Shown one piece after another: positions 1 through 64,000 of a DNA stretch of 64,000 bases; the stretch's first letter is position 1, and each line of letters begins with the position of its first letter. The DNA comes from Candidatus Lindowbacteria bacterium RIFCSPLOWO2_12_FULL_62_27 (GTDB lineage Bacteria; Lindowbacteria; 2-12-FULL-62-27): NCBI GenBank assembly GCA_001784175.1, contig MFPR01000013.1, positions 18,111 to 82,110 on the forward strand. The letters are read 5' to 3'. The notes beneath the pieces are model-generated. The model made no database searches, was not told the origin of the DNA, and saw only the letters and a list, made by a program, of their open reading frames with translations. Made by a program: the position numbers and the translations under genes.

Positions 1-1
1 C

Positions 2-808
2 GTCATGACTCGCAACCTTCGCGAGGATCAAGTCAAGCTCATCGAAAAACAAAAGCTCGAACAGGAAATAAAAATCGCCATGCAGATCCAGCAGACCCTC
101 CTCCCCAAGTCGCTCCCCAACGCGCCCGGATACAGTTTCGGCGCCGTCTACGGCGGCGCCCGCGAGGTCAGCGGCGACTATTACGACTTCCTGGATATCC
201 GGTCCAACGGCCGGCCACGCATCGGTGTCGTGGTCGCCGACGTCGCCGGCAAAGGCATCCCCGGCGCTTTCATGATGGCCGTTACGCGCAGCATCCTCCG
301 CGCGCAGGCGCCCGTCTCTGATTCCCCCGCGCAGGTCCTCAAACTGACCAACGGCATCCTTCAGCCCGACCTGAAAAAGGGAATGTTTGTCAGCATGGTC
401 TACGGAATCCTGGACGTTCAATCCGGTCACATGGAATTGAGCAGCGCGGGGCATTGCCCGTCCCTCGTGTACCGCGCCGGCTCCGGCTCGGTCGAGACGG
501 TGCGCTGCAAGGGCATCGCGCTGGGGATCGGCGCTGCGCAGTTGTTCGAGCGGCGCATTGAATCCAAGACGGTGCCGCTGGCGCCCGGCGACATTTTTTT
601 TCAGTACACAGACGGCATTCAACATGCTATGAATATAGAGGAGAACCGTTTTGGGATGGACCGGCTCATGGCCTGTCTTCGCGAGTTCAACCCGGGAGAC
701 GCCCAGTCCCTGGTGGCCCGCATCCTTGAGCGGATCAACTCATTTACGGCCGGATTTCCGCAGTTCGACGATATCACCATGGTCGCCATCAAGCGGGACC
801 GGGCATAG
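2..808 (+). CDS. RsbU/SpoIIE-type PP2C phosphatase, 5' end outside window
   Basis: Serine/threonine phosphatase of the PP2C SpoIIE/RsbU class, expected to dephosphorylate a STAS anti-anti-sigma protein in partner switching. A short coiled stretch (EQEIKIAMQIQQTLLPK) is the usual linker in front of this catalytic domain. Metal-binding motifs are visible: GDYYDF, ADVAGKGIPGAF, QYTDGI and a C-terminal DDITMV. The frame is open to the left edge; an ATG at position 5 exists but has no visible ribosome site, so an upstream sensor or receiver domain is probably cut off. A STAS gene follows 15 bases downstream and a HATPase gene after that, the usual RsbU-RsbV-RsbW grouping. The class is clear; the missing N-terminus is unknown. 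Confidence 0.88.
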   Translation, partial: VMTRNLREDQVKLIEKQKLEQEIKIAMQIQQTLLPKSLPNAPGYSFGAVYGGAREVSGDYYDFLDIRSNGRPRIGVVVADVAGKGIPGAFMMAVTRSILRAQAPVSDSPAQVLKLTNGILQPDLKKGMFVSMVYGILDVQSGHMELSSAGHCPSLVYRAGSGSVETVRCKGIALGIGAAQLFERRIESKTVPLAPGDIFFQYTDGIQHAMNIEENRFGMDRLMACLREFNPGDAQSLVARILERINSFTAGFPQFDDITMVAIKRDRA

Positions 809-823
809 GAGCGAGGTGTAAAC

Positions 824-1171
824 ATGGAATTCAAAGTGGAGGTCGGGCCGGCGTCCTGGAAGCCGGACATCACCGTCATCAAACTCTTTGGATCCGTCGA
901 CGCCCAGACCGCGCCGCTGTTTGAAAAAGAGGCGATGGCGGCGGTCGGCAAGGGCAAGAAAAAGGTTTTGGTGGATTGCGCCGGTCTCGATTTCATTTCC
1001 AGCGCGGGCATCGGCGTCTTTATGGTGATCCTGAGCGAAGTCGAGGCCGAGGGATTCCTCAGGGTGATGAATCTTTCCGACGAGGTCTACGAATCGTTTG
1101 AAATTCTGGGAATCAACGAGGTCATGGAGATCTACAAGGATGAAAAAGACGCCCGGCGCGCCATCGCCTGA
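824..1171 (+). CDS. STAS-domain anti-sigma factor antagonist
   Basis: A 115-residue single-domain STAS protein of the RsbV/SpoIIAA type. Its role would be to bind the HATPase anti-sigma kinase when unphosphorylated and be inactivated by phosphorylation. The phospho-acceptor loop is present: VDCAGLDFISSAGIGVF, with the serine pair before AGIG. The ATG is preceded by GAGGTG about 7 bases upstream, which supports the start. It lies between the phosphatase gene and an overlapping HATPase gene, so the three form one transcription unit. The controlled sigma factor or other partner is not in the window. Confidence 0.9.
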   Translation: MEFKVEVGPASWKPDITVIKLFGSVDAQTAPLFEKEAMAAVGKGKKKVLVDCAGLDFISSAGIGVFMVILSEVEAEGFLRVMNLSDEVYESFEILGINEVMEIYKDEKDARRAIA

Positions 1172-1598
1172 GCGGCGGGTCGCCATCTCCATCCAGCTCG
1201 TCGCCGACTTCAAGAGTCTCCTGAAGATCCGCCGCGCCGTCATGGCCCAGGCCACCATCATTGGCGCGCGGCGGTCGATCATCTACCGGATCATCCTGGC
1301 CGTCGAGGAGGCTTGCTCCAACATCATCCGCCATGCCTACCGGAAACATGAACCCAAAACCATCTGCGTCGACATCGAGGCCACGCCGCAAAAAATGAAT
1401 ATCGTCATCCGCGACGTCGGCAAGGCATTCGATTTTCAGAAATATCCCGCGCGCGCGGTCGCGCAAAACGCCATCCGGCGCCGTTCCAAGGGCGGATACG
1501 GCATCCACCTGATTAAATCCCTCGTCGACAACTACGAGTACATCCGCAGCGACAACGGCGAAAACCATCTGAGGCTCGTCAAACGCCTCCGCAATTGA
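1140..1598 (+). CDS. RsbW-like HATPase anti-sigma kinase
   Basis: Small GHKL-type ATPase of about 152 residues, related to RsbW/SpoIIAB. It would phosphorylate a STAS partner or sequester a sigma factor. The N box is AVEEACSNIIRHAY, the G1 region is RDVGKAFDF (less glycine-rich than the usual DxGxGF) and the G2 region is GGYGIHLIKSL. I chose the ATG at 1140, which overlaps the STAS gene by 32 bases; an ATG at 1098 in the same frame would overlap by 74 bases and add residues unlike the family. The stop shares bases with the TTG start of the next gene, so translation is probably coupled. Confidence 0.85.
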   Translation: MKKTPGAPSPERRVAISIQLVADFKSLLKIRRAVMAQATIIGARRSIIYRIILAVEEACSNIIRHAYRKHEPKTICVDIEATPQKMNIVIRDVGKAFDFQKYPARAVAQNAIRRRSKGGYGIHLIKSLVDNYEYIRSDNGENHLRLVKRLRN

Positions 1599-3934
1599 CC
1601 GGGACCGTTCCGGCAGGATCGTCGGCGTCCCACGAAGATCGCCAGGCGCGGCTCGATGTCCGGTTCCTGCGTGAAATGGCGGCGCAGATTAAAAACAAGA
1701 CCAGCCTCCATGAACTCTTCGAAACGTTCCTCCTCACGCTCATGGGCCGGTTTCAGTTCCTCCGCGCCGCCATCTATCTGCCGGCGGCCGAGCCCTCGCG
1801 GTTCCGCATGTTTTTGTCCAAAGGCGCCGTCCCGACGGGCGGGCTTCCCGATCTCATCCGCATCGAGGATCTGCCGGACGAAACGCCCCTCCTGAAACTC
1901 GTGGACCTCCCCGTCCTCGATCCCGGCGGCGTCTTCTCCCGCGCCCAATTCTCATGCGCTCGGGTCATCGCCTGGACGCCCGAACCCGGCCGGCCCCTCC
2001 GCCGGCAGGGAATCCTCCTGCTTGGATCGCCTCGACCCGTGCGTTTCACGGCGGCCGGAAAACTTTTCCTGGAATTGATCTGCGGTCAGGTCACTCAGGT
2101 GCTCGCCGGCAGTCTTGGCGGGATCCTCGAACGCATTCAGGATTTGGAGCGGCGCAGCGACCTCGTGCGCGACAGGGGACAACAATCTGCGCCACAGCGG
2201 CGGCGCGGCATTTCCCGCGAGGATATTCTCCATTCACAAAACCTCCAGACGCTCCAGGATATCGCGTTCCGATTCAAGGGCGGCGTCAGCCTCCAGGAAT
2301 TGTTCAGCACCTATCTTTTGACCCTCATGGGCCGCCTCCGGCTCAAACGCGCGGCCATCTACGCCTCGACCATGCCTGCCAGCCGGTTTATCCGGTTGCT
2401 CGTCAAAGGCCGCTCGGGACGGCGGGACTTGCCGGAGACGGTGACGATCGATGAGATTCCGGGGAATCTTGTCTGGGGATCCCTGCGGGACTATCCCGCG
2501 TTGAACCCCGGAAACGTTTTCGGCCGGGAAGGCCTGTCGCTCGTGTGGGTCCTCTCAAGAGACGCGCCGCCGGAAGACGCGCCCTCGGACCTGCATCCGG
2601 ACGCCATGGTGTTCATGGGCGCTGACGGAGATATCCAGCTCACGCCGGCCAACGTCAAGTTCATCGAAATTCTCAATCAGCAGATTGTCGGTATATTGAA
2701 ACTGCTCGACAGCGTCGCCTCAGGTCACGCGGCCCCTGGACGCGAAAGCCGCGCGGGACTTCTGGACTGGGACAGCAATCTCTCCGTCCTCGTGCGCGAG
2801 GGCGTCGACGACCTCGGGTTCCTCCAGGAGGCCGGCATTCGGCACAGGATTTTTTATCGCCCGGCCCACAAGGTCGGCGGGGACTTTTACGACGTCTTCC
2901 CGCTCGACGGAGGCCGCATCGCCGTCGTGCTCGCGGACGTCGTCGGACACGGCATTTCGGCCGCCATGTGGACTCAGGCCATTCGGGACCACCTCCGGCA
3001 CATGGTCGCCTCCGACGCCGGCCCCGCCGCCTCCGAACCCGCCGCAGTTCTGCGGGCGCTGAACGGCGTTCTGGCCGGACATGAGAAAAGCGAGATCCCT
3101 GTTTCCGTCTGCTATGGGATCATGGACCCGGCCCGATCGACGTTCACGTATGCTTCCGCCGGCATTCACTTCCCAATGCTCTTTCGCGCGCGCGCCGACG
3201 CCGTGATCGAACTGCCGGCCGGCGGGCTCTTCCTCGGGTGCCTGCCCGACATCCAGTTCTCGCAGGAAACGCTTCACATTGAGCGCGGCGACCTCCTCGT
3301 CCTGTACACGGACGGCCTGCATCACCTCACAACCGATGCTTGGCGGACGGAGGCCCGCGAGTCCATCGGAAGAAATGCCGCGGATCCGGAGAAAATACTG
3401 GATGAAGTATTGAAGCTGACTGCGCTGTCCGGCGAGGAGCCGGAATCGCCCGCCGACGACAGGACCGCCCTCCTCTTCCTTGCGGACTTCCCGGGCGTAC
3501 CCGATGGATTCCGGCGGCGGCTGGTCATGCCGGCGGATGTCCGCCATCTGCCGGCGCTTCGAAGCTTCATCGCCAGCCTCCTCGGCGCGTGTGGAAATAT
3601 TTCGAGAGATGAGGCCTTCGCCATCTCCTTTACGTCGGAAGACGTCGTTCTCAACGCCATTCAGCACGGGTATAAGGGCCGCGCGCAAGGTGTCATTGCG
3701 TTTGAAGCACGCATGGCGAGGGATCACCTCGAGTTTGAGGTGTCCGACCTGGGCCGCGGCTTTGAGTTCGATCCGGGCCGCATCCCCAAATTTGTCGACG
3801 ACACGGATCTCTACCGGCCCAACGGCCGCGGGCTGTATATGATGTTCCAGTTGATGGACGAGGTCAAAGTCGACAGCAAGCCGGGACTCGGCACGACCGT
3901 GCGCATGGTCAAGTACTTCAAAGGCGCCCGCTGA
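1595..3934 (+). CDS. Fused sensor-PP2C phosphatase-HATPase partner-switching protein
   Basis: A 779-residue protein joining opposing partner-switch activities. Residues about 20-180 and 215-385 are two copies of a GAF-like module; each begins with a helix ending in TLMGRF or TLMGRL followed by RAAIY. A SpoIIE-type PP2C domain follows at about 395-630 (GGDFYDVF, ADVVGHGISAAMW, LYTDGLHH). A C-terminal HATPase domain at about 640-779 carries the N box EDVVLNAIQHGY, DLGRGFEF and GRGLYMM. The start is TTG, sharing bases with the preceding TGA stop. A STAS gene overlaps its end and may be the substrate. The domain order is clear; the signal sensed is unknown. Confidence 0.85.
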   Translation: MTGTVPAGSSASHEDRQARLDVRFLREMAAQIKNKTSLHELFETFLLTLMGRFQFLRAAIYLPAAEPSRFRMFLSKGAVPTGGLPDLIRIEDLPDETPLLKLVDLPVLDPGGVFSRAQFSCARVIAWTPEPGRPLRRQGILLLGSPRPVRFTAAGKLFLELICGQVTQVLAGSLGGILERIQDLERRSDLVRDRGQQSAPQRRRGISREDILHSQNLQTLQDIAFRFKGGVSLQELFSTYLLTLMGRLRLKRAAIYASTMPASRFIRLLVKGRSGRRDLPETVTIDEIPGNLVWGSLRDYPALNPGNVFGREGLSLVWVLSRDAPPEDAPSDLHPDAMVFMGADGDIQLTPANVKFIEILNQQIVGILKLLDSVASGHAAPGRESRAGLLDWDSNLSVLVREGVDDLGFLQEAGIRHRIFYRPAHKVGGDFYDVFPLDGGRIAVVLADVVGHGISAAMWTQAIRDHLRHMVASDAGPAASEPAAVLRALNGVLAGHEKSEIPVSVCYGIMDPARSTFTYASAGIHFPMLFRARADAVIELPAGGLFLGCLPDIQFSQETLHIERGDLLVLYTDGLHHLTTDAWRTEARESIGRNAADPEKILDEVLKLTALSGEEPESPADDRTALLFLADFPGVPDGFRRRLVMPADVRHLPALRSFIASLLGACGNISRDEAFAISFTSEDVVLNAIQHGYKGRAQGVIAFEARMARDHLEFEVSDLGRGFEFDPGRIPKFVDDTDLYRPNGRGLYMMFQLMDEVKVDSKPGLGTTVRMVKYFKGAR

Positions 3935-4260
3935 TGGCGTTCGAATTTCAGGAAATCTCCCCCACGGCCGGCGTCCTCCGCACCGGCGTGGATGTCCGGC
4001 CGGAAAATATCGAAGGATACCGGAAAAAATTATACGAACTGTGCGAGCGGAAAAATTTTACGCTCTATCTCGACATGGCCGGCGCCGAACACCTCTCGTC
4101 CTGGGCCATCGGCGTCACGGCGCTCGCGGCCCAGAAAATCAGGCAAAACGGAGGAAATCTCAAAATGTACGGCGCCGGCGATAACCTCAAACGCATCCTC
4201 AAATACTCGCGCCTCGACATGATCATCGAGGCCTCCTCCGACCCGCCCCCGGCTCAGTAA
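3934..4260 (+). CDS. STAS-domain protein, second anti-sigma antagonist
   Basis: A 108-residue STAS-like protein, last gene of the partner-switching group, with its ATG overlapping the preceding TGA by one base. The predicted fold matches RsbV: strand GVLRTGVDV, then LYLDMAGAEHLSSWAIGVT, where the serine pair sits at the expected phosphorylation loop. It differs from the first STAS protein (824-1171) and is probably paired with the adjacent fused phosphatase-kinase. Its 3' end overlaps by seven bases the 3' end of the convergent phosphatase-family gene, so no intergenic terminator separates them. Confidence 0.8.
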   Translation: MAFEFQEISPTAGVLRTGVDVRPENIEGYRKKLYELCERKNFTLYLDMAGAEHLSSWAIGVTALAAQKIRQNGGNLKMYGAGDNLKRILKYSRLDMIIEASSDPPPAQ

Positions 4261-5159
4261 TCCACCGCCTCCCGGATTTTGATATACGGCAGAATCGCCC
4301 GCACCGTCTTCTCCGGGCCGCAGATCAGCGGCTCCGCCGGCCGCTGCCCTGCCAGAAGCGGCGCCCAGTCGCATGGACCGCCGGACAGCGTGAGGAGTTG
4401 TCCGCCCCCGCGCATCACCAGCGCCGCGCCGCCCGCGATGTCCCACAGGTGCGGCCGGCCCAGAAGCGCCGCGTCGGCAGCGCCGGCCGCGACAAACGCC
4501 ATGTGCGCCGCCAAACTCCCCATCGAGCGCGTTTTCCCGGGAAAGTTGATCTGATATTTCCGGTGCGAGTTCGAGGGAACCATCAGGCATGACTCGCTGT
4601 CGAACTGGTCCATGCCTTGGCGCAGCCGCACGGGTTTGTTGTTGAGAAAAACGCCGGATTCGTCGCCCCAGTACATCTCGTTGATCGCCGGCATGCTCAG
4701 GATGCCCACCTCCGGCAAGCCCTTCAAAACAACACCGACCGAAATCACCCAGATCGGCAACCCGGCCGCAAACGCCGACGTGCCGTCGATCGGGTCGATC
4801 GCCCACAGCGTTTCATCCGTCGAGCCCGCCGACGGCGTGGCGGATGGCCCGGGCAAATCTCTGAACAGTCCCTTGACCGTCTGTTTCTTCGGCAGTCCGC
4901 CGAGGCGCGCGATTAGATCATTGGGAGGGACTGCCGATGCATCCGCCGCCGCGCCCTCTGTAAACCCCGTCTCCTCGCCCAAGATCCGCTCCGCCGGAAA
5001 CACCTCCCGGATCCGCTGCTTCACGAACTCCTCGATCTCTGCGTCTGCGTCCGTCACGATCCCCTCGTTGCCCTTCCGGCGGCCCTCCGTGCGCTTGAAA
5101 TGCCGCATCGCAATCTCCGCCGCTTTCCGCGTGAACGCCTTCGCCAGGTCCAGTCTCAC
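4254..5159 (-). CDS. Inositol monophosphatase family protein
   Basis: A 301-residue metal-dependent phosphatase of the IMPase/SuhB/CysQ family. Metal-binding motifs are present: GEETG near residue 62, WAIDPIDGTSAFAAG near 125 and WDIAGGAAL near 225. Candidate substrates are inositol phosphate, 3'-phosphoadenosine phosphate or histidinol phosphate; the sequence does not decide. The start is GTG, overlapping the ccmD stop as GTGA, so it is the last gene of the long minus-strand run that begins at thrS. Family assignment is firm, substrate is open. Confidence 0.85.
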   Translation of the reverse strand: MRLDLAKAFTRKAAEIAMRHFKRTEGRRKGNEGIVTDADAEIEEFVKQRIREVFPAERILGEETGFTEGAAADASAVPPNDLIARLGGLPKKQTVKGLFRDLPGPSATPSAGSTDETLWAIDPIDGTSAFAAGLPIWVISVGVVLKGLPEVGILSMPAINEMYWGDESGVFLNNKPVRLRQGMDQFDSESCLMVPSNSHRKYQINFPGKTRSMGSLAAHMAFVAAGAADAALLGRPHLWDIAGGAALVMRGGGQLLTLSGGPCDWAPLLAGQRPAEPLICGPEKTVRAILPYIKIREAVDY

Positions 5160-5272
5160 GGCCCGCCACCCCCCTTCTCTATCTGAAGCAACTTCCAGTG
5201 CAGAAAAATCAGGTAAACAAAAAAGATGACCCAGAACACAAAGTAGGCCGCCGCAAAATATCCTTCATTCAT
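5156..5272 (-). CDS. ccmD: CcmD-like small membrane protein
   Basis: A 38-residue peptide with one transmembrane helix (AAAYFVFWVIFFVYLIFL) and a short basic then glycine-rich tail. Size, single helix and position directly after ccmC match CcmD, the small partner that helps release CcmE from the haem-handling complex in system I cytochrome c maturation. The ATG overlaps the ccmC TGA (ATGA) and the stop overlaps the next GTG (GTGA). CcmD sequences are poorly conserved, so the call rests mainly on context. Confidence 0.65.
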   Translation of the reverse strand: MNEGYFAAAYFVFWVIFFVYLIFLHWKLLQIEKGGGGP

Positions 5273-5913
5273 CGTACCCGGTCCTCCAGCAGGCACACTC
5301 CCGATCGGAGCTGCCACAGAGTGAAAAACAGAACGGTCAACGCCGCCATCGACCATCGCAGCGGCAAGCCGAACGCGGCGGCCAGTTCAATCCGCGGCGG
5401 ATGAAATTGCGCCTCGGGCCGCCAGAAATACACCGATGCCAGCACGACCGGAATCTCGACCGCGGCCAGAATCGAGTAGACCGCGATCACCCGGTCGCGC
5501 ACCGGCGGGCGATCCATCGTCGCGCGCACAAGCAGGCACACGGCGTACGTCGCCCACAAAATCAAAAACGTCGTCAGCCGCGGCTCCCACCGCCACCACA
5601 CGCCCCACACGGGTTTCGCCCACATCGGCCCGCTCACGATCACAAACGTGCAAAACAAAAAACCAACCTCGATCGCCGCATAGCACCGCGCCGCCCGCCC
5701 CGGTTTCCCCTCCGCCACCAGATACCCCATCCCATACCCCGCCGCGATCATGAACGCCAGAAACGCGGTCCATGCCGAACCGACGTGAAAATAAAATATC
5801 TTTTGCGCCATCGCCCCCGCTTCCGCTTGGGCCGGCGGCGCCGAATGGATGAACCACAGCGACGTCAATACGAGAACGGCCGCGGTCATCCACACGACGG
5901 CGACCGGTTTCAT
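5269..5913 (-). CDS. ccmC: Haem exporter protein CcmC, cytochrome c assembly
   Basis: A 214-residue polytopic inner-membrane protein of the CcmC/CcsA family, with about six hydrophobic segments. The haem-handling WWD region is present as GVWWRWEPRLT; the usual aspartate of WxWD is glutamate here. Conserved histidines are in FYFHVGSAW and FHPP. CcmC loads haem onto CcmE at the periplasmic side. It overlaps pheT upstream and ccmD downstream by four bases each. The usual partners ccmA, ccmB and ccmE-H are not adjacent, so they should lie elsewhere if this is a working system I. Confidence 0.85.
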   Translation of the reverse strand: MKPVAVVWMTAAVLVLTSLWFIHSAPPAQAEAGAMAQKIFYFHVGSAWTAFLAFMIAAGYGMGYLVAEGKPGRAARCYAAIEVGFLFCTFVIVSGPMWAKPVWGVWWRWEPRLTTFLILWATYAVCLLVRATMDRPPVRDRVIAVYSILAAVEIPVVLASVYFWRPEAQFHPPRIELAAAFGLPLRWSMAALTVLFFTLWQLRSGVCLLEDRVR

Positions 5914-7952
5914 GCCCGCAGCGCCGCGCCCAGCCGCTCACGGAGAACGCCGTAAATCACGTCCCGCGCCGCGTTCGCCTCGTCGTCCGACAGCGTCCGG
6001 TCCGGAGATTGAAAGATGAACGTGAGACCGATGGCGTACATCCCGGGGGCCACGCCCTTGCCGCGATACAGATCAAACACCTCGTACCGGCTCAGATTCG
6101 TCGCCTTCGTCGAATCGATCGCCTCGTACACCTGCCCGGCCGTGACCTCGTCCCGGACCAGAAGCGACAAGTCACGGCGGATGGCCGGAAATCTGGGAAT
6201 CGCCCGGTGGCGCGGGCGCACCGCGGGAAACGCGAGAAGCCGCGAGAGGCTCAGTTCCGCCAGATACGTCTCCGCCGGAAGATCCATGGACTGCGCGATC
6301 CCGGCCTCCATCCGGCCTGCGCATCCGATGGAGGTTCCGTCGATCAGGACGGCGCACGATTCCGCGTCGGCGAATCCGCCGACCGCCGCCGGAACAAATC
6401 CGATGGACTTGATCTCACGCCCGCTCTGCCCGACCAGCGTCTCCAGGATTCCTTTGAGATCAAAAAAATCCGCCGCGTGGGAATGTTTCGAGAAATGGAC
6501 CGGGGCCGTTGGACCCGCCACGGCCACCGCCAGACGAATCTCCTCGGCGGGAGGATCGCCCGGAAGAAAAATCGGGCCGGCCTCGAAAAACCGAAGCGCT
6601 TCTGTCGTCCCCCGCCGCGCATTCAGCGATGCCGCCGTGGCCAGATGGGGCAGAAGCGTCGGCCGAAGATGCGACGCGGCCCGGCTCAATGGATTTTCCA
6701 GCGGAACGGCCTCCGCCGGATTGACATGGAAGACGCTCAGCGCCTCCGCCGAGACGAAGCTCATCGATACGGTCTCGACAAGACCCGCGGACAGCGCCGC
6801 CTGCCGGATACGCGACAGCGCCGTTTCGCGCTCTGGCAGCGCGCTCGCCGCCCAAACCTTGGGCCGGCGCGCCGGAATCCGGTCGAGTCCGCACAGGCGC
6901 GCCACTTCCTCTATCAGGTCCTCCTCCAGGACCAGGTCCGGACGGAAACTTGGCGGGGTCACCACCCACCGCTCGCGGCCAAGGCTCCGGACGCCGCACC
7001 CCAGTCGAGCCAGTACCCGGCTGACTTCGATGCCGGCATACCTGATCCCCAGCACCCGCTCGATCGCATCGCCCGAAAGCGGGATCGGCGCCGCTTCGCC
7101 GATCTTCCCGCCAACTCTCTCGATCCCGGTCAGCCGGCCCCCGGCAAGCTCCCCGATCAGTTCGATCGCCCGAAAGAAAACGGGATCCAGCCCCGCCGGA
7201 TCGACATGGCGCTCAAATCGGATCGAGCTTTCGGTGGCGATTCCAAGCCGCCGGCCGGTCCGCCGGACCGTTCCCGGCTCGAACCACGCGCACTCGAGAA
7301 ATACCGTACGCGTGCCTTCGCCGACGGCCGTGTCCGACCCGCCGATCACCCCGGCCAGTGCGACCGGGCGATCTCCCGACGCGATCACCAAATCCCCGCT
7401 GACCTCGTAAGTCTTTCCGTCCAGCGCCGCAAGTTTCTCGCCGGATCGGGCCCGGCGTACATGGACGCCGCCGGATAGCCGGTCCGCATCGAACGCGTGC
7501 AGCGGCTGGCCAAATTCGGCCAGCAGGAGGTTCGTGATGTCCACCACGTTGTTCAATACCGCGTAGCCGGAAAGACGCAGTTTTTTCGCCATGGCGGCCG
7601 GCGACGCGCCGATCCGAACGCCCTCGATCCGCGCGCCAAGATACCGCCGGCATCCGCAGGCCCGGTCGATTCGCACCGCGCCCTTCATGGACGCCCCCCG
7701 CGATTCCATCCGAACGGCCCTCGTCGGACTGACCTTGCGGCCAAACGCCGCCCCCAGCTCCCGCGCAAGACCTCGCACCGACAAAAGATCCCCCCGGTTG
7801 GCGGTTTGCTCGACGTCCAGCACGCGCTCGCCCTCCAGTTCCTCTTCGCCCGCCACCTCGATCCCGATCTCAGGCAACCGCTTCGCAAGGGTTCGGCGGT
7901 CGGAGGCGGTCAGCCGCACATGTTCCTCCAACCAGGAGAGAAGCACTTTCAT
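5910..7952 (-). CDS. pheT: Phenylalanyl-tRNA synthetase beta subunit, short form without N-terminal tRNA-binding domain
   Basis: A 680-residue PheT that pairs with PheS to charge tRNA-Phe. The N-terminus MKVLLSWLEEHV aligns with the canonical start, but the EMAP-II/OB-type tRNA-binding domain that normally follows (roughly residues 40-155) is absent and the chain runs straight into the B3/B4-like core (ANRGDLLSV). The B3/B4 editing region, B5 domain and C-terminal anticodon-binding FDX-ACB domain (FPAIRRDLSLLV onward) are present. Typical bacterial PheT has about 790-800 residues. It overlaps pheS by four bases and ccmC by four bases. Confidence 0.93.
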   Translation of the reverse strand: MKVLLSWLEEHVRLTASDRRTLAKRLPEIGIEVAGEEELEGERVLDVEQTANRGDLLSVRGLARELGAAFGRKVSPTRAVRMESRGASMKGAVRIDRACGCRRYLGARIEGVRIGASPAAMAKKLRLSGYAVLNNVVDITNLLLAEFGQPLHAFDADRLSGGVHVRRARSGEKLAALDGKTYEVSGDLVIASGDRPVALAGVIGGSDTAVGEGTRTVFLECAWFEPGTVRRTGRRLGIATESSIRFERHVDPAGLDPVFFRAIELIGELAGGRLTGIERVGGKIGEAAPIPLSGDAIERVLGIRYAGIEVSRVLARLGCGVRSLGRERWVVTPPSFRPDLVLEEDLIEEVARLCGLDRIPARRPKVWAASALPERETALSRIRQAALSAGLVETVSMSFVSAEALSVFHVNPAEAVPLENPLSRAASHLRPTLLPHLATAASLNARRGTTEALRFFEAGPIFLPGDPPAEEIRLAVAVAGPTAPVHFSKHSHAADFFDLKGILETLVGQSGREIKSIGFVPAAVGGFADAESCAVLIDGTSIGCAGRMEAGIAQSMDLPAETYLAELSLSRLLAFPAVRPRHRAIPRFPAIRRDLSLLVRDEVTAGQVYEAIDSTKATNLSRYEVFDLYRGKGVAPGMYAIGLTFIFQSPDRTLSDDEANAARDVIYGVLRERLGAALRA

Positions 7953-8989
7953 AAGGACAGTGCCTGCAAAAACCGGATGTCGTTTTCGTAAAACAACCGG
8001 ATGTCATCGATCGCGTACCGCAACATCGTGATGCGCTCCACGCCCATGCCAAACGCCAGTCCCGTCACGCGCCGCGAATCATACCTCACGGACCGGAACA
8101 CGTTCGGATGCACCATCCCGGCGCCCAGAATCTCCAGCCACCCGGTCGACTTGCACGTCCTGCAGGACCGGGAGTGCATGCCGCCTCCGCAGATCACGCA
8201 GGACACATCCACCTCCAGCGACGGCTCCGTGAACGGAAAAAAAGACGGCCGAAACCGCAGACGCACCCCTTCGCCGAAAATCGATTTCGCAAAATACTCC
8301 AGCAGGCCCTTCAGGTCGCTCAGCGTCACGCCCGCGTCCACCCACAGACCCTCCACCTGATGAAACATCGGCGTGTGCGACACATCATCATCCCGCCGGT
8401 AGACCCGCCCGGGCGCAATCACCCGCACGGGCGGCTTCTGCTTCTCCATCACGCGAATCTGCACAGGCGAGGTGTGGGTCCGGAGAAGAAATTTTGGATT
8501 TTGGATTTTGGATTTTGGATTTGAATCCGCAAGATAAAAAGTATCATGCATGTCCCGCGCCGGATGGTCCGGAGGAATGTTCAGCGCTTCAAAGTTGTAC
8601 CGGTCGGTCTCGACCTCCGGGCCGGAGGCGATGTCAAATCCGGCCAGGCGGAAAACCTCGCAGATGTCTCGCAGCGTCGTCATCACCGGATGCGCAACGC
8701 CCGCCGGCGCCCGCCGGCCCGGAAGCGTGACGTCCACCCCGGCCGCCGATCGGACGCCGGCGGCCAGACGATCGCGCGCATCGGCCAGACGCTTCTCGCA
8801 AAAGACTTTGAGCTCGTTCAACGCGGCGCCCCGCGCGCGCCGCTCGTCCGGGCCAAGTTCCCCCATCCGCCTGAACTCGTCGGCGAGCAGGCCCTTCCGG
8901 CCGAGAAACCGCACCCGGACCGCCTCCACGCCGTCAGCGCCGACGGCGCCGTCCACGGCCTTCTCGAATTCGGTTTTGAGATCCGTCAG
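7949..8989 (-). CDS. pheS: Phenylalanyl-tRNA synthetase alpha subunit
   Basis: Class II synthetase catalytic subunit of about 346 residues. Motif 2 (HTPMFHQVEGLWVD) and motif 3 (AFGMGVERITMLRY) are clear. A CxxC-x8-CxxC knuckle (CVICGG to SCRTC) sits before GWLEILGAGMVHPN. The loop between DTFYLAD and LLRTHTSPVQIR holds an extra peptide, SNPKSKIQNPKF, encoded by a heptamer repeat. No ATG, GTG or TTG occurs in frame between the rplT stop and the conserved start of the protein. I place the start at CTG 8989 (next residues TDLKTEF); an ATC at 8992 is the alternative. The frame stays open far upstream across rplT, but that extension is antigenic noise from another frame, not PheS. Confidence 0.92.
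   Translation of the reverse strand: MTDLKTEFEKAVDGAVGADGVEAVRVRFLGRKGLLADEFRRMGELGPDERRARGAALNELKVFCEKRLADARDRLAAGVRSAAGVDVTLPGRRAPAGVAHPVMTTLRDICEVFRLAGFDIASGPEVETDRYNFEALNIPPDHPARDMHDTFYLADSNPKSKIQNPKFLLRTHTSPVQIRVMEKQKPPVRVIAPGRVYRRDDDVSHTPMFHQVEGLWVDAGVTLSDLKGLLEYFAKSIFGEGVRLRFRPSFFPFTEPSLEVDVSCVICGGGMHSRSCRTCKSTGWLEILGAGMVHPNVFRSVRYDSRRVTGLAFGMGVERITMLRYAIDDIRLFYENDIRFLQALSL
8491..8523. repeat. Heptamer repeat (TTTTGGA on plus strand) inside pheS
   Basis: About four and a half tandem copies of TTTTGGA on the plus strand, read as AATCCAA/AAATCC units in pheS. They encode NPKSKIQNPK in a surface loop between motif 1 and motif 2 regions where other PheS proteins have only a few residues. 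The insertion preserves frame. The same repeat occurs twice in the giant gene at about 54696-54729 and 54935-54947. Confidence 0.9.
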
Positions 8990-8991
8990 GA

Positions 8992-9339
8992 TTAAGCGGC
9001 CTGGGCGGCCTTCACAAGTTCCCCAAAGCCCCCCGGATCGCGTGCGGCGATCTCCGATATCGACTTGCGGTTCAACCCAATCCCCGCGCGCTTCAGGCTC
9101 GCCATGAACCCATGGTAGGACAGGCCGGCCTGCCGGGCCGCCGCCGTGATCCGCGTGATCCACAGCCCACGGAAATCCCCCTTGCGCTTGCGGCGGTCCC
9201 GCGTCGCGTAAAAACCACTCTGCAAAAGCTGCTGCTTCGCCTCGCGGTAAATCTTGCTCTTCCGGCCCCAGTATCCGCGGGCCTCCTTCAACGTGCGCTT
9301 CTTCCGGGACCGTCGCCCGGTGCTCTTCTTCGATCTCAT
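8992..9339 (-). CDS. rplT: 50S ribosomal protein L20
   Basis: A 115-residue basic protein matching L20 through its length: the N-terminal arginine/lysine-rich tail, ARGYWGRKSKIYREAK, then WITRITAAAR and GLSYHGFM. L20 binds 23S rRNA early in large-subunit assembly and, in some bacteria, represses its own infC-rpmI-rplT operon. The ATG has AAGGA about 8 bases upstream. It sits in the conserved order infC-rpmI-rplT-pheS-pheT. Confidence 0.97.
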   Translation of the reverse strand: MRSKKSTGRRSRKKRTLKEARGYWGRKSKIYREAKQQLLQSGFYATRDRRKRKGDFRGLWITRITAAARQAGLSYHGFMASLKRAGIGLNRKSISEIAARDPGGFGELVKAAQAA

Positions 9340-9357
9340 CGATGTGTCCTTCCCTGA

Positions 9358-9558
9358 TTAAGCCGCGTACGGCATGAGTCTCGTCAGGCGCACGCGGTCC
9401 GTGGGGTGCACTACTTCCACCGATTGGTACGACCGCTTCCGCTTCCGCGACTTGTCCGTCAACAGATGCCGGCCGAACGCCCGCCGCCGCACCCACTTCC
9501 CGCCCCCCGTCCGCTTGAATCGCTTGGCCGCGGCACGGTTTGTCTTGATCTTGGGCAT
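9358..9558 (-). CDS. rpmI: 50S ribosomal protein L35
   Basis: A 66-residue L35: starts MPKIKTNRAAAKRFKRTG, contains KWVRRRAFGRHLLTDKS and the RLTRLMPYA tail. AAGGAGG lies about 10 bases before the ATG, overlapping the end of infC. Located between infC and rplT as in most bacteria. Confidence 0.97.
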   Translation of the reverse strand: MPKIKTNRAAAKRFKRTGGGKWVRRRAFGRHLLTDKSRKRKRSYQSVEVVHPTDRVRLTRLMPYAA

Positions 9559-9571
9559 CCCTCTGTCCTCC

Positions 9572-10090
9572 TTACCGGATCGGGTCGATCATCAGCCCCA
9601 GGAATTTCCCGTCCAAAATGGGCTCTTGGATCACCTTTCCCTCTTTCGCGAGCGCCGCGCGCGCGCGATCCAAAAGCCGGTGGCCGATCTCCACGTGCGT
9701 GATCTCGCGCCCGCGGAATATCACCGAGAGCTTCACCCGGTGGCCCTTGGTTAAAAATCTACGGATCCGCGTCATCTTAACCTCAAAATCGTGCGTCTCG
9801 ATCTTCGTCCTCAGCCGCATCTCCTTGAGGTCCGTGCGGTCCGCATGAGACCGCGTCTTGCGGTCCTTCTTCTTCTGGTTGTACTTGTACTTCCCGAAAT
9901 CGAGTATCTTGCATACCGGCGGCGTTGAGTTCGCGACGATCTCCACCAAGTCCAAGCCCGCCGCGCGCGCCAGCGCGATCGCCTCCGCCGCCGGCTTCTC
10001 GCCCAGATGCTCGCCCGCCGCGCCGATCAGCCGAACCAACGGCACGGCAATTCCTTCGTTAATCCGTATCGCGTCCGCTTTTGTCGTCAG
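9572..10090 (-). CDS. infC: Translation initiation factor IF-3, non-AUG start
   Basis: IF-3 with both domains: N-domain (VRLIGAAGEHLG, GLDLVEI, CKILDFGKYKY) and C-domain (KEMRLRTKI, VKLSVIFRGREITH). The conserved N-terminal RINEGIAVPLVRLI lies upstream of the first GTG (10045), and the frame there contains no ATG, GTG or TTG. Candidate starts are CTG 10090 (overlapping the thrS TGA as CTGA, giving 172 residues), ATA 10069 or ATT 10063. IF-3 is known to use AUU or similar rare starts for autoregulation in E. coli and others, so this looks like the same device. I give the CTG as the outer limit; ATT just before AACGAAGG is equally plausible. Confidence 0.93.
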   Translation of the reverse strand: MTTKADAIRINEGIAVPLVRLIGAAGEHLGEKPAAEAIALARAAGLDLVEIVANSTPPVCKILDFGKYKYNQKKKDRKTRSHADRTDLKEMRLRTKIETHDFEVKMTRIRRFLTKGHRVKLSVIFRGREITHVEIGHRLLDRARAALAKEGKVIQEPILDGKFLGLMIDPIR

Positions 10091-11850
10091 AGTTCGATCG
10101 CCCCATCCGGGGTCGCTGATTCACGGCGCATCCGTTCCACAAATTCCGTCAAAGACAGTACCTCCTGGTCTTTTTTTCCTCGTCGCCGGACGTTCACCGA
10201 ACGCCCCTGCGCCTCCCGCTCGCCCAAGACGGCGATCACAGGTATCTTCTCGAGCTCCGCCGCGCGGATCCGCTTGCCCAGCGTCTCCTCCCGGTTGTCC
10301 GAGTCCGCTCGCACGTCGGATGCCCGCAACTGGTCCAACACTTCCCGGCTGTATGCGCCGGCCGCGCTCTCCGCGACCGCAATGACGCGCGCCTGAACCG
10401 GCGCCAGCCACAACGGGAAGTCCCCCGCATAATGCTCGATCAAACAGCCGATAAATCGCTCCAAGCTCCCCAGAATCGCCCGGTGGATCATCACCGGGCA
10501 TTTCCGGTCCCCTCCCTCGCCCACATACTCCAGTTCAAACCGCTGCGGCAGGTTGAAGTCCACCTGGATCGTCGGCCCCTGCCACGACCGGCCCAGCGCG
10601 TCTTTCAGGGCCACGTCGATCTTCGGCCCGTAAAACGCGCCGTCGCCCTCGTGCATCTCGTAGGCCATCTGGCGCGCCTCGAGCGCCGCCCGAAGGGCTG
10701 CGGTCGCGCGGTCCCACAACGCCGGATCGCCCATGTACTTCTCGGGCCGCGTGCCAACACCGACCGTATATGAAAACCCAAAAAGGCGCAAGACCGACCG
10801 GACAAAATCGAGCACCCGCTCGATCTCGCCCGTCAACTGGTCCTCCCGGCAGAAAATGTGCGCGTCGTCCTGCGTGAATCCCCGCACCCGCAAGAGGCCG
10901 TGCAGGACGCCCGATCGCTCGAACCGGTACACGGTGCCGAGTTCGAAATATCGGATCGGCAGTTCCCGGTAGCTTCGGAGGTGCGACCGGTACACCTGAA
11001 TATGGAATGGGCAGTTCATCGGCTTGATCCCGAACTCCTGTTCCTCGATCTGGGTGAAATACATGTTCTCTTTGTAATTTTCATAATGCCCGGAAATTTT
11101 CCACAGATTGGCGTTTGCCATGTGCGGGGAATAGATGTACTCGTAGCCGAGCTTCCGGTGCGCGCGCTTCAGAAAATCCTCGATCACCGCGCGCATCGCC
11201 GAACCTTTCGGGTGATACAGCACCAGCCCTCCGCCCAGCGTCTCGTCCATGCTGAAAAGATCGAGTTCCACCCCAAGCCTCCGGTGGTCCCGCTTCTCGG
11301 CCTCCTCGCGCCGGCGGACAAATTCGGTCAGCATTTTTGTGTCCTGATACGAAATGCCGTAGATCCGCTGTAGTTTCGGGCCTTTGTCGTTCGCGCGCCA
11401 GTAACAGCCCGAAAACGAAAGGAGCTTGAAATGGCGGACGAGCCCCGTCCGCTTCAAGTGCGGACCCCGGCAGAGATCGGTGAATTCGCCCTGCCGGTAG
11501 ATGCTCACCTTCCCCTCCGGCAGGCCTTGGATGAGTTCCACCTTGAACATCTGCCCGCGCTTCTCGAAAAATTCGGCCGCTTCCGGTTTCGTCCAGAGCA
11601 TGTGCTCGACCGTGTGGTTCTCCTCCACGATCTTCCGCATCTCCGCTTCGATCTTCTCCAGATCCTCCGGCAGAAAATTCCGGCCCAGGTCAAAGTCGTA
11701 GTAAAACCCCGCCTCGATCGTCGGCCCGATCGCATAGCGCGCGCTCGGAAACAACCGGCAGACCGCCTGCGCCATGATGTGGGTGGTCGTATGCCAGAAG
11801 GTGTCCTGATCTTCGGCAAAAGCGGCGCCGGTCGCGCCTGTCATCTCCAT
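10087..11850 (-). CDS. thrS: Threonyl-tRNA synthetase lacking the TGS domain
   Basis: A 587-residue ThrRS. It begins directly at the editing domain: HTTTHIMAQAV carries the HxxxH motif and DLCRGPH the second zinc-type site. The class II core shows MNCPFHI, FTQDDAHIFC and VMIHRAILGSLERF, which supply the Cys-His-His zinc ligands, followed by the anticodon-binding domain (LAPVQARVI, ADSDNREETLGKRIR). The N1/TGS domain of the usual 640-residue enzyme is missing. The ATG at 11850 has AGGGA 8 bases upstream, which favours it over the longer open frame to 11898. First gene of the minus-strand translation operon. Confidence 0.95.
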   Translation of the reverse strand: MEMTGATGAAFAEDQDTFWHTTTHIMAQAVCRLFPSARYAIGPTIEAGFYYDFDLGRNFLPEDLEKIEAEMRKIVEENHTVEHMLWTKPEAAEFFEKRGQMFKVELIQGLPEGKVSIYRQGEFTDLCRGPHLKRTGLVRHFKLLSFSGCYWRANDKGPKLQRIYGISYQDTKMLTEFVRRREEAEKRDHRRLGVELDLFSMDETLGGGLVLYHPKGSAMRAVIEDFLKRAHRKLGYEYIYSPHMANANLWKISGHYENYKENMYFTQIEEQEFGIKPMNCPFHIQVYRSHLRSYRELPIRYFELGTVYRFERSGVLHGLLRVRGFTQDDAHIFCREDQLTGEIERVLDFVRSVLRLFGFSYTVGVGTRPEKYMGDPALWDRATAALRAALEARQMAYEMHEGDGAFYGPKIDVALKDALGRSWQGPTIQVDFNLPQRFELEYVGEGGDRKCPVMIHRAILGSLERFIGCLIEHYAGDFPLWLAPVQARVIAVAESAAGAYSREVLDQLRASDVRADSDNREETLGKRIRAAELEKIPVIAVLGEREAQGRSVNVRRRGKKDQEVLSLTEFVERMRRESATPDGAIEL

Positions 11851-11884
11851 GTTCAATGTCCCTTCATCACGCCAAATGCTTTCC

Positions 11885-11925
11885 CCCTCTCCCGCCACTG
11901 GCGGGAGAGGGTCGGGGTGAGGGTG
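11885..11925. repeat. GC-rich inverted-repeat element upstream of thrS
   Basis: A perfect 12-bp stem, CCCTCTCCCGCC and its complement with a 3-base loop (11885-11911), followed by TCGGGGTGAGGGTG. The same hairpin and flanking GGGGTGAGGGTGG sequence (in inverse orientation) recur at 53177-53212, so this is a dispersed repeat. It lies in the thrS 5' region, where it would form a strong hairpin in the transcript. Confidence 0.85.
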
Positions 11926-12011
11926 GCCCGCTCACCGTCGCCCACCTCTTATAAATCAGCAGGACACAGAATTCAACATCGCATCCTGACCGGGCGATTG
12001 TGCGCGCCGGC

Positions 12012-12040
12012 TTGTGTCCTGGCCATCGTCCCTATATTAT
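12012..12040 (+). promoter_or_regulatory. Candidate sigma-70 promoter for the response-regulator gene
   Basis: TTGTGT at 12012-12017 and TATTAT at 12035-12040 are separated by 17 bases, in an unusually AT-rich island (12031-12065) inside otherwise GC-rich DNA. The 283-bp intergenic region between divergent thrS (starts 11850) and the regulator (starts 12134) otherwise holds the GC-rich hairpin repeat. No T-box-like leader was recognised in front of thrS. Confidence 0.45.
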
Positions 12041-12133
12041 ATATACATACAAATATATATAGATCACCCGCCACTGTTTCAACCTTGCCGGAATGCTCCC
12101 AATATCAGGCCCCAATGGACGGGGGAATGGTGT

Positions 12134-12610
12134 ATGGCCAGAAACAAGAAGCTCAGAGTCGCCATCGTCGACGACCACCCGGTCGCGCGGATGGGGCTCA
12201 GGCACGCAATTGAACGGGAACCGGGCTGGACGGTTTCGGGGGAAGCGGAGAATTCTCAATCCGCCCTCGACATCATCAGCCGGTCCGGGCCGGATATAGT
12301 GATCGTCGACCTGACGCTTCAAGACGAGAGCGGCCTCGATCTGATCCGGACTCTCCACGCGCGACATCCGGGACTGCCGGTCCTGGTGGTGTCCATGCAT
12401 GACGAGGAACTCTACGCCGAACGAGTGATCCGGCTCGGCGCCCGGGGATACGTGCGAAAGGACCGCGCGATGGAGGTTGTGATCGAAGCGATACGGACGG
12501 TCATGAAGGGAGAGATCTATCTGAGCGACCCCCTGAAATCCAAACTGCTGAATCAGACCCTGAGGGGTCGGCCGGCGCCATCGGCGATATCCGGCTTGGA
12601 AAAACTTAAA
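12134..12610 (+). pseudogene. NarL-type response regulator, C-terminal DNA-binding domain missing
   Basis: Receiver domain of a NarL/FixJ-type response regulator. The ATG at 12134 has GGGGG 8-9 bases upstream. The acidic pair IVDDH, phospho-acceptor VIVDLTLQDESGLDLI, switch serine VVSMHDEE and lysine in GYVRKDRA are all intact, followed by the usual linker EIYLSDPLKSKLL and SGLEKL. Where an LRELE-type LuxR helix-turn-helix should begin (after about residue 157) homology stops; the frame then runs on to 13258 through sequence antisense to merR, which is not protein-like. One extra A in the short A-run near 12600 would give an immediate TAA, so the natural product may be receiver only. Either way the output domain is gone. 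Confidence 0.75.
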
Positions 12611-12628
12611 CCTGCCATCCACCCTTCA

Positions 12629-12659
12629 ACTGGTCCGGTACGCCTACCACTGGTCCGGG
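12629..12659. repeat. Short direct repeats at the regulator/merR junction
   Basis: ACTGGTCCGG occurs twice with a 20-base period (12630-12639 and 12650-12659), at the point where the response-regulator homology ends. The second copy is embedded in CTACCACTGGTCC, which resembles CTACCGGTGGTCC in the merR promoter (13164-13176; 11 of 13 bases match). Confidence 0.5.
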
Positions 12660-12664
12660 AAAAT

Positions 12665-13114
12665 CTAGACCCCCTTGGCGGACCATCGCGACAGCGCCTT
12701 GGGCAAAACTTGCATGCAGGTGAAAATCCGGCAGGTTCCGGAGGCGTCCCGGCCGTTGCATTTCTGAACGAGACGGGCAAGAAACGATTTGGTCAGCCTC
12801 AAATGAACCAGATGCCGGTCGATGTCCGAGATTTTCCCGGCCACGAGTTTCTTCACGTCTCTGCATCTGCCCCCGTGGTCGGACTGCATCGCCAGGAGCC
12901 GCTGGATCTCCTTGAGTCGAAATCCCAGACACTGCGCATTCTTGATGAAGAGAAGCCGCGCCAGCGTATCTTCCGTATACACCCGGTATCCGGACAAGAG
13001 CCGGTTTGGCTCGGCGAGAGGTCGTATCCGCTCATAGTACCGCACCGTCTCGGGACTCACGCTGGCCCGCCTGGCCAGCTCGCCCCGGCTCATCGCTCTT
13101 TTGTTCGCTCTCAT
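12665..13114 (-). CDS. MerR-family transcription regulator, thiol metal-sensing type
   Basis: A regulator of about 149 residues. The MerR helix-turn-helix is clear: ELARRASVSPETVRYYERI, with the second recognition part RLLSGYRVYTEDTLARLLFI, then the dimerisation helix. Cysteines lie where MerR/ZntR/CadR-type sensors bind metal: one in GGRCRDVKK after the HTH, then a Cys-x8-Cys pair (KCNGRDASGTC) and FTC. Mercury, zinc, cadmium or lead are candidates; no resistance gene is adjacent. I start it at ATG 13114; ATG 13093 (MSRGELARRA) fits the family just as well. It points toward the truncated response-regulator gene. Confidence 0.82.
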   Translation of the reverse strand: MRANKRAMSRGELARRASVSPETVRYYERIRPLAEPNRLLSGYRVYTEDTLARLLFIKNAQCLGFRLKEIQRLLAMQSDHGGRCRDVKKLVAGKISDIDRHLVHLRLTKSFLARLVQKCNGRDASGTCRIFTCMQVLPKALSRWSAKGV

Positions 13115-13160
13115 ACTGATCTTTGCGCCCGATTCCCTCCTTCGTTTTCCAACCCGCCGC

Positions 13161-13191
13161 AGACTACCGGTGGTCCTTGGTCCAATGTCAA
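13161..13191 (-). promoter_or_regulatory. MerR-type promoter with 19-bp spacer upstream of merR
   Basis: Reading on the minus strand, a perfect TTGACA (13191-13186) and TAGTCT (13166-13161) are separated by 19 bases, the overlong spacing typical of MerR-controlled promoters. A 14-bp imperfect palindrome with ACCGGT at its centre (13162-13175) overlaps the spacer and the -10 box. The merR start lies about 47 bases downstream, so autoregulation is likely. Confidence 0.5.
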
Positions 13192-13351
13192 GAAAATTTC
13201 CAAAATCGCGGTAATCCTTGTTTACGGCGGGAAAAAAATCAAAATGGGAATTGTCTGAAATTGTCATAGGTCATTCTCCGACCCGAAGGGCCGAACCCGC
13301 AAGGTGAAAAGTAGTGCAGTGGGGGCTGTTCTTAAACGGTGAACAAACTCA

Positions 13352-13425
<74 letters not shown>

Positions 13426-13440
13426 GAAAACAGGATGTGT

Positions 13441-13501
13441 TCGCACTCGTTTCAGGAATTCAGCGTGGCCAAGGATGGCAAAGCCGCTGAAATGAGTGCG
13501 A
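13441..13501 (-). other. Long imperfect inverted repeat in the tRNA-Val leader
   Basis: Arms 13441-13456 and 13486-13501 (TCGCACTC, one mismatch, TTTCAG, then a mismatch at the tip) can pair over about 14 of 16 positions around a 29-base loop; CAGCG and CGCTG inside offer an alternative inner stem. It lies between a candidate promoter and the tRNA 5' end and would form a hairpin in the precursor. It could be a processing signal or a terminator remnant; no T-run follows on either strand. Confidence 0.55.
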
Positions 13502-13514
13502 CCGACTACTCGCA

Positions 13515-13542
13515 AGATAATACGAAGCCGATGATATTTCAA
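13515..13542 (-). promoter_or_regulatory. Candidate tRNA-Val promoter
   Basis: On the minus strand TTGAAA (13542-13537) and TTATCT (13520-13515) are 16 bases apart. TTGAAA is also one half of a perfect dyad, TTTCAA-N5-TTGAAA (13537-13553). The rest of the 350-bp gap between merR and the Nudix gene, apart from the tRNA and hairpin, shows nothing I can name. Confidence 0.35.
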
Positions 13543-13619
13543 CCGGATTGAAAACCTTCAACTACGAAAGACGCGAATGTACGCGAAAAGATTCACCGTG
13601 ATTTCCTTCGGCGGGGATG

Positions 13620-14081
13620 TCATCGATGGAAAATGACTTCATGGTGGACGAGGCGGCTGTCCCGGTAGACGAATTTGCCGGAGAAAAATCTGCCCTCCGC
13701 CATCCATTGCAGAAAATACCGGTCACCCTCCCACAGCGGCAGGTCGAACAGGCGGTCGTCTTCGATCCACTGAAGGTTGCCCTCCGGGGAATCGATCAGC
13801 GTTCCCTCGAAGTCCGCGGCGGTGAAGACAAAAACGTACCAGTCCTCGTCGTTGCTGAAGGCTGGAAACGTCAGAAATCCTCGCAGGGACACATCCTTCA
13901 CCCTCAGGCCGCTCTCCTCGCGGATTTCCCGCACCGCGCACTCCTCCGGCGTCTCGCCCGGCTCCAGTTTGCCCCCGAGACCGTTCCACTTTCCCTCATG
14001 CATGTCGTTCGCCTTCTTGACGCGGTGGATCATGAGCGTCCGTCCGTTCCGCTGGACGTAACAGAGCGTGGCGAGCTTCAC
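13620..14081 (-). CDS. Nudix hydrolase, MutT/8-oxo-dGTPase-like
   Basis: A 153-residue Nudix enzyme. The Nudix box is complete: GGKLEPGETPEECAVREI followed by REESGL. The N-terminal sequence (TLCYVQRNGRTLMIHR) and the C-terminal FFSGKFVYRD resemble the 8-oxo-(d)GTP diphosphatase branch, so sanitation of oxidised nucleotides is the likely role, but other nucleoside-diphosphate derivatives are possible. The start is GTG with no clear ribosome site, 8 bases after the upstream gene, so it is probably translated from the same transcript. Last gene of the minus-strand run from 23833. Confidence 0.85.
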   Translation of the reverse strand: MKLATLCYVQRNGRTLMIHRVKKANDMHEGKWNGLGGKLEPGETPEECAVREIREESGLRVKDVSLRGFLTFPAFSNDEDWYVFVFTAADFEGTLIDSPEGNLQWIEDDRLFDLPLWEGDRYFLQWMAEGRFFSGKFVYRDSRLVHHEVIFHR

Positions 14082-14089
14082 ACGGCGGG

Positions 14090-14707
14090 TCAGGCGGCGC
14101 TCATGGCGCCGACCAGGGATTGAAAGAGCGGCGGGAGACGGCGCGCGTCGATCTCGCCCGGCGGCAGGCCTACACGCGCGGTGACGTTGGAAAAGAGCAG
14201 GTCATGGAAAGCGTCGGCCACAGGCGTGGGCTGCCTTTCTTTCAGAAGTTTTGACAGCGTGTAGACGGTTTTCATGAATTTCTCATGGGCTGCGATGACG
14301 TCCGTCAGTTTCTGCCGTTCCAGTTCTTCACGCTTCACGTCGCGCGCGATTCGGGAGGCCAGAAGCTCGGCCACGAACGTGCCGGCGCTCGGATACTGCG
14401 TGATGAGTTCCTTGAACTGCGCCGGCGTCAGCACGATCAACTGCGAGGCCTCCTCGACCCGCAGGGTGGCGCTCCGCTTCTGGGACAGGAGGGTCGACAT
14501 CTCGCCCAGAATCGATCCGGCCTCCCGGAGGGTCGCGATCTTCGTGCCGCCTCGCAGCACCGCCACGCTGCCCTTCCGAAGGATGTACAGATCCGTGCCG
14601 TCGTCGCCCTCGCGAAACAGGATCGTGCCGGTGGGATAGCCTTTTGTGAGTTGATGCGATTCCGCGTACTTGACGGCTTCACTTAGAAACTCCTGCGATT
14701 CCATCAT
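14090..14707 (-). CDS. Cyclic-nucleotide-binding-domain protein without HTH
   Basis: A 205-residue protein with one cNMP-binding domain (residues about 20-120): YPTGTILFREGDDGTDLYIL, KGSVAVL, and the phosphate-binding cassette region ILGEMSTLLSQKRSATLRV. The remainder is helical with no CRP-type helix-turn-helix. Two ATGs are adjacent (14707, 14704), preceded by AGGTCAGGAACC. The cassette resembles that of the larger double-domain protein at 20160-23078 in the same operon. Ligand and output are unknown; such stand-alone domains often act as protein-protein regulatory modules. Confidence 0.78.
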   Translation of the reverse strand: MMESQEFLSEAVKYAESHQLTKGYPTGTILFREGDDGTDLYILRKGSVAVLRGGTKIATLREAGSILGEMSTLLSQKRSATLRVEEASQLIVLTPAQFKELITQYPSAGTFVAELLASRIARDVKREELERQKLTDVIAAHEKFMKTVYTLSKLLKERQPTPVADAFHDLLFSNVTARVGLPPGEIDARRLPPLFQSLVGAMSAA

Positions 14708-14767
14708 GGTTCCTGACCTCTTTCTCCCGTCCGATGGGCGCCAGCGAAACAGACGCCGGGCCTTTCG

Positions 14768-16090
14768 TCAATCGCCCAGCGTTTCCTGAATCGACCGGCC
14801 GGTGGCCCGGACCAGTCGCTCAAGTTCAAGCGGCGTCGAGGAGAGAGGCGGCATCAGCACCACGACGTTTCCGAGCGGTCGAAGAAGGATGCCATGCTGC
14901 AGGAGATTCCGGCACACCCGGCGGCCCGCGCCCTCGGTCCAGTCATACGCCTCGCGGGTTGTGGCGTTCCGGACAAGCTCGATTCCCACCATGAACCCGG
15001 CCTGACGGATGTCTCCCACATGACGGAGCGCGCGAAGCGCTGCAAGCTCGCCGGCCAGAAGCCGGATTTTTCGAGGAAGCGACGAGAGCACGCGCCGGCG
15101 GCGGAAATGGTCCAAGTTGGCCAGCGCGGCCGCACAGCCGATCGGGTTGCCGGTGTAGGTGTGACCGTGAAAAAATGTTTTGGCCTCCTCGTACCGGCCC
15201 AGAAAGGCTCGATACACGCGGTTGGTCGTCAGCGTGGCTGCCAGCGGAACCGTCCCGCCGGTCAGACCCTTCGCGAGACACATGAAATCCGGGCGGACGT
15301 TTTCGTGCTCGCAGGCGAACATCCGGCCCGTGCGGCCAAATCCCGTCGCGACCTCGTCGGCCACGATCGGAACCCCGTACCGCCGGCACAGACGCGCCAG
15401 TCGTGAGAGATAGCCGGGCGGCTGAACAATCATGCCGCCGGCCCCCAGAACCTTCGGCTCGAGGACAAATGCCGAAAGCCGGTGGCGGTTCCTGGACAAG
15501 GCCGCTTCGATCGGTTCAAGGCATCGGTACCGGCAGGACGGGAAACTCAGCTTCAGCGGGCACCGGTAACAATAGGGCGGGTCGACCTTGAGGCTCCTGA
15601 ACAAGAGCGGCCGAAATGTCGAATGAAACAGATACACCCCGCCGACCGACACCGCCCCCAGCGTGTCTCCATGGTAGCCCAGCCGAAAGGAAAGAAACTT
15701 CGTCCGGCCCGGCTCGCCGTGATGCCGCCAGTACTGATAGGCCATTTTCACCGCCACTTCTGCCGACGTCGCGCCGTCGTCGGAATAGAAAACGCGCGTC
15801 AGGCCCCTGGGAGCGGCCCGCGTCAGCCGCCGGGCCAACTCCTCCGCCCACGGATGGGTCAGGCCCAGGAGCGTCGAATGGGCCAGCCGGGTGGCCTGAC
15901 GCCGGATGGCCGCCGTTATTAGCGGAACGCCGTGGCCGTGAACGTTGCACCAGAGGGACGAAACGCCATCGAAATATTTCCGGCCACGGTCGTCGTAGAG
16001 ATAGTTGCCGCGACCCCGCACGATCCGGAGAAAGGGGTGTCCCTCCGGTTCCGACATCTGGGTGAAGGGATACCAGACGGCGCTCTTCAT
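14768..16090 (-). CDS. bioA: Adenosylmethionine-8-amino-7-oxononanoate aminotransferase
   Basis: A 440-residue class III PLP aminotransferase making 7,8-diaminopelargonic acid in biotin synthesis. Family features: YPFTQMSEPEG at the N-terminus, SLWCNVHGHGVP, DDGATSAEVAVKMAYQYW, the Cys-rich PYCYRCPLKLSFPSC segment typical of Bacillus/Aquifex-type BioA, the PLP-binding DEVATGFGRTG, and the Schiff-base lysine in MCLAKGLTGG. The ATG at 16090 overlaps the TGA of the upstream membrane-protein gene by four bases. BioF and BioD are upstream in the same operon; bioB is not in the window. Confidence 0.95.
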   Translation of the reverse strand: MKSAVWYPFTQMSEPEGHPFLRIVRGRGNYLYDDRGRKYFDGVSSLWCNVHGHGVPLITAAIRRQATRLAHSTLLGLTHPWAEELARRLTRAAPRGLTRVFYSDDGATSAEVAVKMAYQYWRHHGEPGRTKFLSFRLGYHGDTLGAVSVGGVYLFHSTFRPLLFRSLKVDPPYCYRCPLKLSFPSCRYRCLEPIEAALSRNRHRLSAFVLEPKVLGAGGMIVQPPGYLSRLARLCRRYGVPIVADEVATGFGRTGRMFACEHENVRPDFMCLAKGLTGGTVPLAATLTTNRVYRAFLGRYEEAKTFFHGHTYTGNPIGCAAALANLDHFRRRRVLSSLPRKIRLLAGELAALRALRHVGDIRQAGFMVGIELVRNATTREAYDWTEGAGRRVCRNLLQHGILLRPLGNVVVLMPPLSSTPLELERLVRATGRSIQETLGD

Positions 16091-17709
16091 TGCCTTCGGT
16101 ACAGCACAAAATTCGGCGTTTCGTCCAGAAGCGCCCAATCACGGGCAAACGCCGGGTCACGGCCGACCGGCTCGGCGGCGTGACGCGGGAGGAAAAGGAT
16201 CGAGATGTCAGGATATTCCCGCAACAGGTCCGGCCGGCCGGATTGAACCCAGAGATTCAAAAGACTCTCGGCGCGGTCGTAGCCCGGCGTGAGCGGCCAG
16301 TGACCGAGAAGGGTGCGGTGGTCAGTGAACACAGGAATCAGCGGCCCGACGTTTCCGTCGGACGCCACAAATTCACGCGTTTTCAGATCGCCCAGCCTAT
16401 CGAGAAGCCGCGCCTCCTCCTTCTGAAGGGTCATGGGTGGATCCTGCGCGCGGACCGCGCAGAATACGAAATAGGACGGGTGGTCGATCGATAACGCAAG
16501 GAGGCTCACCGCCAGAAGTCCGCGGCGGGAGCAGATCGCCGCGGGCCACGTCGGGCGAAACCGGCGTATGAAGTCGACGGACAGACTCACAAGCACGACA
16601 AAAAGGTATCCGCGGGAAAAATGCGCCGGTTGGACGGCCTCCGGGACGAGCCACTGATGGTGACTCAGAAGAAAAATCACGACGCCTTGCGTCCATAGAC
16701 ACCGGGCGCCGGCGCTCGTCCTGAAATCGCGCAGGCTGGTTGCAAGTCCTGCGAGGCCCAAGATCAGCCACGCGCCATAGAGATGCGCATAGCGGTCGAT
16801 CGGAAGGATCGCCTGGAAGCGCCGCCAGGTGGCCTGGATGATCCGGTGACAGGGATCTCCGTTGAGAAAATGGATGTAGCCGGCGAAGGCGGCCGTGAGG
16901 GCGCACACAAGAACAAGGGTTACGGCCCTGGCCCGGCGATTCACGCCGAGAATCAAATCGGTCACGCACAAAAGCGCCACCACCAGCGCCAGCTCCGGGC
17001 CCGTGAATGGATGCGCGTACAGCTCAAGCGCAATACCCCCGAGGACCGCCATGGAGTTGCCCCGCAAGTAGCTGCCGAGCGTGTAAAACCATATCGTGTG
17101 GTACAGGATCTCCGGCGTGAAAAGAAATACGCGGGCGATGGAACACAACCACTCACCGATAAATTCCTCCGACCGCACAAATGCCGCTCCAAAACTCGCG
17201 ATGAAGTCCGCCCCGGGAGCCCGCAGAACCGTCCCGGCCGCCGACGCGGCCGAAAGAAGCGCGGAGAATCCGCCGGCGGTCACGACCAGCAGAAAACACA
17301 GCTTCAGGCAGGCGCGGTCGGAAAACAGCGCCGATAGAAAATACCAGAGAGACAAGGCCAGCAGGATCCCCAGAATGGGCCGCAGAAAATAATAAGTATG
17401 CAAAGGTTCGCATCCCGTGAGCCGGGCGGCGGCGGCGACCAGCAACGGGAAAAGGTGCGAATAGATGCGGGGCGCGTCGGCATGGGGATCGTATGGATTG
17501 GCATGGGAGAGGTGAAATCCATCCCGGAGCATCGCGCGGGCATTGGCGGCATAATAGAATTGATCTATTTGAAGTTCCCCCATAAAGGCGCGGTCCCCCG
17601 GCGTTCTCAGCCAGACGGCGGCGATCAGCAAAATCGGGAGCAGGGACATCAAAAGACCCGTGAATGGAACAAATACAGGAATCCGGTCCGGCGGCCGATC
17701 GGTGGCCAT
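16087..17709 (-). CDS. Polytopic membrane protein, possibly glycosyltransferase-like, inside the biotin operon
   Basis: About 540 residues with roughly ten or more hydrophobic segments, beginning at MATDRPPDR; the ATG shares one base with the bioD TGA. The first luminal loop carries acidic residues (GELQIDQFYYAANARAMLRDG), followed by a DPHADAPRIYSHLFP stretch, reminiscent of GT39/PMT-type glycosyltransferases where such loops bind lipid-linked sugar. A soluble C-terminal part of about 130 residues follows. I do not recognise the exact family. The tight coupling to bioD and bioA is strange; a transport or lipid-linked role cannot be excluded. Confidence 0.7.
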   Translation of the reverse strand: MATDRPPDRIPVFVPFTGLLMSLLPILLIAAVWLRTPGDRAFMGELQIDQFYYAANARAMLRDGFHLSHANPYDPHADAPRIYSHLFPLLVAAAARLTGCEPLHTYYFLRPILGILLALSLWYFLSALFSDRACLKLCFLLVVTAGGFSALLSAASAAGTVLRAPGADFIASFGAAFVRSEEFIGEWLCSIARVFLFTPEILYHTIWFYTLGSYLRGNSMAVLGGIALELYAHPFTGPELALVVALLCVTDLILGVNRRARAVTLVLVCALTAAFAGYIHFLNGDPCHRIIQATWRRFQAILPIDRYAHLYGAWLILGLAGLATSLRDFRTSAGARCLWTQGVVIFLLSHHQWLVPEAVQPAHFSRGYLFVVLVSLSVDFIRRFRPTWPAAICSRRGLLAVSLLALSIDHPSYFVFCAVRAQDPPMTLQKEEARLLDRLGDLKTREFVASDGNVGPLIPVFTDHRTLLGHWPLTPGYDRAESLLNLWVQSGRPDLLREYPDISILFLPRHAAEPVGRDPAFARDWALLDETPNFVLYRRQ

Positions 17710-18419
17710 CACCGGCACTTCGGCGGGCGGCGCCAGGAAACGGACTCCAAGAGGCCGACACGCCGGCAGGCCTCGTGCATGCATCCTGTCAGCCTTCCGG
17801 ATCCGCGCCGGCACACGACCACCGGCAGACCCGTCCATCGGGCGAGTTCACGGCGGTTCTGTCGATGATGAAGATCGCTGTCCCGGTAATTGGAAATGGC
17901 CAGAAAGCCGCACGTCACCCCTCGACGGGACAGATATTCGATGCTCAGCAGGGTGTGGTTCAGTGTCCCAACGCGCGGCGCGCAGACAAGGATCGTGACC
18001 GGATTTTTGAAGGAGGCCATGAAATCGCTCCACGTTACCCGGTCCGATAATGGCGTTGCCACGCCGCCGATCCCCTCCACAATCACAAGGCCGTATCGCC
18101 TCTCCATATTATATAGGCGGGTTCTGAGTCCCCGAAAGGGCATTCTTCGCCGCGCCAGCCTGATCGCCAGATGGGGGGAAATGGGCGGATCCAGCAGGAC
18201 CGGATTGACTCGGCCATATTCCGAGATCGAGAGGCGGGCGGCCCTGAGAAGCGACCACGCATCCGCCGATAGGGCGCGGCCGCCCCGCCGGATGGCGCCC
18301 GTTGCGATCGGTTTCATCACGCCGACGGGTCGGCCTCTTCGGACAAGGTCACGAACCAGAGCGCAAGCCACGCGCGTTTTCCCGATGCCTGTGTCCGTCC
18401 CGCTGACAAACAGAATCAC
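17709..18419 (-). CDS. bioD: Dethiobiotin synthetase
   Basis: A 236-residue P-loop enzyme forming dethiobiotin from 7,8-diaminopelargonate, CO2 and ATP. The P-loop is SGTDTGIGKTRVACAL, followed by the substrate-binding lysine in MKPIATG and VEGIGGVATPLSD. Nucleotide-base contacts and the C-terminal region are less typical (CRRGSGRLTGC). The GTG start overlaps the bioF stop as GTGA. Order here is bioF-bioD-(membrane gene)-bioA. Confidence 0.93.
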   Translation of the reverse strand: MILFVSGTDTGIGKTRVACALVRDLVRRGRPVGVMKPIATGAIRRGGRALSADAWSLLRAARLSISEYGRVNPVLLDPPISPHLAIRLARRRMPFRGLRTRLYNMERRYGLVIVEGIGGVATPLSDRVTWSDFMASFKNPVTILVCAPRVGTLNHTLLSIEYLSRRGVTCGFLAISNYRDSDLHHRQNRRELARWTGLPVVVCRRGSGRLTGCMHEACRRVGLLESVSWRRPPKCR

Positions 18420-19591
18420 GGCCGGCTATGGCCCAGGGCGGCCGCCAGCCGGCGGATGTCGGAAGGCCTGTGCGCCGCGCTCAGGGAAATTCGGATCATT
18501 TCCTGTCCCCTCGGAACCGTCGGATATCGCATGCCGGGCGCAAAACACCCCGCCGACCACAGGGACTGCGCCGCTTCAAGCACCGCGGAGGAACCGCCGG
18601 CGATGGGGACAGGGACGATCTGACTGACAGGGCGCCTCTTCAGGAGCCGCACCAGGAGCCTGATGTTGGATTGCAATTTCTCCCGCAGCTCGGCCCCCGT
18701 CCGCGATCGGACGATCGCGAGCGCCTCCTCGGCCGCCAGGATCTGAAAGGGCGGCGCAGCGGTGGTGTAGATGAATGCCTTCGACCGGGCTTTGATATAC
18801 CGGATGACGGCGGAAGACGCGGCAACGAATCCGCCGTACGAGGCCAGGGTCTTGGAGAGGGTCCCAATCAGAATGTGGCGCGCCTCCGGTGCCCGCCCGA
18901 ATCGTTCGTAGGTGCCCCGCCCTGAGGCGCCGATCGCGCCGATTCCGTGAGCGTCATCCACAATCAACCAGGCGCCATGGCGGTCTGCGAGCTCCGCCAG
19001 CGTGTCCAGCGGCGCAAAATCCCCGCCCATGCTGTAGAGTCCGTCGGTCACGATGAACCGGCGACCCCGGATGTCCCGCGCCGCCAGTTTTCGCCGCAGA
19101 TCATCCATGTCGAGATGCCGGTAGGAAAAGGACGGCGCCCGCGTGTGGTCGATGCCCGCTCGAAGAGATGCATGAATTCTTTCGTCGAAAAAAATGCGGT
19201 CCCGGCTCCCGGCCAGCGTGTCGATCACGCCGAAACAGCACAAAAATCCGCTCCCAAACACCGCAGCGTCTTCGGCACGCAGAAAATCGGCAAGGGACCG
19301 TTCCAGCCGCCGGTGCGGCGGGTGCGTGCCGCTCACCATCCGGGAACTGCCGGCGGACGTCAGATGCCCGGCCGACAAAAATCGCCGGACGGCCCGCGCC
19401 CGCACGCGCTGATGAAGTCCAAGGTAACTGTTGGACGAAAAGTCTATGCCGGACTGGCCGTCCGGCATTCGGATCCGCCGCGCATCGGGCTTCTCCACGG
19501 TCCGCTCCACACGCAGGAGGCCGGCCGATTCCTGGCGGATCAGGTCCGCCTCAAACGCCTCCCCGTCCTTCCCGGCCTGCCGCGGCCGCAT
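18416..19591 (-). CDS. bioF: 8-amino-7-oxononanoate synthase
   Basis: A 391-residue PLP-dependent alpha-oxoamine synthase condensing pimeloyl-ACP/CoA with L-alanine. Motifs: FSSNSYLGLH, GSGFLCCFG, VTDGLYSMGGDFAPL, VDDAHGIGAIG and the Schiff-base lysine in GTLSKTLASYGG. ATG at 19591 has no obvious ribosome site; the 64 bases to moaC hold the TGATATCA palindrome. Tails of the family (MIRISLSAAH) are intact, so the enzyme should be functional. Confidence 0.95.
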   Translation of the reverse strand: MRPRQAGKDGEAFEADLIRQESAGLLRVERTVEKPDARRIRMPDGQSGIDFSSNSYLGLHQRVRARAVRRFLSAGHLTSAGSSRMVSGTHPPHRRLERSLADFLRAEDAAVFGSGFLCCFGVIDTLAGSRDRIFFDERIHASLRAGIDHTRAPSFSYRHLDMDDLRRKLAARDIRGRRFIVTDGLYSMGGDFAPLDTLAELADRHGAWLIVDDAHGIGAIGASGRGTYERFGRAPEARHILIGTLSKTLASYGGFVAASSAVIRYIKARSKAFIYTTAAPPFQILAAEEALAIVRSRTGAELREKLQSNIRLLVRLLKRRPVSQIVPVPIAGGSSAVLEAAQSLWSAGCFAPGMRYPTVPRGQEMIRISLSAAHRPSDIRRLAAALGHSRP

Positions 19592-19605
19592 GACAGACGA
19601 CAGAG

Positions 19606-19657
19606 TGATATCATGATATCATGATATCATGATAGCTATCATGATATCATGATATCA
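19606..19657. promoter_or_regulatory. Perfect 44-bp palindrome built of TGATATCA units between moaC and bioF
   Basis: Positions 19614-19657 form a perfect palindrome with no loop (22-base arms meeting at AGCT, 19635/19636); one further TGATATCA unit extends it to 19606. The unit TGATATCA is itself palindromic and occurs three times left and twice right of the centre TGATAGCTATCA. Very AT-rich in GC-rich surroundings. It spans the moaC stop codon and ends 14 bases before the bioF ATG. It does not match known BirA, BioR or BioQ sites. Operator array, cruciform or transcript hairpin are all possible. Confidence 0.9.
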
Positions 19658-20131
19658 CTTGGCGGCGAAGGGGCCGCTCTTGCCGCCGGACTTGCGCAGG
19701 AGCCGGATCCGGTCGATCACGAGGCCACGGTCGACGGATTTGACCATGTCGTAAAAGGCCAGCGCGGCCAGCGCGGCGCCGGTCAGGGCCTCCATTTCGA
19801 TCCCCGTGCGGTCCCGGGTCCGGCAGGTGACCCGAAAGGAGAGGGTTCGGCCGGACCGGACCGGGTCGATGTGGATGGATTCGATCCGGATCGGGTGGCA
19901 GAGCGGGATGAGGTCATGGGTCTTCTTGGCGGCCTGGATGCCGGCCACGATCGAAACCGCCAGCGGGTCTCCCTTGCCGGATCGGCCGGGGCGCCGCAGG
20001 GCGCGGACGACCCGCGGCGTCAGGCGGATCCTGGCCTCGGCCACGGCCGTACGGACGGTTTCGGGTTTGTCGGAAACATCGACCATCGTCGGGAGGCCGC
20101 GACGGTCCAGATGGGTCAGCCTTGGACGCAT
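19655..20131 (-). CDS. moaC: Cyclic pyranopterin monophosphate synthase
   Basis: A 158-residue MoaC, which converts the MoaA product to cyclic pyranopterin monophosphate in molybdenum cofactor synthesis. Signatures: MVDVSDKPETVRTA, the catalytic AAKKTHDLIPLCHPI, GIEMEALTGA and FYDMVKSVDRG. The family start is usually close to the MVDVS region, so the ATG at 20131 adds a short leader. Other moa/moe genes are absent from the window. It lies 28 bases after the cyclic-nucleotide-binding gene and its stop codon is part of the palindrome. Confidence 0.95.
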   Translation of the reverse strand: MRPRLTHLDRRGLPTMVDVSDKPETVRTAVAEARIRLTPRVVRALRRPGRSGKGDPLAVSIVAGIQAAKKTHDLIPLCHPIRIESIHIDPVRSGRTLSFRVTCRTRDRTGIEMEALTGAALAALAFYDMVKSVDRGLVIDRIRLLRKSGGKSGPFAAK

Positions 20132-20159
20132 CGACGGAGTGCCCGAAACTTCCGAAACG

Positions 20160-23078
20160 CTACTTGGCCTTGGCGCCGGCGGGCGCCGGCGCAGGGGGAG
20201 GCGCGGAAGGCGTCGACATCACGCCTCGGATGAATTTGGCGCTTCCCTCCTCCACGTCCTTGTCGTCCAGGAGCATTCGATAATCCCGGGCGAAGTAGAT
20301 TCCAAGCTGGTCGAGTTTGATGCTGCTGCCGCCTTTGAAGGCTTTCTGAAACTTCTTCTGCTCGGCGTCCGGGATACGGGACCAGCGCCACTCGCCGATG
20401 GCGTGCGCCGTCATCTGAAAAGGGTCGACGGTCTGAAAGACCGGAACGACGATCGCGTTCCACTCGTGAGAATAAATGGCATAGCCTTCGCCGGGCAGCC
20501 GCAGAATCGACGGGAATTCCGCGCTGCCTGGCAGCGCCTTGTCCTTTTCGTAAATTTTCTGTAAAGCGATTCCAAGGTCCCGGCCGCCGTAGATTCTCAG
20601 GCCCTCTGAAAAAACCGGCGCGACATCCTGGCCCTCCGCCTGGAGGGACAGCCGGAACCGCGCGTAAAAATCCGACAGGAGGTCGCGGAACGCATTGAGG
20701 AGGTTCATGGGCGTCAGTTGCGCCGTGTCTTTTTCCTTCTGCGCTTCGGCCTCGGCCGCGGGCTGCTGGAGGATCTCGACAAAGTCCTGCTTCTCCTTGA
20801 ATGCGGTCCGCAACTGATCCTCGATTCCCTTGATCTGTCCCAGCGCCTTGCGGCCGGGATCGCCCTTCAATTTCTGGGTGACAAAGGCGTTCCGCTCATC
20901 CATCATTTTTTCCGTTTCCTTTTCGGTCGTCGCAATGTCCCGCATGGCCTCCCCGGAAGTGCCCTTTTCCTTCAAGCGCTGCATCTGGACCATCTTCTCG
21001 ATCTGTGTGAGCAAGGGCCCCTCCCGCGCGTCCTCGTAGGGGATCTGGAGATCGGTATAGGCTTTCTTGCGCGCTTCGATGAGATCGGCGATCTGCTTCT
21101 CCTTTTCCGGAAGCTTGACCTTCGCGGCCGCCGCGCCGCCCATGATCGCAAGCTCCCCGCCGGCCATTTGAATCACCACGCGTTTCGCGAACTCGAGGAT
21201 CGAAAGCACCGTCCGGCCGGGCGGCGGGTCGAGTTTCAGCCGGTCCGAGGCCGCATCGCCTGCCGCACCGAACTGGACAAGCCAGGTTTCGGCGGGAGTC
21301 AGATCGGTGAACTGGCCGGGCGCCGCCCAGTGGGACTCGAGGGTCGAGGTGACCGCTTCGAGATAGAGACGCCGCGCGCGGGACCTGTCCAATGGCGTCA
21401 GGGACTGCCGTTCGATCTTCACAATCGCCGCCAGGAGATGATCGGCCCGGGGAATCGCGTCCGCCGAAATCGCGCCGGTCCCGCCGCCCGCGTCGTACCG
21501 GTACATCCACCGGCTCGGCGGCTTGCTGAACAACACAATGGGAATGCCGATCGACATGGAAATCTGCTCGGTCAGATGCCTCCGGGAATCCGGCGTGCCC
21601 TCGTCGTCCAGCAGGACCTCGGCATAGGAACCGGTCTGGCCGACCTTTCCGATGAGTCTCCCATAGATCAGCGTTTTTTCGTCCACGCCGAGATGCGCGG
21701 CGAATTGGGACCTCGGCGTGTTCGCGGGTCCGAAGACTTTGCGCTGGTCGGAAAGGCAGAGAACAAAATTCGCATGCTCAAGATGGCTGTCCGCTCCGGG
21801 CGGGTTCTCCTGCAGATCGTCGCCGCCGGCCGGCGGCGGAAGTTTTGAGCCGGAGACAAGCTCGTCAAGCCCGAACGGCATGGCCACCGCGTCCTCCGAC
21901 CCGCCCTTGGTCATCGCATTCACGGCTTCCTGAACGAGCGCCCCAGACTTGCCGGCCGAGTCCCTCGCCGCATCGGGCACGCTCTCCGGCAGACCGTCCG
22001 CAGCCGCCTTGACGGTCTGGGCAAATGCCGGCAGCAGTTCGCCGAAAAACGCGCCGCGCCAGGTCGACTTTTGAAAGAGAACGTCGATCTGAAGCAGCCG
22101 GTTGGCAAGCTGTCTCAGCATGAGGACCAAAAGCTGCGGGACCCGCGCAAAGAGCGGCTCCATCTTGTCGAACGGCACGGCCAGGACCATGCTGGGTTCA
22201 ACGGCGATGACGGAGGCCGTCCGGCGGGTTTTGAGAAGAAAGGCCATCTCGCCCACCATGCTGCCCCGGCCCTCCACCGTCTGGATGGTCCGCCGGCCGA
22301 CCACGACGTTGAGCTTGCCTTGCAGCAGAATGAACAACTCCTTCGCCTCCTCACCGCAGGCGCAGAGCATCTGGCCGGCCGAAAACCGCTTGCCCTGCAC
22401 CTTGGCCAGCGCCTCCGCGACGCTCGCCGCGTGCGCCTGCGATCCGGCGGATTGAAAGGTGATGCCGCCGAAATAAGCGAAAAAGGCGCCGGCTTGGTCG
22501 TAGGGCAGCGCCAGGCTGACCGGCAGATCCGCCGGAAGCGTGTTCAGCGTCGTCGCGAGGCGGGAAAGCTCAATGAACATGTTTCCGGAAAGTTCCGCCG
22601 GGTCGGTGTCGATTTCGGCGCCAAAATTCTGGCCAAAATCTGAAAGAGCGATGCGAACCTCTTCAAGGAACCGCAAAAGACGCATGTCCTGCTTCTTGAG
22701 CCGGTCATTGGTTTTGTTCACCCGCCGGGCAAGCTCCTCCGCGATTTTGATGCCCAGCGCCGGTTTTGCGCGCAGCGCGTTTTCGAATGCGCCCGGCCGC
22801 ATGTCGGCCGCGAGGACGGTGCTTTCCGCGCGGGCGCGGATGGAGGCGGTCCTGGGACAGTTGAGAATCGGAGAAATTTCTCCGACCAGTTGGCCCGGCC
22901 GGTCGAATGTTTCTATGACCTGCCCGTGCTGGGTGACCGCCTCGGCCGTCACCTCCGAATGCGCCGGCGCCAAGACCACGTCGAGCGCGCCGGACTTCAG
23001 GAAATACAACTCATGGCCCTCCTGTCCCTGCAAAAACAGATACTCGCCCGGCTTGATCGTCCGCAGGCCTTCGGTCAT
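20160..23078 (-). CDS. Large protein with two cyclic-nucleotide-binding domains
   Basis: A 972-residue protein. Domain 1 (about 1-125): IKPGEYLFLQGQEGHELYFL, GQLVGEISPILNCPRTASI. Domain 2 (about 225-335): FSAGQMLCACGEEAKELFIL, GSMVGEMAFLLKTRRTASV. No helix-turn-helix follows either. The rest is unfamiliar: a possible alpha/beta region at 430-560, a coiled-coil-prone, Lys/Glu-rich stretch at about 690-830, and a Pro/Ala-rich tail. The ATG at 23078 overlaps the SAM hydrolase TGA (ATGA); the longer open frame to 23708 is antisense-like noise. Probably an intracellular regulator; function unknown. The cassette resembles the smaller protein at 14090-14707. Confidence 0.8.
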   Translation of the reverse strand: MTEGLRTIKPGEYLFLQGQEGHELYFLKSGALDVVLAPAHSEVTAEAVTQHGQVIETFDRPGQLVGEISPILNCPRTASIRARAESTVLAADMRPGAFENALRAKPALGIKIAEELARRVNKTNDRLKKQDMRLLRFLEEVRIALSDFGQNFGAEIDTDPAELSGNMFIELSRLATTLNTLPADLPVSLALPYDQAGAFFAYFGGITFQSAGSQAHAASVAEALAKVQGKRFSAGQMLCACGEEAKELFILLQGKLNVVVGRRTIQTVEGRGSMVGEMAFLLKTRRTASVIAVEPSMVLAVPFDKMEPLFARVPQLLVLMLRQLANRLLQIDVLFQKSTWRGAFFGELLPAFAQTVKAAADGLPESVPDAARDSAGKSGALVQEAVNAMTKGGSEDAVAMPFGLDELVSGSKLPPPAGGDDLQENPPGADSHLEHANFVLCLSDQRKVFGPANTPRSQFAAHLGVDEKTLIYGRLIGKVGQTGSYAEVLLDDEGTPDSRRHLTEQISMSIGIPIVLFSKPPSRWMYRYDAGGGTGAISADAIPRADHLLAAIVKIERQSLTPLDRSRARRLYLEAVTSTLESHWAAPGQFTDLTPAETWLVQFGAAGDAASDRLKLDPPPGRTVLSILEFAKRVVIQMAGGELAIMGGAAAAKVKLPEKEKQIADLIEARKKAYTDLQIPYEDAREGPLLTQIEKMVQMQRLKEKGTSGEAMRDIATTEKETEKMMDERNAFVTQKLKGDPGRKALGQIKGIEDQLRTAFKEKQDFVEILQQPAAEAEAQKEKDTAQLTPMNLLNAFRDLLSDFYARFRLSLQAEGQDVAPVFSEGLRIYGGRDLGIALQKIYEKDKALPGSAEFPSILRLPGEGYAIYSHEWNAIVVPVFQTVDPFQMTAHAIGEWRWSRIPDAEQKKFQKAFKGGSSIKLDQLGIYFARDYRMLLDDKDVEEGSAKFIRGVMSTPSAPPPAPAPAGAKAK

Positions 23079-23833
23079 GACAACTCCTGCCGGACGGGCG
23101 AGCCGATGGGGAGCTTGAGGAAATGGGCGGCGCTGCCGTTTTTCACCACGATCTCCCACGTGTCGAAACTGCCCTTCAGAATCACAGGCCGGCCCTCTGG
23201 CGCGTCCGAGTAAGTCCGGACCGCCGACCGGAATCGGCGGCGGCCCGCGACGATCGCGCGGGGCGCATGGCGGGTGCTGAGATTGGTGACGAGATTTCCA
23301 AACCGATCCACGTGCACGATTTTGCCCTCCAGCCCGCCGGCCCTCCGAACAGGTGACAGATCGCTCAATCGAACAGGCGCGCTCGTCCGCCGGCCCAGCT
23401 TGGCGAGCGGCGTGCCTTTGGCAAGCGCCCCCGCGACCGGCGCAAAAATGTCCCGTCCATGAAACGTGGCGGAAACGTGCGGCAAAAAGAAGCTCCGGTT
23501 TTCGACCACCCGCATATCCTCCACGTCTGATTTCGAAATGAAACTCAATAGACCATTGTCCGGCGCCAGAAACGTCCTCCGGTGCGCCCGGACCGCCAGT
23601 ATCCTCCGGTCCGACCCGACGCCCGGATCGACCACGGCCACCAGGATCGATCCCTCCGGAAAAAACGGCCACGACTTGGACAGCAAAAACGCGCCCTCGA
23701 GCACGCACTGCGGAGACACGCTGTGAAAGAGGTCCACCACCCGCGCCGCCGGGGCGCGCGCCAGAATCACGGCCTTCATCTCACCGACGTACACGCTGTC
23801 GCCGAAATCCGTGGCCAAACCGATCAAAGACAT
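23075..23833 (-). CDS. SAM hydrolase, DUF62/fluorinase-like family
   Basis: A 252-residue member of the SAM hydroxide adenosyltransferase family, which splits S-adenosylmethionine to adenosine and methionine. Family motifs: LATDFGDSVYVGEMKAV at the start, VDLFHSVSPQ, VAVVDPGVGSDRRILAV, PDNGLLSF and FHGRDIFAP. The chlorinase/fluorinase-specific insertion is not evident, so hydrolysis is the likely reaction. In-frame starts are TTG 23851, ATG 23842 and ATG 23833; the last matches the family best. First gene of the operon that leads to moaC and bio genes; BioA uses SAM as amino donor, so a link is conceivable. Confidence 0.85.
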   Translation of the reverse strand: MSLIGLATDFGDSVYVGEMKAVILARAPAARVVDLFHSVSPQCVLEGAFLLSKSWPFFPEGSILVAVVDPGVGSDRRILAVRAHRRTFLAPDNGLLSFISKSDVEDMRVVENRSFFLPHVSATFHGRDIFAPVAGALAKGTPLAKLGRRTSAPVRLSDLSPVRRAGGLEGKIVHVDRFGNLVTNLSTRHAPRAIVAGRRRFRSAVRTYSDAPEGRPVILKGSFDTWEIVVKNGSAAHFLKLPIGSPVRQELS

Positions 23834-23841
23834 ACCCCTCA

Positions 23842-23870
23842 TGTCTAACAACGCCGGCGCAAGGTGTCAA
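23842..23870 (-). promoter_or_regulatory. Candidate promoter for the SAM hydrolase-bio operon
   Basis: On the minus strand a perfect TTGACA (23870-23865), a 17-base spacer and TAGACA (23847-23842). Transcription would start near 23835, almost on the ATG at 23833, implying a leaderless or near-leaderless message. The -10 match is only three of six, so this is tentative. Confidence 0.35.
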
Positions 23871-23885
23871 TTCCGCGACCAGCAT

Positions 23886-23907
23886 TTACATGCTTGGAAA
23901 AATGTAA
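23886..23907. promoter_or_regulatory. Dyad TTACAT-N10-ATGTAA in divergent intergenic region
   Basis: A perfect 6-bp inverted repeat with a 10-base spacer, AT-rich, midway between the divergent SAM hydrolase (23833) and SDR (23951) genes. Spacing is compatible with a dimeric repressor or activator. No known regulator site is recognised. Confidence 0.3.
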
Positions 23908-23950
23908 TAAGAATCTCAGAGGGAGTGAGCGCTTTCGAGGAGGGTTGCTC

Positions 23951-24853
23951 GTGAGAATTCTGATCTCCGGCTCCACAGGTCTGGTCGGAACCGTGTTGGA
24001 CATGGCGCTTCAGGCGCAAGGTCACGCGGTCGCGCGGCTCGTCCGCTCAGCGCCCAACCCCGGCCATGCGGAGGTGCGCTGGGATCCGGCCGCCGGGAAG
24101 ATCGACGAAGGCGGCATCGAGGGGGTGGATGCGGTCGTTCATCTGGCCGGTGAGAACGTCGGCGCCCGGCGCTGGACGGCCACGCAGAAAAACAAAATCC
24201 GGTCGAGCCGCGTGAACGGCACGCGGACGCTGTGCGAGGCGATCCAGCGGCTCAAGAAGCCGCCCGCGTCCCTCCTCTCCGCGTCGGCCGTCGGCATCTA
24301 CGGCGACCGCGGCGAGGAGACGCTGACCGAAGCAAGCCCGGCGGGCGCCGGATTTCTGCCGGAGGTCTGCGTCGAGTGGGAGAAGGCGGCCGCGCCGGCC
24401 GCGCAGCGCGGGATCCGCGTGGCGCATCTGCGGATCGGCGTCGTGCTCAGCGCCCAAGGAGGCGCGCTGGGCCGGATGCTGCTTCCGTTCAAGCTGGGGC
24501 TGGGCGGTCCCATCGGCGCCGGCCGGCAATACATGAGCTGGATTTCCGTCGACGACGCGGTTCGCGCCATTTCTTTTGTGCTCGATACGAAAACCCTCAT
24601 CGGTCCGGTCAACCTCGTGGCGCCCCGGCCGGTCACCAACCGCGAGTTTTCGAAAACGCTCGGCCGGACGCTCCATCGGCCCGCGATTTTTCCGATGCCC
24701 GCGTTCGCGGCGCGCCTCGCGTTCGGCGAAATGGCGGACGCGCTGCTTCTGGCCAGTGCCCGCGTCGTACCGGGCCGGCTGGAGGCCGCCGGATTTTCGT
24801 TTGCGCATCCGGACCTGGCGACTGCGTTGAAGCACATCCTGGGAAGGTCCTGA
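23951..24853 (+). CDS. TIGR01777-family SDR epimerase
   Basis: A 300-residue atypical SDR of the TIGR01777/YfcH/SulA group. The Rossmann motif GSTGLVGTVL begins at residue 7; HLAGENVGARRWT, SASAVGIYGDRG and the C-terminal DUF1731-like region (RPAIFPMPAFAARLAFGEMADALL) are typical. Physiological substrate of the family is not established. I start it at GTG 23951 because GGAGGG lies 7-8 bases upstream; the longer frame to 23864 has no support. It precedes nuoH by seven bases and is probably co-transcribed with the complex I genes. Confidence 0.88.
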   Translation: MRILISGSTGLVGTVLDMALQAQGHAVARLVRSAPNPGHAEVRWDPAAGKIDEGGIEGVDAVVHLAGENVGARRWTATQKNKIRSSRVNGTRTLCEAIQRLKKPPASLLSASAVGIYGDRGEETLTEASPAGAGFLPEVCVEWEKAAAPAAQRGIRVAHLRIGVVLSAQGGALGRMLLPFKLGLGGPIGAGRQYMSWISVDDAVRAISFVLDTKTLIGPVNLVAPRPVTNREFSKTLGRTLHRPAIFPMPAFAARLAFGEMADALLLASARVVPGRLEAAGFSFAHPDLATALKHILGRS

Positions 24854-24860
24854 GCCGGCC

Positions 24861-25934
24861 GTGATCGTTCCGTCCCTGCTCCTGGAACTGGCGCCTGTAC
24901 TCGTCAAAATCTTTGGCGCCTTCTTCGTGGTCCTTACCCTCACCGCCTACCTCACGCTGGCGGAACGGAAATTCTCCGCGTTCATTCAGGACCGGATCGG
25001 CCCCAACCGCGTCGGGCCCTTCGGGCTCCTTCAGCCGCTGGCGGACGGGATCAAGTTCATCTTCAAAGAGGACATCATTCCCACACAGGCGCACAAGCTG
25101 TACTACATCCTCGCGCCGGCGCTGCTGCTCGTGCCGGCCCTCATGGGATACGCCGTCATCCCCTTCGGCGATTATGTCGAAGTCGCCGGCCGGCTGATCC
25201 CGCTGCAGATCGCGGACGTCGACATCGGCATTCTGTACGTTCTTGCCATCGCCGGCCTCTCGGTCTACGGGCTCTTCATGGCCGGCTGGGCGTCGAACAA
25301 CAAATATTCGCTGCTCGGCGGACTGCGGTCCTCGGCGCAGATGGTGAGCTACGAGCTGACGCTGGGCCTTTCCATCGTCGGCGCCCTGCTCGTGTACGGC
25401 ACCACGAACCTGCGGGACATTGTCGTTCAACAAACGGCCTACTGGCAGGTGGGGTCGATCCTGATCCCGAAATGGGGCGTTTTTTTGCAGCCGCTCGGGT
25501 TCCTCCTCTTTCTCGTCTCCGCCTTCGCCGAATCCAACCGACTGCCCTTTGACCTCCCGGAGGCCGAGAACGAGCTGGTCGGGGGATACCACACGGAGTA
25601 CGGGAGCATGAAATTCGCGATGTTTTTCATGGGCGAGTATACGGGCATGATCACGATGTCGGCGCTCCTCACGACCTTCTTTTTCGGCGGCTGGCACGTT
25701 CCATGGCTTGAGGCGGCCGGCCTTTCACGAAATGTCGCGGCGATCCTCGGCGTCGGCGCGTTCTGCGCGAAAACGGGATGTTTCCTGTTTCTCTACATCT
25801 GGGTGCGCTGGACCCTGCCGCGGTTTCGCTACGATCAGCTCATGAAGCTGTCCTGGAAAGGCGTGTTCCCGCTGGCGCTGGCCAACGTGTTCCTCACGGG
25901 TGTCTGCCTTTACCTGTACAGCCGCCTGATGTAG
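24861..25934 (+). CDS. nuoH: NADH-quinone oxidoreductase subunit H
   Basis: A 357-residue membrane subunit of complex I lining the quinone channel. Conserved blocks: LAERKFSAFIQDRIGPNRVG, LADGIKFIFKED, LRSSAQMVSYE, and FAESNRLPFDLPEAENELV with the quinone-site acidic residues, ending in FRYDQLMKLSWK. GTG start eight bases after the SDR stop. First of seven consecutive nuo genes here (H-N). Confidence 0.97.
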   Translation: MIVPSLLLELAPVLVKIFGAFFVVLTLTAYLTLAERKFSAFIQDRIGPNRVGPFGLLQPLADGIKFIFKEDIIPTQAHKLYYILAPALLLVPALMGYAVIPFGDYVEVAGRLIPLQIADVDIGILYVLAIAGLSVYGLFMAGWASNNKYSLLGGLRSSAQMVSYELTLGLSIVGALLVYGTTNLRDIVVQQTAYWQVGSILIPKWGVFLQPLGFLLFLVSAFAESNRLPFDLPEAENELVGGYHTEYGSMKFAMFFMGEYTGMITMSALLTTFFFGGWHVPWLEAAGLSRNVAAILGVGAFCAKTGCFLFLYIWVRWTLPRFRYDQLMKLSWKGVFPLALANVFLTGVCLYLYSRLM

Positions 25935-25961
25935 GATGCCCATGGTAAAGGAGACACGACC

Positions 25962-26480
25962 ATGATCGGGATCAAGAAACCCGAGCAGACGCTCATGCAG
26001 AAAATATATCTCCCGGAGATCCTGCGCGGCCTGGCGATCACGATCCGGCACATGCTCCGCCAGAAGCCCGTCACCTGCGAATATCCGGAAAAACCGCACG
26101 TCGTGCCGCCGAATTTCCGCGGCCTTCATCGCCTCATTCAACGGCCCGGCGGCCGCGAGCGTTGCGTGGCCTGCGAGCTGTGCCTGACGGCGTGCCCGGC
26201 CAACTGTATTTCGATGGTCGCGGCGGACCCGAACGATCCCAACGTCGAGAAATATCCGCTCCGGTACGAGATCGACGTCCTCCGGTGCATTTACTGCGGG
26301 TTCTGCGAGGAGGCCTGCCCCTGCGACGCCATTGAGCTGACGCCCCACTACGAGATGGCATCGAGCCGCCGCGAGGATTTCATTTTCACGAAGGACCGCC
26401 TGCTCGACAACAACCGGTACGTTCCGGAAGGGGAGAGAGTCTCGAAAGTCCGGACCAACGAGACATATCTGCGCATCTAA
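25962..26480 (+). CDS. nuoI: NADH-quinone oxidoreductase subunit I
   Basis: A 172-residue ferredoxin-type subunit with two [4Fe-4S] motifs, CVACELCLTACP and CIYCGFCEEACP, carrying clusters N6a and N6b that pass electrons toward the quinone site. The N-terminal helix region (EILRGLAITIRHMLRQKP) would lie along the membrane. AAAGGAGA lies about 8 bases before the ATG. Confidence 0.97.
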   Translation: MIGIKKPEQTLMQKIYLPEILRGLAITIRHMLRQKPVTCEYPEKPHVVPPNFRGLHRLIQRPGGRERCVACELCLTACPANCISMVAADPNDPNVEKYPLRYEIDVLRCIYCGFCEEACPCDAIELTPHYEMASSRREDFIFTKDRLLDNNRYVPEGERVSKVRTNETYLRI

Positions 26481-26484
26481 CGCC

Positions 26485-27054
26485 GTGTCCCACCTGCTGC
26501 CGGATATTTTGTTTTACGTGTTTTCCGCGCTGTCCGTCGCCGGCGCCGTCCTGGTGCTGGTGAACCGCAATCCCATGACGTGCGCCATGTCGCTCGTGGT
26601 GAGCGTGCTGTCGCTGGCGATTCTGTATCTGCTGCTGTCGGCCCATTTTCTGGCGGTGGCGCAGATGATCGTCTACGCGGGCGCGATTGTCGTGTTGTTC
26701 ATTTTCGTGATCATGCTCCTGAACCTGACCGACGAGGAGCTGGGCCGGTTCCGGTTCAGCCTCTTCAAGACCATCGGCGCGTTCGTGGCCGTCGCGACGC
26801 TCCTCGCGGTCGCTCCGGACATCCGCGTGTCGATCCCGGCGCCGGCGGCCGGCGACGCCGGCGCGCCCGCCGGCTACGGAAGCACAAAGGCGGTCGGGAA
26901 GCTCCTGTTCGGCGAGTTTCTCCTCCCGTTCGAACTCACGAGCATCCTGATCCTATCGGCCATGGTCGCGGGCGTGGTGTTGGCGAAGCGCGAGCTTCAG
27001 CCGAAGAAAACGCACAGCCTGGTGGACTGGCTGCTCGGATTTTTCCGGACGTGA
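26485..27054 (+). CDS. nuoJ: NADH-quinone oxidoreductase subunit J
   Basis: A 189-residue five-helix membrane subunit. The conserved MIVYAGAIVVLFIFVIMLLN block and the preceding NRNPMTCAMSLVVSVLSLA are clear. GTG start four bases after nuoI. A Gly/Ala/Pro-rich loop (SIPAPAAGDAGAPAG) near residue 115 is longer than usual but does not disturb the helices. Confidence 0.94.
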   Translation: MSHLLPDILFYVFSALSVAGAVLVLVNRNPMTCAMSLVVSVLSLAILYLLLSAHFLAVAQMIVYAGAIVVLFIFVIMLLNLTDEELGRFRFSLFKTIGAFVAVATLLAVAPDIRVSIPAPAAGDAGAPAGYGSTKAVGKLLFGEFLLPFELTSILILSAMVAGVVLAKRELQPKKTHSLVDWLLGFFRT

Positions 27055-27058
27055 CCCC

Positions 27059-27373
27059 ATGAATTTCTTTCCGGTCGGGCAGACGCATTTTCTGGCGACC
27101 TCGGCGTTTCTGTTTACGCTGGGCGTGCTGACGGTCGTCGTGCGGCGGAACCTGATCGTGATCCTGATGGGCGTCGAACTCATGCTGAACGCGGGCAACC
27201 TGGCGATCGTCGCCTTCAGCCGCTTCAGCGGCCATCCGGCCGGGCATGTCTATGTGCTGCTCATCATGACGGTGGCGGCGGCGGAGGTGGCGGTCGGCCT
27301 CGGCATTCTCATTGCGCTTTTCAGGACACGCAAAACCATCAACGCCGATGAGGCGACTTACCTGCGGTGGTAG
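27059..27373 (+). CDS. nuoK: NADH-quinone oxidoreductase subunit K
   Basis: A 104-residue three-helix subunit of the membrane arm. GVELMLNAGNLAIVAFSR holds the conserved glutamate of helix 2, and AAAEVAVGLGILIALFR the helix 3 glutamate, both needed for proton pumping in characterised enzymes. Starts four bases after the nuoJ stop; the nuoL GTG/ATG start region follows at its end. Confidence 0.96.
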   Translation: MNFFPVGQTHFLATSAFLFTLGVLTVVVRRNLIVILMGVELMLNAGNLAIVAFSRFSGHPAGHVYVLLIMTVAAAEVAVGLGILIALFRTRKTINADEATYLRW

Positions 27374-27375
27374 AC

Positions 27376-29283
27376 ATGTTCCTGCTGAGATACATCGTCC
27401 TCCCGCCGCTGATCGCGCTCCTCGCGAATCTCCTCCTGGGCCGGTGGTGGGGCAGGAAAACGACGGCGACGCTGGCTTGCGGATCGGTCCTGCTTTCGTT
27501 TCTGGTTTCCCTGCGCGACAGTTATTACCTTTACATGATCACGCTTCCGGAAACGCGCGTGGCCTCGGACGTGATGTTCACGTGGTTGTCGATCGGCCGG
27601 TTCGAGATCCCGGTCGAATTCGTGCTTGATCCGCTGTCGGGTGCGATGTGTCTGATCATCACGGGCGTCGGATTTCTGATCCATCTCTACAGCGTCGGCT
27701 ACATGTGGCACGATCCGGGATTTCGGCGGTTCTTCGTTTATCTGAATCTCTTTATCGTCTTCATGCTGCTCCTGGTTCTGGCCGACAATCTTCTTCTTCT
27801 GTTTGTCGGCTGGGAGGGCGTGGGTCTCTGCTCATATCTGCTCATCGGGTTCTGGCATGCGGACATGAAAAACGCGTCGGCGGGGAAAAAGGCATTTGTG
27901 GTCAACCGCATCGGCGATCTGGGATTCCTCATCGGCCTCCTGCTGGTCTTTGCGGCCTTCAATACGCTGAGCGTGTCCGAAATGCAGGAGATCATCTCGG
28001 ACGCCATCGCCCGGCATCTGCCGCTGCCGCTGGCGCCGCTGGCGGCCACGGTCATCTGCCTCTGCCTGTTTGTGGGCGCGTGCGGCAAATCCGCGCAGAT
28101 TCCGCTGTACGTGTGGCTGCCGGACGCGATGGCCGGACCCACGCCGGTTTCGGCGCTCATCCATGCCGCCACGATGGTGACCGCGGGCGTTTACATGATC
28201 GCGCGGCTCCATTTTCTCTACGCATTCTCGCCGTTCGCTTCCGGCGTCGTGGCGGTCGTCGGCGCGGCCACCGCCATCTACGCCGCCATCATCGGACTTG
28301 CCCAGAACGATATCAAGAAGGTCCTGGCCTACTCGACCGTTTCACAGCTCGGATACATGTTCCTCGCCGTCGGCGTCGGCGCCTACACGTTTGGGATTTT
28401 CCATCTGGCCACACACGCTTTTTTCAAGGCGCTTCTCTTTCTCGGATCCGGCAGCGTCATCCACGCGCTTTCCGGCGAGCAGGACCTCCGCAAGATGGGA
28501 GGCCTTTGCCGGCGCCTGCCCGTGACGTTCTGGACGTTTCTGGCCGGGACGCTCGCCATCGCCGGTGTGTGGCCGCTGGCGGGGTTTTTCTCCAAGGACG
28601 AAATCCTCATCGCGGCGCGGCTGGCCGAAACGCCGCTCATTTCCGGGCGCGCGCTTTTTGCGGTCGGGCTCTCTGCCGCGTTTCTGACGGCGTTTTACAT
28701 GGGCCGGCTCTTTGTGATGGCATTTCTGGGCCCGTGCCGCGTGGAGGCGGATAAGCAGCACCACATCCACGAATCGCCATGGACGATGACGGTCCCGCTC
28801 ATCGTTCTTGCTCTTCTCTCGGCGGTCGGCGGCGCCGCCGGGGTCTATCATCACTCATTCGCCCGGTGGCTTTCTCCGCTCTACGGCGCGCCGGATGCGG
28901 CTCCGCCGGCCGTCGAACACTTTGTGATGGCTGCATCGCTGGCCGTCGCCTTTGGCGGGCTTGCCCTCTCGTTCCTGTTCTATCTGCAGGCGCCGACCCT
29001 GCCGGACCGTCTGGCCCGAACCGCCGGATGGCTCTACCGCTGGGTCGCGGAGAAATTTTACGTTGACGAACTTTACGAATGGATCGTCGTGCGGCCTGTC
29101 TATTATGTGGGCGTCGCCGGCCAGGCCTTCGACAAACATGTGGTGGACCGGGCGGTCAACTGGACGGGCGGCGGTCTCAAGGGCGCCGGATTTCTGCTCA
29201 GCTTTTTTCAGTCCGGCAATGTCGGAACGTACGCCATCTGGTTCCTGATCGGCGTGTCGATCCTGCTCCACGTCATGCGATGA
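27376..29283 (+). CDS. nuoL: NADH-quinone oxidoreductase subunit L
   Basis: About 635 residues, the distal antiporter-like subunit with the long lateral helix. VGWEGVGLCSYLLIGFWH carries the TM5 glutamate; GKSAQIPLYVWLPDAMAGPT and SALIHAATMVTAGVYMIAR the pump lysine and histidine helices; DIKKVLAYSTVSQLGYMF the central lysine. ATG at 27376 is chosen; a GTG at 27367 inside nuoK would add three residues. The stop overlaps the nuoM ATG. Confidence 0.96.
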   Translation: MFLLRYIVLPPLIALLANLLLGRWWGRKTTATLACGSVLLSFLVSLRDSYYLYMITLPETRVASDVMFTWLSIGRFEIPVEFVLDPLSGAMCLIITGVGFLIHLYSVGYMWHDPGFRRFFVYLNLFIVFMLLLVLADNLLLLFVGWEGVGLCSYLLIGFWHADMKNASAGKKAFVVNRIGDLGFLIGLLLVFAAFNTLSVSEMQEIISDAIARHLPLPLAPLAATVICLCLFVGACGKSAQIPLYVWLPDAMAGPTPVSALIHAATMVTAGVYMIARLHFLYAFSPFASGVVAVVGAATAIYAAIIGLAQNDIKKVLAYSTVSQLGYMFLAVGVGAYTFGIFHLATHAFFKALLFLGSGSVIHALSGEQDLRKMGGLCRRLPVTFWTFLAGTLAIAGVWPLAGFFSKDEILIAARLAETPLISGRALFAVGLSAAFLTAFYMGRLFVMAFLGPCRVEADKQHHIHESPWTMTVPLIVLALLSAVGGAAGVYHHSFARWLSPLYGAPDAAPPAVEHFVMAASLAVAFGGLALSFLFYLQAPTLPDRLARTAGWLYRWVAEKFYVDELYEWIVVRPVYYVGVAGQAFDKHVVDRAVNWTGGGLKGAGFLLSFFQSGNVGTYAIWFLIGVSILLHVMR

Positions 29284-30881
29284 ACATCCTCTCGGCGCTT
29301 GTTTTCTTCCCGATCGCCGGCGCGCTCCTCATCGCAATCTGGCCGTGCGCGGAACGGACGAGCTGGCGGATGGCGCTGATCGCGTCGGCGGGAGAGTTTC
29401 TCCTCAGCCTCAAGATGGCCCTGCTCTTCGATCCGAACTCCGGCCTCATGCAGATGGTGGAACAGTCCGAGTGGATTCCGACCTTCGGCATTACGTACCT
29501 CCTGGGCGTCGACGGGGTGAGCCTCGGTCTTGTGGTTCTGACCGGCGCGCTGACGCCGATCGTCGTGCTGTCGGCGTGGGGCTCCATACAAAAACAGATC
29601 CGCGCCTACCTCGCCGGCATGCTGCTTCTGGAGGGCGCGATGGTCGGCTCCTTTCTGGCGCTGGACCTTGTTCTGTTTTTCCTCTTCTGGGAACTCATGC
29701 TGATCCCGATGGCGATCCTGATCGGCGTCTGGGGCGGCCCGCGGCGGATTTATTCGGCGATCAAGTTTTTCCTCTACACGGCCTTCGGCTCCGCCCTGAT
29801 GCTGGTGTCGATTTTGTCGCTGGCGTATCTGCACATGGAGAGCCGCAATCTTCTGACGTTCAATTTTCTCATCCTGAAGGACCTCATTCTGCCCCCCCAC
29901 GTCTCGCTGTACCTGTTTTTGGGATTCGCACTTGCGTTTGCGATCAAGGTTCCCGTGTTTCCGTTTCACACGTGGCTGCCGGACGCGCACACGGAGGCGC
30001 CGACCGGCGGCAGCGTCATTTTGGCGGGAGTTCTCCTGAAATTCGGCGTCTACGGATTTTTCCGGTTCTGCTTGCCGCTGTTCCCCGACATCGCGATGCG
30101 CGCTGCGCCGTGGCTCGCGGGACTCGGGGTCGTCGGCATCGTCTACGGGGCGCTTGTGTCGATGGTCCAGACCGACATCAAACGCCTCGTGGCGTTCTCG
30201 TCCGTTTCGCATCTGGGCTTCTGCATGCTCGGACTCTTCGCCTTTACGGTCGAAGGCATGGCCGGCAGCCTCTTTGTGTGCCTCGCGCACGGCGTGTCGA
30301 CCGGCGCCCTGTTTTTGCTCGTCGGGTTTCTCTATGACCGCCGGCATACGCGGGACATTTCGGAATTCGGCGGGATCACGCAGGTCATGCCGTTTTACGC
30401 GGCCGTGTTCGTCATCACGGCCCTCGCGTCCGCGGGCCTGCCGGGCCTCTGCGGGTTCGTGGGAGAATTTCTGTCGCTGGCCGGCGCGTTTCTGTCGCAG
30501 AGCCTGCCGCATGCGCGGCTTCTAACGGTGGCCGCGGCCACGGCGGTGATTCTGTCGGCGGTGTATCTCCTCTGGATGGTCCAGCGCGTGTTTTTCGGCG
30601 CGCTGTCGAATGACAAAAACCGCCGGCTGGCCGACCTGACGCTCCGCGAGCGGTGCGCGATCCTTCCTCTGATCGGTCTCATGATCTGGATGGGCGTGTA
30701 TCCGGAACCGATTCTGGCCAGGATGCGCCCAACGCTCGACATGCTCCGGACGTTTGTCATGCTCAAACGCGGCCAGATCGAACGGGAACTGCAAAGAAAC
30801 GACACGGCGCCGGACATCGCGCCGGCGCCGATGGAAAAACCGGGATCGCCGGCCGACCGGCCCCCGCGGGAGACGGTATGA
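29280..30881 (+). CDS. nuoM: NADH-quinone oxidoreductase subunit M
   Basis: A 533-residue antiporter-like subunit. Conserved blocks: LLGVDGVSLGLVVLT, FFLFWELMLIPMAILIG with the TM5 glutamate, KVPVFPFHTWLPDAHTEAPT and QTDIKRLVAFSSVSHLGFCM. The ATG at 29280 overlaps the nuoL TGA (ATGA). A Pro/Ala-rich C-terminal extension of about 30 residues (APAPMEKPGSPADRPP) is unusual but polar. Confidence 0.96.
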   Translation: MNILSALVFFPIAGALLIAIWPCAERTSWRMALIASAGEFLLSLKMALLFDPNSGLMQMVEQSEWIPTFGITYLLGVDGVSLGLVVLTGALTPIVVLSAWGSIQKQIRAYLAGMLLLEGAMVGSFLALDLVLFFLFWELMLIPMAILIGVWGGPRRIYSAIKFFLYTAFGSALMLVSILSLAYLHMESRNLLTFNFLILKDLILPPHVSLYLFLGFALAFAIKVPVFPFHTWLPDAHTEAPTGGSVILAGVLLKFGVYGFFRFCLPLFPDIAMRAAPWLAGLGVVGIVYGALVSMVQTDIKRLVAFSSVSHLGFCMLGLFAFTVEGMAGSLFVCLAHGVSTGALFLLVGFLYDRRHTRDISEFGGITQVMPFYAAVFVITALASAGLPGLCGFVGEFLSLAGAFLSQSLPHARLLTVAAATAVILSAVYLLWMVQRVFFGALSNDKNRRLADLTLRERCAILPLIGLMIWMGVYPEPILARMRPTLDMLRTFVMLKRGQIERELQRNDTAPDIAPAPMEKPGSPADRPPRETV

Positions 30882-32368
30882 TCTCGATCACGGCCGCCGA
30901 CCTCTCGGGCATTTCGCCCGCACTGCATCTTGCGGTGGCCGGCATCGCCATCATGCTCCTCGACGCGCTCTGGCCCATGCGGTCGAAACTCCTGTCGGTT
31001 TGGATCACCCTCGCGGCGCTCGGCTGCTCTCTCACAACGAGCCTTCACCGCCTGACGGCCGGCGTGGACGTGACCCTCTTTAACGGCGCGGTCCGGATGG
31101 ACGGGTACGCGCACGCGTTTTCGGCGATCATCTGCCTCGCCTCGACGCTCGCGGTCCTGTCCGCCCCCAAGTATCTGCGCCTGCGGGGCGTTCATCTCGC
31201 CGAATATTACGCGCTCCTGCTTTTCTCCGTCTGCGGCATGGTGCTCTTTGCGGCGGCGGAGGAGCTGATCATGCTTTTCCTCGCGCTGGAAACGCTGTCG
31301 ATCCCGGTCTACTGCCTGGTGGGATTCACGCGGACGAACGTGTATTCGACGGAGGCGTCGATGAAATATTTCGTGATCGGCGCGTTCGCCACCGGATTTC
31401 TCGTCTACGGCATCGCCCTCCTCTACGGCGCGGCCGGATCGGGGTATCTCGTGGATCTTCGCGCGGGCGCCGCACGGGCGCCGGGACTTTTCTACGCGGG
31501 CATGACGCTGTTGTTGGTGGGATTTCTATTCAAGATCGGCGCCGTCCCGTTCAACATGTGGACGCCCGACGCCTACGAGGGCGCGCCGACGCCGGTGACG
31601 ACCTTCATGGCCGAGGCCGTCAAGGCCGCGCCGTTCGGGGGAATGATCAAGGTGCTGTTCGTCGGATTCGGCTTTGACGCCGCGGTCGGGCTCTGGCAGC
31701 CGGCGTTGGTGGTGATCGCCGTCCTGACCATGACCGTCGGCAACCTCACGGCGCTGGTCCAGACCGACGTCAAGCGCATGATGGGCTATTCGTCCATCGC
31801 GCATTCGGGCTACATCCTGGTCGGCATCCTCGCCGCGTCGAAACTCCAGTCGGCCGACGCCCTGGCGGCGGTCCTCTATTACCTCTTCGTCTACGTCCTC
31901 ATGAACGCGGGCGCCTTCGGAATTCTGATCCTGTTTTCTCACAAGGACAAGGACACAAATGCCGTGGAGGATCTGACGGGCCTCGCGCGCGAACGTCCAT
32001 GGGCGGCGGCGCTCATGGCGGTCTACATGCTGTCGCTGACCGGCCTGCCGCCGCTGGCGGGATTTTTCGGCAAGTTCTACATTTTTTCGTACGCCGTAAA
32101 GGCGGGCTATGTCCCGCTGGTGATCATCGCGATCCTCAACAGCGTGGTCTCCGCCTACTATTATTTGAAGGTCATCGTCGCGATGTATTTCCGGGGCCCC
32201 GAGGACACGGGCCGCGCGGCCGTCTTTCATTACGAGGGATACAGCGTGTTCCTGCTCGCCATGCTGTGGTTCACCGCCTGGGGCATCCTCTACTACGGCA
32301 TCCATTCCGAACCCCAGCTCGCCCTAGCGCGGCTCGCGGCGTCGAGCCTGTTCGCGACGGCGCCTTGA
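30878..32368 (+). CDS. nuoN: NADH-quinone oxidoreductase subunit N
   Basis: A 496-residue antiporter-like subunit. Motifs: LFLALETLSIPVYCLVGF with the TM5 glutamate, GAVPFNMWTPDAYEGAPTPV, QTDVKRMMGYSSIAHSGYIL and SLTGLPPLAGFFGKFYIF. ATG overlaps the nuoM TGA. Last gene of the nuoH-N block; nuoA-G are not in the window, so the hydrophilic arm is encoded elsewhere or the enzyme uses another electron-input module. Confidence 0.96.
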   Translation: MISITAADLSGISPALHLAVAGIAIMLLDALWPMRSKLLSVWITLAALGCSLTTSLHRLTAGVDVTLFNGAVRMDGYAHAFSAIICLASTLAVLSAPKYLRLRGVHLAEYYALLLFSVCGMVLFAAAEELIMLFLALETLSIPVYCLVGFTRTNVYSTEASMKYFVIGAFATGFLVYGIALLYGAAGSGYLVDLRAGAARAPGLFYAGMTLLLVGFLFKIGAVPFNMWTPDAYEGAPTPVTTFMAEAVKAAPFGGMIKVLFVGFGFDAAVGLWQPALVVIAVLTMTVGNLTALVQTDVKRMMGYSSIAHSGYILVGILAASKLQSADALAAVLYYLFVYVLMNAGAFGILILFSHKDKDTNAVEDLTGLARERPWAAALMAVYMLSLTGLPPLAGFFGKFYIFSYAVKAGYVPLVIIAILNSVVSAYYYLKVIVAMYFRGPEDTGRAAVFHYEGYSVFLLAMLWFTAWGILYYGIHSEPQLALARLAASSLFATAP

Positions 32369-32396
32369 GATTTGGCCTCGACATTCCCGGCCCGCG

Positions 32397-34901
32397 ATGC
32401 AGCTACTGATCTATTTTTTTAACCGCCCTGTCCATTATTTCCTGATCGCTGCCGCCGCCGTCTTTATTGGTCTGTACCTGCTCGCGCGATCGCGCGAATC
32501 GCTCTCCCGAATCGTGTTCGCCGGACTGGTGTTGGAGCTCTGTGTTGTCACCCTTCATTTTTCCGGGTGGTTCAAGTTCATCGGGATTACGAAGACGTTC
32601 GTGTTTGAGTTTGTGCCGCTGACGCTGTTTTTGCTCTGGATCTCGCATGCCTTCGATCGCGAAACCCACCGCCTGACTTCCGGCCCGCTCAATATCGCGG
32701 TCTTCTCGTTCTTTGTGATCTGCGTCCTCGGCGCGTTTCTGGCCCCGCGGCGTTTCTGGTATTACGCATTCGACTGGGCGGTGCGATTCGCCTCCGCGGT
32801 TCTGTTGTTTTTCCTGGTCATCCAATTCGTGAACACCCGCCGGCGCTGGACCATTATCCTGCACACGTTCCTGGCGCTGCTCGGCGTCACTTCGATCTAC
32901 TGCATCCTCCAGATGCAGGGACTCGGGTTCGAGCAGTTCGGCGGCCGGATCGTGAACGTGTCGTCGTTCGGCAACAAAAACGTCTTCGCCTCCTTCCTCT
33001 GTTTCACCACGCCCCTCGCCCTGTCGATGGCCGCCGGCGCCCGCACCGCCCCACGAGCCGCCGGCTATGGCACCCTGGCCGCGCTCGGCCTGTACAATAT
33101 CTGGGTGGGTGAAACGCGTGGCGCATGGCTCGGCATGATGGCGTTCGGAGCGCTCGCGGTGCTGTTCGAATGCCGGTACGGCAGATTGAGAATGTGGGCG
33201 GGGACGATCATAAAGGCGGCCCTCCTCGTCGCGGCTGTCGCTGTCGGGGCGGTCATACTCCTCTCCGTGATCTCCGAACACCGTCTGGACACCCTGCGAT
33301 CCATCTTTCAGACCACGTCCGGGACCAACATCATCCGTGTCTACATGTGGTGGGCGGCGGCACGAATGCTGTGGGACAACCCGCTGTTCGGCCAGGGACT
33401 CGGCACGTCCCACGTTGTCTTTCCCTTCTTCCGTCCCGACCAATACAACCGGATCGGGATGCAGCACAACACGGATTTTGTTCATTCTGAAGCGTTGCAG
33501 GTGTTGTGCGAGCAGGGAATTATTGGATTTTCGGCGTGGCTGGCGGTGCTGATCATATTCTTCATGCTGGCGCTGCGCAAACTCCGCGCGCTGGCCGATT
33601 CCGCGGACCGCTACATTCTCTTCGGCCTCACGGGCGCGCTGTTCGGCGCGCTGGTGCATGAGTCGATCAGTTTCAATCTGCGCTGGGCGTCCAGCATGAT
33701 GGCATTCTGGTTCGAGATGGCGATGGCGACGCGGTATGTGATGGGATTTGAGGAGACCGCGGAGCGCCGCCGGGGAGTCCTGGCAGAACTGAGGATGCAG
33801 ATCAGCCCGCGGACGCTGGCCGCCGGCCGCATGGCAGTCCTGCCGGTTCTGGGCGCGGCGTTCGTATTTATGAGTTATGGTCATTACCGCGTGCTGCGCG
33901 GCGACTGGGCGTTGAAAGAGATGCGGGTTGCAAGCCGGGCGGTGAGCATGGGAGAGGAATCGGTGAAATCGAATCCTTACAATCACAGCGCCTATGACAA
34001 TCTGGCAATCCATTATTTTGAGGTAAAAGACATCCCCAAAGCGCTTGAATGGTCTTACAAGGTGATGCAGATCGCGCCCAATTATGGGTTGGTCCAACGT
34101 AACGTCGGACTGGCCTATTATGATCTTTATTCCAGGACCAATTCGCCCCTTCAACTCTATGCCGCGGCGATCGAGTTCGAGGCGGCAACCCTCCATAACA
34201 ACGATATCGACAACAACGATCGCCTGGTCAAACTCTACGCCCTGCACATGAACAACGAATCCCGTGCCCGCTACCACAGCCGCCTCATGTTCTCACAGGC
34301 GGTGGAGGACTGGATGTACAATCACCATCGCATGGCCGCTACATACGGGTGGAATGTTCACCACCTCAACCTCTCCAACCTCCCGCCCGACTTTGATCAT
34401 CACAGGTATCTCTTCGAGATATTCATCAAACCCGGCAACGACGCGATTCGGGCCTACTGGCAGAAACGCCTCGATCTGCTCCATCAGCATCGGCGGCCGC
34501 GCGACGAAATCCGATATACGCTCCGGATGGCGGCGGGATATGTGCCCGACAACCAGGCGCTGGTCGAGATGTCCATCAGGGAATACATGGAATTGGAGGA
34601 ACCTGAAATCGATCTCGCCTTTCTGGCCAATTATATCGAATCGCTTCGTCCCGGGCATGGGCCGGCCGAGCTTTTGCACCAGACACGCCTGCGACTCATT
34701 GAACTGGGCGGGCCGCAAGCGTCCCCATGGATCATGTACGCCATCGGCGTCATCTCGCACCAGCTCGGCGACCATGACGCCGCCCAGCGGTTTATGTCGA
34801 TGGCCCGGGCACGGGGCGCGCAGTTCAAGCAGTTCAATCCGTGGGCGGGGCGGTTGGCGGACTCGCCGGCAGGCCGGCTGCATCAATCCCGCACACCGTG
34901 A
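32397..34901 (+). CDS. O-antigen ligase/polymerase (Wzy_C) fused to C-terminal TPR region
   Basis: An 834-residue protein. The first 470 residues contain about eleven hydrophobic helices with the Wzy/WaaL signature: GETRGAWLGM followed by a large loop with DNPLFGQGLGTSH, HNTDFVHSEALQ and LCEQGIIGF. After a last membrane helix near residue 490 the remaining 340 residues are soluble and TPR-like (SVKSNPYNHSAYDNLAIHYF, IAPNYGLVQRNVGLAYYDL). Likely role: polymerising or transferring lipid-linked glycan in the periplasm. It starts 28 bases after nuoN and may read through from the nuo operon, but function links it to the downstream glycan genes. Confidence 0.82.
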   Translation: MQLLIYFFNRPVHYFLIAAAAVFIGLYLLARSRESLSRIVFAGLVLELCVVTLHFSGWFKFIGITKTFVFEFVPLTLFLLWISHAFDRETHRLTSGPLNIAVFSFFVICVLGAFLAPRRFWYYAFDWAVRFASAVLLFFLVIQFVNTRRRWTIILHTFLALLGVTSIYCILQMQGLGFEQFGGRIVNVSSFGNKNVFASFLCFTTPLALSMAAGARTAPRAAGYGTLAALGLYNIWVGETRGAWLGMMAFGALAVLFECRYGRLRMWAGTIIKAALLVAAVAVGAVILLSVISEHRLDTLRSIFQTTSGTNIIRVYMWWAAARMLWDNPLFGQGLGTSHVVFPFFRPDQYNRIGMQHNTDFVHSEALQVLCEQGIIGFSAWLAVLIIFFMLALRKLRALADSADRYILFGLTGALFGALVHESISFNLRWASSMMAFWFEMAMATRYVMGFEETAERRRGVLAELRMQISPRTLAAGRMAVLPVLGAAFVFMSYGHYRVLRGDWALKEMRVASRAVSMGEESVKSNPYNHSAYDNLAIHYFEVKDIPKALEWSYKVMQIAPNYGLVQRNVGLAYYDLYSRTNSPLQLYAAAIEFEAATLHNNDIDNNDRLVKLYALHMNNESRARYHSRLMFSQAVEDWMYNHHRMAATYGWNVHHLNLSNLPPDFDHHRYLFEIFIKPGNDAIRAYWQKRLDLLHQHRRPRDEIRYTLRMAAGYVPDNQALVEMSIREYMELEEPEIDLAFLANYIESLRPGHGPAELLHQTRLRLIELGGPQASPWIMYAIGVISHQLGDHDAAQRFMSMARARGAQFKQFNPWAGRLADSPAGRLHQSRTP

Positions 34902-35075
34902 AAACCACTCGGTGAAGGATGGTGAAACCCGTCAAACACGAATGAATGAGCATGAATGTCTTCATGGGAATGAGAAACGTTTCTAAAATTCGTGACCATT
35001 CGTGTCATATGTTTTCAGAATTCCACCGATCGGTGTCATATTGACATTTGACGCGCGCGCGGGCAACTTACCCCC
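34902..35075. other. Intergenic region with ACACGAATG inverted repeat
   Basis: ACACGAATG near 34936 and its exact complement CATTCGTGT near 35000 are separated by about 50 bases, with related half-copies between them. TTGACA at about 35041 is followed by GC-rich DNA without a good -10 box. This could be a dispersed repeat or a control region for the epimerase gene; no gene is seen. Confidence 0.4.
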
Positions 35076-35963
35076 ATGAGCCGATGGTCGAAGGTTGTGA
35101 TTCTGGGTCACACCGGGTTTATTGGGAGGGCGCTGGCGCGGCATTGCGAGCGGGCGGCGGGCATGCGGGTGTTCGGATACTCGTCCGACACCGTGGACCT
35201 GCGGCGGCCGGAGAGCATGGACCGGCTGGCGGATGTCGTCGATTCTGAGACCGCGCTGTTCCTCGCCTCTGCCGTCACGCGCGAGAAGGGCGACACGAAG
35301 GAGTCCTTTGACGACAACGCGCATATGGTCCACACCGTCGCGCGCTTTCTTGAAACACACCGGCCCGGCAAATGCGTCTACTTCAGCTCGATCGCCGTCT
35401 ACGGCGATTCCCGCACAGACCTTGCCATCACGGAGGAAACCCGGGTCAATCCCGACTCGTTCTACGCGCTCGCCAAGTACGCCGGCGAGTACATTCTCGG
35501 ATGGGCCTGCCGGGCGGCCGGTGTTCCCTATTTGAATCTTCGGGTCTGCCACGTCTACGGCCCTGGCGACACGCACGCGACCTACGGGCCGATGCAGTTT
35601 GTCTCGACGCTTCTGGCGGAGCGCGCCATACGCCTGTTCGGCCGCGGCGAGGACCGGCGCGATCATCTCTACATCGACGACCTCATCGGCCTGACGGACC
35701 GCTTGACGTTCGGCGACGCCGAGGGGCTGTTCAATCTGGTGTCGGGCACGAGTGTGACGCGGGCGCAGATCGTCGACATGATCCGGGAGATCGCGCCGCA
35801 CGAATTTGAACTCAAATTCATCCCAAGGAAAAAACCGCACGTCGATCAGCAATTCGATATTTCAAAACTGCTGCGCGCCGCCCCCGGATTCGGGTTTACC
35901 CCGCTTGAGGAGGGCCTGAAGCAAACGCTGGACGCGTTTACCGCAGATTCTCGAGCTCGATGA
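35076..35963 (+). CDS. NAD-dependent epimerase/dehydratase (SDR)
   Basis: A 295-residue extended SDR. Rossmann motif LGHTGFIGRAL, serine region YFSSIAVYGDS, and catalytic YALAK. C-terminal part (YIDDLIGLTDRLTF) is of the nucleotide-sugar type. The substrate is not predictable. Its last 26 bases overlap the 3' end of the convergent methyltransferase gene. It follows the Wzy-TPR gene and probably belongs to a surface-glycan pathway. Confidence 0.85.
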   Translation: MSRWSKVVILGHTGFIGRALARHCERAAGMRVFGYSSDTVDLRRPESMDRLADVVDSETALFLASAVTREKGDTKESFDDNAHMVHTVARFLETHRPGKCVYFSSIAVYGDSRTDLAITEETRVNPDSFYALAKYAGEYILGWACRAAGVPYLNLRVCHVYGPGDTHATYGPMQFVSTLLAERAIRLFGRGEDRRDHLYIDDLIGLTDRLTFGDAEGLFNLVSGTSVTRAQIVDMIREIAPHEFELKFIPRKKPHVDQQFDISKLLRAAPGFGFTPLEEGLKQTLDAFTADSRAR

Positions 35964-36600
35964 TCGTGTAAAAGGTGTCGACGCTGACCTTCGGATTCTG
36001 AAAGAGCTTGTCCCAGCCGTCCGGCGTCATGAAGGTCTTGATGATGGGCGCCCAGGCCATCATGGACCGGTGCTGGAGGTCGTTGGTGTAGGCGTCGACC
36101 TGGATGTAGACGCCCGCGCCTTTTCGCGCCACCCGCACGACCTCGCCGAACGTTTTCTGCACGTCGGACTCTGGCATGAAGTGCAGGGAGTTGATGAGAA
36201 GGATCAGGTCGAAGCTGTTGTCCGCGTACGGAAGGCGCGTCGGATAGCCGACGTCGATCAGGTCCCGGACCGTGTCCGGCGCGGTGTCCTTCGCGTACTG
36301 CGCGACCTCGAATCCGCGCACCGTGATCCCCGGCATCGCCAGCTTGAGGTCTTTCAGCAGAAATCCCTTCGCGCAGCCGATGTCCAGAACGCTCGATTGC
36401 GGCGTCAGGCCGTACTTCTCCTGCAGCTTTTTCGCGATCGCCGCCCACCGGCCGTCGTCCTTGTAGCCGCCGTAGCCGCGGCTCCGGGGGCCGTCGAAAT
36501 AATCCCTGCTGAATGTGCCGTCGATGTTGCGCGTGGCGGCGACGTCCGGCGGGAGGTTCTTGATCTGAATGGCGTCCACGCCCAGAAGGTTGTATCGCAT
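35938..36600 (-). CDS. SAM-dependent methyltransferase, class I
   Basis: A 220-residue methyltransferase. Motif I VLDIGCAKGFLLKDL, acidic loop after VRGFEVAQYA, motif II-like PYADNSFDLILLINSLHF. It resembles methyltransferases found in sugar clusters with the sequence DYFDGPRSRGYGGY near the N-terminus. Located directly downstream of the radical SAM gene on the same strand (18-base gap), so the pair may act on one substrate. Target is unknown. Confidence 0.83.
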   Translation of the reverse strand: MRYNLLGVDAIQIKNLPPDVAATRNIDGTFSRDYFDGPRSRGYGGYKDDGRWAAIAKKLQEKYGLTPQSSVLDIGCAKGFLLKDLKLAMPGITVRGFEVAQYAKDTAPDTVRDLIDVGYPTRLPYADNSFDLILLINSLHFMPESDVQKTFGEVVRVARKGAGVYIQVDAYTNDLQHRSMMAWAPIIKTFMTPDGWDKLFQNPKVSVDTFYTIIELENLR

Positions 36601-36617
36601 TTAAGTCCGCAGCGGCG

Positions 36618-38480
36618 TCATCGGGCCAGTTCGAGCAGTTCCGGAAACTCCTCGCACCGGCGCTGCCAGTAGGGCGAGTCCTTCAGGACCGCGTCGAACC
36701 GCCGCTGCATCTCCTTTCGTTTGGATTCGTTCCCAAGATGCCGGTGCCCGTAGGCCAGGGCCGCAATCATGGAGGCGTCGAACGGGTAGGCGCCGCTGAT
36801 CGACTCGAACCACCGCACGAGCTTCGCCATGTGGGGTCCGGGCCGGAAGCTCGGGTTATCTATAAAATTTGCGACGAGATTGAACGTGAACCAGATTTCC
36901 TTGATCTGCTCTTTCGACGGAACCTGGTCCTTCGGCAATTTGAAAATGTCCCGGCCCGTCAGGACCGGCGGCCGGTCCCGGTCGCCGTGATAGCCTTTGT
37001 AGTAGCCGAATTCGCCGCGGACGGCCGACCGGCCGGGGTTCAGGGTCTTATCGTAATTCTCATAGTCGCACCGCTCGTCGCCGAGGGACTGGAACACGGC
37101 GTAGATTTCGGTGCCCTTGAGCGGCTGGCAGATGTAAAAGCTCGCCCAGTCCCACGCAAGGTCCCGCGCGAACGTGTAGGTGTCCATCATTTCTCCGAAG
37201 GTTTCCTTCGGAAAGCCGACGATGAAATTTCCGCTGACGAAGACATCGGGATATTTTTTGAAAATCCGGTCCGCCTCGTATTGCTTGCGCTTCACGGTCG
37301 GTTTCTTGATCTTCTTCAGCCACTCGTCGTTCCCGCTCTCCACGCCGATCTTCAGCGCCTTCATGCCGGACTTCACCATCCACTCCATGTTCTCCTCGGT
37401 CACCGCCGCGCCGATCAGGCCGTTGTTGCAGATCCACTCGAACCCCGGCGCCTCCGCGGCGATCGCGCGGAACATCTCCAATGCGCGGGCGGGGTTGTAC
37501 AGAAGATCGTCGTCGAGCCAGTCGATCTGCTTGATTCCGCATTTCTCGACCAGGAACTTGATCTCGTCCACCACGCGACGCACGTCCCGCTGCCGGACGG
37601 CGCGGCCGTTGAAGTCCCGCACGGTGCAGAACGTGCACTGCGCGCGGCAGCCGCGGTTGCTCAGGACCGTCGCGAAGGGCTTGTCCTCGCCGTTGTAGCG
37701 CGAGAAGGCCGCGAGCGACCCGTACTGGTGGTAAGTCGAGATCGGGATGAGGGAATAGTACGGCCGGAGGTCGATGTCGATCTCCTCCGCGGTCGGGATC
37801 ATCGCGCCCGGGGACTCGGCGATCTCGCCGTTCAGCCGAAACCCGATCCCCTGCGGCATCTCCGTGATCGGCCGGCCGGATTCGGCGTTCCGGCAATTCT
37901 GCAAAAAGACCCGGAAGCTGTGCTCGGATTCCTTTCGAAAGACGATGTCGGCGCAGTCCTTCTCCAAAAGCTCGTCGTAGTCGTAGCTCGCCTGGACGCC
38001 GCCCACGAGCACGGGGATGGCCGGGTAGAGCTCATGGATCCACCGGTCGATCTCCATGAAAATGGACCGGGTGGCGCCGAACATGCAGGAAACCCCTACG
38101 TGGACGCGGGCTTCCTTCGACAGCTCCTCGCGGATGAGGTCCTTCCAGAAATCGAACCGGAAGTGGGGGTCGTGACACCGTTTCAGCATCTCGTAGTTGA
38201 GGTCGATGATCCGCAGATCGATCGAAGGGTCCACCGACCGCGCCACCGCCGCGATGTAGACGAGGCCCATCGGCGGGTAGGCGAAATACCCCCGCCGGCG
38301 GGCGATGTCGATGCTGAACATGTCCTCCGGCACCTGTGGCGGATTGATCAAGAGGAGCTTCCGCGGGTTCCGCACGCCGAGCGACGCGTGAAAGCGCGCA
38401 TATTTTTCGAGCAGCTCATGGGGCGATGCGGATCGGGTGTCCATGGCCGCGACCGCGGATGCGGAGCTTATGTTTGGCAT
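36618..38480 (-). CDS. B12-binding-domain radical SAM protein
   Basis: About 620 residues. N-terminal Rossmann-like cobalamin-binding-type domain (LLINPPQVPEDM, MGLVYIAAVAR, VGVSCMFGATRS), lacking the DxHxxG cobalt-ligand motif. Radical SAM core with CRAQCTFC (CxxxCxxC) near residue 285, then IDWLDDDLL and KIGVESGNDEWL. C-terminal part is long and unclassified. Such enzymes methylate or rearrange unactivated carbons. The next gene is a methyltransferase. An in-frame TTG at 38489 is possible; ATG 38480 is preferred, although no ribosome site is visible. Confidence 0.85.
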   Translation of the reverse strand: MPNISSASAVAAMDTRSASPHELLEKYARFHASLGVRNPRKLLLINPPQVPEDMFSIDIARRRGYFAYPPMGLVYIAAVARSVDPSIDLRIIDLNYEMLKRCHDPHFRFDFWKDLIREELSKEARVHVGVSCMFGATRSIFMEIDRWIHELYPAIPVLVGGVQASYDYDELLEKDCADIVFRKESEHSFRVFLQNCRNAESGRPITEMPQGIGFRLNGEIAESPGAMIPTAEEIDIDLRPYYSLIPISTYHQYGSLAAFSRYNGEDKPFATVLSNRGCRAQCTFCTVRDFNGRAVRQRDVRRVVDEIKFLVEKCGIKQIDWLDDDLLYNPARALEMFRAIAAEAPGFEWICNNGLIGAAVTEENMEWMVKSGMKALKIGVESGNDEWLKKIKKPTVKRKQYEADRIFKKYPDVFVSGNFIVGFPKETFGEMMDTYTFARDLAWDWASFYICQPLKGTEIYAVFQSLGDERCDYENYDKTLNPGRSAVRGEFGYYKGYHGDRDRPPVLTGRDIFKLPKDQVPSKEQIKEIWFTFNLVANFIDNPSFRPGPHMAKLVRWFESISGAYPFDASMIAALAYGHRHLGNESKRKEMQRRFDAVLKDSPYWQRRCEEFPELLELAR

Positions 38481-38551
38481 AAGGATCAAAGTTTATCACA
38501 CTATCGACCGAATTCAATCGGAACTGAAAGCCGGCCGCCCTTCAACCGGTT

Positions 38552-40378
38552 TCATTCCGCCGACCCCATCTGCTTTTCAAGTTTTGCCGCCCGTTCCGGA
38601 TCGCTCAATTTCAGGCGACCATGAATTTCGATGGCGGCGTCCCTCCTCCCGGCCTTCAAATGCACCAGGGCCAACTGGTACCAGGCCTCATGCTGATAAT
38701 GGTCTTCGCCGGGCAACGGTTTCAGCTTGACGGCTTTTGTCAAATGTCCGACAGCTTCGTCGCGCCGGCCCAGTTTGGCAAGAATCGTGCCCAAGACCAG
38801 GTGCGCTTTCAGGTCGTCCGGTCTGATTTGGATCAATTTTTCAAGCGTGGGGATTGCCAGATCATTCTGGCCGCGTTTGGCGTAGGCCATGCTCAAGTTC
38901 CCGAGGGTGGCCACATCGTTCGGTTTTCTTCGAAGCATTTCGTTGAGTATCCCAATCTCATCCATCGGGTTCGAGGTGTCCGTGTCGAGCTTGGACAACC
39001 ATTGACTCGCTTCACCCTGATCCGGTTGGAATTCAAGCACCCGCCTGAAACATGCGGTCGCATCGCGAAACCGCGCCTGCGTGATCCGGTTCTTGCATAT
39101 TTGCATCATCAGCGGGACGGTCAGCGCGAATCCGCCCGGGTGGGCCAGCCGCACGGCGATATCCTCTCTTACGGCCGAAAAGGATTTCAGGCCGGCGGGC
39201 GAAGGATTCGCCCGGATCGCTTCGATCTCCCGCAGAATCCGGTCGGCGACGATCATGTGACCGTAGGGCGTCAGATGCACCAGATCCAAAAAACAGTCCG
39301 CCCGGCTGTTTTTGAACGATTCGGTGAGATCCAGAAACCGGACGCCCGCGGCCGCCGACGCTTCTTGCGCGGCGCGAACGTAGTGCGGGGTGAAGTCACG
39401 AATCCGCGTTGCCATGCCCGGCCGGCGAACCGTCTCCACGTCGAGCATGTCCTCTTCTCTTGGCTGACGCCAGTTCGAACCATAAAAGAGATTCGGCTGC
39501 GCGGCGACGATCATCTCCACGCCATGCGCCCGCACGGCCCGGGCCATTTCTTCAACCCCGTGTTTGTAGTTCTCAATCATCTCCGGCCCGGGGTCTCTGA
39601 ATTGAATTTGATCACCCTCGGCCGCCCCCGGAAGATCGTCGATTCTTTCCGGTCGCTCCGCGCGGCTTCGTGAATATCGAACATACCTGAACATGCGATA
39701 GATGCCCGAATTGACGATCTGATCGCTTGCCAAAAAACGCCCGCCGGATCGTTCCGCCAGCCCCTTGCGCAGCCGGAATTGCTTTGACATCTCATTCTCC
39801 CAGCCGTCCGCCGTCAGGCGGGTGCCCGAACTGATCGCGTTCGCCAGATCGTTGTAGCCATTATATAGAATCACCATATCAGGCTCAAACGGCAGCACCC
39901 GATGGATCAGCATCTGCTGTTCCTGTCGCGTGTTGTATCCCGGCACCGCTGCGATGACGACCTCGACACGGCCCATGGCCTGCCTCAAGTAGGTCTCCAG
40001 GAGACCCGCGAACGCCTCGTCCTCAAAAACATACAAGCCGAAGGCGGCGGATCCGCCGAGCACAAATATCCTCACGAGCCCGGCCGGTTTCGGCGTCTCC
40101 AGTTCTGAACGGTACCGGAATCCCTGGGAATTGGCGGTCATGAGAACTTCCCGGCCGTTCGAGGCATGATTCGTCGTATGGGAAGGCCGCAGTCCATAAT
40201 CCAGCGGCGGCTGATCGAGGGTCATCAATCCCTGATAGAAAATCGGATCCGGATCAACGCGCTTGAGATAAATCCGGCAGGAAACCTCGACCGCATAAAC
40301 CACGGCGCCCGCCGCCATCAACCCCATGGTGATGAGAAGACTGCGCCGCAGGGACGGACTCCTGTCTGCCAATCTCAT
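38552..40378 (-). CDS. SGNH hydrolase-like protein with TPR tail, membrane-anchored
   Basis: A 608-residue protein. An N-terminal membrane helix (residues about 10-32) is followed by a periplasmic SGNH/GDSL domain: block I FVLGGSAAFG, block III YNGYND, and the terminal catalytic DLVHLTPYGH. From about residue 430 it has tetratricopeptide-like repeats (NPMDEIGILNEMLRRKP, ATLGNLSMAYAKRGQ, AHLVLGTILAKLGRRDEA). The ATG at 40378 has AAGGAGG six bases upstream. SGNH domains in such clusters typically act as acetyl-esterases or acetyl-transfer partners on polysaccharides; the exact role here is inference. Confidence 0.83.
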   Translation of the reverse strand: MRLADRSPSLRRSLLITMGLMAAGAVVYAVEVSCRIYLKRVDPDPIFYQGLMTLDQPPLDYGLRPSHTTNHASNGREVLMTANSQGFRYRSELETPKPAGLVRIFVLGGSAAFGLYVFEDEAFAGLLETYLRQAMGRVEVVIAAVPGYNTRQEQQMLIHRVLPFEPDMVILYNGYNDLANAISSGTRLTADGWENEMSKQFRLRKGLAERSGGRFLASDQIVNSGIYRMFRYVRYSRSRAERPERIDDLPGAAEGDQIQFRDPGPEMIENYKHGVEEMARAVRAHGVEMIVAAQPNLFYGSNWRQPREEDMLDVETVRRPGMATRIRDFTPHYVRAAQEASAAAGVRFLDLTESFKNSRADCFLDLVHLTPYGHMIVADRILREIEAIRANPSPAGLKSFSAVREDIAVRLAHPGGFALTVPLMMQICKNRITQARFRDATACFRRVLEFQPDQGEASQWLSKLDTDTSNPMDEIGILNEMLRRKPNDVATLGNLSMAYAKRGQNDLAIPTLEKLIQIRPDDLKAHLVLGTILAKLGRRDEAVGHLTKAVKLKPLPGEDHYQHEAWYQLALVHLKAGRRDAAIEIHGRLKLSDPERAAKLEKQMGSAE

Positions 40379-40475
40379 CCAAGCCTCCTTCCGCCGCAAC
40401 TCTATTGTAATTTGGGCTGAGTCTAACATAATATTTGGCCGATAATGGGAGTAATGGAGAAACAAGGAGGCGGCA
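40379..40475. promoter_or_regulatory. Divergent promoter region of SGNH-TPR and NTase-kinase genes
   Basis: A 97-bp AT-rich gap. Plus strand: TTGTAA and TAATAT separated by 18 bases near 40405-40435, then AGGAGG before the TTG start at 40476. Minus strand: TACAAT preceded 16 bases upstream by TTATGT, then AAGGAGG before the 40378 ATG. Both are partial matches to sigma-70 elements. Confidence 0.4.
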
Positions 40476-41999
40476 TTGAGCGCGCAGAAAATTCTGACGT
40501 TGGATGAACTTGAAGGGGCCGTCGCGGAGGCGCGGCGGGCCGGCAAACGGGTGGTGATGTGCCACGGCGTGTTTGACCTTGTGCATCCCGGCCACATCCT
40601 GCACTTTCAGGCGGCCCGCAAGGCGGGTGACCTGCTGGTCGTGACGGTCACGCCTGACCATTTCGTCAACAAGGGGCCCGGGCGGCCGGTGTTCGGGCAG
40701 CGGCTGCGGCTCGAGAGTCTCGCGGCGCTCGAGTGCGTCGATTATGTCGCCCTCAACGAATGGCCGACCGCCATCGACACGATTCACAAGATCAAACCCA
40801 GCATCTATGTCAAGGGCAGCGAGTATGCGGACGCGACGAGGGATATCACCGGGAAGATCTCCGAGGAGGAGGCTGCCGTCAAGGCGGCCGGCGGGGAGAT
40901 CAAGTTCACCTACGAGCAGACCTTCAGTTCCAGCTCCCTGCTCAACGAGTTTTTCAGGAAGCTTCCGCCGCGCGCGGAGACGTTCCTCAAGCAGTTCCGG
41001 GCGCGGTTCACGGCGAACGATGTCATCGAGGCCCTTCGGGGCCTCAAGACCGTTCGCGTGCTCGTGATCGGCGAGGCGATCGTCGACCAGTACTGCTACT
41101 GCGCGCCCCTGGGCAAGTCTCCGAAGGAGACGATCATCGCGACGAAGTATGCGTCCGAGGAAAATTTCGCCGGCGGGTCACTCGCGGTCGCCAACCACGT
41201 GGCCGGGTTTTGCGAGCAGGTTTCGCTGGTCACCTACCTCGGACATAACAGCCCCTTTGAGGATTTCATCCGCTCGAAATTGCGGCCCAACGTCAAACTC
41301 CATCCGGTCTACGCGGACGACCGGCCGACCATCGTCAAGCGGCGGTATGTGGACCCTGCGTTCCTGACGAAGATGTTCGAGGTGCAGCGCTTGGAGGACA
41401 CGCCGCTGCCGGCCTATCTGGAGGACGAAATGAGGGCGGTCGTGTCCCGCGAGCTTCAGCAGCACGACATGGTGATCGCCGCCGATTTCGGCCACGGGCT
41501 GTTTACCGACGCCGTCCGGCAGGTTCTATATGATTCCGGCAAATTTCTGGCCGTCAACACGCAGACCAACAGCGCCAATCTCGGGTTTAATCCCGCCACG
41601 AAGTACCAGAAGGCGGACTACGTGTGTGTCCATGAAGGGGAACTGAAACTCGCCCTCCGGGTCCAGTACGGCGACGTCCAGACGCTTACCGGCAACCTGC
41701 GCGCCGCCGTCCATACGCCCACCATCGTGGTCACGCGGGGACCCAACGGGTCGCTCATGATCACCCACGACGGCGGAGTCCACGAGGCGGCGGCGTTGTC
41801 GGGCAACGTGGTCGACCGGGTCGGCGCGGGCGACACGTTTTTCGCGCTGACGGCGCCGTGCGTGTACAAACGCGTGGATCCGGAGATCGTCGGCTTTGTC
41901 GGCAACTGCGCGGGCGCGATGGCGGTGGGAACCGTCTGCAACCGCGAACCGGTCGATCCGATCGCGTTCCAGAAATTCATCTCCCACCTTCTGGCCTGA
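40476..41999 (+). CDS. Nucleotidyltransferase-PfkB kinase fusion, HldE-like in reversed domain order
   Basis: A 507-residue bifunctional protein. N-terminal domain (about 1-165) is a RfaE2-type cytidylyltransferase-like fold: CHGVFDLVHPGHILHF, ALNEWPTAIDTIHKIKP, YVKGSEYAD, and SSSSLLNEFF. C-terminal domain (185-507) is a ribokinase/PfkB sugar kinase: LVIGEAIVDQYCY, NFAGGSLAVANHVAGF, and the catalytic DRVGAGDTFFALTAP. In E. coli HldE the kinase comes first. Expected reactions are phosphorylation and nucleotide activation of a sugar phosphate, probably a heptose. TTG start with AAGGAGG about 6 bases upstream. Confidence 0.86.
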   Translation: MSAQKILTLDELEGAVAEARRAGKRVVMCHGVFDLVHPGHILHFQAARKAGDLLVVTVTPDHFVNKGPGRPVFGQRLRLESLAALECVDYVALNEWPTAIDTIHKIKPSIYVKGSEYADATRDITGKISEEEAAVKAAGGEIKFTYEQTFSSSSLLNEFFRKLPPRAETFLKQFRARFTANDVIEALRGLKTVRVLVIGEAIVDQYCYCAPLGKSPKETIIATKYASEENFAGGSLAVANHVAGFCEQVSLVTYLGHNSPFEDFIRSKLRPNVKLHPVYADDRPTIVKRRYVDPAFLTKMFEVQRLEDTPLPAYLEDEMRAVVSRELQQHDMVIAADFGHGLFTDAVRQVLYDSGKFLAVNTQTNSANLGFNPATKYQKADYVCVHEGELKLALRVQYGDVQTLTGNLRAAVHTPTIVVTRGPNGSLMITHDGGVHEAAALSGNVVDRVGAGDTFFALTAPCVYKRVDPEIVGFVGNCAGAMAVGTVCNREPVDPIAFQKFISHLLA

Positions 42000-42019
42000 C
42001 CATCAAACTCGATCGACGG

Positions 42020-42955
42020 TTGATTTCGGCATGGCCGTTCAAGCCCTATGCCCACTATCGCGGGGAGGTGGGCGAGGGGGCGCTGTCCCGGTTGTTTGAA
42101 GCGCAGATCCGGCGGATGCGGCCGGACGACAAACGCCATACTTTCTACAGTGTCGGCAGAAAAGGCGCGCCGGGGGGCTTGGCGGCCCTCAGCCGCCTCG
42201 ACTGGGACGCAAAATATCTGAAGGCCGGCGCCGCGCGCATCGATTGGCTGATCGCGAGCGGGACCTATGAATCGCAGTTTGCGGTCAAGGAGACGCTGCT
42301 CAAGCAGATACTCAAAGCCTGCGTCGCCGCCCGCGTCCGGCATCTCTCCTGCCGCGTCGCGTCATCGGATCTGTCCGGCATTCACGTGCTCGAGCAAAAC
42401 GGATTTGTCATGGTCGACGGCATCCTGACGTTTTCGCTCGACACGCGCGGCTGGAAGCGGCCGAAACGGCAGGGCGGGTTCAGCGTCCGGCTCTGCCGGG
42501 AATCCGACATCAAACAGGTCCGCGAGATCGGCCGGCGTTCCTATATCTATGACCGGTTTCACTCAGATCCCAGGATTGCAAAAAAAGCCGCCGACCGCCT
42601 CCATGCGGCATGGGTTGAAAACGCGTGCCGGGGCAGTGCATCGGACGCCGTCGTGGTGGCGGAGGAAAAGGGCCGGATCCTCGGGTTTGTCACCTGCAAG
42701 ATCGATCCCTATTCGACGGAACACCTTGGCCTAAAGATCGGGACGATCGTCCTGGTGGCGACAGCCGGCGGCGGCCGGCACCGTGGCGTGGCACGCGAGA
42801 TGACCTACGGCGCAATCGCATGGTTCCGTGACCAGGGCTGCGACAAGGTCGAGGTCGGCACGCAGTTCCGGAACATCCCCGCCAGCCGCCTCTACGCGGC
42901 CTGCGGTTTCCCTCTCGTCGCCACCAGCCTCTCGCTCAGAAGATGGCTGGACTAA
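42020..42955 (+). CDS. Tandem GNAT-fold N-acetyltransferase
   Basis: About 311 residues. C-terminal half (about 150-311) is a clear GNAT domain of the WecD type: RLCRESDIKQVREIGRRSY, the acyl-CoA-binding region GGGRHRGVAREMTYGAI and VGTQFRNIPASRLYAACGF. The N-terminal half looks like a degenerate second GNAT domain (GLAALSRLDWDAKYL, GIHVLEQNGFV). Role: probably N-acetylation of an amino sugar made by the neighbouring DegT enzymes. The start is uncertain: TTG 42020 or CTG 41996, the latter overlapping the upstream TGA. Confidence 0.78.
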   Translation: MISAWPFKPYAHYRGEVGEGALSRLFEAQIRRMRPDDKRHTFYSVGRKGAPGGLAALSRLDWDAKYLKAGAARIDWLIASGTYESQFAVKETLLKQILKACVAARVRHLSCRVASSDLSGIHVLEQNGFVMVDGILTFSLDTRGWKRPKRQGGFSVRLCRESDIKQVREIGRRSYIYDRFHSDPRIAKKAADRLHAAWVENACRGSASDAVVVAEEKGRILGFVTCKIDPYSTEHLGLKIGTIVLVATAGGGRHRGVAREMTYGAIAWFRDQGCDKVEVGTQFRNIPASRLYAACGFPLVATSLSLRRWLD

Positions 42956-42956
42956 T

Positions 42957-44126
42957 TCAGGACTTCAGAATTTCCAACGCCACGTCCGCCACGTAGTTCG
43001 CGTCGGCGGCGGTCATGGCCGGGAAGAGCGGGAGGGAGACGATGCCGTCGTAGACTTTTTCGCAGATTGGGAAATCCCCCCGGCGGAGGCCGAAGGTTTT
43101 TTGGTAGTAGGAATGCAGGTGCAGCGGGATGAAGTGGACGCTCGCGCCGATGTTCATTTCCTTCAATTGGTCGATGAAGGCCGATCGGTCGATCCCGAAT
43201 TTCCGGAAATCGATCCAGAGCGGGTAGATGTGCCGGGCATAATCGGTCTGGCGGACCATCGGTGAAACCGGAGGGACCCTCACGCCTTCGAGCGACTGGA
43301 AGCGCCCGTCATACAGCAGCGCAAGCGTCCGGCGGATTTCGAGGAACCGGTCCAGCTTCAGGATCTGGTGCATGCCGATGGACGCCTCAACGTCCGTCAT
43401 GTTGCACTTGAATCCCGCCGCTGAAACGTCATACCGCCACGACCCTTCCGCGCTGTAACGCTTCCACGCGTCCTTGTCGATTCCGTGGAGCGAGAGAACC
43501 CGAATCCTGCCGGCGAGGTCGGCGTCGTCCGTCGAGACCGCGCCGCCTTCGACGGTCGTCATGTTTTTGGTCGGATAAAAGCTGAAGCAGGTGGCGTGGC
43601 TGAGCACGCCGATTTTTCGCCCGCGGTAGGACGACCCCAGCGCGTGCGCGGCATCCTCGATGACAAAGAGGTTGCGCCGCCTTGCGATCTCCAGGATCTC
43701 GTCCATTCTGGCCGGGTGGCCCGCGTAGTGGACGGGGACGATGGCCCGCGTCTTCGGCGTGATCTTCTCCTCGATTTTCCCCGGATCGATCGTGTAGCTC
43801 TCCTCCTCGATGTCGACCAGCACGGGTCGCGCGCCCGTGTGGACGACCGTGTTGGCGGTCGCGGCGAACGTGAAGGGCGTGGTGATGACCTCGTCGCCCG
43901 GGCCGACGCCGAGCGCCGCGAGCGACAGATGCAACGCGTGCGTGCAGGATGCGAGCGCGACGGCGTGCTTCGCGCCGACGTATTCGGCGATGCGCTGTTC
44001 AAACGTGTGGGCGCGCTTTCCCGTCGTGACCCAGCCGGAGTCGAGGCATTTCAGGACCTCCTCCTTCTCCTCATCGCCGATCATGGCGACGGCCAGCGGC
44101 AGAAAATCGGCGCGCTTGGCGATCAT
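42957..44126 (-). CDS. DegT/DnrJ/EryC1 sugar aminotransferase
   Basis: A 389-residue PLP enzyme that aminates a keto-sugar nucleotide, usually with glutamate. Motifs: GWVTTGKRAHTFEQRIAEY, VGPGDEVITTPFTFAATAN, VIEDAAHALGSSYRG and the Schiff-base lysine in FSFYPTKNMTT. C-terminal HFIPLHLHSYYQ is the usual active-site loop. Last gene of the 12-kb minus-strand sugar operon; ends two bases from the convergent acetyltransferase gene, which may acetylate its product. Confidence 0.93.
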   Translation of the reverse strand: MIAKRADFLPLAVAMIGDEEKEEVLKCLDSGWVTTGKRAHTFEQRIAEYVGAKHAVALASCTHALHLSLAALGVGPGDEVITTPFTFAATANTVVHTGARPVLVDIEEESYTIDPGKIEEKITPKTRAIVPVHYAGHPARMDEILEIARRRNLFVIEDAAHALGSSYRGRKIGVLSHATCFSFYPTKNMTTVEGGAVSTDDADLAGRIRVLSLHGIDKDAWKRYSAEGSWRYDVSAAGFKCNMTDVEASIGMHQILKLDRFLEIRRTLALLYDGRFQSLEGVRVPPVSPMVRQTDYARHIYPLWIDFRKFGIDRSAFIDQLKEMNIGASVHFIPLHLHSYYQKTFGLRRGDFPICEKVYDGIVSLPLFPAMTAADANYVADVALEILKS

Positions 44127-45097
44127 CGATAGAGATATTTGACGTTATAATAAACGTCGTCGCGGAAATCTCGAATCTGCCCGCTCCGGAAGGCCTCCGC
44201 CATCTCCCGGATGCCGTCCGCGATGGACTTCTGCGGCTTGAATCCCGTCAGCGCGGCGATCTTGTCGAAGTTGACGCGGTAGTCCCGCGCGTCCTCCATC
44301 GACGGGTGCTGCTCCACGCGCAGATCCTTGAAGATGGGGAGGAAAAAATCCGGGAGCCGCGCGATTTTGAAATTCAAGCCGTTGGCGCCGACGTTGAAAA
44401 TCTCGCTCCGGACCTGCCCCTCCTCCGCGCCGAGGACGGCGAGGATCGCGCGGGCGGCGTCCTGAACGTGGACGAAGGGCCGCCACTGGTCGCCGCCGTA
44501 GATCTGGATCCGGCCTTCGTTCACCGCGCGCGCGGTCAGATGGTTGATCACCAGGTCGAATCGCATGCGCGGGGAATGCCCAAAAAGCGTCGCGAGGCGC
44601 AGGATCACAAACGGCATCGACTCGGCCTCCTTGAACAGCACCTGCTCGGACATGATGCGGGTGCGCGCATAGAGCGAGATCGGCTCGAGCTTGGAGCCTT
44701 CGTTCAGCTCGAGATTGGAATTTGCGCCGTAGACGCTGCAGGAGGAGGTGAAGACGAGCCGTTGGATCTTGTAATATTTGCTGATCTCCACCAGGACCTT
44801 GGTCGACTCGTAGTTGGTGTTGAGCGTGTCGGTCTCGCTCAGATTGCACGCGGGATCGCCCACGATGGCGGCCAGCGCCACCACCGCGTCCCGGCCCTGG
44901 ATCGCCTTCACCACGTCGCCGATGTTGCAGATGTCGCCGGTCACCAGAGAAAATCCCGCGCGGCCGCGCAGGTCCCGCACGCCGGCGTCGCCGTAGCACA
45001 GCTTGTCCAGCACCGTCACCTCGTCGCCGCGGTCGAGCAGCATCCGGACGAGGTGCGATCCGAGGTATCCGGCGCCGCCGGTGACGAGGATTTTCAT
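44123..45097 (-). CDS. NAD-dependent epimerase/dehydratase; catalytic lysine replaced
   Basis: A 324-residue extended SDR: GGAGYLGSHLVRMLL, LAAIVGDPACN, FTSSCSVYGANS. The YxxxK motif reads YARTR, so arginine stands where lysine is expected. C-terminal end DDVYYNVKYL matches GDRRYYNIKTM of the SDR at 51482-52471, marking the two as paralogues. ATGA overlaps on both sides. Likely acts on a nucleotide sugar; the Lys to Arg change may mean altered or lost redox chemistry. Confidence 0.85.
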   Translation of the reverse strand: MKILVTGGAGYLGSHLVRMLLDRGDEVTVLDKLCYGDAGVRDLRGRAGFSLVTGDICNIGDVVKAIQGRDAVVALAAIVGDPACNLSETDTLNTNYESTKVLVEISKYYKIQRLVFTSSCSVYGANSNLELNEGSKLEPISLYARTRIMSEQVLFKEAESMPFVILRLATLFGHSPRMRFDLVINHLTARAVNEGRIQIYGGDQWRPFVHVQDAARAILAVLGAEEGQVRSEIFNVGANGLNFKIARLPDFFLPIFKDLRVEQHPSMEDARDYRVNFDKIAALTGFKPQKSIADGIREMAEAFRSGQIRDFRDDVYYNVKYLYR

Positions 45098-46131
45098 CGG
45101 CCGGGAAACTCGATGATCGCGCGGCCGGCCTTGCCCTGCTCGACGGCCTCGAGGGCGGCGTTGACGTCGTCCAGGCGAAACCGGTGCGTGATGAGTTCAT
45201 CGAGTTTGAGCTTGCCGGTCATATACAGGTCGACGTATCGCGGAAAATCCTGCGCGGGGTCGGTCGCGCCGCCCCAACTGCCGACGATTTGCTTGCCGCA
45301 GATCAGCATGAACGGATCGATCGAGATCGGCATGCCCTTGGCAAGATTCCCGATGAGAATCGCGAGGCCGCCGTCGGCACGGATCGACTGAAAGGCCTGC
45401 TCCATCGTCTCGCGAATGCCCGCGGCTTCGATCGCCACGTCCGCGCCCCGGCCGCCGGTCAGCTCCAGAACGGCCGGCACGACGTCCTGCGTTTTGGCGT
45501 TCACCACGTGCGTCGCACCAAAGGCGCGTGCAAGAGCCAGTTTGTGGTCATGGATGTCGACGGCGATGACCTTGCCGGCGTTGGTCAGGGCGGCGGCTTG
45601 GATCGCGCAAAGGCCGATGCCGCCGGCGCCGAACACCAGCACCGCGCTGCCGGGTTTGGGCCGGGCCGTATTGAAGACCGCGCCGGCGCCGGTCGCGACG
45701 GCGCAGCCGATGAGCGCGGCCTTGTCGAGCGGCATATCTTTTCGAATGGGCACGACGCGATTTTCCGCGACGACGGCCTCGTCCTGAAAGGTCGTGATCT
45801 GGCCCGCGTTGATCTTGCGGCCGCCCACGGCGTAGGCCGGCGGCGCCGCATTGATCCCGGGACCCTTGATCCACGTCAAAATCACATGGTCGCCCGCCTT
45901 CACGCGCGTGACGCCCGGGCCGATCGCCTCCACCACGCCGGCGCCCTCGTGGCCCATCGTGTGCGGCAGGAACTTGTCCGGGCCCCGGCAGCCCCGCGCC
46001 TCGGAAATCTGCGTGTGGCACACGCCGCTTGCGGCGATCCTCACCCGCACCTGCCCGTATCCGGGGTCGGCGGCGGTCAGGTCCTCCACCACGAGCGGCT
46101 TGTTCAACTCATACAAAATGGCAGCTCTCAT
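45094..46131 (-). CDS. Zinc-dependent alcohol dehydrogenase (MDR)
   Basis: A 345-residue medium-chain dehydrogenase. Catalytic zinc ligands are present: GVCHTQ, GHEGAGVVE and the cysteine in LIGCAVATGAG. The NAD(P)-binding motif is VFGAGGIGLCAIQ. The structural-zinc lobe that normally has four cysteines (after residue 90) is replaced by a cysteine-free segment (IKGPGINAAPPAYAVGG). In a sugar cluster it could oxidise or reduce a sugar alcohol/keto group. It overlaps the epimerase gene by four bases. Confidence 0.88.
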   Translation of the reverse strand: MRAAILYELNKPLVVEDLTAADPGYGQVRVRIAASGVCHTQISEARGCRGPDKFLPHTMGHEGAGVVEAIGPGVTRVKAGDHVILTWIKGPGINAAPPAYAVGGRKINAGQITTFQDEAVVAENRVVPIRKDMPLDKAALIGCAVATGAGAVFNTARPKPGSAVLVFGAGGIGLCAIQAAALTNAGKVIAVDIHDHKLALARAFGATHVVNAKTQDVVPAVLELTGGRGADVAIEAAGIRETMEQAFQSIRADGGLAILIGNLAKGMPISIDPFMLICGKQIVGSWGGATDPAQDFPRYVDLYMTGKLKLDELITHRFRLDDVNAALEAVEQGKAGRAIIEFPGR

Positions 46132-46146
46132 GACCGGATCGCCTCC

Positions 46147-47142
46147 TCAGACCTTGTGCTCATAGACCAGCGGCCGCGCCAGGATCGCGTCCCAGTTCTG
46201 CTCGACCCAGTCGATCACTTCCTGCAGGCCCCGGTCGAATGACTCCCGCGGATTCCAGCCGAGGTCCCGCATGGACTTGTTGTAGTCGAGCACGTATCGC
46301 GCGTCCTGTCCGAGGCGTTCCTCGACGGCGACGGCGCACGAATCGAAATCCTTCTTCATGAGCCGGCAGATGCGCTCCACAAGTTCCCGGATCGACAGCG
46401 AATGCCGGTCGCCCAGATGGTAGACGTCGCCCGGCTGCCCGACCTCGGCCGCCTTGATGACGGCGCGGGCCACGTCGCGCACGTGGATCCAGGTTTTGAC
46501 CGCCTGCCCGCCTCCGTGCAGCTCGAGCTTCTGGCCCTTTTTCATATAGATCACCGAGCGGGGGATGATCTTGTAGAGCTGCTGGTGCCGGCCGTAGACG
46601 TTGGTCGACCGGATAAAAATCGCCGGGAAGCCGAAATTTTTCCGAAGGGTCGTCAGATACATGTCTCCGGCCGCCTTCGACGCCGCGTAGGGCGTGCTCG
46701 GATTGTACGGCGCCGACTCATCCAGCGCCCCGTTGCAGGTGCCGTAGATTTCCGGCGTGGAAATCTGGATGAAGCTTTTCAGATATTTTTTTTCGCGCAG
46801 GCTGCTTCCCAGGGCCACGACGCCGAGCGTGTTGACCTGAAAATACCCCAGCGGCTGGTAATTGCTGAGACCGACTTCGCTCAGCGCGGCGACGTTGACC
46901 ACGTGGTCCGGATGAAACTCGTCCAGCGCCGCCACCAGCCGGTCCGGCTCGCGGTAGAGGTCGATCTGCTGGAATTTGAACTTCGGCGCCGCCCGCTTCT
47001 TGTAAGGGAGAAAAAGGTCGGAATACTCGGCCGACCGGCTGACGCCGAGAACCGTGTTGTTCGGATTTTCCAAAAAGGCGTCGACGATGTGCGAGCCGGT
47101 GAAACAGTTGCTCCCGATCACCGCGACTCGTTTGCCGATCAT
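46147..47142 (-). CDS. Nucleotide-sugar dehydratase/epimerase-like SDR
   Basis: A 331-residue extended SDR resembling dTDP-glucose 4,6-dehydratase. Rossmann motif GSNCFTGSHIVDAF (unusual cysteine and Thr), catalytic YAASK, and QISTPEIYGT where RmlB has TDE; the aspartate acid is proline here. C-terminal part (TWIHVRDVARAVIKA, YNKSMRDLGWNPRESF) is typical. It may make a 4-keto sugar or act as an epimerase or reductase; the altered TDE triad leaves that open. Confidence 0.82.
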   Translation of the reverse strand: MIGKRVAVIGSNCFTGSHIVDAFLENPNNTVLGVSRSAEYSDLFLPYKKRAAPKFKFQQIDLYREPDRLVAALDEFHPDHVVNVAALSEVGLSNYQPLGYFQVNTLGVVALGSSLREKKYLKSFIQISTPEIYGTCNGALDESAPYNPSTPYAASKAAGDMYLTTLRKNFGFPAIFIRSTNVYGRHQQLYKIIPRSVIYMKKGQKLELHGGGQAVKTWIHVRDVARAVIKAAEVGQPGDVYHLGDRHSLSIRELVERICRLMKKDFDSCAVAVEERLGQDARYVLDYNKSMRDLGWNPRESFDRGLQEVIDWVEQNWDAILARPLVYEHKV

Positions 47143-47147
47143 GGGCT

Positions 47148-48287
47148 TCAGAACGGCCCGAAAAATTGCGGTGCGGTGGGCGTCGTCATGCCGGCGATCG
47201 ACGCCTCCACGGCGGGCGGGACCTTCCCGCCCAGTCCCATCACGTCACAGGCGGCGCGGGCGATGTCGAGGGCGCCGGGGTAATATATTTTTTCCAGCGC
47301 CGACGTCGTCGGCGTCGGAACGTCCGGCAGCGTCACCCGGCGAATGGGCGCCTTCAGGGCGCCGAAACATTCCTCGGCCGCGAGCGCGGCGATTTCCGCC
47401 GAAAAGCCGCAGGTCTTCCACGCCGTGTCGACGATCACCAGCCGGCCGGTCTTGCGGACCGATTCCAGGATGAGGTTCACGTCGAGAGGCTTGATCGTCC
47501 TCGGGTCGACGATCTCCGCGTCGATGCCGGCCTCCGCCAGCGCCTGGCGCGCGCGGATGCTTTCGAAGACCATGAGCGACACGGCCACGACGGTCACGTC
47601 CTTGCCCTCGCATTTCACCACGCCCCGGCCCAGCGGGACCTTGTAGTGCCCGTCCGGCACGTCGTCTTCGATTTCGTAAAGGCGGCGATGCTCGATGAAG
47701 ATGACCGGGTTGTTGTCCTCGATGCTCGAAATCAGCAGGCCCTTGGCGTCGTACGCGGAACTCGGCATCACGACCTTGAGGCCGGGGATGTGCGCGAAGA
47801 CCGACTGCAGGCTCTGCGAATGCTGCGGCCCCTGGCCCCAGCCGCACCCGACGAGGGCGCGGATGGTGATCGGCACGCTCTGCCGGCCGCCCGAGGCGTA
47901 GCAGCGTTTGGCCGCGTGGTTGGCGATCTGGTCCATCGCGTAGAGCGTGAAATCAATCCGCTGGTGCGTCATGATCGGCCGCATGCCCGCCAGCGCGGCG
48001 CCGATGATCACGCCGGTCATGCCGTTTTCCGAAAGCGGGATGTCGAACACGCGCTCGGGGCCGAACCGCTCCTTCAGGCCGGCGGTCGAACCGAAAATCA
48101 GTTTCGGATCGTCCACGCCCTCGCCCATGATGAAGGTGCGGTCGTCCCGGGCCATCGCCTCGTGCAGCGCCTCGTTGATCGCCTGGCGGAACGCGCGCAT
48201 CCGGACGGCGTCGGAGATGTCGCCCGGCGCAGCCGGCTCGGCGTGCCGGGCGGGAACGCCGGCGCGGCGCGACACGGGAACGCTCAT
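47148..48287 (-). CDS. Alpha-ketoacid dehydrogenase E1 beta subunit-like protein
   Basis: A 379-residue transketolase-fold subunit, beta half of a PDH/acetoin-type E1. MRAFRQAINEALHEAM, FIMGEGVDDPKLIFG, DIPLSENGMTGVIIGAALAG and the C-terminal domain (RLVIVDTAWKTCGFSAEIAA) are typical. Start ATG 48287 overlaps the alpha-subunit TGA. There is no E2 lipoyl-transferase or E3 gene nearby; the setting is purely nucleotide-sugar enzymes. Antibiotic clusters such as avilamycin use E1-like pairs (AviB1/B2) to add a two-carbon unit to a sugar, a parallel worth testing. Confidence 0.9.
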   Translation of the reverse strand: MSVPVSRRAGVPARHAEPAAPGDISDAVRMRAFRQAINEALHEAMARDDRTFIMGEGVDDPKLIFGSTAGLKERFGPERVFDIPLSENGMTGVIIGAALAGMRPIMTHQRIDFTLYAMDQIANHAAKRCYASGGRQSVPITIRALVGCGWGQGPQHSQSLQSVFAHIPGLKVVMPSSAYDAKGLLISSIEDNNPVIFIEHRRLYEIEDDVPDGHYKVPLGRGVVKCEGKDVTVVAVSLMVFESIRARQALAEAGIDAEIVDPRTIKPLDVNLILESVRKTGRLVIVDTAWKTCGFSAEIAALAAEECFGALKAPIRRVTLPDVPTPTTSALEKIYYPGALDIARAACDVMGLGGKVPPAVEASIAGMTTPTAPQFFGPF

Positions 48288-49258
48288 GGCGCGTACACCC
48301 CGGCTTCGAGTTCTTCGGGCGCCGGAAACGGGCTCTCCTTGGCAAATCGCACCGCCGCAACGATCTCGGCGTCCACCTCGGCCTTCATCCGGTGGATGTC
48401 CTCCTCGCTCAAAAGGCCTTCCTCCACCAGCCGGTGCTGCAGCGTCCGGACGGGACACCGGGCGATCCACTCGTCCAGCTCCTCCGGGTCGCGCGTGACG
48501 TCACTCGACGCGCCGACGTGCTCCAGCCAGCGGTACGTCCGGCACTCGATGAGGGACGGGCCCGCGCCCCGACGCGCGCGCATGACGGCTTCGCGCATGG
48601 CTCGATAGACCTCAAGGGCATCGTTGCCGTCCACGCGCACGCCCGGCATCGCGTAGGCGTGGGCGCGCTCGTATATATTGTCCGCGCACTGGCGCTGGCT
48701 GAAGTGCGTGTAGACGGCGTAAAAATTGTTTTCGCAAACAAAGACCACCGGCAATTTTTTCAACGACGCGAAGTTCAAACTCTCGTGGAACACGCCCTCC
48801 TCCGTGCCGCCGTCGCCGAAGACCGCCACCGCTACGCGGTCCGACCGGCGCAGGCGCTCGGCCAGGCCGGCGCCGGCGGCCATCGGAATGGTGCCGCCGA
48901 CGAGCGCGGAGGTGCAGAGCAGGCCCTCGTCGGGCGCGATCAGTTGCATCGAGCCGCCCTTGCCGCGCGTGCATCCGGTGCGCTTGCCGTACAATTCCGC
49001 CATCATCGCGTTCAAATCGCCGCCCAGCGACAGATACAGACCGTGAGCGCGGTACGTACCGAAGACCGAGTCGCCCTTCGACAGATTGGCGCAGACGCCG
49101 GCGGCGACGGCTTCCTGGCCGATATAGAGATGCGTCGGGCAGCGCATTTCCTGTTCGGGATAGAGGACGGCGATTTTTTCCTCGATCCGGCGGATCCGAA
49201 GCATCGTCCGGTACAGATTTTTTTTCAGATCGGGCGTGACGGCGTCCACGGCGTCCAT
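48284..49258 (-). CDS. Alpha-ketoacid dehydrogenase E1 alpha subunit-like protein
   Basis: A 324-residue TPP-binding subunit. The TPP motif is complete: GDGGTEEG, about 20 residues, then CENN. HLYIGQEAVAAG, KGGSMQLI and TYRWLEHVGAS match the PDH/acetoin E1 alpha family. The regulatory phosphorylation sites of mitochondrial PDH are not expected. Pairs with the E1 beta gene overlapping it. Likely substrate is pyruvate, with the acetyl group delivered to a sugar rather than to lipoate, given the missing E2; that is inference. Confidence 0.9.
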   Translation of the reverse strand: MDAVDAVTPDLKKNLYRTMLRIRRIEEKIAVLYPEQEMRCPTHLYIGQEAVAAGVCANLSKGDSVFGTYRAHGLYLSLGGDLNAMMAELYGKRTGCTRGKGGSMQLIAPDEGLLCTSALVGGTIPMAAGAGLAERLRRSDRVAVAVFGDGGTEEGVFHESLNFASLKKLPVVFVCENNFYAVYTHFSQRQCADNIYERAHAYAMPGVRVDGNDALEVYRAMREAVMRARRGAGPSLIECRTYRWLEHVGASSDVTRDPEELDEWIARCPVRTLQHRLVEEGLLSEEDIHRMKAEVDAEIVAAVRFAKESPFPAPEELEAGVYAP

Positions 49259-49263
49259 GCGGC

Positions 49264-50373
49264 CTATGCCTTTCGCTTATAAAACTGCCGGATGGCCTTG
49301 CACACGGAGTCCACCTGCGCGTTCGTCAGATACTGGTGCACCGGGATCGACAGGATGCGCCCGGCGAGGCGCTCGCAGACGGGGAAATCGCCCTTGTGAT
49401 AGCCGAGCGCCAGGCTGCAGGGCTGAAGGTGGAGCGGGATCGGATAATGAATCTTGGACTCGATCCCGTGCCGGGCCAGATGCGCCTGCAATTCGTCCCG
49501 CCGGTCGCACTGGATGACGAAGAGATGCCAGGTGTGAAACTCGTGCGGCGCCTCGGCCGGGCACTCGACCACGTTCGAAAGCGCCCGGCGATACCGCGCC
49601 GCAATCTGTCGCCGCCGGCGGATGGTTTTGTCCAGGTGCGCGAGCCGGCAGTTGAGGACGGCGGCCTGGAGGGTGTCCAATCGCGAGTTCAATCCCCAGA
49701 CGGCGACCTCGTCCCTGGTCCGAAGGCCGTGGTTCCGCAGCAGCTTCATTTTTTCGCACAGCGCGCCGTCGTTCGTCGTGATCGCGCCGGCGTCGCCGGC
49801 CGCGTTCAGATTTTTCAAAGGATGCAGGCTGAAACAACCCATCACGCCAAACGATCCCGACGGCCGGTTCCGGTACAACGACCCGACCGACTGCGCGGCG
49901 TCCTCGATCACGTAAAGGCGGCGCCGCTCGGCGATTTTCAGGATCGGGTCCATGTCGGCGACGCGGCCCGTCAGATGCACCGGCAAAATCGCGCGGGTCT
50001 TCGGCGTGATCGCGCGCTCGATCCGTTCCGGATCGATGTTGAGGTCGGGCCCCACGTCGGCGAAGACCGGCCGGGCCCCGGCGAGGGCGATGCTCGAGGC
50101 CGACGCGATAAACGAGTTCGGCGCCGTGATGACCTCGTCCCCCGCGCCGATCCCGAGCGCCTTGAAGGCCAAAATCAGCGCGTCGGTGCCGTTGGCCACG
50201 CCGATCGCGTGCTGGACGCCGCACAGCGCGGCAAACCGCTTCTCAAACGCTTCGACCTCTTCGCCCAGAATGAAATTGCCCCGCGTGAGCACCCGATCCA
50301 CCGCGCGCCGCACCTCGGCGCGCATCGACTTGTGCTGCGCCGGAAAATCGACGTAGGACACGCGGGCGTTCAT
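49264..50373 (-). CDS. DegT/DnrJ/EryC1 sugar aminotransferase
   Basis: A 369-residue PLP aminotransferase: LTRGNFILGEEVEAFE, ITAPNSFIASASS, VIEDAAQSVGSLY, and the Schiff-base lysine in FSLHPLKNLNAAGDAG. KIHYPIPLHLQP is the C-terminal substrate loop. Close relative of the next gene upstream (50373-51485), with shared LHPLKNLN and GDAG motifs, suggesting tandem duplication. The ATG at 50373 shares bases with the preceding TAA (TAATG); a longer frame is noise. Confidence 0.92.
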   Translation of the reverse strand: MNARVSYVDFPAQHKSMRAEVRRAVDRVLTRGNFILGEEVEAFEKRFAALCGVQHAIGVANGTDALILAFKALGIGAGDEVITAPNSFIASASSIALAGARPVFADVGPDLNIDPERIERAITPKTRAILPVHLTGRVADMDPILKIAERRRLYVIEDAAQSVGSLYRNRPSGSFGVMGCFSLHPLKNLNAAGDAGAITTNDGALCEKMKLLRNHGLRTRDEVAVWGLNSRLDTLQAAVLNCRLAHLDKTIRRRRQIAARYRRALSNVVECPAEAPHEFHTWHLFVIQCDRRDELQAHLARHGIESKIHYPIPLHLQPCSLALGYHKGDFPVCERLAGRILSIPVHQYLTNAQVDSVCKAIRQFYKRKA

Positions 50374-51485
50374 TAATTTCGCTTGTAAAACTCGCGCACG
50401 ACGTCGATCGCGTATCGCACTTGTTTCGCCGTCAGATGCTGGTCGGCCGGCAGGGTCAGAATGCATTTGGCCTGCCGGTCGGTCTCCGGGAAATCGCCCA
50501 TCTTGTAGCCGAGCGGCGCGAGGCCCTTCTGGAGGTAGAGGGGAATCGGATAGTGAATTTTCGCCTCGACGCCGTTTTTGAGGAGAAACTCATACAGCGC
50601 GTCGCGCTTGCGCGCTTCGATCATGTACAGGTGATACACGCGCCGGACGTTGGGCCGGCGCGGCGGGAGGCGGATGTCGCTGGACATTTTAGAAAACGCC
50701 TCGTCATACATCGCGGCATGATCGATCCGTTTCTGGGTGATCATGTGGACCTGCTTGATCAGCCAGTTGCCGACGATGGCCTGAATGGAGTCCAGCCGGC
50801 TGTTATGGCCGAAGATTTCGACCTCGTCACGGTTGGCGAGGCCGTGGTTCCGGAGCAGGCGCAGGCGCGCGGCGATGCCGCCGGAATTGGTCACGACGAT
50901 GCCGGCGTCGCCCCAGACGTTCAGGTTTTTCAGCGGATGAAGGCTGTATCCGGTCGCGGCGCCGAACGTGCCGGCGGTCTTGCCGTCGATGCTCGCGAGG
51001 ATCGCCTGGCAGGCGTCCTCGATCACGACGAGGTTGCGCCGGCCGGCGATTTTCATGATGGCCGGCATGTCCGCCGCTTCGCCGGTGAGATGCACCGGCA
51101 GGATCGCCTTCGTCTTCGGCGTGATCGCCGCTTCGATCAGCGACGCGTCCATCGTGAAATACGGCGTGACGTCGACCAGGACCGGCCGAGCGCCGATTTC
51201 GGCGATGGCGCCGACGGTCGCGATGAAGGTGTTGGCGGCGGTGATGACCTCGTCGCCGTAACCGACGCCGGCGGCTTTCAGCGCCAGCTTCAGGGCGTCG
51301 GTGCCCGATCCGACCCCGACCGCATGGCGAGTCCCGATCATCGCCGCAAAGGACTTTTCAAACTGCGCGACCTCGGGCCCCAGCGTGAACTGGCAGGTCT
51401 TGAGGTGACGCCGGATCTCCGCCAGAATGCGGCCCGGCCTGGCGAATTGCTGCGGCAAATATGAAAACCGGACTTTCCATTTCAT
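50373..51485 (-). CDS. DegT/DnrJ/EryC1 sugar aminotransferase
   Basis: A 370-residue paralogue of the neighbouring enzyme. Motifs: CQFTLGPEVAQFEKSF, ITAANTFIATVGAIA, VIEDACQAILASIDG and Schiff-base lysine in YSLHPLKNLNVWGDAG; KIHYPIPLYLQK near the end. The two enzymes probably aminate different carbons or intermediates. The ATG overlaps the upstream SDR stop by four bases. Confidence 0.93.
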   Translation of the reverse strand: MKWKVRFSYLPQQFARPGRILAEIRRHLKTCQFTLGPEVAQFEKSFAAMIGTRHAVGVGSGTDALKLALKAAGVGYGDEVITAANTFIATVGAIAEIGARPVLVDVTPYFTMDASLIEAAITPKTKAILPVHLTGEAADMPAIMKIAGRRNLVVIEDACQAILASIDGKTAGTFGAATGYSLHPLKNLNVWGDAGIVVTNSGGIAARLRLLRNHGLANRDEVEIFGHNSRLDSIQAIVGNWLIKQVHMITQKRIDHAAMYDEAFSKMSSDIRLPPRRPNVRRVYHLYMIEARKRDALYEFLLKNGVEAKIHYPIPLYLQKGLAPLGYKMGDFPETDRQAKCILTLPADQHLTAKQVRYAIDVVREFYKRN

Positions 51486-52471
51486 CTTAATCCCACCGCC
51501 TGCATTGTTTTGATGTTGTAGTACCGCCGGTCCCCCATGGGGTCGGGCATGAGGCCGCCGGCGTAGGCGTCACAGATGCTCCGCACGGCGTCGCGGATCG
51601 TGTGCCGCGCGCGAAATCCCAGAAGATTGGCGATCCGGTCGGAATTGATGTGGTACGACCGGTTGTCCACCGTCGGCTCCACCTTGATCTGGACGGCCGG
51701 GTCGCGGACCTCCGCGCGGACCATTTCGGCGATGTCGGCGACCGAATGGTTTTCGTAGCCGGCGTTGAAGGTCTGCCCGGCGACTTTGTCCGCCGGCGCC
51801 TCGAGGAGAATTCGATAGGCCTCGATCATGTCCCTGATGTTGATGTTCGGCCGAAGCTGCCCGCCGCCGTGAACGGTGATCAGTTTTCGGACGAGCGCGT
51901 GGATGGAGAGAATGTTGACGGTAAGATCGAGCCTCATGCGCGGCGCGTAGCCGCAGACGGTCGCGGGCCGGATCACCACCCGCTCGCAGCCGCCGAGGTC
52001 GGCCGCCTGGAGGTCCTGCTCGCACAGGAGCTTGAATTTCGAATAATCGGTCAGCGGCAGGCACGGAGTGTCCTCCCGGACGTTCGGCACGTCCTGCACG
52101 CCGTAGACGCTGGAACTGGAAGCATAGATGAACCGCCGGGCGCCGCAGCCGCGCACGGCGGCGAGGATCTTCGCGAACGCGTCGTAATTAATGGATTTCC
52201 CAAGATGCGGGTCCAGCTCGAAACTCGGATCGTTCGAAATGCACGCGAGATGAATGACCGCCTCGGCGCCTTTGAACGCCTTCGCCAGGTCCGCCGGGTT
52301 TCGGATATCGCCCTTGACGCACGCCAAGCGGCCCGGCTGACGGAGGCCGTTGAAAACGTTCTCCCCGTACAGGAAGAGATCCAGCACGGTCACCTCGTGG
52401 CCGAGGTCGATCAGATACGGCACGAGCGCGCTGCCGACATACCCGGCGCCGCCGGTGATTGCGACGCGCAT
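51482..52471 (-). CDS. NAD-dependent epimerase/dehydratase (SDR)
   Basis: A 329-residue extended SDR with intact motifs: GGAGYVGSALVPYL, LACISNDPSFEL, YASSSSVYGVQD and catalytic YSKFK. The C-terminus GDRRYYNIKTM mirrors the SDR at 44123-45097. ATG at 52471 shares bases with the isomerase TAA (TAATG). Nucleotide-sugar epimerase or reductase; substrate not predictable from sequence. Confidence 0.9.
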   Translation of the reverse strand: MRVAITGGAGYVGSALVPYLIDLGHEVTVLDLFLYGENVFNGLRQPGRLACVKGDIRNPADLAKAFKGAEAVIHLACISNDPSFELDPHLGKSINYDAFAKILAAVRGCGARRFIYASSSSVYGVQDVPNVREDTPCLPLTDYSKFKLLCEQDLQAADLGGCERVVIRPATVCGYAPRMRLDLTVNILSIHALVRKLITVHGGGQLRPNINIRDMIEAYRILLEAPADKVAGQTFNAGYENHSVADIAEMVRAEVRDPAVQIKVEPTVDNRSYHINSDRIANLLGFRARHTIRDAVRSICDAYAGGLMPDPMGDRRYYNIKTMQAVGLR

Positions 52472-53091
52472 TACCAGTACGCCCCCACCTTCGGCTTGAA
52501 CGACTTCGACAGCATCGAGGCCTCGAGGATCGAGTGGAGGAGCGTCAGGTGCGCGACCTCGACGACGCCGTAGGAACGCGATTTCACGTAAAAATTCAGG
52601 TCCCCGAGCGCGCGCAGGGGGTTCGATTCGTCGAAGCCCGACAGCGTGATGACCCGGCATTTCTTCGCGCGGCCGGCCTCCACGCCGTTGATCACATTGC
52701 GTGACTTGCCCGAACTGCTGATCGCCACGAGCGGGTCACCGGCGGCGGCGAAGCGTTTGATCGGCTCGGAGAAGAGATGCTCGAAGCCGTAGTCGTTCGC
52801 GACGCAGGTCATGAGGCTCGGTTCGTTGAAGGTGACGGCCGGAAAGCCGCCGTTTTTCCAGTAGTCGATCGCCATGTGCGCCGAAATCGCGGCGCTGCCG
52901 CCATTGCCGATGAAGATGACCTTGCGGCCGGACGCGCACGCCGACTGAATCAGCGCCAGGCCCTTCGCCAAGCCCTCCGGCAGGGTCACCGCGCCGCCCG
53001 ACCGGGTCGTCGCGACGGACCGCGCGGTCGCGCGGCCGAGATCGGAGATGAACGTCCGGGCCAGCCGGCCGTGCGCTGCGTTGCGTGTCAT
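52471..53091 (-). CDS. SIS-domain isomerase, GmhA-like
   Basis: A 206-residue sugar isomerase domain protein. FIGNGGSAAISAHMAIDYW matches the phosphate-binding and active-site region of sedoheptulose-7-phosphate isomerase (GmhA), with ISSSGKSRNVINGV as the second SIS motif and VEVAHLTLLHSILE the C-terminal helix. With the HldE-like fusion at 40476 this suggests a heptose route. GmhB phosphatase is not visible. First gene after a repeat-filled gap that separates it from the upstream epimerase. Confidence 0.85.
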   Translation of the reverse strand: MTRNAAHGRLARTFISDLGRATARSVATTRSGGAVTLPEGLAKGLALIQSACASGRKVIFIGNGGSAAISAHMAIDYWKNGGFPAVTFNEPSLMTCVANDYGFEHLFSEPIKRFAAAGDPLVAISSSGKSRNVINGVEAGRAKKCRVITLSGFDESNPLRALGDLNFYVKSRSYGVVEVAHLTLLHSILEASMLSKSFKPKVGAYW

Positions 53092-53100
53092 GGTCTACAC

Positions 53101-53216
53101 TCCTCCTCTCCCCCCGAAGGGGGGAGAGGATTGAGGTGAGGGGGGCGCGGACGGCGACGACCGTAATCTGCCACCCTCACCCCAACCCTCTCCCGCCAAG
53201 GGCGGGAGAGGGGGAA
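53101..53216. repeat. Two GC-rich hairpin repeat elements
   Basis: Two perfect 12-bp stems: TCCTCTCCCCCC with loop GAA (53104-53130) and CCCTCTCCCGCC with loop AAG (53186-53212), each linked to a GTGAGGGG/CCCTCACCCC arm, so the whole is a larger inverted arrangement. The second hairpin is nearly identical to the one upstream of thrS. They fill the 146-bp gap between the epimerase and isomerase genes and may attenuate or stabilise the transcript. Confidence 0.85.
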
Positions 53217-53237
53217 TCCCTGGTAAACAGCCACGTT

Positions 53238-54218
53238 TCACGACAGATACCGGAACCAGTCGCGGGTGGCGACGGCGATCGAGTCGGGCGTCCAGACGGG
53301 GGCGTCCCGCCAGTAATCGATGTTCCGTAACATCTCCGCCACGCCCTCCTCGATGGAAACCCGGGGGCGCCATCCCAGCAGGTCCCGGATTTTCGAAATG
53401 TCCGCGTGCGTGCAGTCAGGCTCGCCGGGACGCTTCGGGACATGCACGATGTCGCCCTCCAGAAGCTCCGCGATGCGGTTCACGCTGGTGGGGCCGCCCG
53501 AGCCGACGTTGAAAATTTCCTGCTGCGCGTCCGCGCGCGCCGCGGTCACAAACGCGTCGACGACGTCCGTCACAAACGTGAAGTCCCGCGTCTGCGTCCC
53601 GTCCCCCACAACCGTGAACGGCCGGCCCTTCAGTTTCTGGGCGAGAAATACGCCGAAGACCGCGCCGTACGTTCCCGACGTGCGCGCCCGCGGGCCGTAG
53701 ACGTTGAACAGCCGAAGCGACACCACCGGCAGGTGATAGACCTGGCCCCAGTGAAACGCGCACTGTTCGCCCAGGTTTTTTGTGAGGGCATACGGATACT
53801 GCGGGCGGATCGGCGCGCGCTCCGGTGTCGGAAACATGTCGGCCATGCCGTAACAGGACGAGGAGGCCGTGTAGAGAAACCGGCGCACGCCCGCACGCCG
53901 GGACATCTCCAACACCGACACCGTGCCCGCGACGTTCGAACGGAAATAATCCATCGGCCGATCAATCGACGGCACGACGTCGGCGAGGGCGGCAAAGTGA
54001 AAGACCCAGTCGACGCCTTCGAAGCTCGGCGCGATCGCGGGGTCGTTGATGTCGGCCTGCACGACGCGCAGGGGCTTGCTCCCCTGCAGGTGCTTGAGGT
54101 TGTCCAGCCGCCCGGTGCTCAGATTGTCGATCACGGTCACATCATGGCCGTCCTTGAGCAGCCGTTCCGTACAGTGGCTCCCGATAAACCCGGCGCCGCC
54201 CGTGACTACAGCTTTCAT
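53238..54218 (-). CDS. UDP-glucose 4-epimerase-like SDR
   Basis: A 326-residue extended SDR, closest in pattern to UDP-sugar 4-epimerases: [49 protein letters not shown], catalytic YALTK and [25 protein letters not shown] is the substrate-binding strand. First gene of the minus-strand sugar operon as far as visible; the 136-bp region upstream holds a hairpin repeat and the end of the giant gene. Substrate could be UDP-glucose, UDP-GlcNAc or a cluster-specific sugar. Confidence 0.9.
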
Positions 54219-54312
54219 CGAAACTTACGCTCCATTTAAATCACGTACAGTACCATATTCAGCCTCAAATGAAAGTGTCCTCGCAGGAAAGGCGTAACCG
54301 GTTACGTTTTTT

Positions 54313-54343
54313 CCCCCCTTTAGAAGGGGGGATTAAGGGGGGT
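54313..54343. repeat. CCCCCCTT hairpin repeat downstream of giant gene
   Basis: CCCCCCTT-TAG-AAGGGGGG (54313-54331) followed by ATTAAGGGGGG. This inverted-repeat unit resembles dispersed elements seen in many bacterial genomes. It lies between the 3' end of the giant gene (54355) and the start of the epimerase gene (54218). On the minus strand it is followed by A residues, not T residues, so it is a poor intrinsic terminator. Confidence 0.75.
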
Positions 54344-54354
54344 TTCTATCCGCC

Positions 54355-57300
54355 CTACCTCACAATCGCAAGCTTGTCGACGAGGCGGGCGCCCTGGCTT
54401 TCGAGGATATAGATATATACGCCGCTAGCCATTTTCTGGCCGTGCTTGTTGGTCGTATCCCACGTGGCCGTGTTGGATCCGGGCTGCCCGGCCTGCTTGA
54501 GTTCCCGCACCAGCCGGCCGCCGACATCGAATATTTTGATCGTCACGTCGCCCGCGGCGCCCAGATTGTACTTGAACATCATATTCCCCGCGCCGTCCGG
54601 TCCCGGATTGGGATAGACGAAGGTCTGGTCGGGGGCGAGCGGCGACGAGAGGAGCGCGGAGACGTATTCGGGCAGGCCGACGGCCAGAGTCAATGGGATT
54701 TTGGATTTTGGATTTTGGATTTTGGATTCTAAAACCAGAGATGAGGATTGACGCAGGCTGACCGGGCCGGCTGGGTCGCCGATCAGATACGCCTCGTAAT
54801 TCGGCGGCAGGTTCGCCACGTTGTCCCATGACAGCGTCACCGGGCCGTCCACGTCCGACGCCACCATCACGTCCCACGTCCGGCCCTTCGGGTCCGGCTC
54901 GGCGAAACTCGCGGCCAGCCAGTCTCCCTCCTGAGATTTTGGATTTGAACCCCTGGATTCCCGAACCGCCACCGCCACGTACCCGCCCGCCGCTGCCGGC
55001 GGCTCGTACACGGCCGCCAGCGCCGCCGCCCGCGCGTCCGGCATGACGCCTACGTAATTCTGCGCGTCGGTTTTCCCGTCTCCACTCGCGATGATCTGGA
55101 TCGCCCACGCATTGTCTTTCGCCGACAGACCGTATTTCGGCGCCTGATTCAAATTCCCCGTGTCCGCGGCGCCGATCTCCGCCGGGTTCGGGAAAATGTA
55201 CATCGTGCACGATTGCAGCGCCTTCACCCAGAACCCGACCATCGGCTTCATCTGCACCGCGCTCACCGTCGATGTGCCGGTCACGATGGCGCCGGACTGG
55301 CTCGTCAGCGTGTTTGGTCCCCACTGGTACTGCGAGCCGTCGTACCAGTAGAGAATCTTGCTGATGACGCCGGCCGCATGCGCCGAGTCGATGGAGAGCA
55401 TCGTGTCGAGGGTTCCCACCCACGTATCGCCGGCCATGCCGGTGTCGATCTTCACCGATTTCTGCCAGTCGATGTAGAAATACTGCCCGCTGCCGATCTG
55501 GTTCCAACCGTTGCCGGTCGCGTTGAGCGACACGCGGACCGTGTCAAACCCCGCCACGCCCTGCGTCCCCTCGTCGATCACCCACCTCTGTGAGCCCGGG
55601 GTCGCCGGTTTCATCCAGTACCCACGCCCGCGCTCCATCGACAGCGGCCGGTGGAATTTCGTCGTCACGCCGTTCAGGCCGGCGTTCACGCCCAAGTCCT
55701 CACGCCACTCGAAGATCAGCGTGCCCGCGCCCAGGTCCGGATTCACCAGACCCGCCGGATCGTTCGTGATCAACGCCTTGTTCGCCGCCACCATCCGCCA
55801 CGACGAGTCGGAGATGTCCCGGCCGTCCACGTAGGCGGTGAACGCCACGGCGCGGTTCGGCGTCGCGCTGTCATTGCGCGCCTCCACCCGGTACACGCCG
55901 GCGGCTGAGCCTAACACGAGCGTTTCGGAAACATACCCGGACGCGTCCGCAAAGGCCGTGGTCGTCGTGGCCGTGCCGGTGTCGCCCAGATGCGCGCCGA
56001 CGCCGTACGTGATCTTGAAGATCACCCGCGCGCCGCTCGACCCCGCGCCCCCGGTGTCGACGACCCGGACACGCAAGGACAGGGCCGAATCCGGATTGCC
56101 GAGCTGGTGGTTGCCGCTCACGATCGTGATCGTGTCCGCCGGGCTGGGTGGCGGCGGAATGCGCGTGGCGAATTTCGTGTCGGGCGTAAAGAACGACTCG
56201 TTCACGAACGACGCGCCGTCGCGGGACGTCAGGCGGTAATAGTAGGTGTTCTGGCCCGTCACGGTGTTGTCGCGCCAGGTCGCGTCGGACGCGCCCGCGG
56301 TCCAGACCAGCGCATTGCCCCAGTGCGTCGTGTCCGGCGTGTTGGTCAGGCGGTATATTTTCACGCCGGCAAACCCGAGCGTCCCGCCGTTCGTCTCCTC
56401 GTTCGACGACGGGTTCGTCCACGACACCGTGATGTACCCGGCCTCGGACGTGTCGAGCGCGACGCCGGTCGGCGCGGCCGGGGCGGTCGTGTCGGCGCCC
56501 GCCGACGTGTCGACGGGGGCGAGGCGGTAGGGGCGGAAATCGGAGAAGGCCACGGCAAATTTGGCGCCGATGGCGCTTTCGTCCGTCGAGCCCCACCAGT
56601 TTCGGCTGAGGGATTGAACGACAGCGCCCGAATAGGTGACGTTGGACACGGCGTTGGCGTGAATATTATTTTTGCCGATCAGGTTGGCCGACGTGGTCCC
56701 GTTGATTTTGACGCCGGTGTCGTTTCCGGTGATGTCATTCTGCGCAATCACGTTGATGTCGGACGCGTCCAGAACAACACCGGCCTGGGCATTCGACCGA
56801 ATCGCGTTGTGCCGCAGAATGTTTGAGTTGTTCGACAGGAGATACACACCGGACTGGCCGTTGGACTGGATCCGGTTGGACTGCAGGAGAATCCTCGAAC
56901 TGGCGTTGAGATACACGCCCATCCAGTTGTTGGACTGGATCAGATTTCCGGTCAGCGTGTCCTCGGCGCTCGAGGCCAGATACATTCCGTGCTGGGAGTT
57001 GGATTGGACGGTGTTGTTCACAAGCGCGTTAAAGGCCGAGCCGTTGAGAAAGATGCCGTTGATGTTGAAGGACGACACGCAGGCCGAAATCGTGTTCGTG
57101 TCCGAGTTCGAAAGGTAAATGCCTTCGCCGCCGCAGGAACTCACGCTGTCGTTCGACACCGCCGACAGGGACACGGCGTTGAAGAAAATTCCGTGATACG
57201 CGCCGGTGACGCCAAGGCCCTCAATCAGCAGGCGCGTCCGGCCTGTCGCGTAAATGCCGTACAGCCCGCTCGTCGTATTCGCGCCCGGCGGGTCGATCAC

Positions 57301-60300
57301 CGTCGTGTCGGACCCGGCGCCGATCAGGCTGATGTTGCTCGAATCGATCACGACGGTCTCGGCGTAGAGGCCGGCGTCGATGTAGACCGTGTCGCCCGTG
57401 TTCACGCGGCTGAGTGCCTTCGCGATCGTCCGGAACGGCTTCTGCGGCGATCCGTCGCCGCCGTTGGTGTCGGCGCCGCCTTCGTAGGTGAACGAGTCGC
57501 CCGCGGCCCAGCCGTCGTTTACGTACCACTTCGGGCCGTTCCAGGGGCTGTTGATCGTGAAGAGGCGCGTCACCGAGTTCGGGCCGACGTTGCCGAGGTT
57601 ATCGACCGCGCGGACACGCCAGTAATACGGGTTGATCGCCAGCGACGAGCGCGTGTTGCTCGTCAGAGCGCCGTCCACGGTGTCGGCGAAGACCAGACTC
57701 GTGAATCCACTTGCGTTGGACGCCTCCACCACGTACGAGTCCACACCCACGCTGTCGGCGACCGCCGCCCACGTCATCACCACGGTCGTCGCCGATGTCT
57801 CCATCAAGTCGGCCGGGGCCGTCGCCGTGACCTGCGGCACGGCCGTGTCGACCACAAAGCCGCGCGCCGCCGAATTCGCGCCCGCGTTCCCCAGAGGGTC
57901 GATGGCGCGGACGCGCCAGAAGTATGTGTCGTTGTACAATCCGGTGACCGTATCTGTCGTGTTCGTCCCATCCGTCGTATCCACAAACACGACTGCGGCA
58001 AACGCGGCGGTGTTCGACACCTCCACCGCGTACGAATCGACCCCGGCGCTGTCCGACACCGCCAACCATGACAGCGCCACCGATGGGGTCGCCGTCTGAT
58101 AGCCATCCGCCGGGCTCGACAGAACCGCCTGCGCGGCGCCGCTGTCCACCAGAAATCCCCGCGCGCCCGAGTTCGCGCCGGCGTTCCCCAGATGGTCGAT
58201 CGCGCGCACGCGCCAGAAGTATGTGTCGTTGTACAACCCGGTGACCGTATCTGTCGTATTTGCCCCATCCGTCGTATCCACAAACACGACCACGGCAAAC
58301 GCGGCGGTATTTGATACCTCCACCGCGTACGAATCGATCCCGGCGCTGTCCGACACCGCCAACCATGACAGCGCCACCGACGCAGTCGCCGTCTGCGTGC
58401 CGTCCGCCGGGCTCGACAGAACCGCCTGCGCGGCGCCGCTGTCCACCAGAAATCCCCGCACGGCCGAGTTCGCGCCGGCGTTCCCCAGATGGTCGATCGC
58501 GCGCACGCGCCAGAAGTATGTGTCGTTGTACAACCCTGTGACCGTATCTGTTGTATTCGTCCCATCCGTCGTATCCACAAACACGATCGTGGAAAACCCG
58601 GCGGTCTTCGACGCCTCGACCACGTACGAATCGATCCCGACGCTGTCCGACACCGCCGCCCATGCCAGCGCCACTGCCGCGGTCGCCGTCTGATAGCCGT
58701 CCGCCGGGCTCGACGGAACCGCCTGGCCCGCGGCGGTGTCCAGAAGGATGCCGCGCGCCGGCGACGTGTCCCACGTCAGGGTGTTGCGCCCGATCACGCG
58801 CCAGAAGTACGTGTCGTTTTCCGGAATCGCGCGCGTGACCGAGGTCGCGGTCGTATCCGTCACGCTGTCGACGATCGTTCCAAACGCACTCGATTTCGAG
58901 AGCTGCCACGTGTAGGTGTCGGCGTTCGTGCCGGTCCACTGGAACGTCATGCTCGCGGCCTTCGTCTCGTGCCCGGCGGCCGGCGCCACCAGCGTCACCG
59001 ACGCGGCGCCGGTGTCGATCACCACCATGAACGAGTCCGAGTTCGCGCTCACGTTCGACAGATCGTCGATCGCGCGGACGCGCCAGTAATACGTCGCCGA
59101 TACCAGCGTCGTCGACGTGTCAGCCGTGACCGCGCCGTCCACTGTGTCGGTGAACGCGACCGACGCGAATGACGGGCTCGACGACACCTCCAGCGCGTAG
59201 CTGTCGATACCGACGCTGTCGGTCACGGCGGTCCACGTGAACGCCGGCGTCGAGTTGTTGGTGGTTGTGCTGTTCGCCGGGCTTGTCAGCGTGGGTTTGG
59301 CGACACGCGTGTCATGCATGAATCCGCGCACGGCCGAGTATACGCCGGCGTTGCCCAGATGGTCCGTCGCGCGCACGCGCCAGAAATATGTGTCGTTGTC
59401 CACGCCGTCCGCCGCCCGGGTCGTCTGCGTCCCGTCGACAGTGTCGGTCAGGAACATAGCCGTGAACGCCGTATTCTTTGAGAGTTCCACCGCGAAGCTG
59501 TCAATCCCGACGCTGTCGGCCGGCGCGTTCCAGCCCAGCGTTACGCTCGCCGCGTTCGTCTCGTGCGCGTCCGCCGGCTGGGACAGCGCCACCTGCCCGA
59601 CCCGCGTGTCGATCACGAATCCGCGCGCGGCTGAATTGGCGCCGACGTTGCCCAGATGGTCCGTCGCGCGCACGCGCCAGTAGTAGGTGTCGTTGTCCGT
59701 CGACGCGAACACGTCCGATGTGGACGCGGCGTCCAACGTGTTGGTGTAGACGATCGACCCAAACCCGATCGCCCGCGAAACTTCGACCACGTAGGAATCA
59801 AGCCCGACGCTGTCCGAGAGCGCCGCCCAGTTCAGGCTCACGCTCGCGGAGGTCGTCTGGTTTCCGTCCGCCGGACTCGACAGCACGACCTGTCCGGCGC
59901 CCGTGTCTACGACGAATCCGCGGACCGTCGAGTTTGAGCCCGTGTTTCCGACCTGGTCGATGGCCCTTACTCTCCAGTAATATGTGTCGTTGTACAGCCC
60001 CGCCGGCGTGTCCGACGTTACGCTTCCGTCCACCGTGTCGACCACGACGGTCGACGTGAACGCCGCGCTCTTGGATACCTCCACGACGTACGAATCAATC
60101 CCGACGCTGTCCGCCGTCGCCGCCCACGTCAGCGCCACGCTCGCGGTCGATTTTTGCGAGCCGTCCGCCGGACTCGACGCCGTCACCTGAGCCGCCTTCG
60201 TGTCCACCACAAATCCGCGGACCGCCGAATTCGAGCCGGCGCTCCCGAGGTTGTCGATCGCGCGGACGCGCCAGAAATACGTATCGTTTTCCGCCGCTGT

Positions 60301-63300
60301 AAACGTGTCGGTGGTGAGAGCGCCGTCCGCGGTGTCGGTCTGGACAATCGAGGTAAAGGCGCTCGTGCGCGAAATCTCAACCACGTAACTGTCGATCCCC
60401 GCGCTGTCCGTCAGCGCCGCCCACGACAGCGCCACGGCCGACGTTGTCTTCTGCGAGCCGTCCGCCGGACTCGACAGCGACACCTGGCCGACACCCGAAT
60501 CGACGAGGAACCCGCGCACGGCGGAGTTGGCGCCGGCGTTGCCGGCGTTGTCGATCGCCCGCACCCGCCAGTAGTGTGAATCTTCCGTGGCCGCCGTAAA
60601 CGTGTCCGTGGTGACACCTCCGTCCACCGTGTCGGCAAATACGGTTGACGTGAAGGACGGGTTCTTCGACACCTCCACGATGTAGGAATCGATTCCTGCG
60701 CTGTCCGCCAGGGTGGCCCACGCCAACGCCACGATCGCGCTCGTCTGCTGCGAGCCGTCCGCGGGGCTTGATACTGTGACGGTCCCCGCGGCCGTGTCCA
60801 GCAAAAATCCGCGCGACGCCGAATTGGCGCCTGCGTTGCCCGCCGCGTCGATCGCACGAACGCGCCAGAAGTATGTGTCGTTGTACAACCCGCCCAAGAG
60901 TTGCGACGTCACCGACCCGTCCACCGTGTCCGTCGAGAGGATCGCCCCGAACCCCGCGCTCTTGGAAACCTCCACCACGTACGAATCGATGCCGCTCGAG
61001 TCTCCCGTGAGCGCCGCCCAGATCGCCGTAACGGCGGCGTTGGTCTGGGTCCCGTCCGCGGGGCTCGACAGCGCCACCTGGCCGGCTGTCGTATCGAACA
61101 GGAATCCGCGCGCGGCGGAATTGGCGCCCGCATTGCCGGCGGCATCGATCGCGCGGACGCGCCAGAAGTAGGTGTCGTTGTAGAGTCCGCTCAGGAGTTG
61201 CGACGTCACCGCGCCGTCGACCGTGTCGGCCGAGATCGTCGACGTGAACGCCGAATTCTTTGATACCTCCACCACGTAGCTGTCCACGCCGCTGGAGTCG
61301 CTCGCCAGCGCGGCCCAAATCAGCGTCACCGCCGAATTTGTTTGATTGCCGTCCGCCGGACTCGACAGCGTCACTTGCCCGGCAACGGTGTCGAGCAGGA
61401 ACCCGCGCGCGGCTGAATTCACGCCCACGTTTCCGATATTGTCGATGGCGCGAACACGCCAAAAGTAGGTGTCGTTGTACAGCCCGCTCAAGAGCTGTGA
61501 CGTCACGGTCCCGTCTACGGTGTCCGCCGAGATCGTTACCGTGAATGCCGCGCTCTTGGAAACTTCCACCACGTACGAGTCAATCCCCACACTGTCCGTC
61601 AGCGCCGCCCAGATCACCGTCACCGCGCTATTTTTCTGCGCGCCGTCCGCCGGGCTTGATGCCGTCACCTGGCCCGTCCGGGTGTCCACCACAAACCCGC
61701 GAATCGCGGAGTTGGCGCCCACGCTCCCCAAATGGTCGATCGCACGCACGCGCCAGTAGTATGAATCGTTTTCTGTCGCCGTAAACGTGTCCGTCGTAAG
61801 CCCGCCGTCCACCGTGTCGACCGTCGACGTCGTCGTAAAACCGGCGGTTCTCGATATCTCCACAACATACGAATCTATTCCAACGCTGTCGGACACCGCC
61901 AACCAGGTCAATGCCACTACTGCTGTCGTCGTCTGATTGCCGTTCGCAGGGCTCGACAATGACACCTGTCCCACGCCCGAATCGACCACGAACCCCCGCA
62001 CGACCGAATTGGCGCCCACGTTGCCCGCCGCGTCGATCGCGCGGACACGCCAGTAGTACGTGTCTTCGCCGGCGGCCGAGAATGTGTCGGTGGTCACGGC
62101 GCCATCCAAAGTGTCGGCAAATACGGTGGACGTGAACGCCGAACTCTTGGAAACCTCCACCACATATGAATCGATGCCGCTGGAGTCCCCGGTCAGCGCC
62201 GCCCAGGTCAATGCCACGGTCGCGCTCGTCTGCTGAGACCCGTCGGCCGGGCTCGATGCCGTCACCTGGCCGGCGGCCGTGTCCAGCAGGAACCCGCGCG
62301 CCACAGAGTTCGCGCCGGTGTTTCCTGCGGCGTCGATTGCTCGAACGCGCCAGAAGTACGTGTCGTTGTATAACCCGCTCAAGAGTTGCGAGACAACGGC
62401 GCCGTCCACCGTGTCGGCGGAAATCGTTGACGTAAACGACGAACTCTTCGAGACCTCAACCACGTAGCTGTCGATCCCGCTCGAATCCCCGGTCGCCGCG
62501 TTCCAGATCACCGTCACCGCGGCGTTGGTTGCCTTTCCGTCCGCCGGACTCGATGCCGTCACCTGGCCGGCCGTCGTGTCCAGCAAAAATCCGCGCACCG
62601 ACGAATTGTCGCCCGTGTTTCCCGCGGCATCGATCGCGCGGACGCGCCAGAAGTATGTGTCGTTGTACAACCCGCTCAAGAGCTGCGACGTCACCGCGCC
62701 GTCGACCGTGTCTGCGGAGATCGTCGACGTGAATCCTGAACTCTTTGACACCTCAACCACGTAACTGTCGATCCCGCTCGAGTCGCCCGTCACCGCGCTC
62801 CAGATCACTGTCACACTCGAATTTGTTTGATTGCCGTCCGCCGGGCCGGATGCCGTCACCTGTGCCGGGACGCTCGTGTCCAGCAGGAATCCGCGCACCG
62901 CAGAATTGTCGCCCGTGTTTCCCGCGGCATCGATCGCGCGGACGCGCCAGAAGTATGTGTCGTTGTACAACCCGCTCAAGAGCTGCGACGTCACCGCGCC
63001 GTCGACCGTGTCTGCGGAGATCGTCGACGTGAATCCTGAACTCTTTGACACCTCAACCACGTAACTGTCGATCCCGCTCGAGTCGCCCGTCACCGCGCTC
63101 CAGATCACTGTCACACTCGAATTTGTTTGATTGCCGTCCGCCGGGCCGGATGCCGTCACCTGTGCCGGGACGCTCGTGTCCAGCAGGAATCCGCGCACCG
63201 CAGAGTTCGTGCCCGCGTTTCCGGCGCCGTCGACCGCGCGAACACGCCAGAAGTACGTGTCGTTATAGAGGCCGCTGAGAAGCTGCGACGTCACCGCGCC

Positions 63301-64000
63301 GTCGACCGTGTCCGCGGAGATCGTCGACGTGAATCCGGAACTCTTCGAGACCTCCACCACGTAGCTGTCGATCCCGCTCGAGTCCCCCGTTACCGCGCTC
63401 CAGATCACCGTCACCGCGCTGTTTTTCTGCGCGCCGTCCGCCGGAGTCGACGCCGTCACCTGCGCCGGGACGCCCGTGTCCAGCAGGAATCCGCGCACCG
63501 CAGAGTTCGTGCCCGTGTTTCCGGCGCCGTCGATTGCGCGAACGCGCCAGAAGTACGTGTCGTTATAGAGGCCGCCGAGGAGCTGCGACGTCACCGCGCC
63601 GTCTACCGTGTCGGCCGAGATCGTTGACGTGAATCCCGAACTCTTTGACACCTCGACGACGTAACTGTCGATCCCGCTCGAATCCCCCGTTGCCGCGTTC
63701 CAGATCACCGTCGCCGCGCTGTTTTTCTGCGCGCCGTCCGCCGGAGCCGACGCCGTCACCTGGCCCGGAACGCCTGTGTCCAGCAGGAATCCGCGCGCCA
63801 CGGAGTTTGTCCCCGCGCTCCCTGCGCCGTCGATCGCACGGACGCGCCAGAAGTACGTGTCGTTATAGAGGCCGCTGAGGAGCTGCGACGTCACCGCGCC
63901 GTTCACCGTATCGGCCGAGATCGTCGACGTGAATCCCGAACTCTTCGAGACCTCAACCACATAACTGTCGATCCCGCTCGAGTCTCCCGTCACCGCGCTC
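54355..64000 (-). CDS. Giant secreted FN3-repeat/beta-helix protein, N-terminus outside window
   Basis: At least 3212 residues, open at the right edge. From the visible N-terminal side: about 22 FN3/Ig-like repeats of 93-100 residues (64000 down to 57560), each with DSxGIDSYVVEVS, NDTYFWRVRAID and RGFLLDT. Then a NosD-like right-handed beta-helix (57540-56560: GIYLSNSDTNTI, NNTVQSNSQHGMYL), one ordinary FN3 domain (56470-56150), two uncharacterised beta domains, and a FlgD-Ig-like C-terminus beginning VYPNPGPDG and ending VDKLAIVR. The tail resembles those of proteins exported to the surface in Bacteroidetes-like and candidate phyla. No cysteines occur in the repeats. Probably a surface adhesin or stalk; function unproven. 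Confidence 0.9.
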   Translation of the reverse strand, partial: SAVTGDSSGIDSYVVEVSKSSGFTSTISADTVNGAVTSQLLSGLYNDTYFWRVRAIDGAGSAGTNSVARGFLLDTGVPGQVTASAPADGAQKNSAATVIWNAATGDSSGIDSYVVEVSKSSGFTSTISADTVDGAVTSQLLGGLYNDTYFWRVRAIDGAGNTGTNSAVRGFLLDTGVPAQVTASTPADGAQKNSAVTVIWSAVTGDSSGIDSYVVEVSKSSGFTSTISADTVDGAVTSQLLSGLYNDTYFWRVRAVDGAGNAGTNSAVRGFLLDTSVPAQVTASGPADGNQTNSSVTVIWSAVTGDSSGIDSYVVEVSKSSGFTSTISADTVDGAVTSQLLSGLYNDTYFWRVRAIDAAGNTGDNSAVRGFLLDTSVPAQVTASGPADGNQTNSSVTVIWSAVTGDSSGIDSYVVEVSKSSGFTSTISADTVDGAVTSQLLSGLYNDTYFWRVRAIDAAGNTGDNSSVRGFLLDTTAGQVTASSPADGKATNAAVTVIWNAATGDSSGIDSYVVEVSKSSSFTSTISADTVDGAVVSQLLSGLYNDTYFWRVRAIDAAGNTGANSVARGFLLDTAAGQVTASSPADGSQQTSATVALTWAALTGDSSGIDSYVVEVSKSSAFTSTVFADTLDGAVTTDTFSAAGEDTYYWRVRAIDAAGNVGANSVVRGFVVDSGVGQVSLSSPANGNQTTTAVVALTWLAVSDSVGIDSYVVEISRTAGFTTTSTVDTVDGGLTTDTFTATENDSYYWRVRAIDHLGSVGANSAIRGFVVDTRTGQVTASSPADGAQKNSAVTVIWAALTDSVGIDSYVVEVSKSAAFTVTISADTVDGTVTSQLLSGLYNDTYFWRVRAIDNIGNVGVNSAARGFLLDTVAGQVTLSSPADGNQTNSAVTLIWAALASDSSGVDSYVVEVSKNSAFTSTISADTVDGAVTSQLLSGLYNDTYFWRVRAIDAAGNAGANSAARGFLFDTTAGQVALSSPADGTQTNAAVTAIWAALTGDSSGIDSYVVEVSKSAGFGAILSTDTVDGSVTSQLLGGLYNDTYFWRVRAIDAAGNAGANSASRGFLLDTAAGTVTVSSPADGSQQTSAIVALAWATLADSAGIDSYIVEVSKNPSFTSTVFADTVDGGVTTDTFTAATEDSHYWRVRAIDNAGNAGANSAVRGFLVDSGVGQVSLSSPADGSQKTTSAVALSWAALTDSAGIDSYVVEISRTSAFTSIVQTDTADGALTTDTFTAAENDTYFWRVRAIDNLGSAGSNSAVRGFVVDTKAAQVTASSPADGSQKSTASVALTWAATADSVGIDSYVVEVSKSAAFTSTVVVDTVDGSVTSDTPAGLYNDTYYWRVRAIDQVGNTGSNSTVRGFVVDTGAGQVVLSSPADGNQTTSASVSLNWAALSDSVGLDSYVVEVSRAIGFGSIVYTNTLDAASTSDVFASTDNDTYYWRVRATDHLGNVGANSAARGFVIDTRVGQVALSQPADAHETNAASVTLGWNAPADSVGIDSFAVELSKNTAFTAMFLTDTVDGTQTTRAADGVDNDTYFWRVRATDHLGNAGVYSAVRGFMHDTRVAKPTLTSPANSTTTNNSTPAFTWTAVTDSVGIDSYALEVSSSPSFASVAFTDTVDGAVTADTSTTLVSATYYWRVRAIDDLSNVSANSDSFMVVIDTGAASVTLVAPAAGHETKAASMTFQWTGTNADTYTWQLSKSSAFGTIVDSVTDTTATSVTRAIPENDTYFWRVIGRNTLTWDTSPARGILLDTAAGQAVPSSPADGYQTATAAVALAWAAVSDSVGIDSYVVEASKTAGFSTIVFVDTTDGTNTTDTVTGLYNDTYFWRVRAIDHLGNAGANSAVRGFLVDSGAAQAVLSSPADGTQTATASVALSWLAVSDSAGIDSYAVEVSNTAAFAVVVFVDTTDGANTTDTVTGLYNDTYFWRVRAIDHLGNAGANSGARGFLVDSGAAQAVLSSPADGYQTATPSVALSWLAVSDSAGVDSYAVEVSNTAAFAAVVFVDTTDGTNTTDTVTGLYNDTYFWRVRAIDPLGNAGANSAARGFVVDTAVPQVTATAPADLMETSATTVVMTWAAVADSVGVDSYVVEASNASGFTSLVFADTVDGALTSNTRSSLAINPYYWRVRAVDNLGNVGPNSVTRLFTINSPWNGPKWYVNDGWAAGDSFTYEGGADTNGGDGSPQKPFRTIAKALSRVNTGDTVYIDAGLYAETVVIDSSNISLIGAGSDTTVIDPPGANTTSGLYGIYATGRTRLLIEGLGVTGAYHGIFFNAVSLSAVSNDSVSSCGGEGIYLSNSDTNTISACVSSFNINGIFLNGSAFNALVNNTVQSNSQHGMYLASSAEDTLTGNLIQSNNWMGVYLNASSRILLQSNRIQSNGQSGVYLLSNNSNILRHNAIRSNAQAGVVLDASDINVIAQNDITGNDTGVKINGTTSANLIGKNNIHANAVSNVTYSGAVVQSLSRNWWGSTDESAIGAKFAVAFSDFRPYRLAPVDTSAGADTTAPAAPTGVALDTSEAGYITVSWTNPSSNEETNGGTLGFAGVKIYRLTNTPDTTHWGNALVWTAGASDATWRDNTVTGQNTYYYRLTSRDGASFVNESFFTPDTKFATRIPPPPSPADTITIVSGNHQLGNPDSALSLRVRVVDTGGAGSSGARVIFKITYGVGAHLGDTGTATTTTAFADASGYVSETLVLGSAAGVYRVEARNDSATPNRAVAFTAYVDGRDISDSSWRMVAANKALITNDPAGLVNPDLGAGTLIFEWREDLGVNAGLNGVTTKFHRPLSMERGRGYWMKPATPGSQRWVIDEGTQGVAGFDTVRVSLNATGNGWNQIGSGQYFYIDWQKSVKIDTGMAGDTWVGTLDTMLSIDSAHAAGVISKILYWYDGSQYQWGPNTLTSQSGAIVTGTSTVSAVQMKPMVGFWVKALQSCTMYIFPNPAEIGAADTGNLNQAPKYGLSAKDNAWAIQIIASGDGKTDAQNYVGVMPDARAAALAAVYEPPAAAGGYVAVAVRESRGSNPKSQEGDWLAASFAEPDPKGRTWDVMVASDVDGPVTLSWDNVANLPPNYEAYLIGDPAGPVSLRQSSSLVLESKIQNPKSKIPLTLAVGLPEYVSALLSSPLAPDQTFVYPNPGPDGAGNMMFKYNLGAAGDVTIKIFDVGGRLVRELKQAGQPGSNTATWDTTNKHGQKMASGVYIYILESQGARLVDKLAIVR
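54696..54729. repeat. Heptamer repeat (GGATTTT on plus strand) in the giant gene
   Basis: Five units of GGATTTT, the last altered, coding on the minus strand for ESKIQNPKSKIP. A further partial copy at about 54935-54947 encodes SNPKSQE. Same repeat, same reading frame and same peptide as in pheS, 46 kb away. Confidence 0.9.
57560..64000. repeat. Array of about 22 FN3-like repeats, period near 300 bp
   Basis: Tandem coding repeats of about 279-300 bp. Those at the right side are most alike and strictly 300 bp apart; those near 57600-59500 are more divergent in both DNA and protein, and one (about 58720-58990) is shorter and lacks the DSxGIDSY start. This gradient suggests growth of the array from its N-terminal side. 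Confidence 0.9.
62641..63203. repeat. Nearly identical 300-bp duplication within the FN3 array
   Basis: Bases 62641-62880 are identical, line for line, to 62941-63180, a direct repeat with a 300-bp period. Other neighbours differ at many third positions, so this copy arose recently or is being homogenised by gene conversion. Confidence 0.85.

What the first reader, a model, noticed from the sequence alone, without database searches (positions are those of the whole stretch)
40476..54218. Sugar cluster combining heptose-type enzymes with an E1 alpha/beta TPP pair: possible branched higher-carbon amino sugar
The two facing operons hold a GmhA-like isomerase, a heptose-type nucleotidyltransferase/kinase, four SDR enzymes, three DegT aminotransferases, a zinc dehydrogenase, a GNAT and a pyruvate-dehydrogenase-like E1 pair with no E2 or E3. 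From established work, E1-like pairs in avilamycin-type pathways (AviB1/AviB2) attach a two-carbon unit to a keto sugar. Here the inference is an activated amino sugar of seven or more carbons, with a possible acetyl-type branch, for surface glycan. I know of no described pathway with this set.
Basis: partly seen in the sequence, partly recalled or inferred. Interest (0 to 1): 0.85.

Follow-up and report, generated by a model that had tools for sequence, protein, structure and literature searches.

The report
Orphan pyruvate-dehydrogenase pair in heptose cluster
This is a surface-sugar gene cluster in which two halves of a pyruvate-dehydrogenase-like enzyme have been recruited into a pathway that activates and remodels a seven-carbon sugar; the same set recurs in many bacterial phyla, including a cultured soil bacterium, and its product is unknown.

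Summary
Window 40476-54218 holds a reversed HldE-like fusion, a GmhA-like SIS protein, four SDRs, three DegT aminotransferases, a zinc dehydrogenase, a GNAT and an E1 alpha/beta pair without E2/E3. The genome's only E2 gene lies elsewhere, beside another E1 pair. The pair belongs to a monophyletic E1 clade with its own invariant residues. Loci classified by motif alone: a heptose-type kinase lies within about 20 kb in 12/17 motif-positive loci against 0/24 motif-negative ones; E2 in 0/17 against 13/24. Two unrelated kinase folds (PfkB HldE-like, GHMP HddA-like) accompany it. SDR1 and SDR3 are closest to Cj1427, a GDP-heptose C4-dehydrogenase. An eight-gene core is collinear on an Azospirillum oryzae plasmid and nearly complete in a Coxiellaceae MAG. 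C. burnetii's O-antigen region has a reversed HldE, phosphoheptose isomerase, epimerases and 'pyruvate dehydrogenases', but no pathway has been assigned there. [quoted passage not shown] That step, the substrate and the product are inferred. In many related loci a split transketolase takes the E1 pair's place.

The parts
40476..41999 (+). Reversed HldE-like fusion (HldErev): N-terminal nucleotidyltransferase (GVFDLVHPGH motif), C-terminal PfkB kinase (GAGD motif)
   Evidence: Pfam/NCBIfam; motifs conserved in alignment A1; solved relatives include heptose-7-phosphate kinase 4e84; relatives in 10 of 145 sampled genomes and 544 candidate stretches in genome contigs, list truncated
41996..42955 (+). 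GNAT acetyltransferase (start uncertain); not part of the recurrent set
   Evidence: Pfam; not among recurrent families
42957..44126 (-). DegT1, PseC/ArnB-like aminotransferase
   Evidence: PseC model 362 bits, below its cut-off of 423.5
44123..45097 (-). SDR1, closest solved structure Cj1427 (GDP-heptose C4-dehydrogenase)
   Evidence: 6vo6, 146 bits; identity of 6vo6; function of Cj1427
45094..46131 (-). Zinc-dependent alcohol dehydrogenase
   Evidence: recurs with split transketolase or E1
46147..47142 (-). SDR2, RmlB-like NDP-sugar 4,6-dehydratase-type SDR
   Evidence: (203 bits to dTDP_gluc_dehyt, below cut-off)
47148..48287 (-). E1 beta subunit of the sugar-associated clade; C-terminal tail ending FFGPF
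   Evidence: ATG overlaps the E1a stop
48284..49258 (-). E1 alpha subunit of the sugar-associated clade; motif RWLEHVG in place of the PDH RxxGHSMSD loop
49264..50373 (-). DegT2 aminotransferase, closest to 3-keto-sugar aminotransferases (DesV, QdtB, WbpE type)
50373..51485 (-). DegT3 aminotransferase, paired with DegT2 in related loci
51482..52471 (-). SDR3, Cj1427-like NDP-heptose C4-dehydrogenase type
   Evidence: top six structural hits are Cj1427 chains, 29-30% identity
52471..53091 (-). SIS protein of GmhA (sedoheptulose-7-phosphate isomerase) type
   Evidence: all below the curated GmhA cut-off
53238..54218 (-). SDR4, GalE-like epimerase; the most constant neighbour of HldErev
   Evidence: similar gene in 55 of 80 HldErev loci, 48 of them at 45% identity or more
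35938..36600 (-). SAM methyltransferase of the family (MT220) that recurs in these clusters
36618..38489 (-). B12-binding radical SAM protein beside the cluster
38552..40597 (-). GDSL-type hydrolase with TPR repeats beside the cluster (ORF as listed; its 5' end overlaps HldErev, so the start is uncertain)
   Evidence: an SGNH/GDSL and a TPR gene also flank the Azospirillum copy
32397..34901 (+). O-antigen ligase-like (Wzy_C) membrane protein with TPR, supports a surface-glycan setting

Best explanation
A nucleotide-heptose pathway for a surface glycan. Proposed order: the SIS isomerase makes a heptose 7-phosphate from sedoheptulose 7-phosphate; the reversed HldE phosphorylates C1 and, after removal of the 7-phosphate by a HAD phosphatase encoded elsewhere, transfers a nucleotide (probably ADP); SDR4 epimerises the NDP-heptose; SDR3 and/or SDR1 oxidise C4, as Cj1427 does; DegT enzymes add amino groups. 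The orphan E1 alpha/beta pair decarboxylates pyruvate and passes the two-carbon unit not to lipoamide but to a carbonyl of the activated keto-heptose, giving a C-acetyl branch that the zinc dehydrogenase or an SDR may reduce, as proposed for AviB1/AviB2 and Pau11/Pau12. Shown here by sequence: gene content and order, the clade, conserved TPP and catalytic residues, absence of E2, linkage with heptose-type kinases and Cj1427-like SDRs. Inferred: every substrate, the two-carbon transfer, the acceptor position and the product.
For: Genome has a separate E1 pair with E2 on C14 and only one E2 gene. E1s with the motif form one clade in a 58-sequence tree (SH-like support 0.93). Motif-positive against motif-negative E1 loci: heptose-type kinase 12/17 v 0/24 (9/14 v 0/24, p=1e-5, for loci found by E1 alone), DegT 11/17 v 0/24, Cj1427-like SDR 8/17 v 0/24, E2 0/17 v 13/24. 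The kinase is PfkB HldE-like in some loci and GHMP HddA-like in others (HddA model is the top hit, 142-160 bits; solved heptose kinases 4n3o, 3k85). Catalytic residues kept in 35/35, with new beta His91/Arg93/Arg184 in 34-35 of 35 that are rare or absent in other E1b. Collinear eight-gene operon in A. oryzae; near-complete set in a Coxiellaceae MAG. SDR3 model closest to Cj1427. Precedent: pyruvate-dehydrogenase-like AviB1/AviB2 and Pau11/Pau12 for two-carbon branches; a pau11 mutant makes no paulomycin (PMC4425429).
Against: No activity is tested. HldErev, SIS and HddA-like proteins score below the curated NCBIfam cut-offs, so substrate identity is not secured. In 34 of 89 HldErev neighbourhoods a split transketolase, not E1, is present and none of the 89 has both, which fits a precursor-making role as well as a branching one; two further loci (L157, L168) do carry both. 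No phosphatase of GmhB type lies in the cluster.
Confidence: 0.5

Rival explanations
1. The E1 pair makes a sugar-phosphate precursor before nucleotide activation, acting like a transketolase or DXS (pyruvate or another two-carbon donor plus an aldose phosphate), in the slot that a split transketolase fills in related loci.
For: Split transketolase and E1 pair occupy the same kind of neighbourhood and none of 89 loci has both, against about 9.6 expected (P=4e-7, relatedness not corrected for); transaldolase and a second reversed HldE lie beside the second E1 pair on C4; transketolase/DXS are the next-nearest folds of E1b.
Against: Two loci carry both E1 and transketolase (L157, L168). A 1-deoxy ketose from pyruvate could not be isomerised to an aldose by a GmhA-type enzyme. 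E1 also sits with HddA-type kinases in loci where no transketolase was found.
Confidence: 0.22
2. The module acts on a hexose or other sugar; the GmhA and HldE likeness is only of fold, and the E1 pair branches an NDP-keto-hexose as in avilamycin or paulomycin.
For: Scores for GmhA and HldE domains are well below curated cut-offs (88.8 v 209.45; 107.9 v 181.5; 95.4 v 345). SDR2 is RmlB-like. DegT2 resembles hexose 3-aminotransferases.
Against: Independent association with HddA-like kinases and with GmhA/GmhB/HddC-like genes, and with Cj1427-like SDRs.
Confidence: 0.15
3. The pair is an ordinary second pyruvate or 2-oxo acid dehydrogenase E1 that borrows the E2/E3 encoded on C14.
For: E1a and E1b match PDH models strongly (337 bits each) and keep the catalytic residues.
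Against: E1 clade never found within about 20 kb of E2 (0/17 v 13/24), separate clade, altered alpha loop, new beta residues and a C-terminal FxGPF tail in 23/35 (0/23 controls); found in glycan-type clusters.
Confidence: 0.07
4. Chain extension rather than branching: the zinc dehydrogenase makes a terminal aldehyde and E1 adds two carbons there, giving a nonose-type chain.
For: Zinc ADH lies in the same operon and near E1 in several loci (L104, L111, G386).
Against: ADH also accompanies the transketolase version and is missing from most E1 loci (5 of 25 have it).
Confidence: 0.06

Closest known systems
Coxiella burnetii O-antigen region (CBU0674 phosphoheptose isomerase, CBU0676/0677 epimerases, CBU0678 reversed HldE, CBU0686/0692/0693 'pyruvate dehydrogenases')
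   Same: Same reversed domain order of HldE, same companion classes, O-antigen role shown genetically for CBU0678 (PMC5843353); a Coxiellaceae MAG has the window's set with motif-positive E1
   Different: No pathway assigned; the E1-like genes were read as fatty-acid metabolism (PMC5423948). The C. burnetii genes themselves were not compared here
AviB1/AviB2 (avilamycin) and Pau11/Pau12 (paulomycin)
   Same: E1 alpha/beta-like pair in a sugar pathway; [quoted passage not shown]
   Different: They work on TDP-hexose-derived 4-keto sugars (proposed to be already attached); no heptose enzymes. Common descent with the window's clade not tested
Cj1427 pathway of Campylobacter jejuni capsule heptoses
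   Same: SDR1 and SDR3 are closest to Cj1427, which oxidises C4 of GDP-heptose
   Different: C. jejuni uses GDP-heptose and then epimerases and C4-reductases; no E1 pair or DegT3/DegT2 pair is part of that described scheme
HldE / GmhA of ADP-heptose synthesis
   Same: Kinase and nucleotidyltransferase domains and the SIS isomerase are of these families
   Different: Domain order reversed, scores below curated cut-offs, surrounded by modifying enzymes; no GmhB in the cluster
YerE (yersiniose)
   Same: TPP-dependent attachment of an acetyl branch to a keto sugar (PMC4753412)
   Different: Single TPP-flavoprotein, not an E1 pair

Membership tests
Pyruvate dehydrogenase complex E1 | TPP motif GDG..NN and catalytic alpha His, beta Glu and beta His | tested here: met
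   GDG kept (Asp or Glu at the middle position) and NN, alpha His, beta Glu, beta His in 35/35 clade members
Pyruvate dehydrogenase complex E1 | E2 (and E3) encoded with it | tested here: not met
   Only E2 in genome is on C14 with another E1 pair; 0/17 clade loci have E2 nearby v 13/24 controls
Pyruvate dehydrogenase complex E1 | NCBIfam equivalog score | tested here: inconclusive
   E1a 337 bits v cut-off 393.85 (not reached); E1b passes the subfamily model (337.6 v 321), fails the equivalog (318.6 v 454)
AviB1/AviB2-type two-carbon branching pair | E1-like pair without E2 inside an NDP-sugar cluster | tested here: met
AviB1/AviB2-type two-carbon branching pair | Same clade as AviB1/AviB2 or Pau11/Pau12 | not tested
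[quoted passage not shown]
   Needs enzymology
HldE (bifunctional heptose kinase/adenylyltransferase) | Kinase domain first, adenylyltransferase second | tested here: not met
   Order reversed
HldE (bifunctional heptose kinase/adenylyltransferase) | HxGH-type nucleotidyltransferase motif and PfkB GAGD motif | tested here: met
   HPGH and GAGD in the window protein; H37, G39, G450, G452 and D453 invariant in alignment A1
HldE (bifunctional heptose kinase/adenylyltransferase) | Curated score cut-offs | tested here: not met
   107.9 v 181.5 and 95.4 v 345
Reversed HldE of the CBU0678 kind | Nucleotidyltransferase-kinase order in an O-antigen-type region with phosphoheptose isomerase and epimerases | tested here: met
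   Window; Coxiellaceae MAG homologue 42% identical over nearly the full length with the same kinds of neighbours; C. burnetii itself from PMC5843353
GmhA | Curated GmhA score | tested here: not met
   88.8 v 209.45 bits, although GmhA is the best family
Cj1427-type NDP-heptose C4-dehydrogenase | Closest solved fold and YxxxK dyad | tested here: met
   SDR3: and invariant Y143/K147; SDR1: (sequence only)
Cj1427-type NDP-heptose C4-dehydrogenase | Oxidation of NDP-heptose with 2-oxoglutarate recycling | not testable with these tools
   Needs assay

The most novel reading that the evidence does not exclude
A widespread, unassigned class of surface sugars built from nucleotide-activated heptose by TPP-dependent two-carbon transfer (acetyl from pyruvate by a dedicated E1 clade, or a glycolyl unit by a split transketolase in sister clusters), then aminated: branched or extended amino sugars of about nine carbons; the unexplained part of the Coxiella burnetii O-antigen region belongs to the same class.
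Probability: 0.4. Interest if true: 0.78.

Novelty: new variant of a known kind. Interest (0 to 1): 0.62.

Why it matters
It identifies an E1 clade that was never found with E2 in the loci read and that travels with heptose-activation genes in many phyla, which a genome annotator would file as central metabolism (as happened for C. burnetii). It gives a candidate pathway for unknown higher-carbon amino sugars, a candidate role for the reversed HldE whose function is stated as unknown, and a cultured soil bacterium (Azospirillum oryzae) carrying the whole core operon in which it can be tested.

Tried and rejected
AF2 model of E1b placed the C-terminal tail with low confidence, so no claim is made that it blocks E2 docking. 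Strict mutual exclusion of E1 and transketolase was considered and softened after L157 and L168 turned up with both. GNAT was dropped from the core because it does not recur. Literature searches combining PDH E1 with O-antigen, nucleotide sugars or heptose found no paper on such a pathway; only open-licence papers are held. Papers on C. burnetii virenose and streptose biosynthesis did not mention the E1 genes at the terms searched. Phage records hold only ordinary E1/acetoin-type homologues.
Full report
Check of the observation. SIS to DegT1 (53091 to 42957, - strand) is a run of ten genes that overlap by 1-4 nt or lie at most 15 nt apart; SDR4 lies 146 nt upstream. The E1b ATG overlaps the E1a stop. 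The + strand operon (HldErev, GNAT) runs towards it. The fusion has the nucleotidyltransferase domain first and the PfkB kinase second. The genome (4.39 Mb, 94% complete) has one E2 gene, on contig C14, beside a different E1 pair. An O-antigen-ligase-like gene lies at 32397-34901, which fits a surface-glycan setting.

A second set in the same genome. Contig C4 carries another E1 pair (E1a 40%, E1b 51% identical to the window's) about 3 kb from a second reversed HldE (29% identical) and a transaldolase; GmhA-, HddC- and HddA-like genes lie 6-11 kb away. The relative G002 has the orthologous HldE and transaldolase next to SDR3-SDR4 and then DegT2-DegT3-E1a-E1b, followed by HddA-, NTP-transferase-, GmhA- and GmhB-like genes.

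Conservation of the set. A scan of genome contigs with an alignment of nine HldErev proteins returned 80 loci from well over a dozen phyla, mostly MAGs (two are labelled archaeal and may be binning errors). Around them, in loci that are often truncated, SDR4-like genes occur in 55, SDR3-like in 42 and SIS in 39. Adding nine other loci, a TPP enzyme is present in most: a split transketolase in 34 of 89 and an E1 pair or one of its genes in 25 (two of these, L067 and L114, are weak), never both (P=4e-7 by hypergeometric test, relatedness not corrected for). Two loci found later through E1 have both (L157, L168; P for at most 2 overlaps 2e-5), so exclusion is strong but not strict. Loci L065, L070, L075, L087, L099 and L111 repeat most of the window's gene set; in L079, L088, L104 and L062 HldErev is followed directly by E1a and E1b.

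The reverse test. Starting from E1a alone in 386 genomes sampled across the domain, loci were classified only by a motif in E1a (R-x-x-E/G-H-C/V/A-G in place of the PDH RxxGHSMSD loop). In motif-positive loci, other than the window, a heptose-type kinase lies within about 20 kb in 12 of 17, against 0 of 24 motif-negative (p=8e-7); in the subset found purely through E1, 9 of 14 (p=1e-5). E2 is nearby in 0 of 17 against 13 of 24, DegT in 11 against 0, Cj1427-like SDR in 8 against 0. The kinase is HldErev in some and a GHMP kinase in others; the latter score best with the HddA heptose-7-phosphate kinase model (142-160 bits, below its cut-off of 600) and with solved heptose kinases. That two unrelated kinase folds of the heptose pathways accompany the same E1 clade is the best argument for heptose. 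In the tree of 58 concatenated E1a+E1b sequences all motif-positive pairs form one clade (SH-like support 0.93) with HldE- and HddA-linked members intermixed (FastTree, one method, sampled loci).

Residues. TPP-binding and catalytic positions are kept in the clade; beta Arg93 is Arg in 35/35 (0/23 in the other E1b), beta His91 in 34/35 (0/23), beta Arg184 in 34/35 (3/23), and a C-terminal FxGP(F/Y) ending in 23/35 (0/23). By inference, extra basic residues suit a phosphorylated or nucleotide-bound acceptor better than lipoamide; their place in the active site was not modelled.

Companion enzymes. SDR1 and SDR3 both have Cj1427 (6vo6/6vo8) as best solved relative, and the AF2 model of SDR3 (mean pLDDT 89.6) ranks Cj1427 chains first. 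Cj1427 oxidises C4 of GDP-D-glycero-D-manno-heptose using 2-oxoglutarate (PMC10680097). DegT2's best solved relatives are 3uwc and the DesV, QdtB and WbpE types, which from general knowledge act at C3 of keto sugars. SDR4 is GalE-like, SDR2 RmlB-like.

Cultured relatives and literature. Azospirillum oryzae KACC 14407 plasmid NZ_CP054615.1 has SDR4-HldErev-SIS-SDR3-E1a-E1b-DegT3-DegT2 in one operon (67, 45, 45, 54, 49, 51, 61, 53% identity), with radical SAM, GDSL and TPR genes nearby. A. lipoferum 4B plasmid p6 has the E1 pair with an SDR1-like gene, a DegT gene and a GmhB-HddC-type fusion. A Coxiellaceae MAG has SIS-SDR3-SDR2-DegT3-DegT2-methyltransferase-E1a-E1b-ADH and, about 12 kb on, HldErev. 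In C. burnetii the reversed HldE CBU0678 is needed for full-length LPS, lies in an operon with CBU0676/0677 near phosphoheptose isomerase CBU0674, and its function is stated as unknown (PMC5843353); [quoted passage not shown] The proposals read here for its O-antigen sugar virenose go through GDP-mannose and do not use a heptose kinase or an E1. That these E1 genes belong to the same clade is likely but was not tested on C. burnetii itself.

Interpretation. Shown: a conserved heptose-type activation and modification module with a dedicated E1 clade. [quoted passage not shown] For this speak the absence of E2, the presence of a C4-oxidising SDR type, the swap with transketolase (also a two-carbon-transfer enzyme), and the AviB1/AviB2 and Pau11/Pau12 precedents (PMC4425429, PMC4753412). 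Against a firm claim stand the low family scores, the lack of any assay, and the alternative that E1 or transketolase makes a precursor.

Novelty. The parts are known kinds (reversed HldE, Cj1427-like SDR, E1-like branching pairs). The combination, its spread and the E1 clade's association with heptose genes appear undescribed in the literature that could be searched, which excludes most subscription journals.

Noticed in passing
G000 contig C4 ~427000-507000 (L012-L015): A second surface-glycan region with another E1 pair, a second reversed HldE, a transaldolase, a PseB-like SDR, and GmhA-, HddA- and HddC-like genes.
   Followed up: partly
L158:5948-7573, L159:8953-10473, L163:12503-14161, L164:14255-15736, L014:7775-9364: A B12-binding radical SAM family (47-54% identical to the copy on C4) lies in the E1 clusters that use the HddA-like kinase instead of HldE; possible C-methylation of the sugar.
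   Followed up: no
34 HldErev loci, e.g. L069, L094, G001 contig C73: A split transketolase (N and C halves), often with zinc ADH, RmlB-like SDR and methyltransferase, forms a sister version of the cluster without E1.
   Followed up: partly
window 54355-63993(-): Very long ORF (3212 aa) of repeated units of about 100 aa with a C-terminal segment like a FlgD-type sorting domain, probably a secreted surface protein; runs close to the contig end.
   Followed up: no
window 24861-32368(+): Respiratory complex I-type genes (NADHdh, several Proton_antipo_M) directly beside the glycan genes.
   Followed up: no
L111:1697-2677, L157:14287-15309, L124, L113, L096: A family of about 325 aa with weak deoxyhypusine synthase/ArgZ-like similarity recurs next to HldErev in about ten loci; function unknown.
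   Followed up: no
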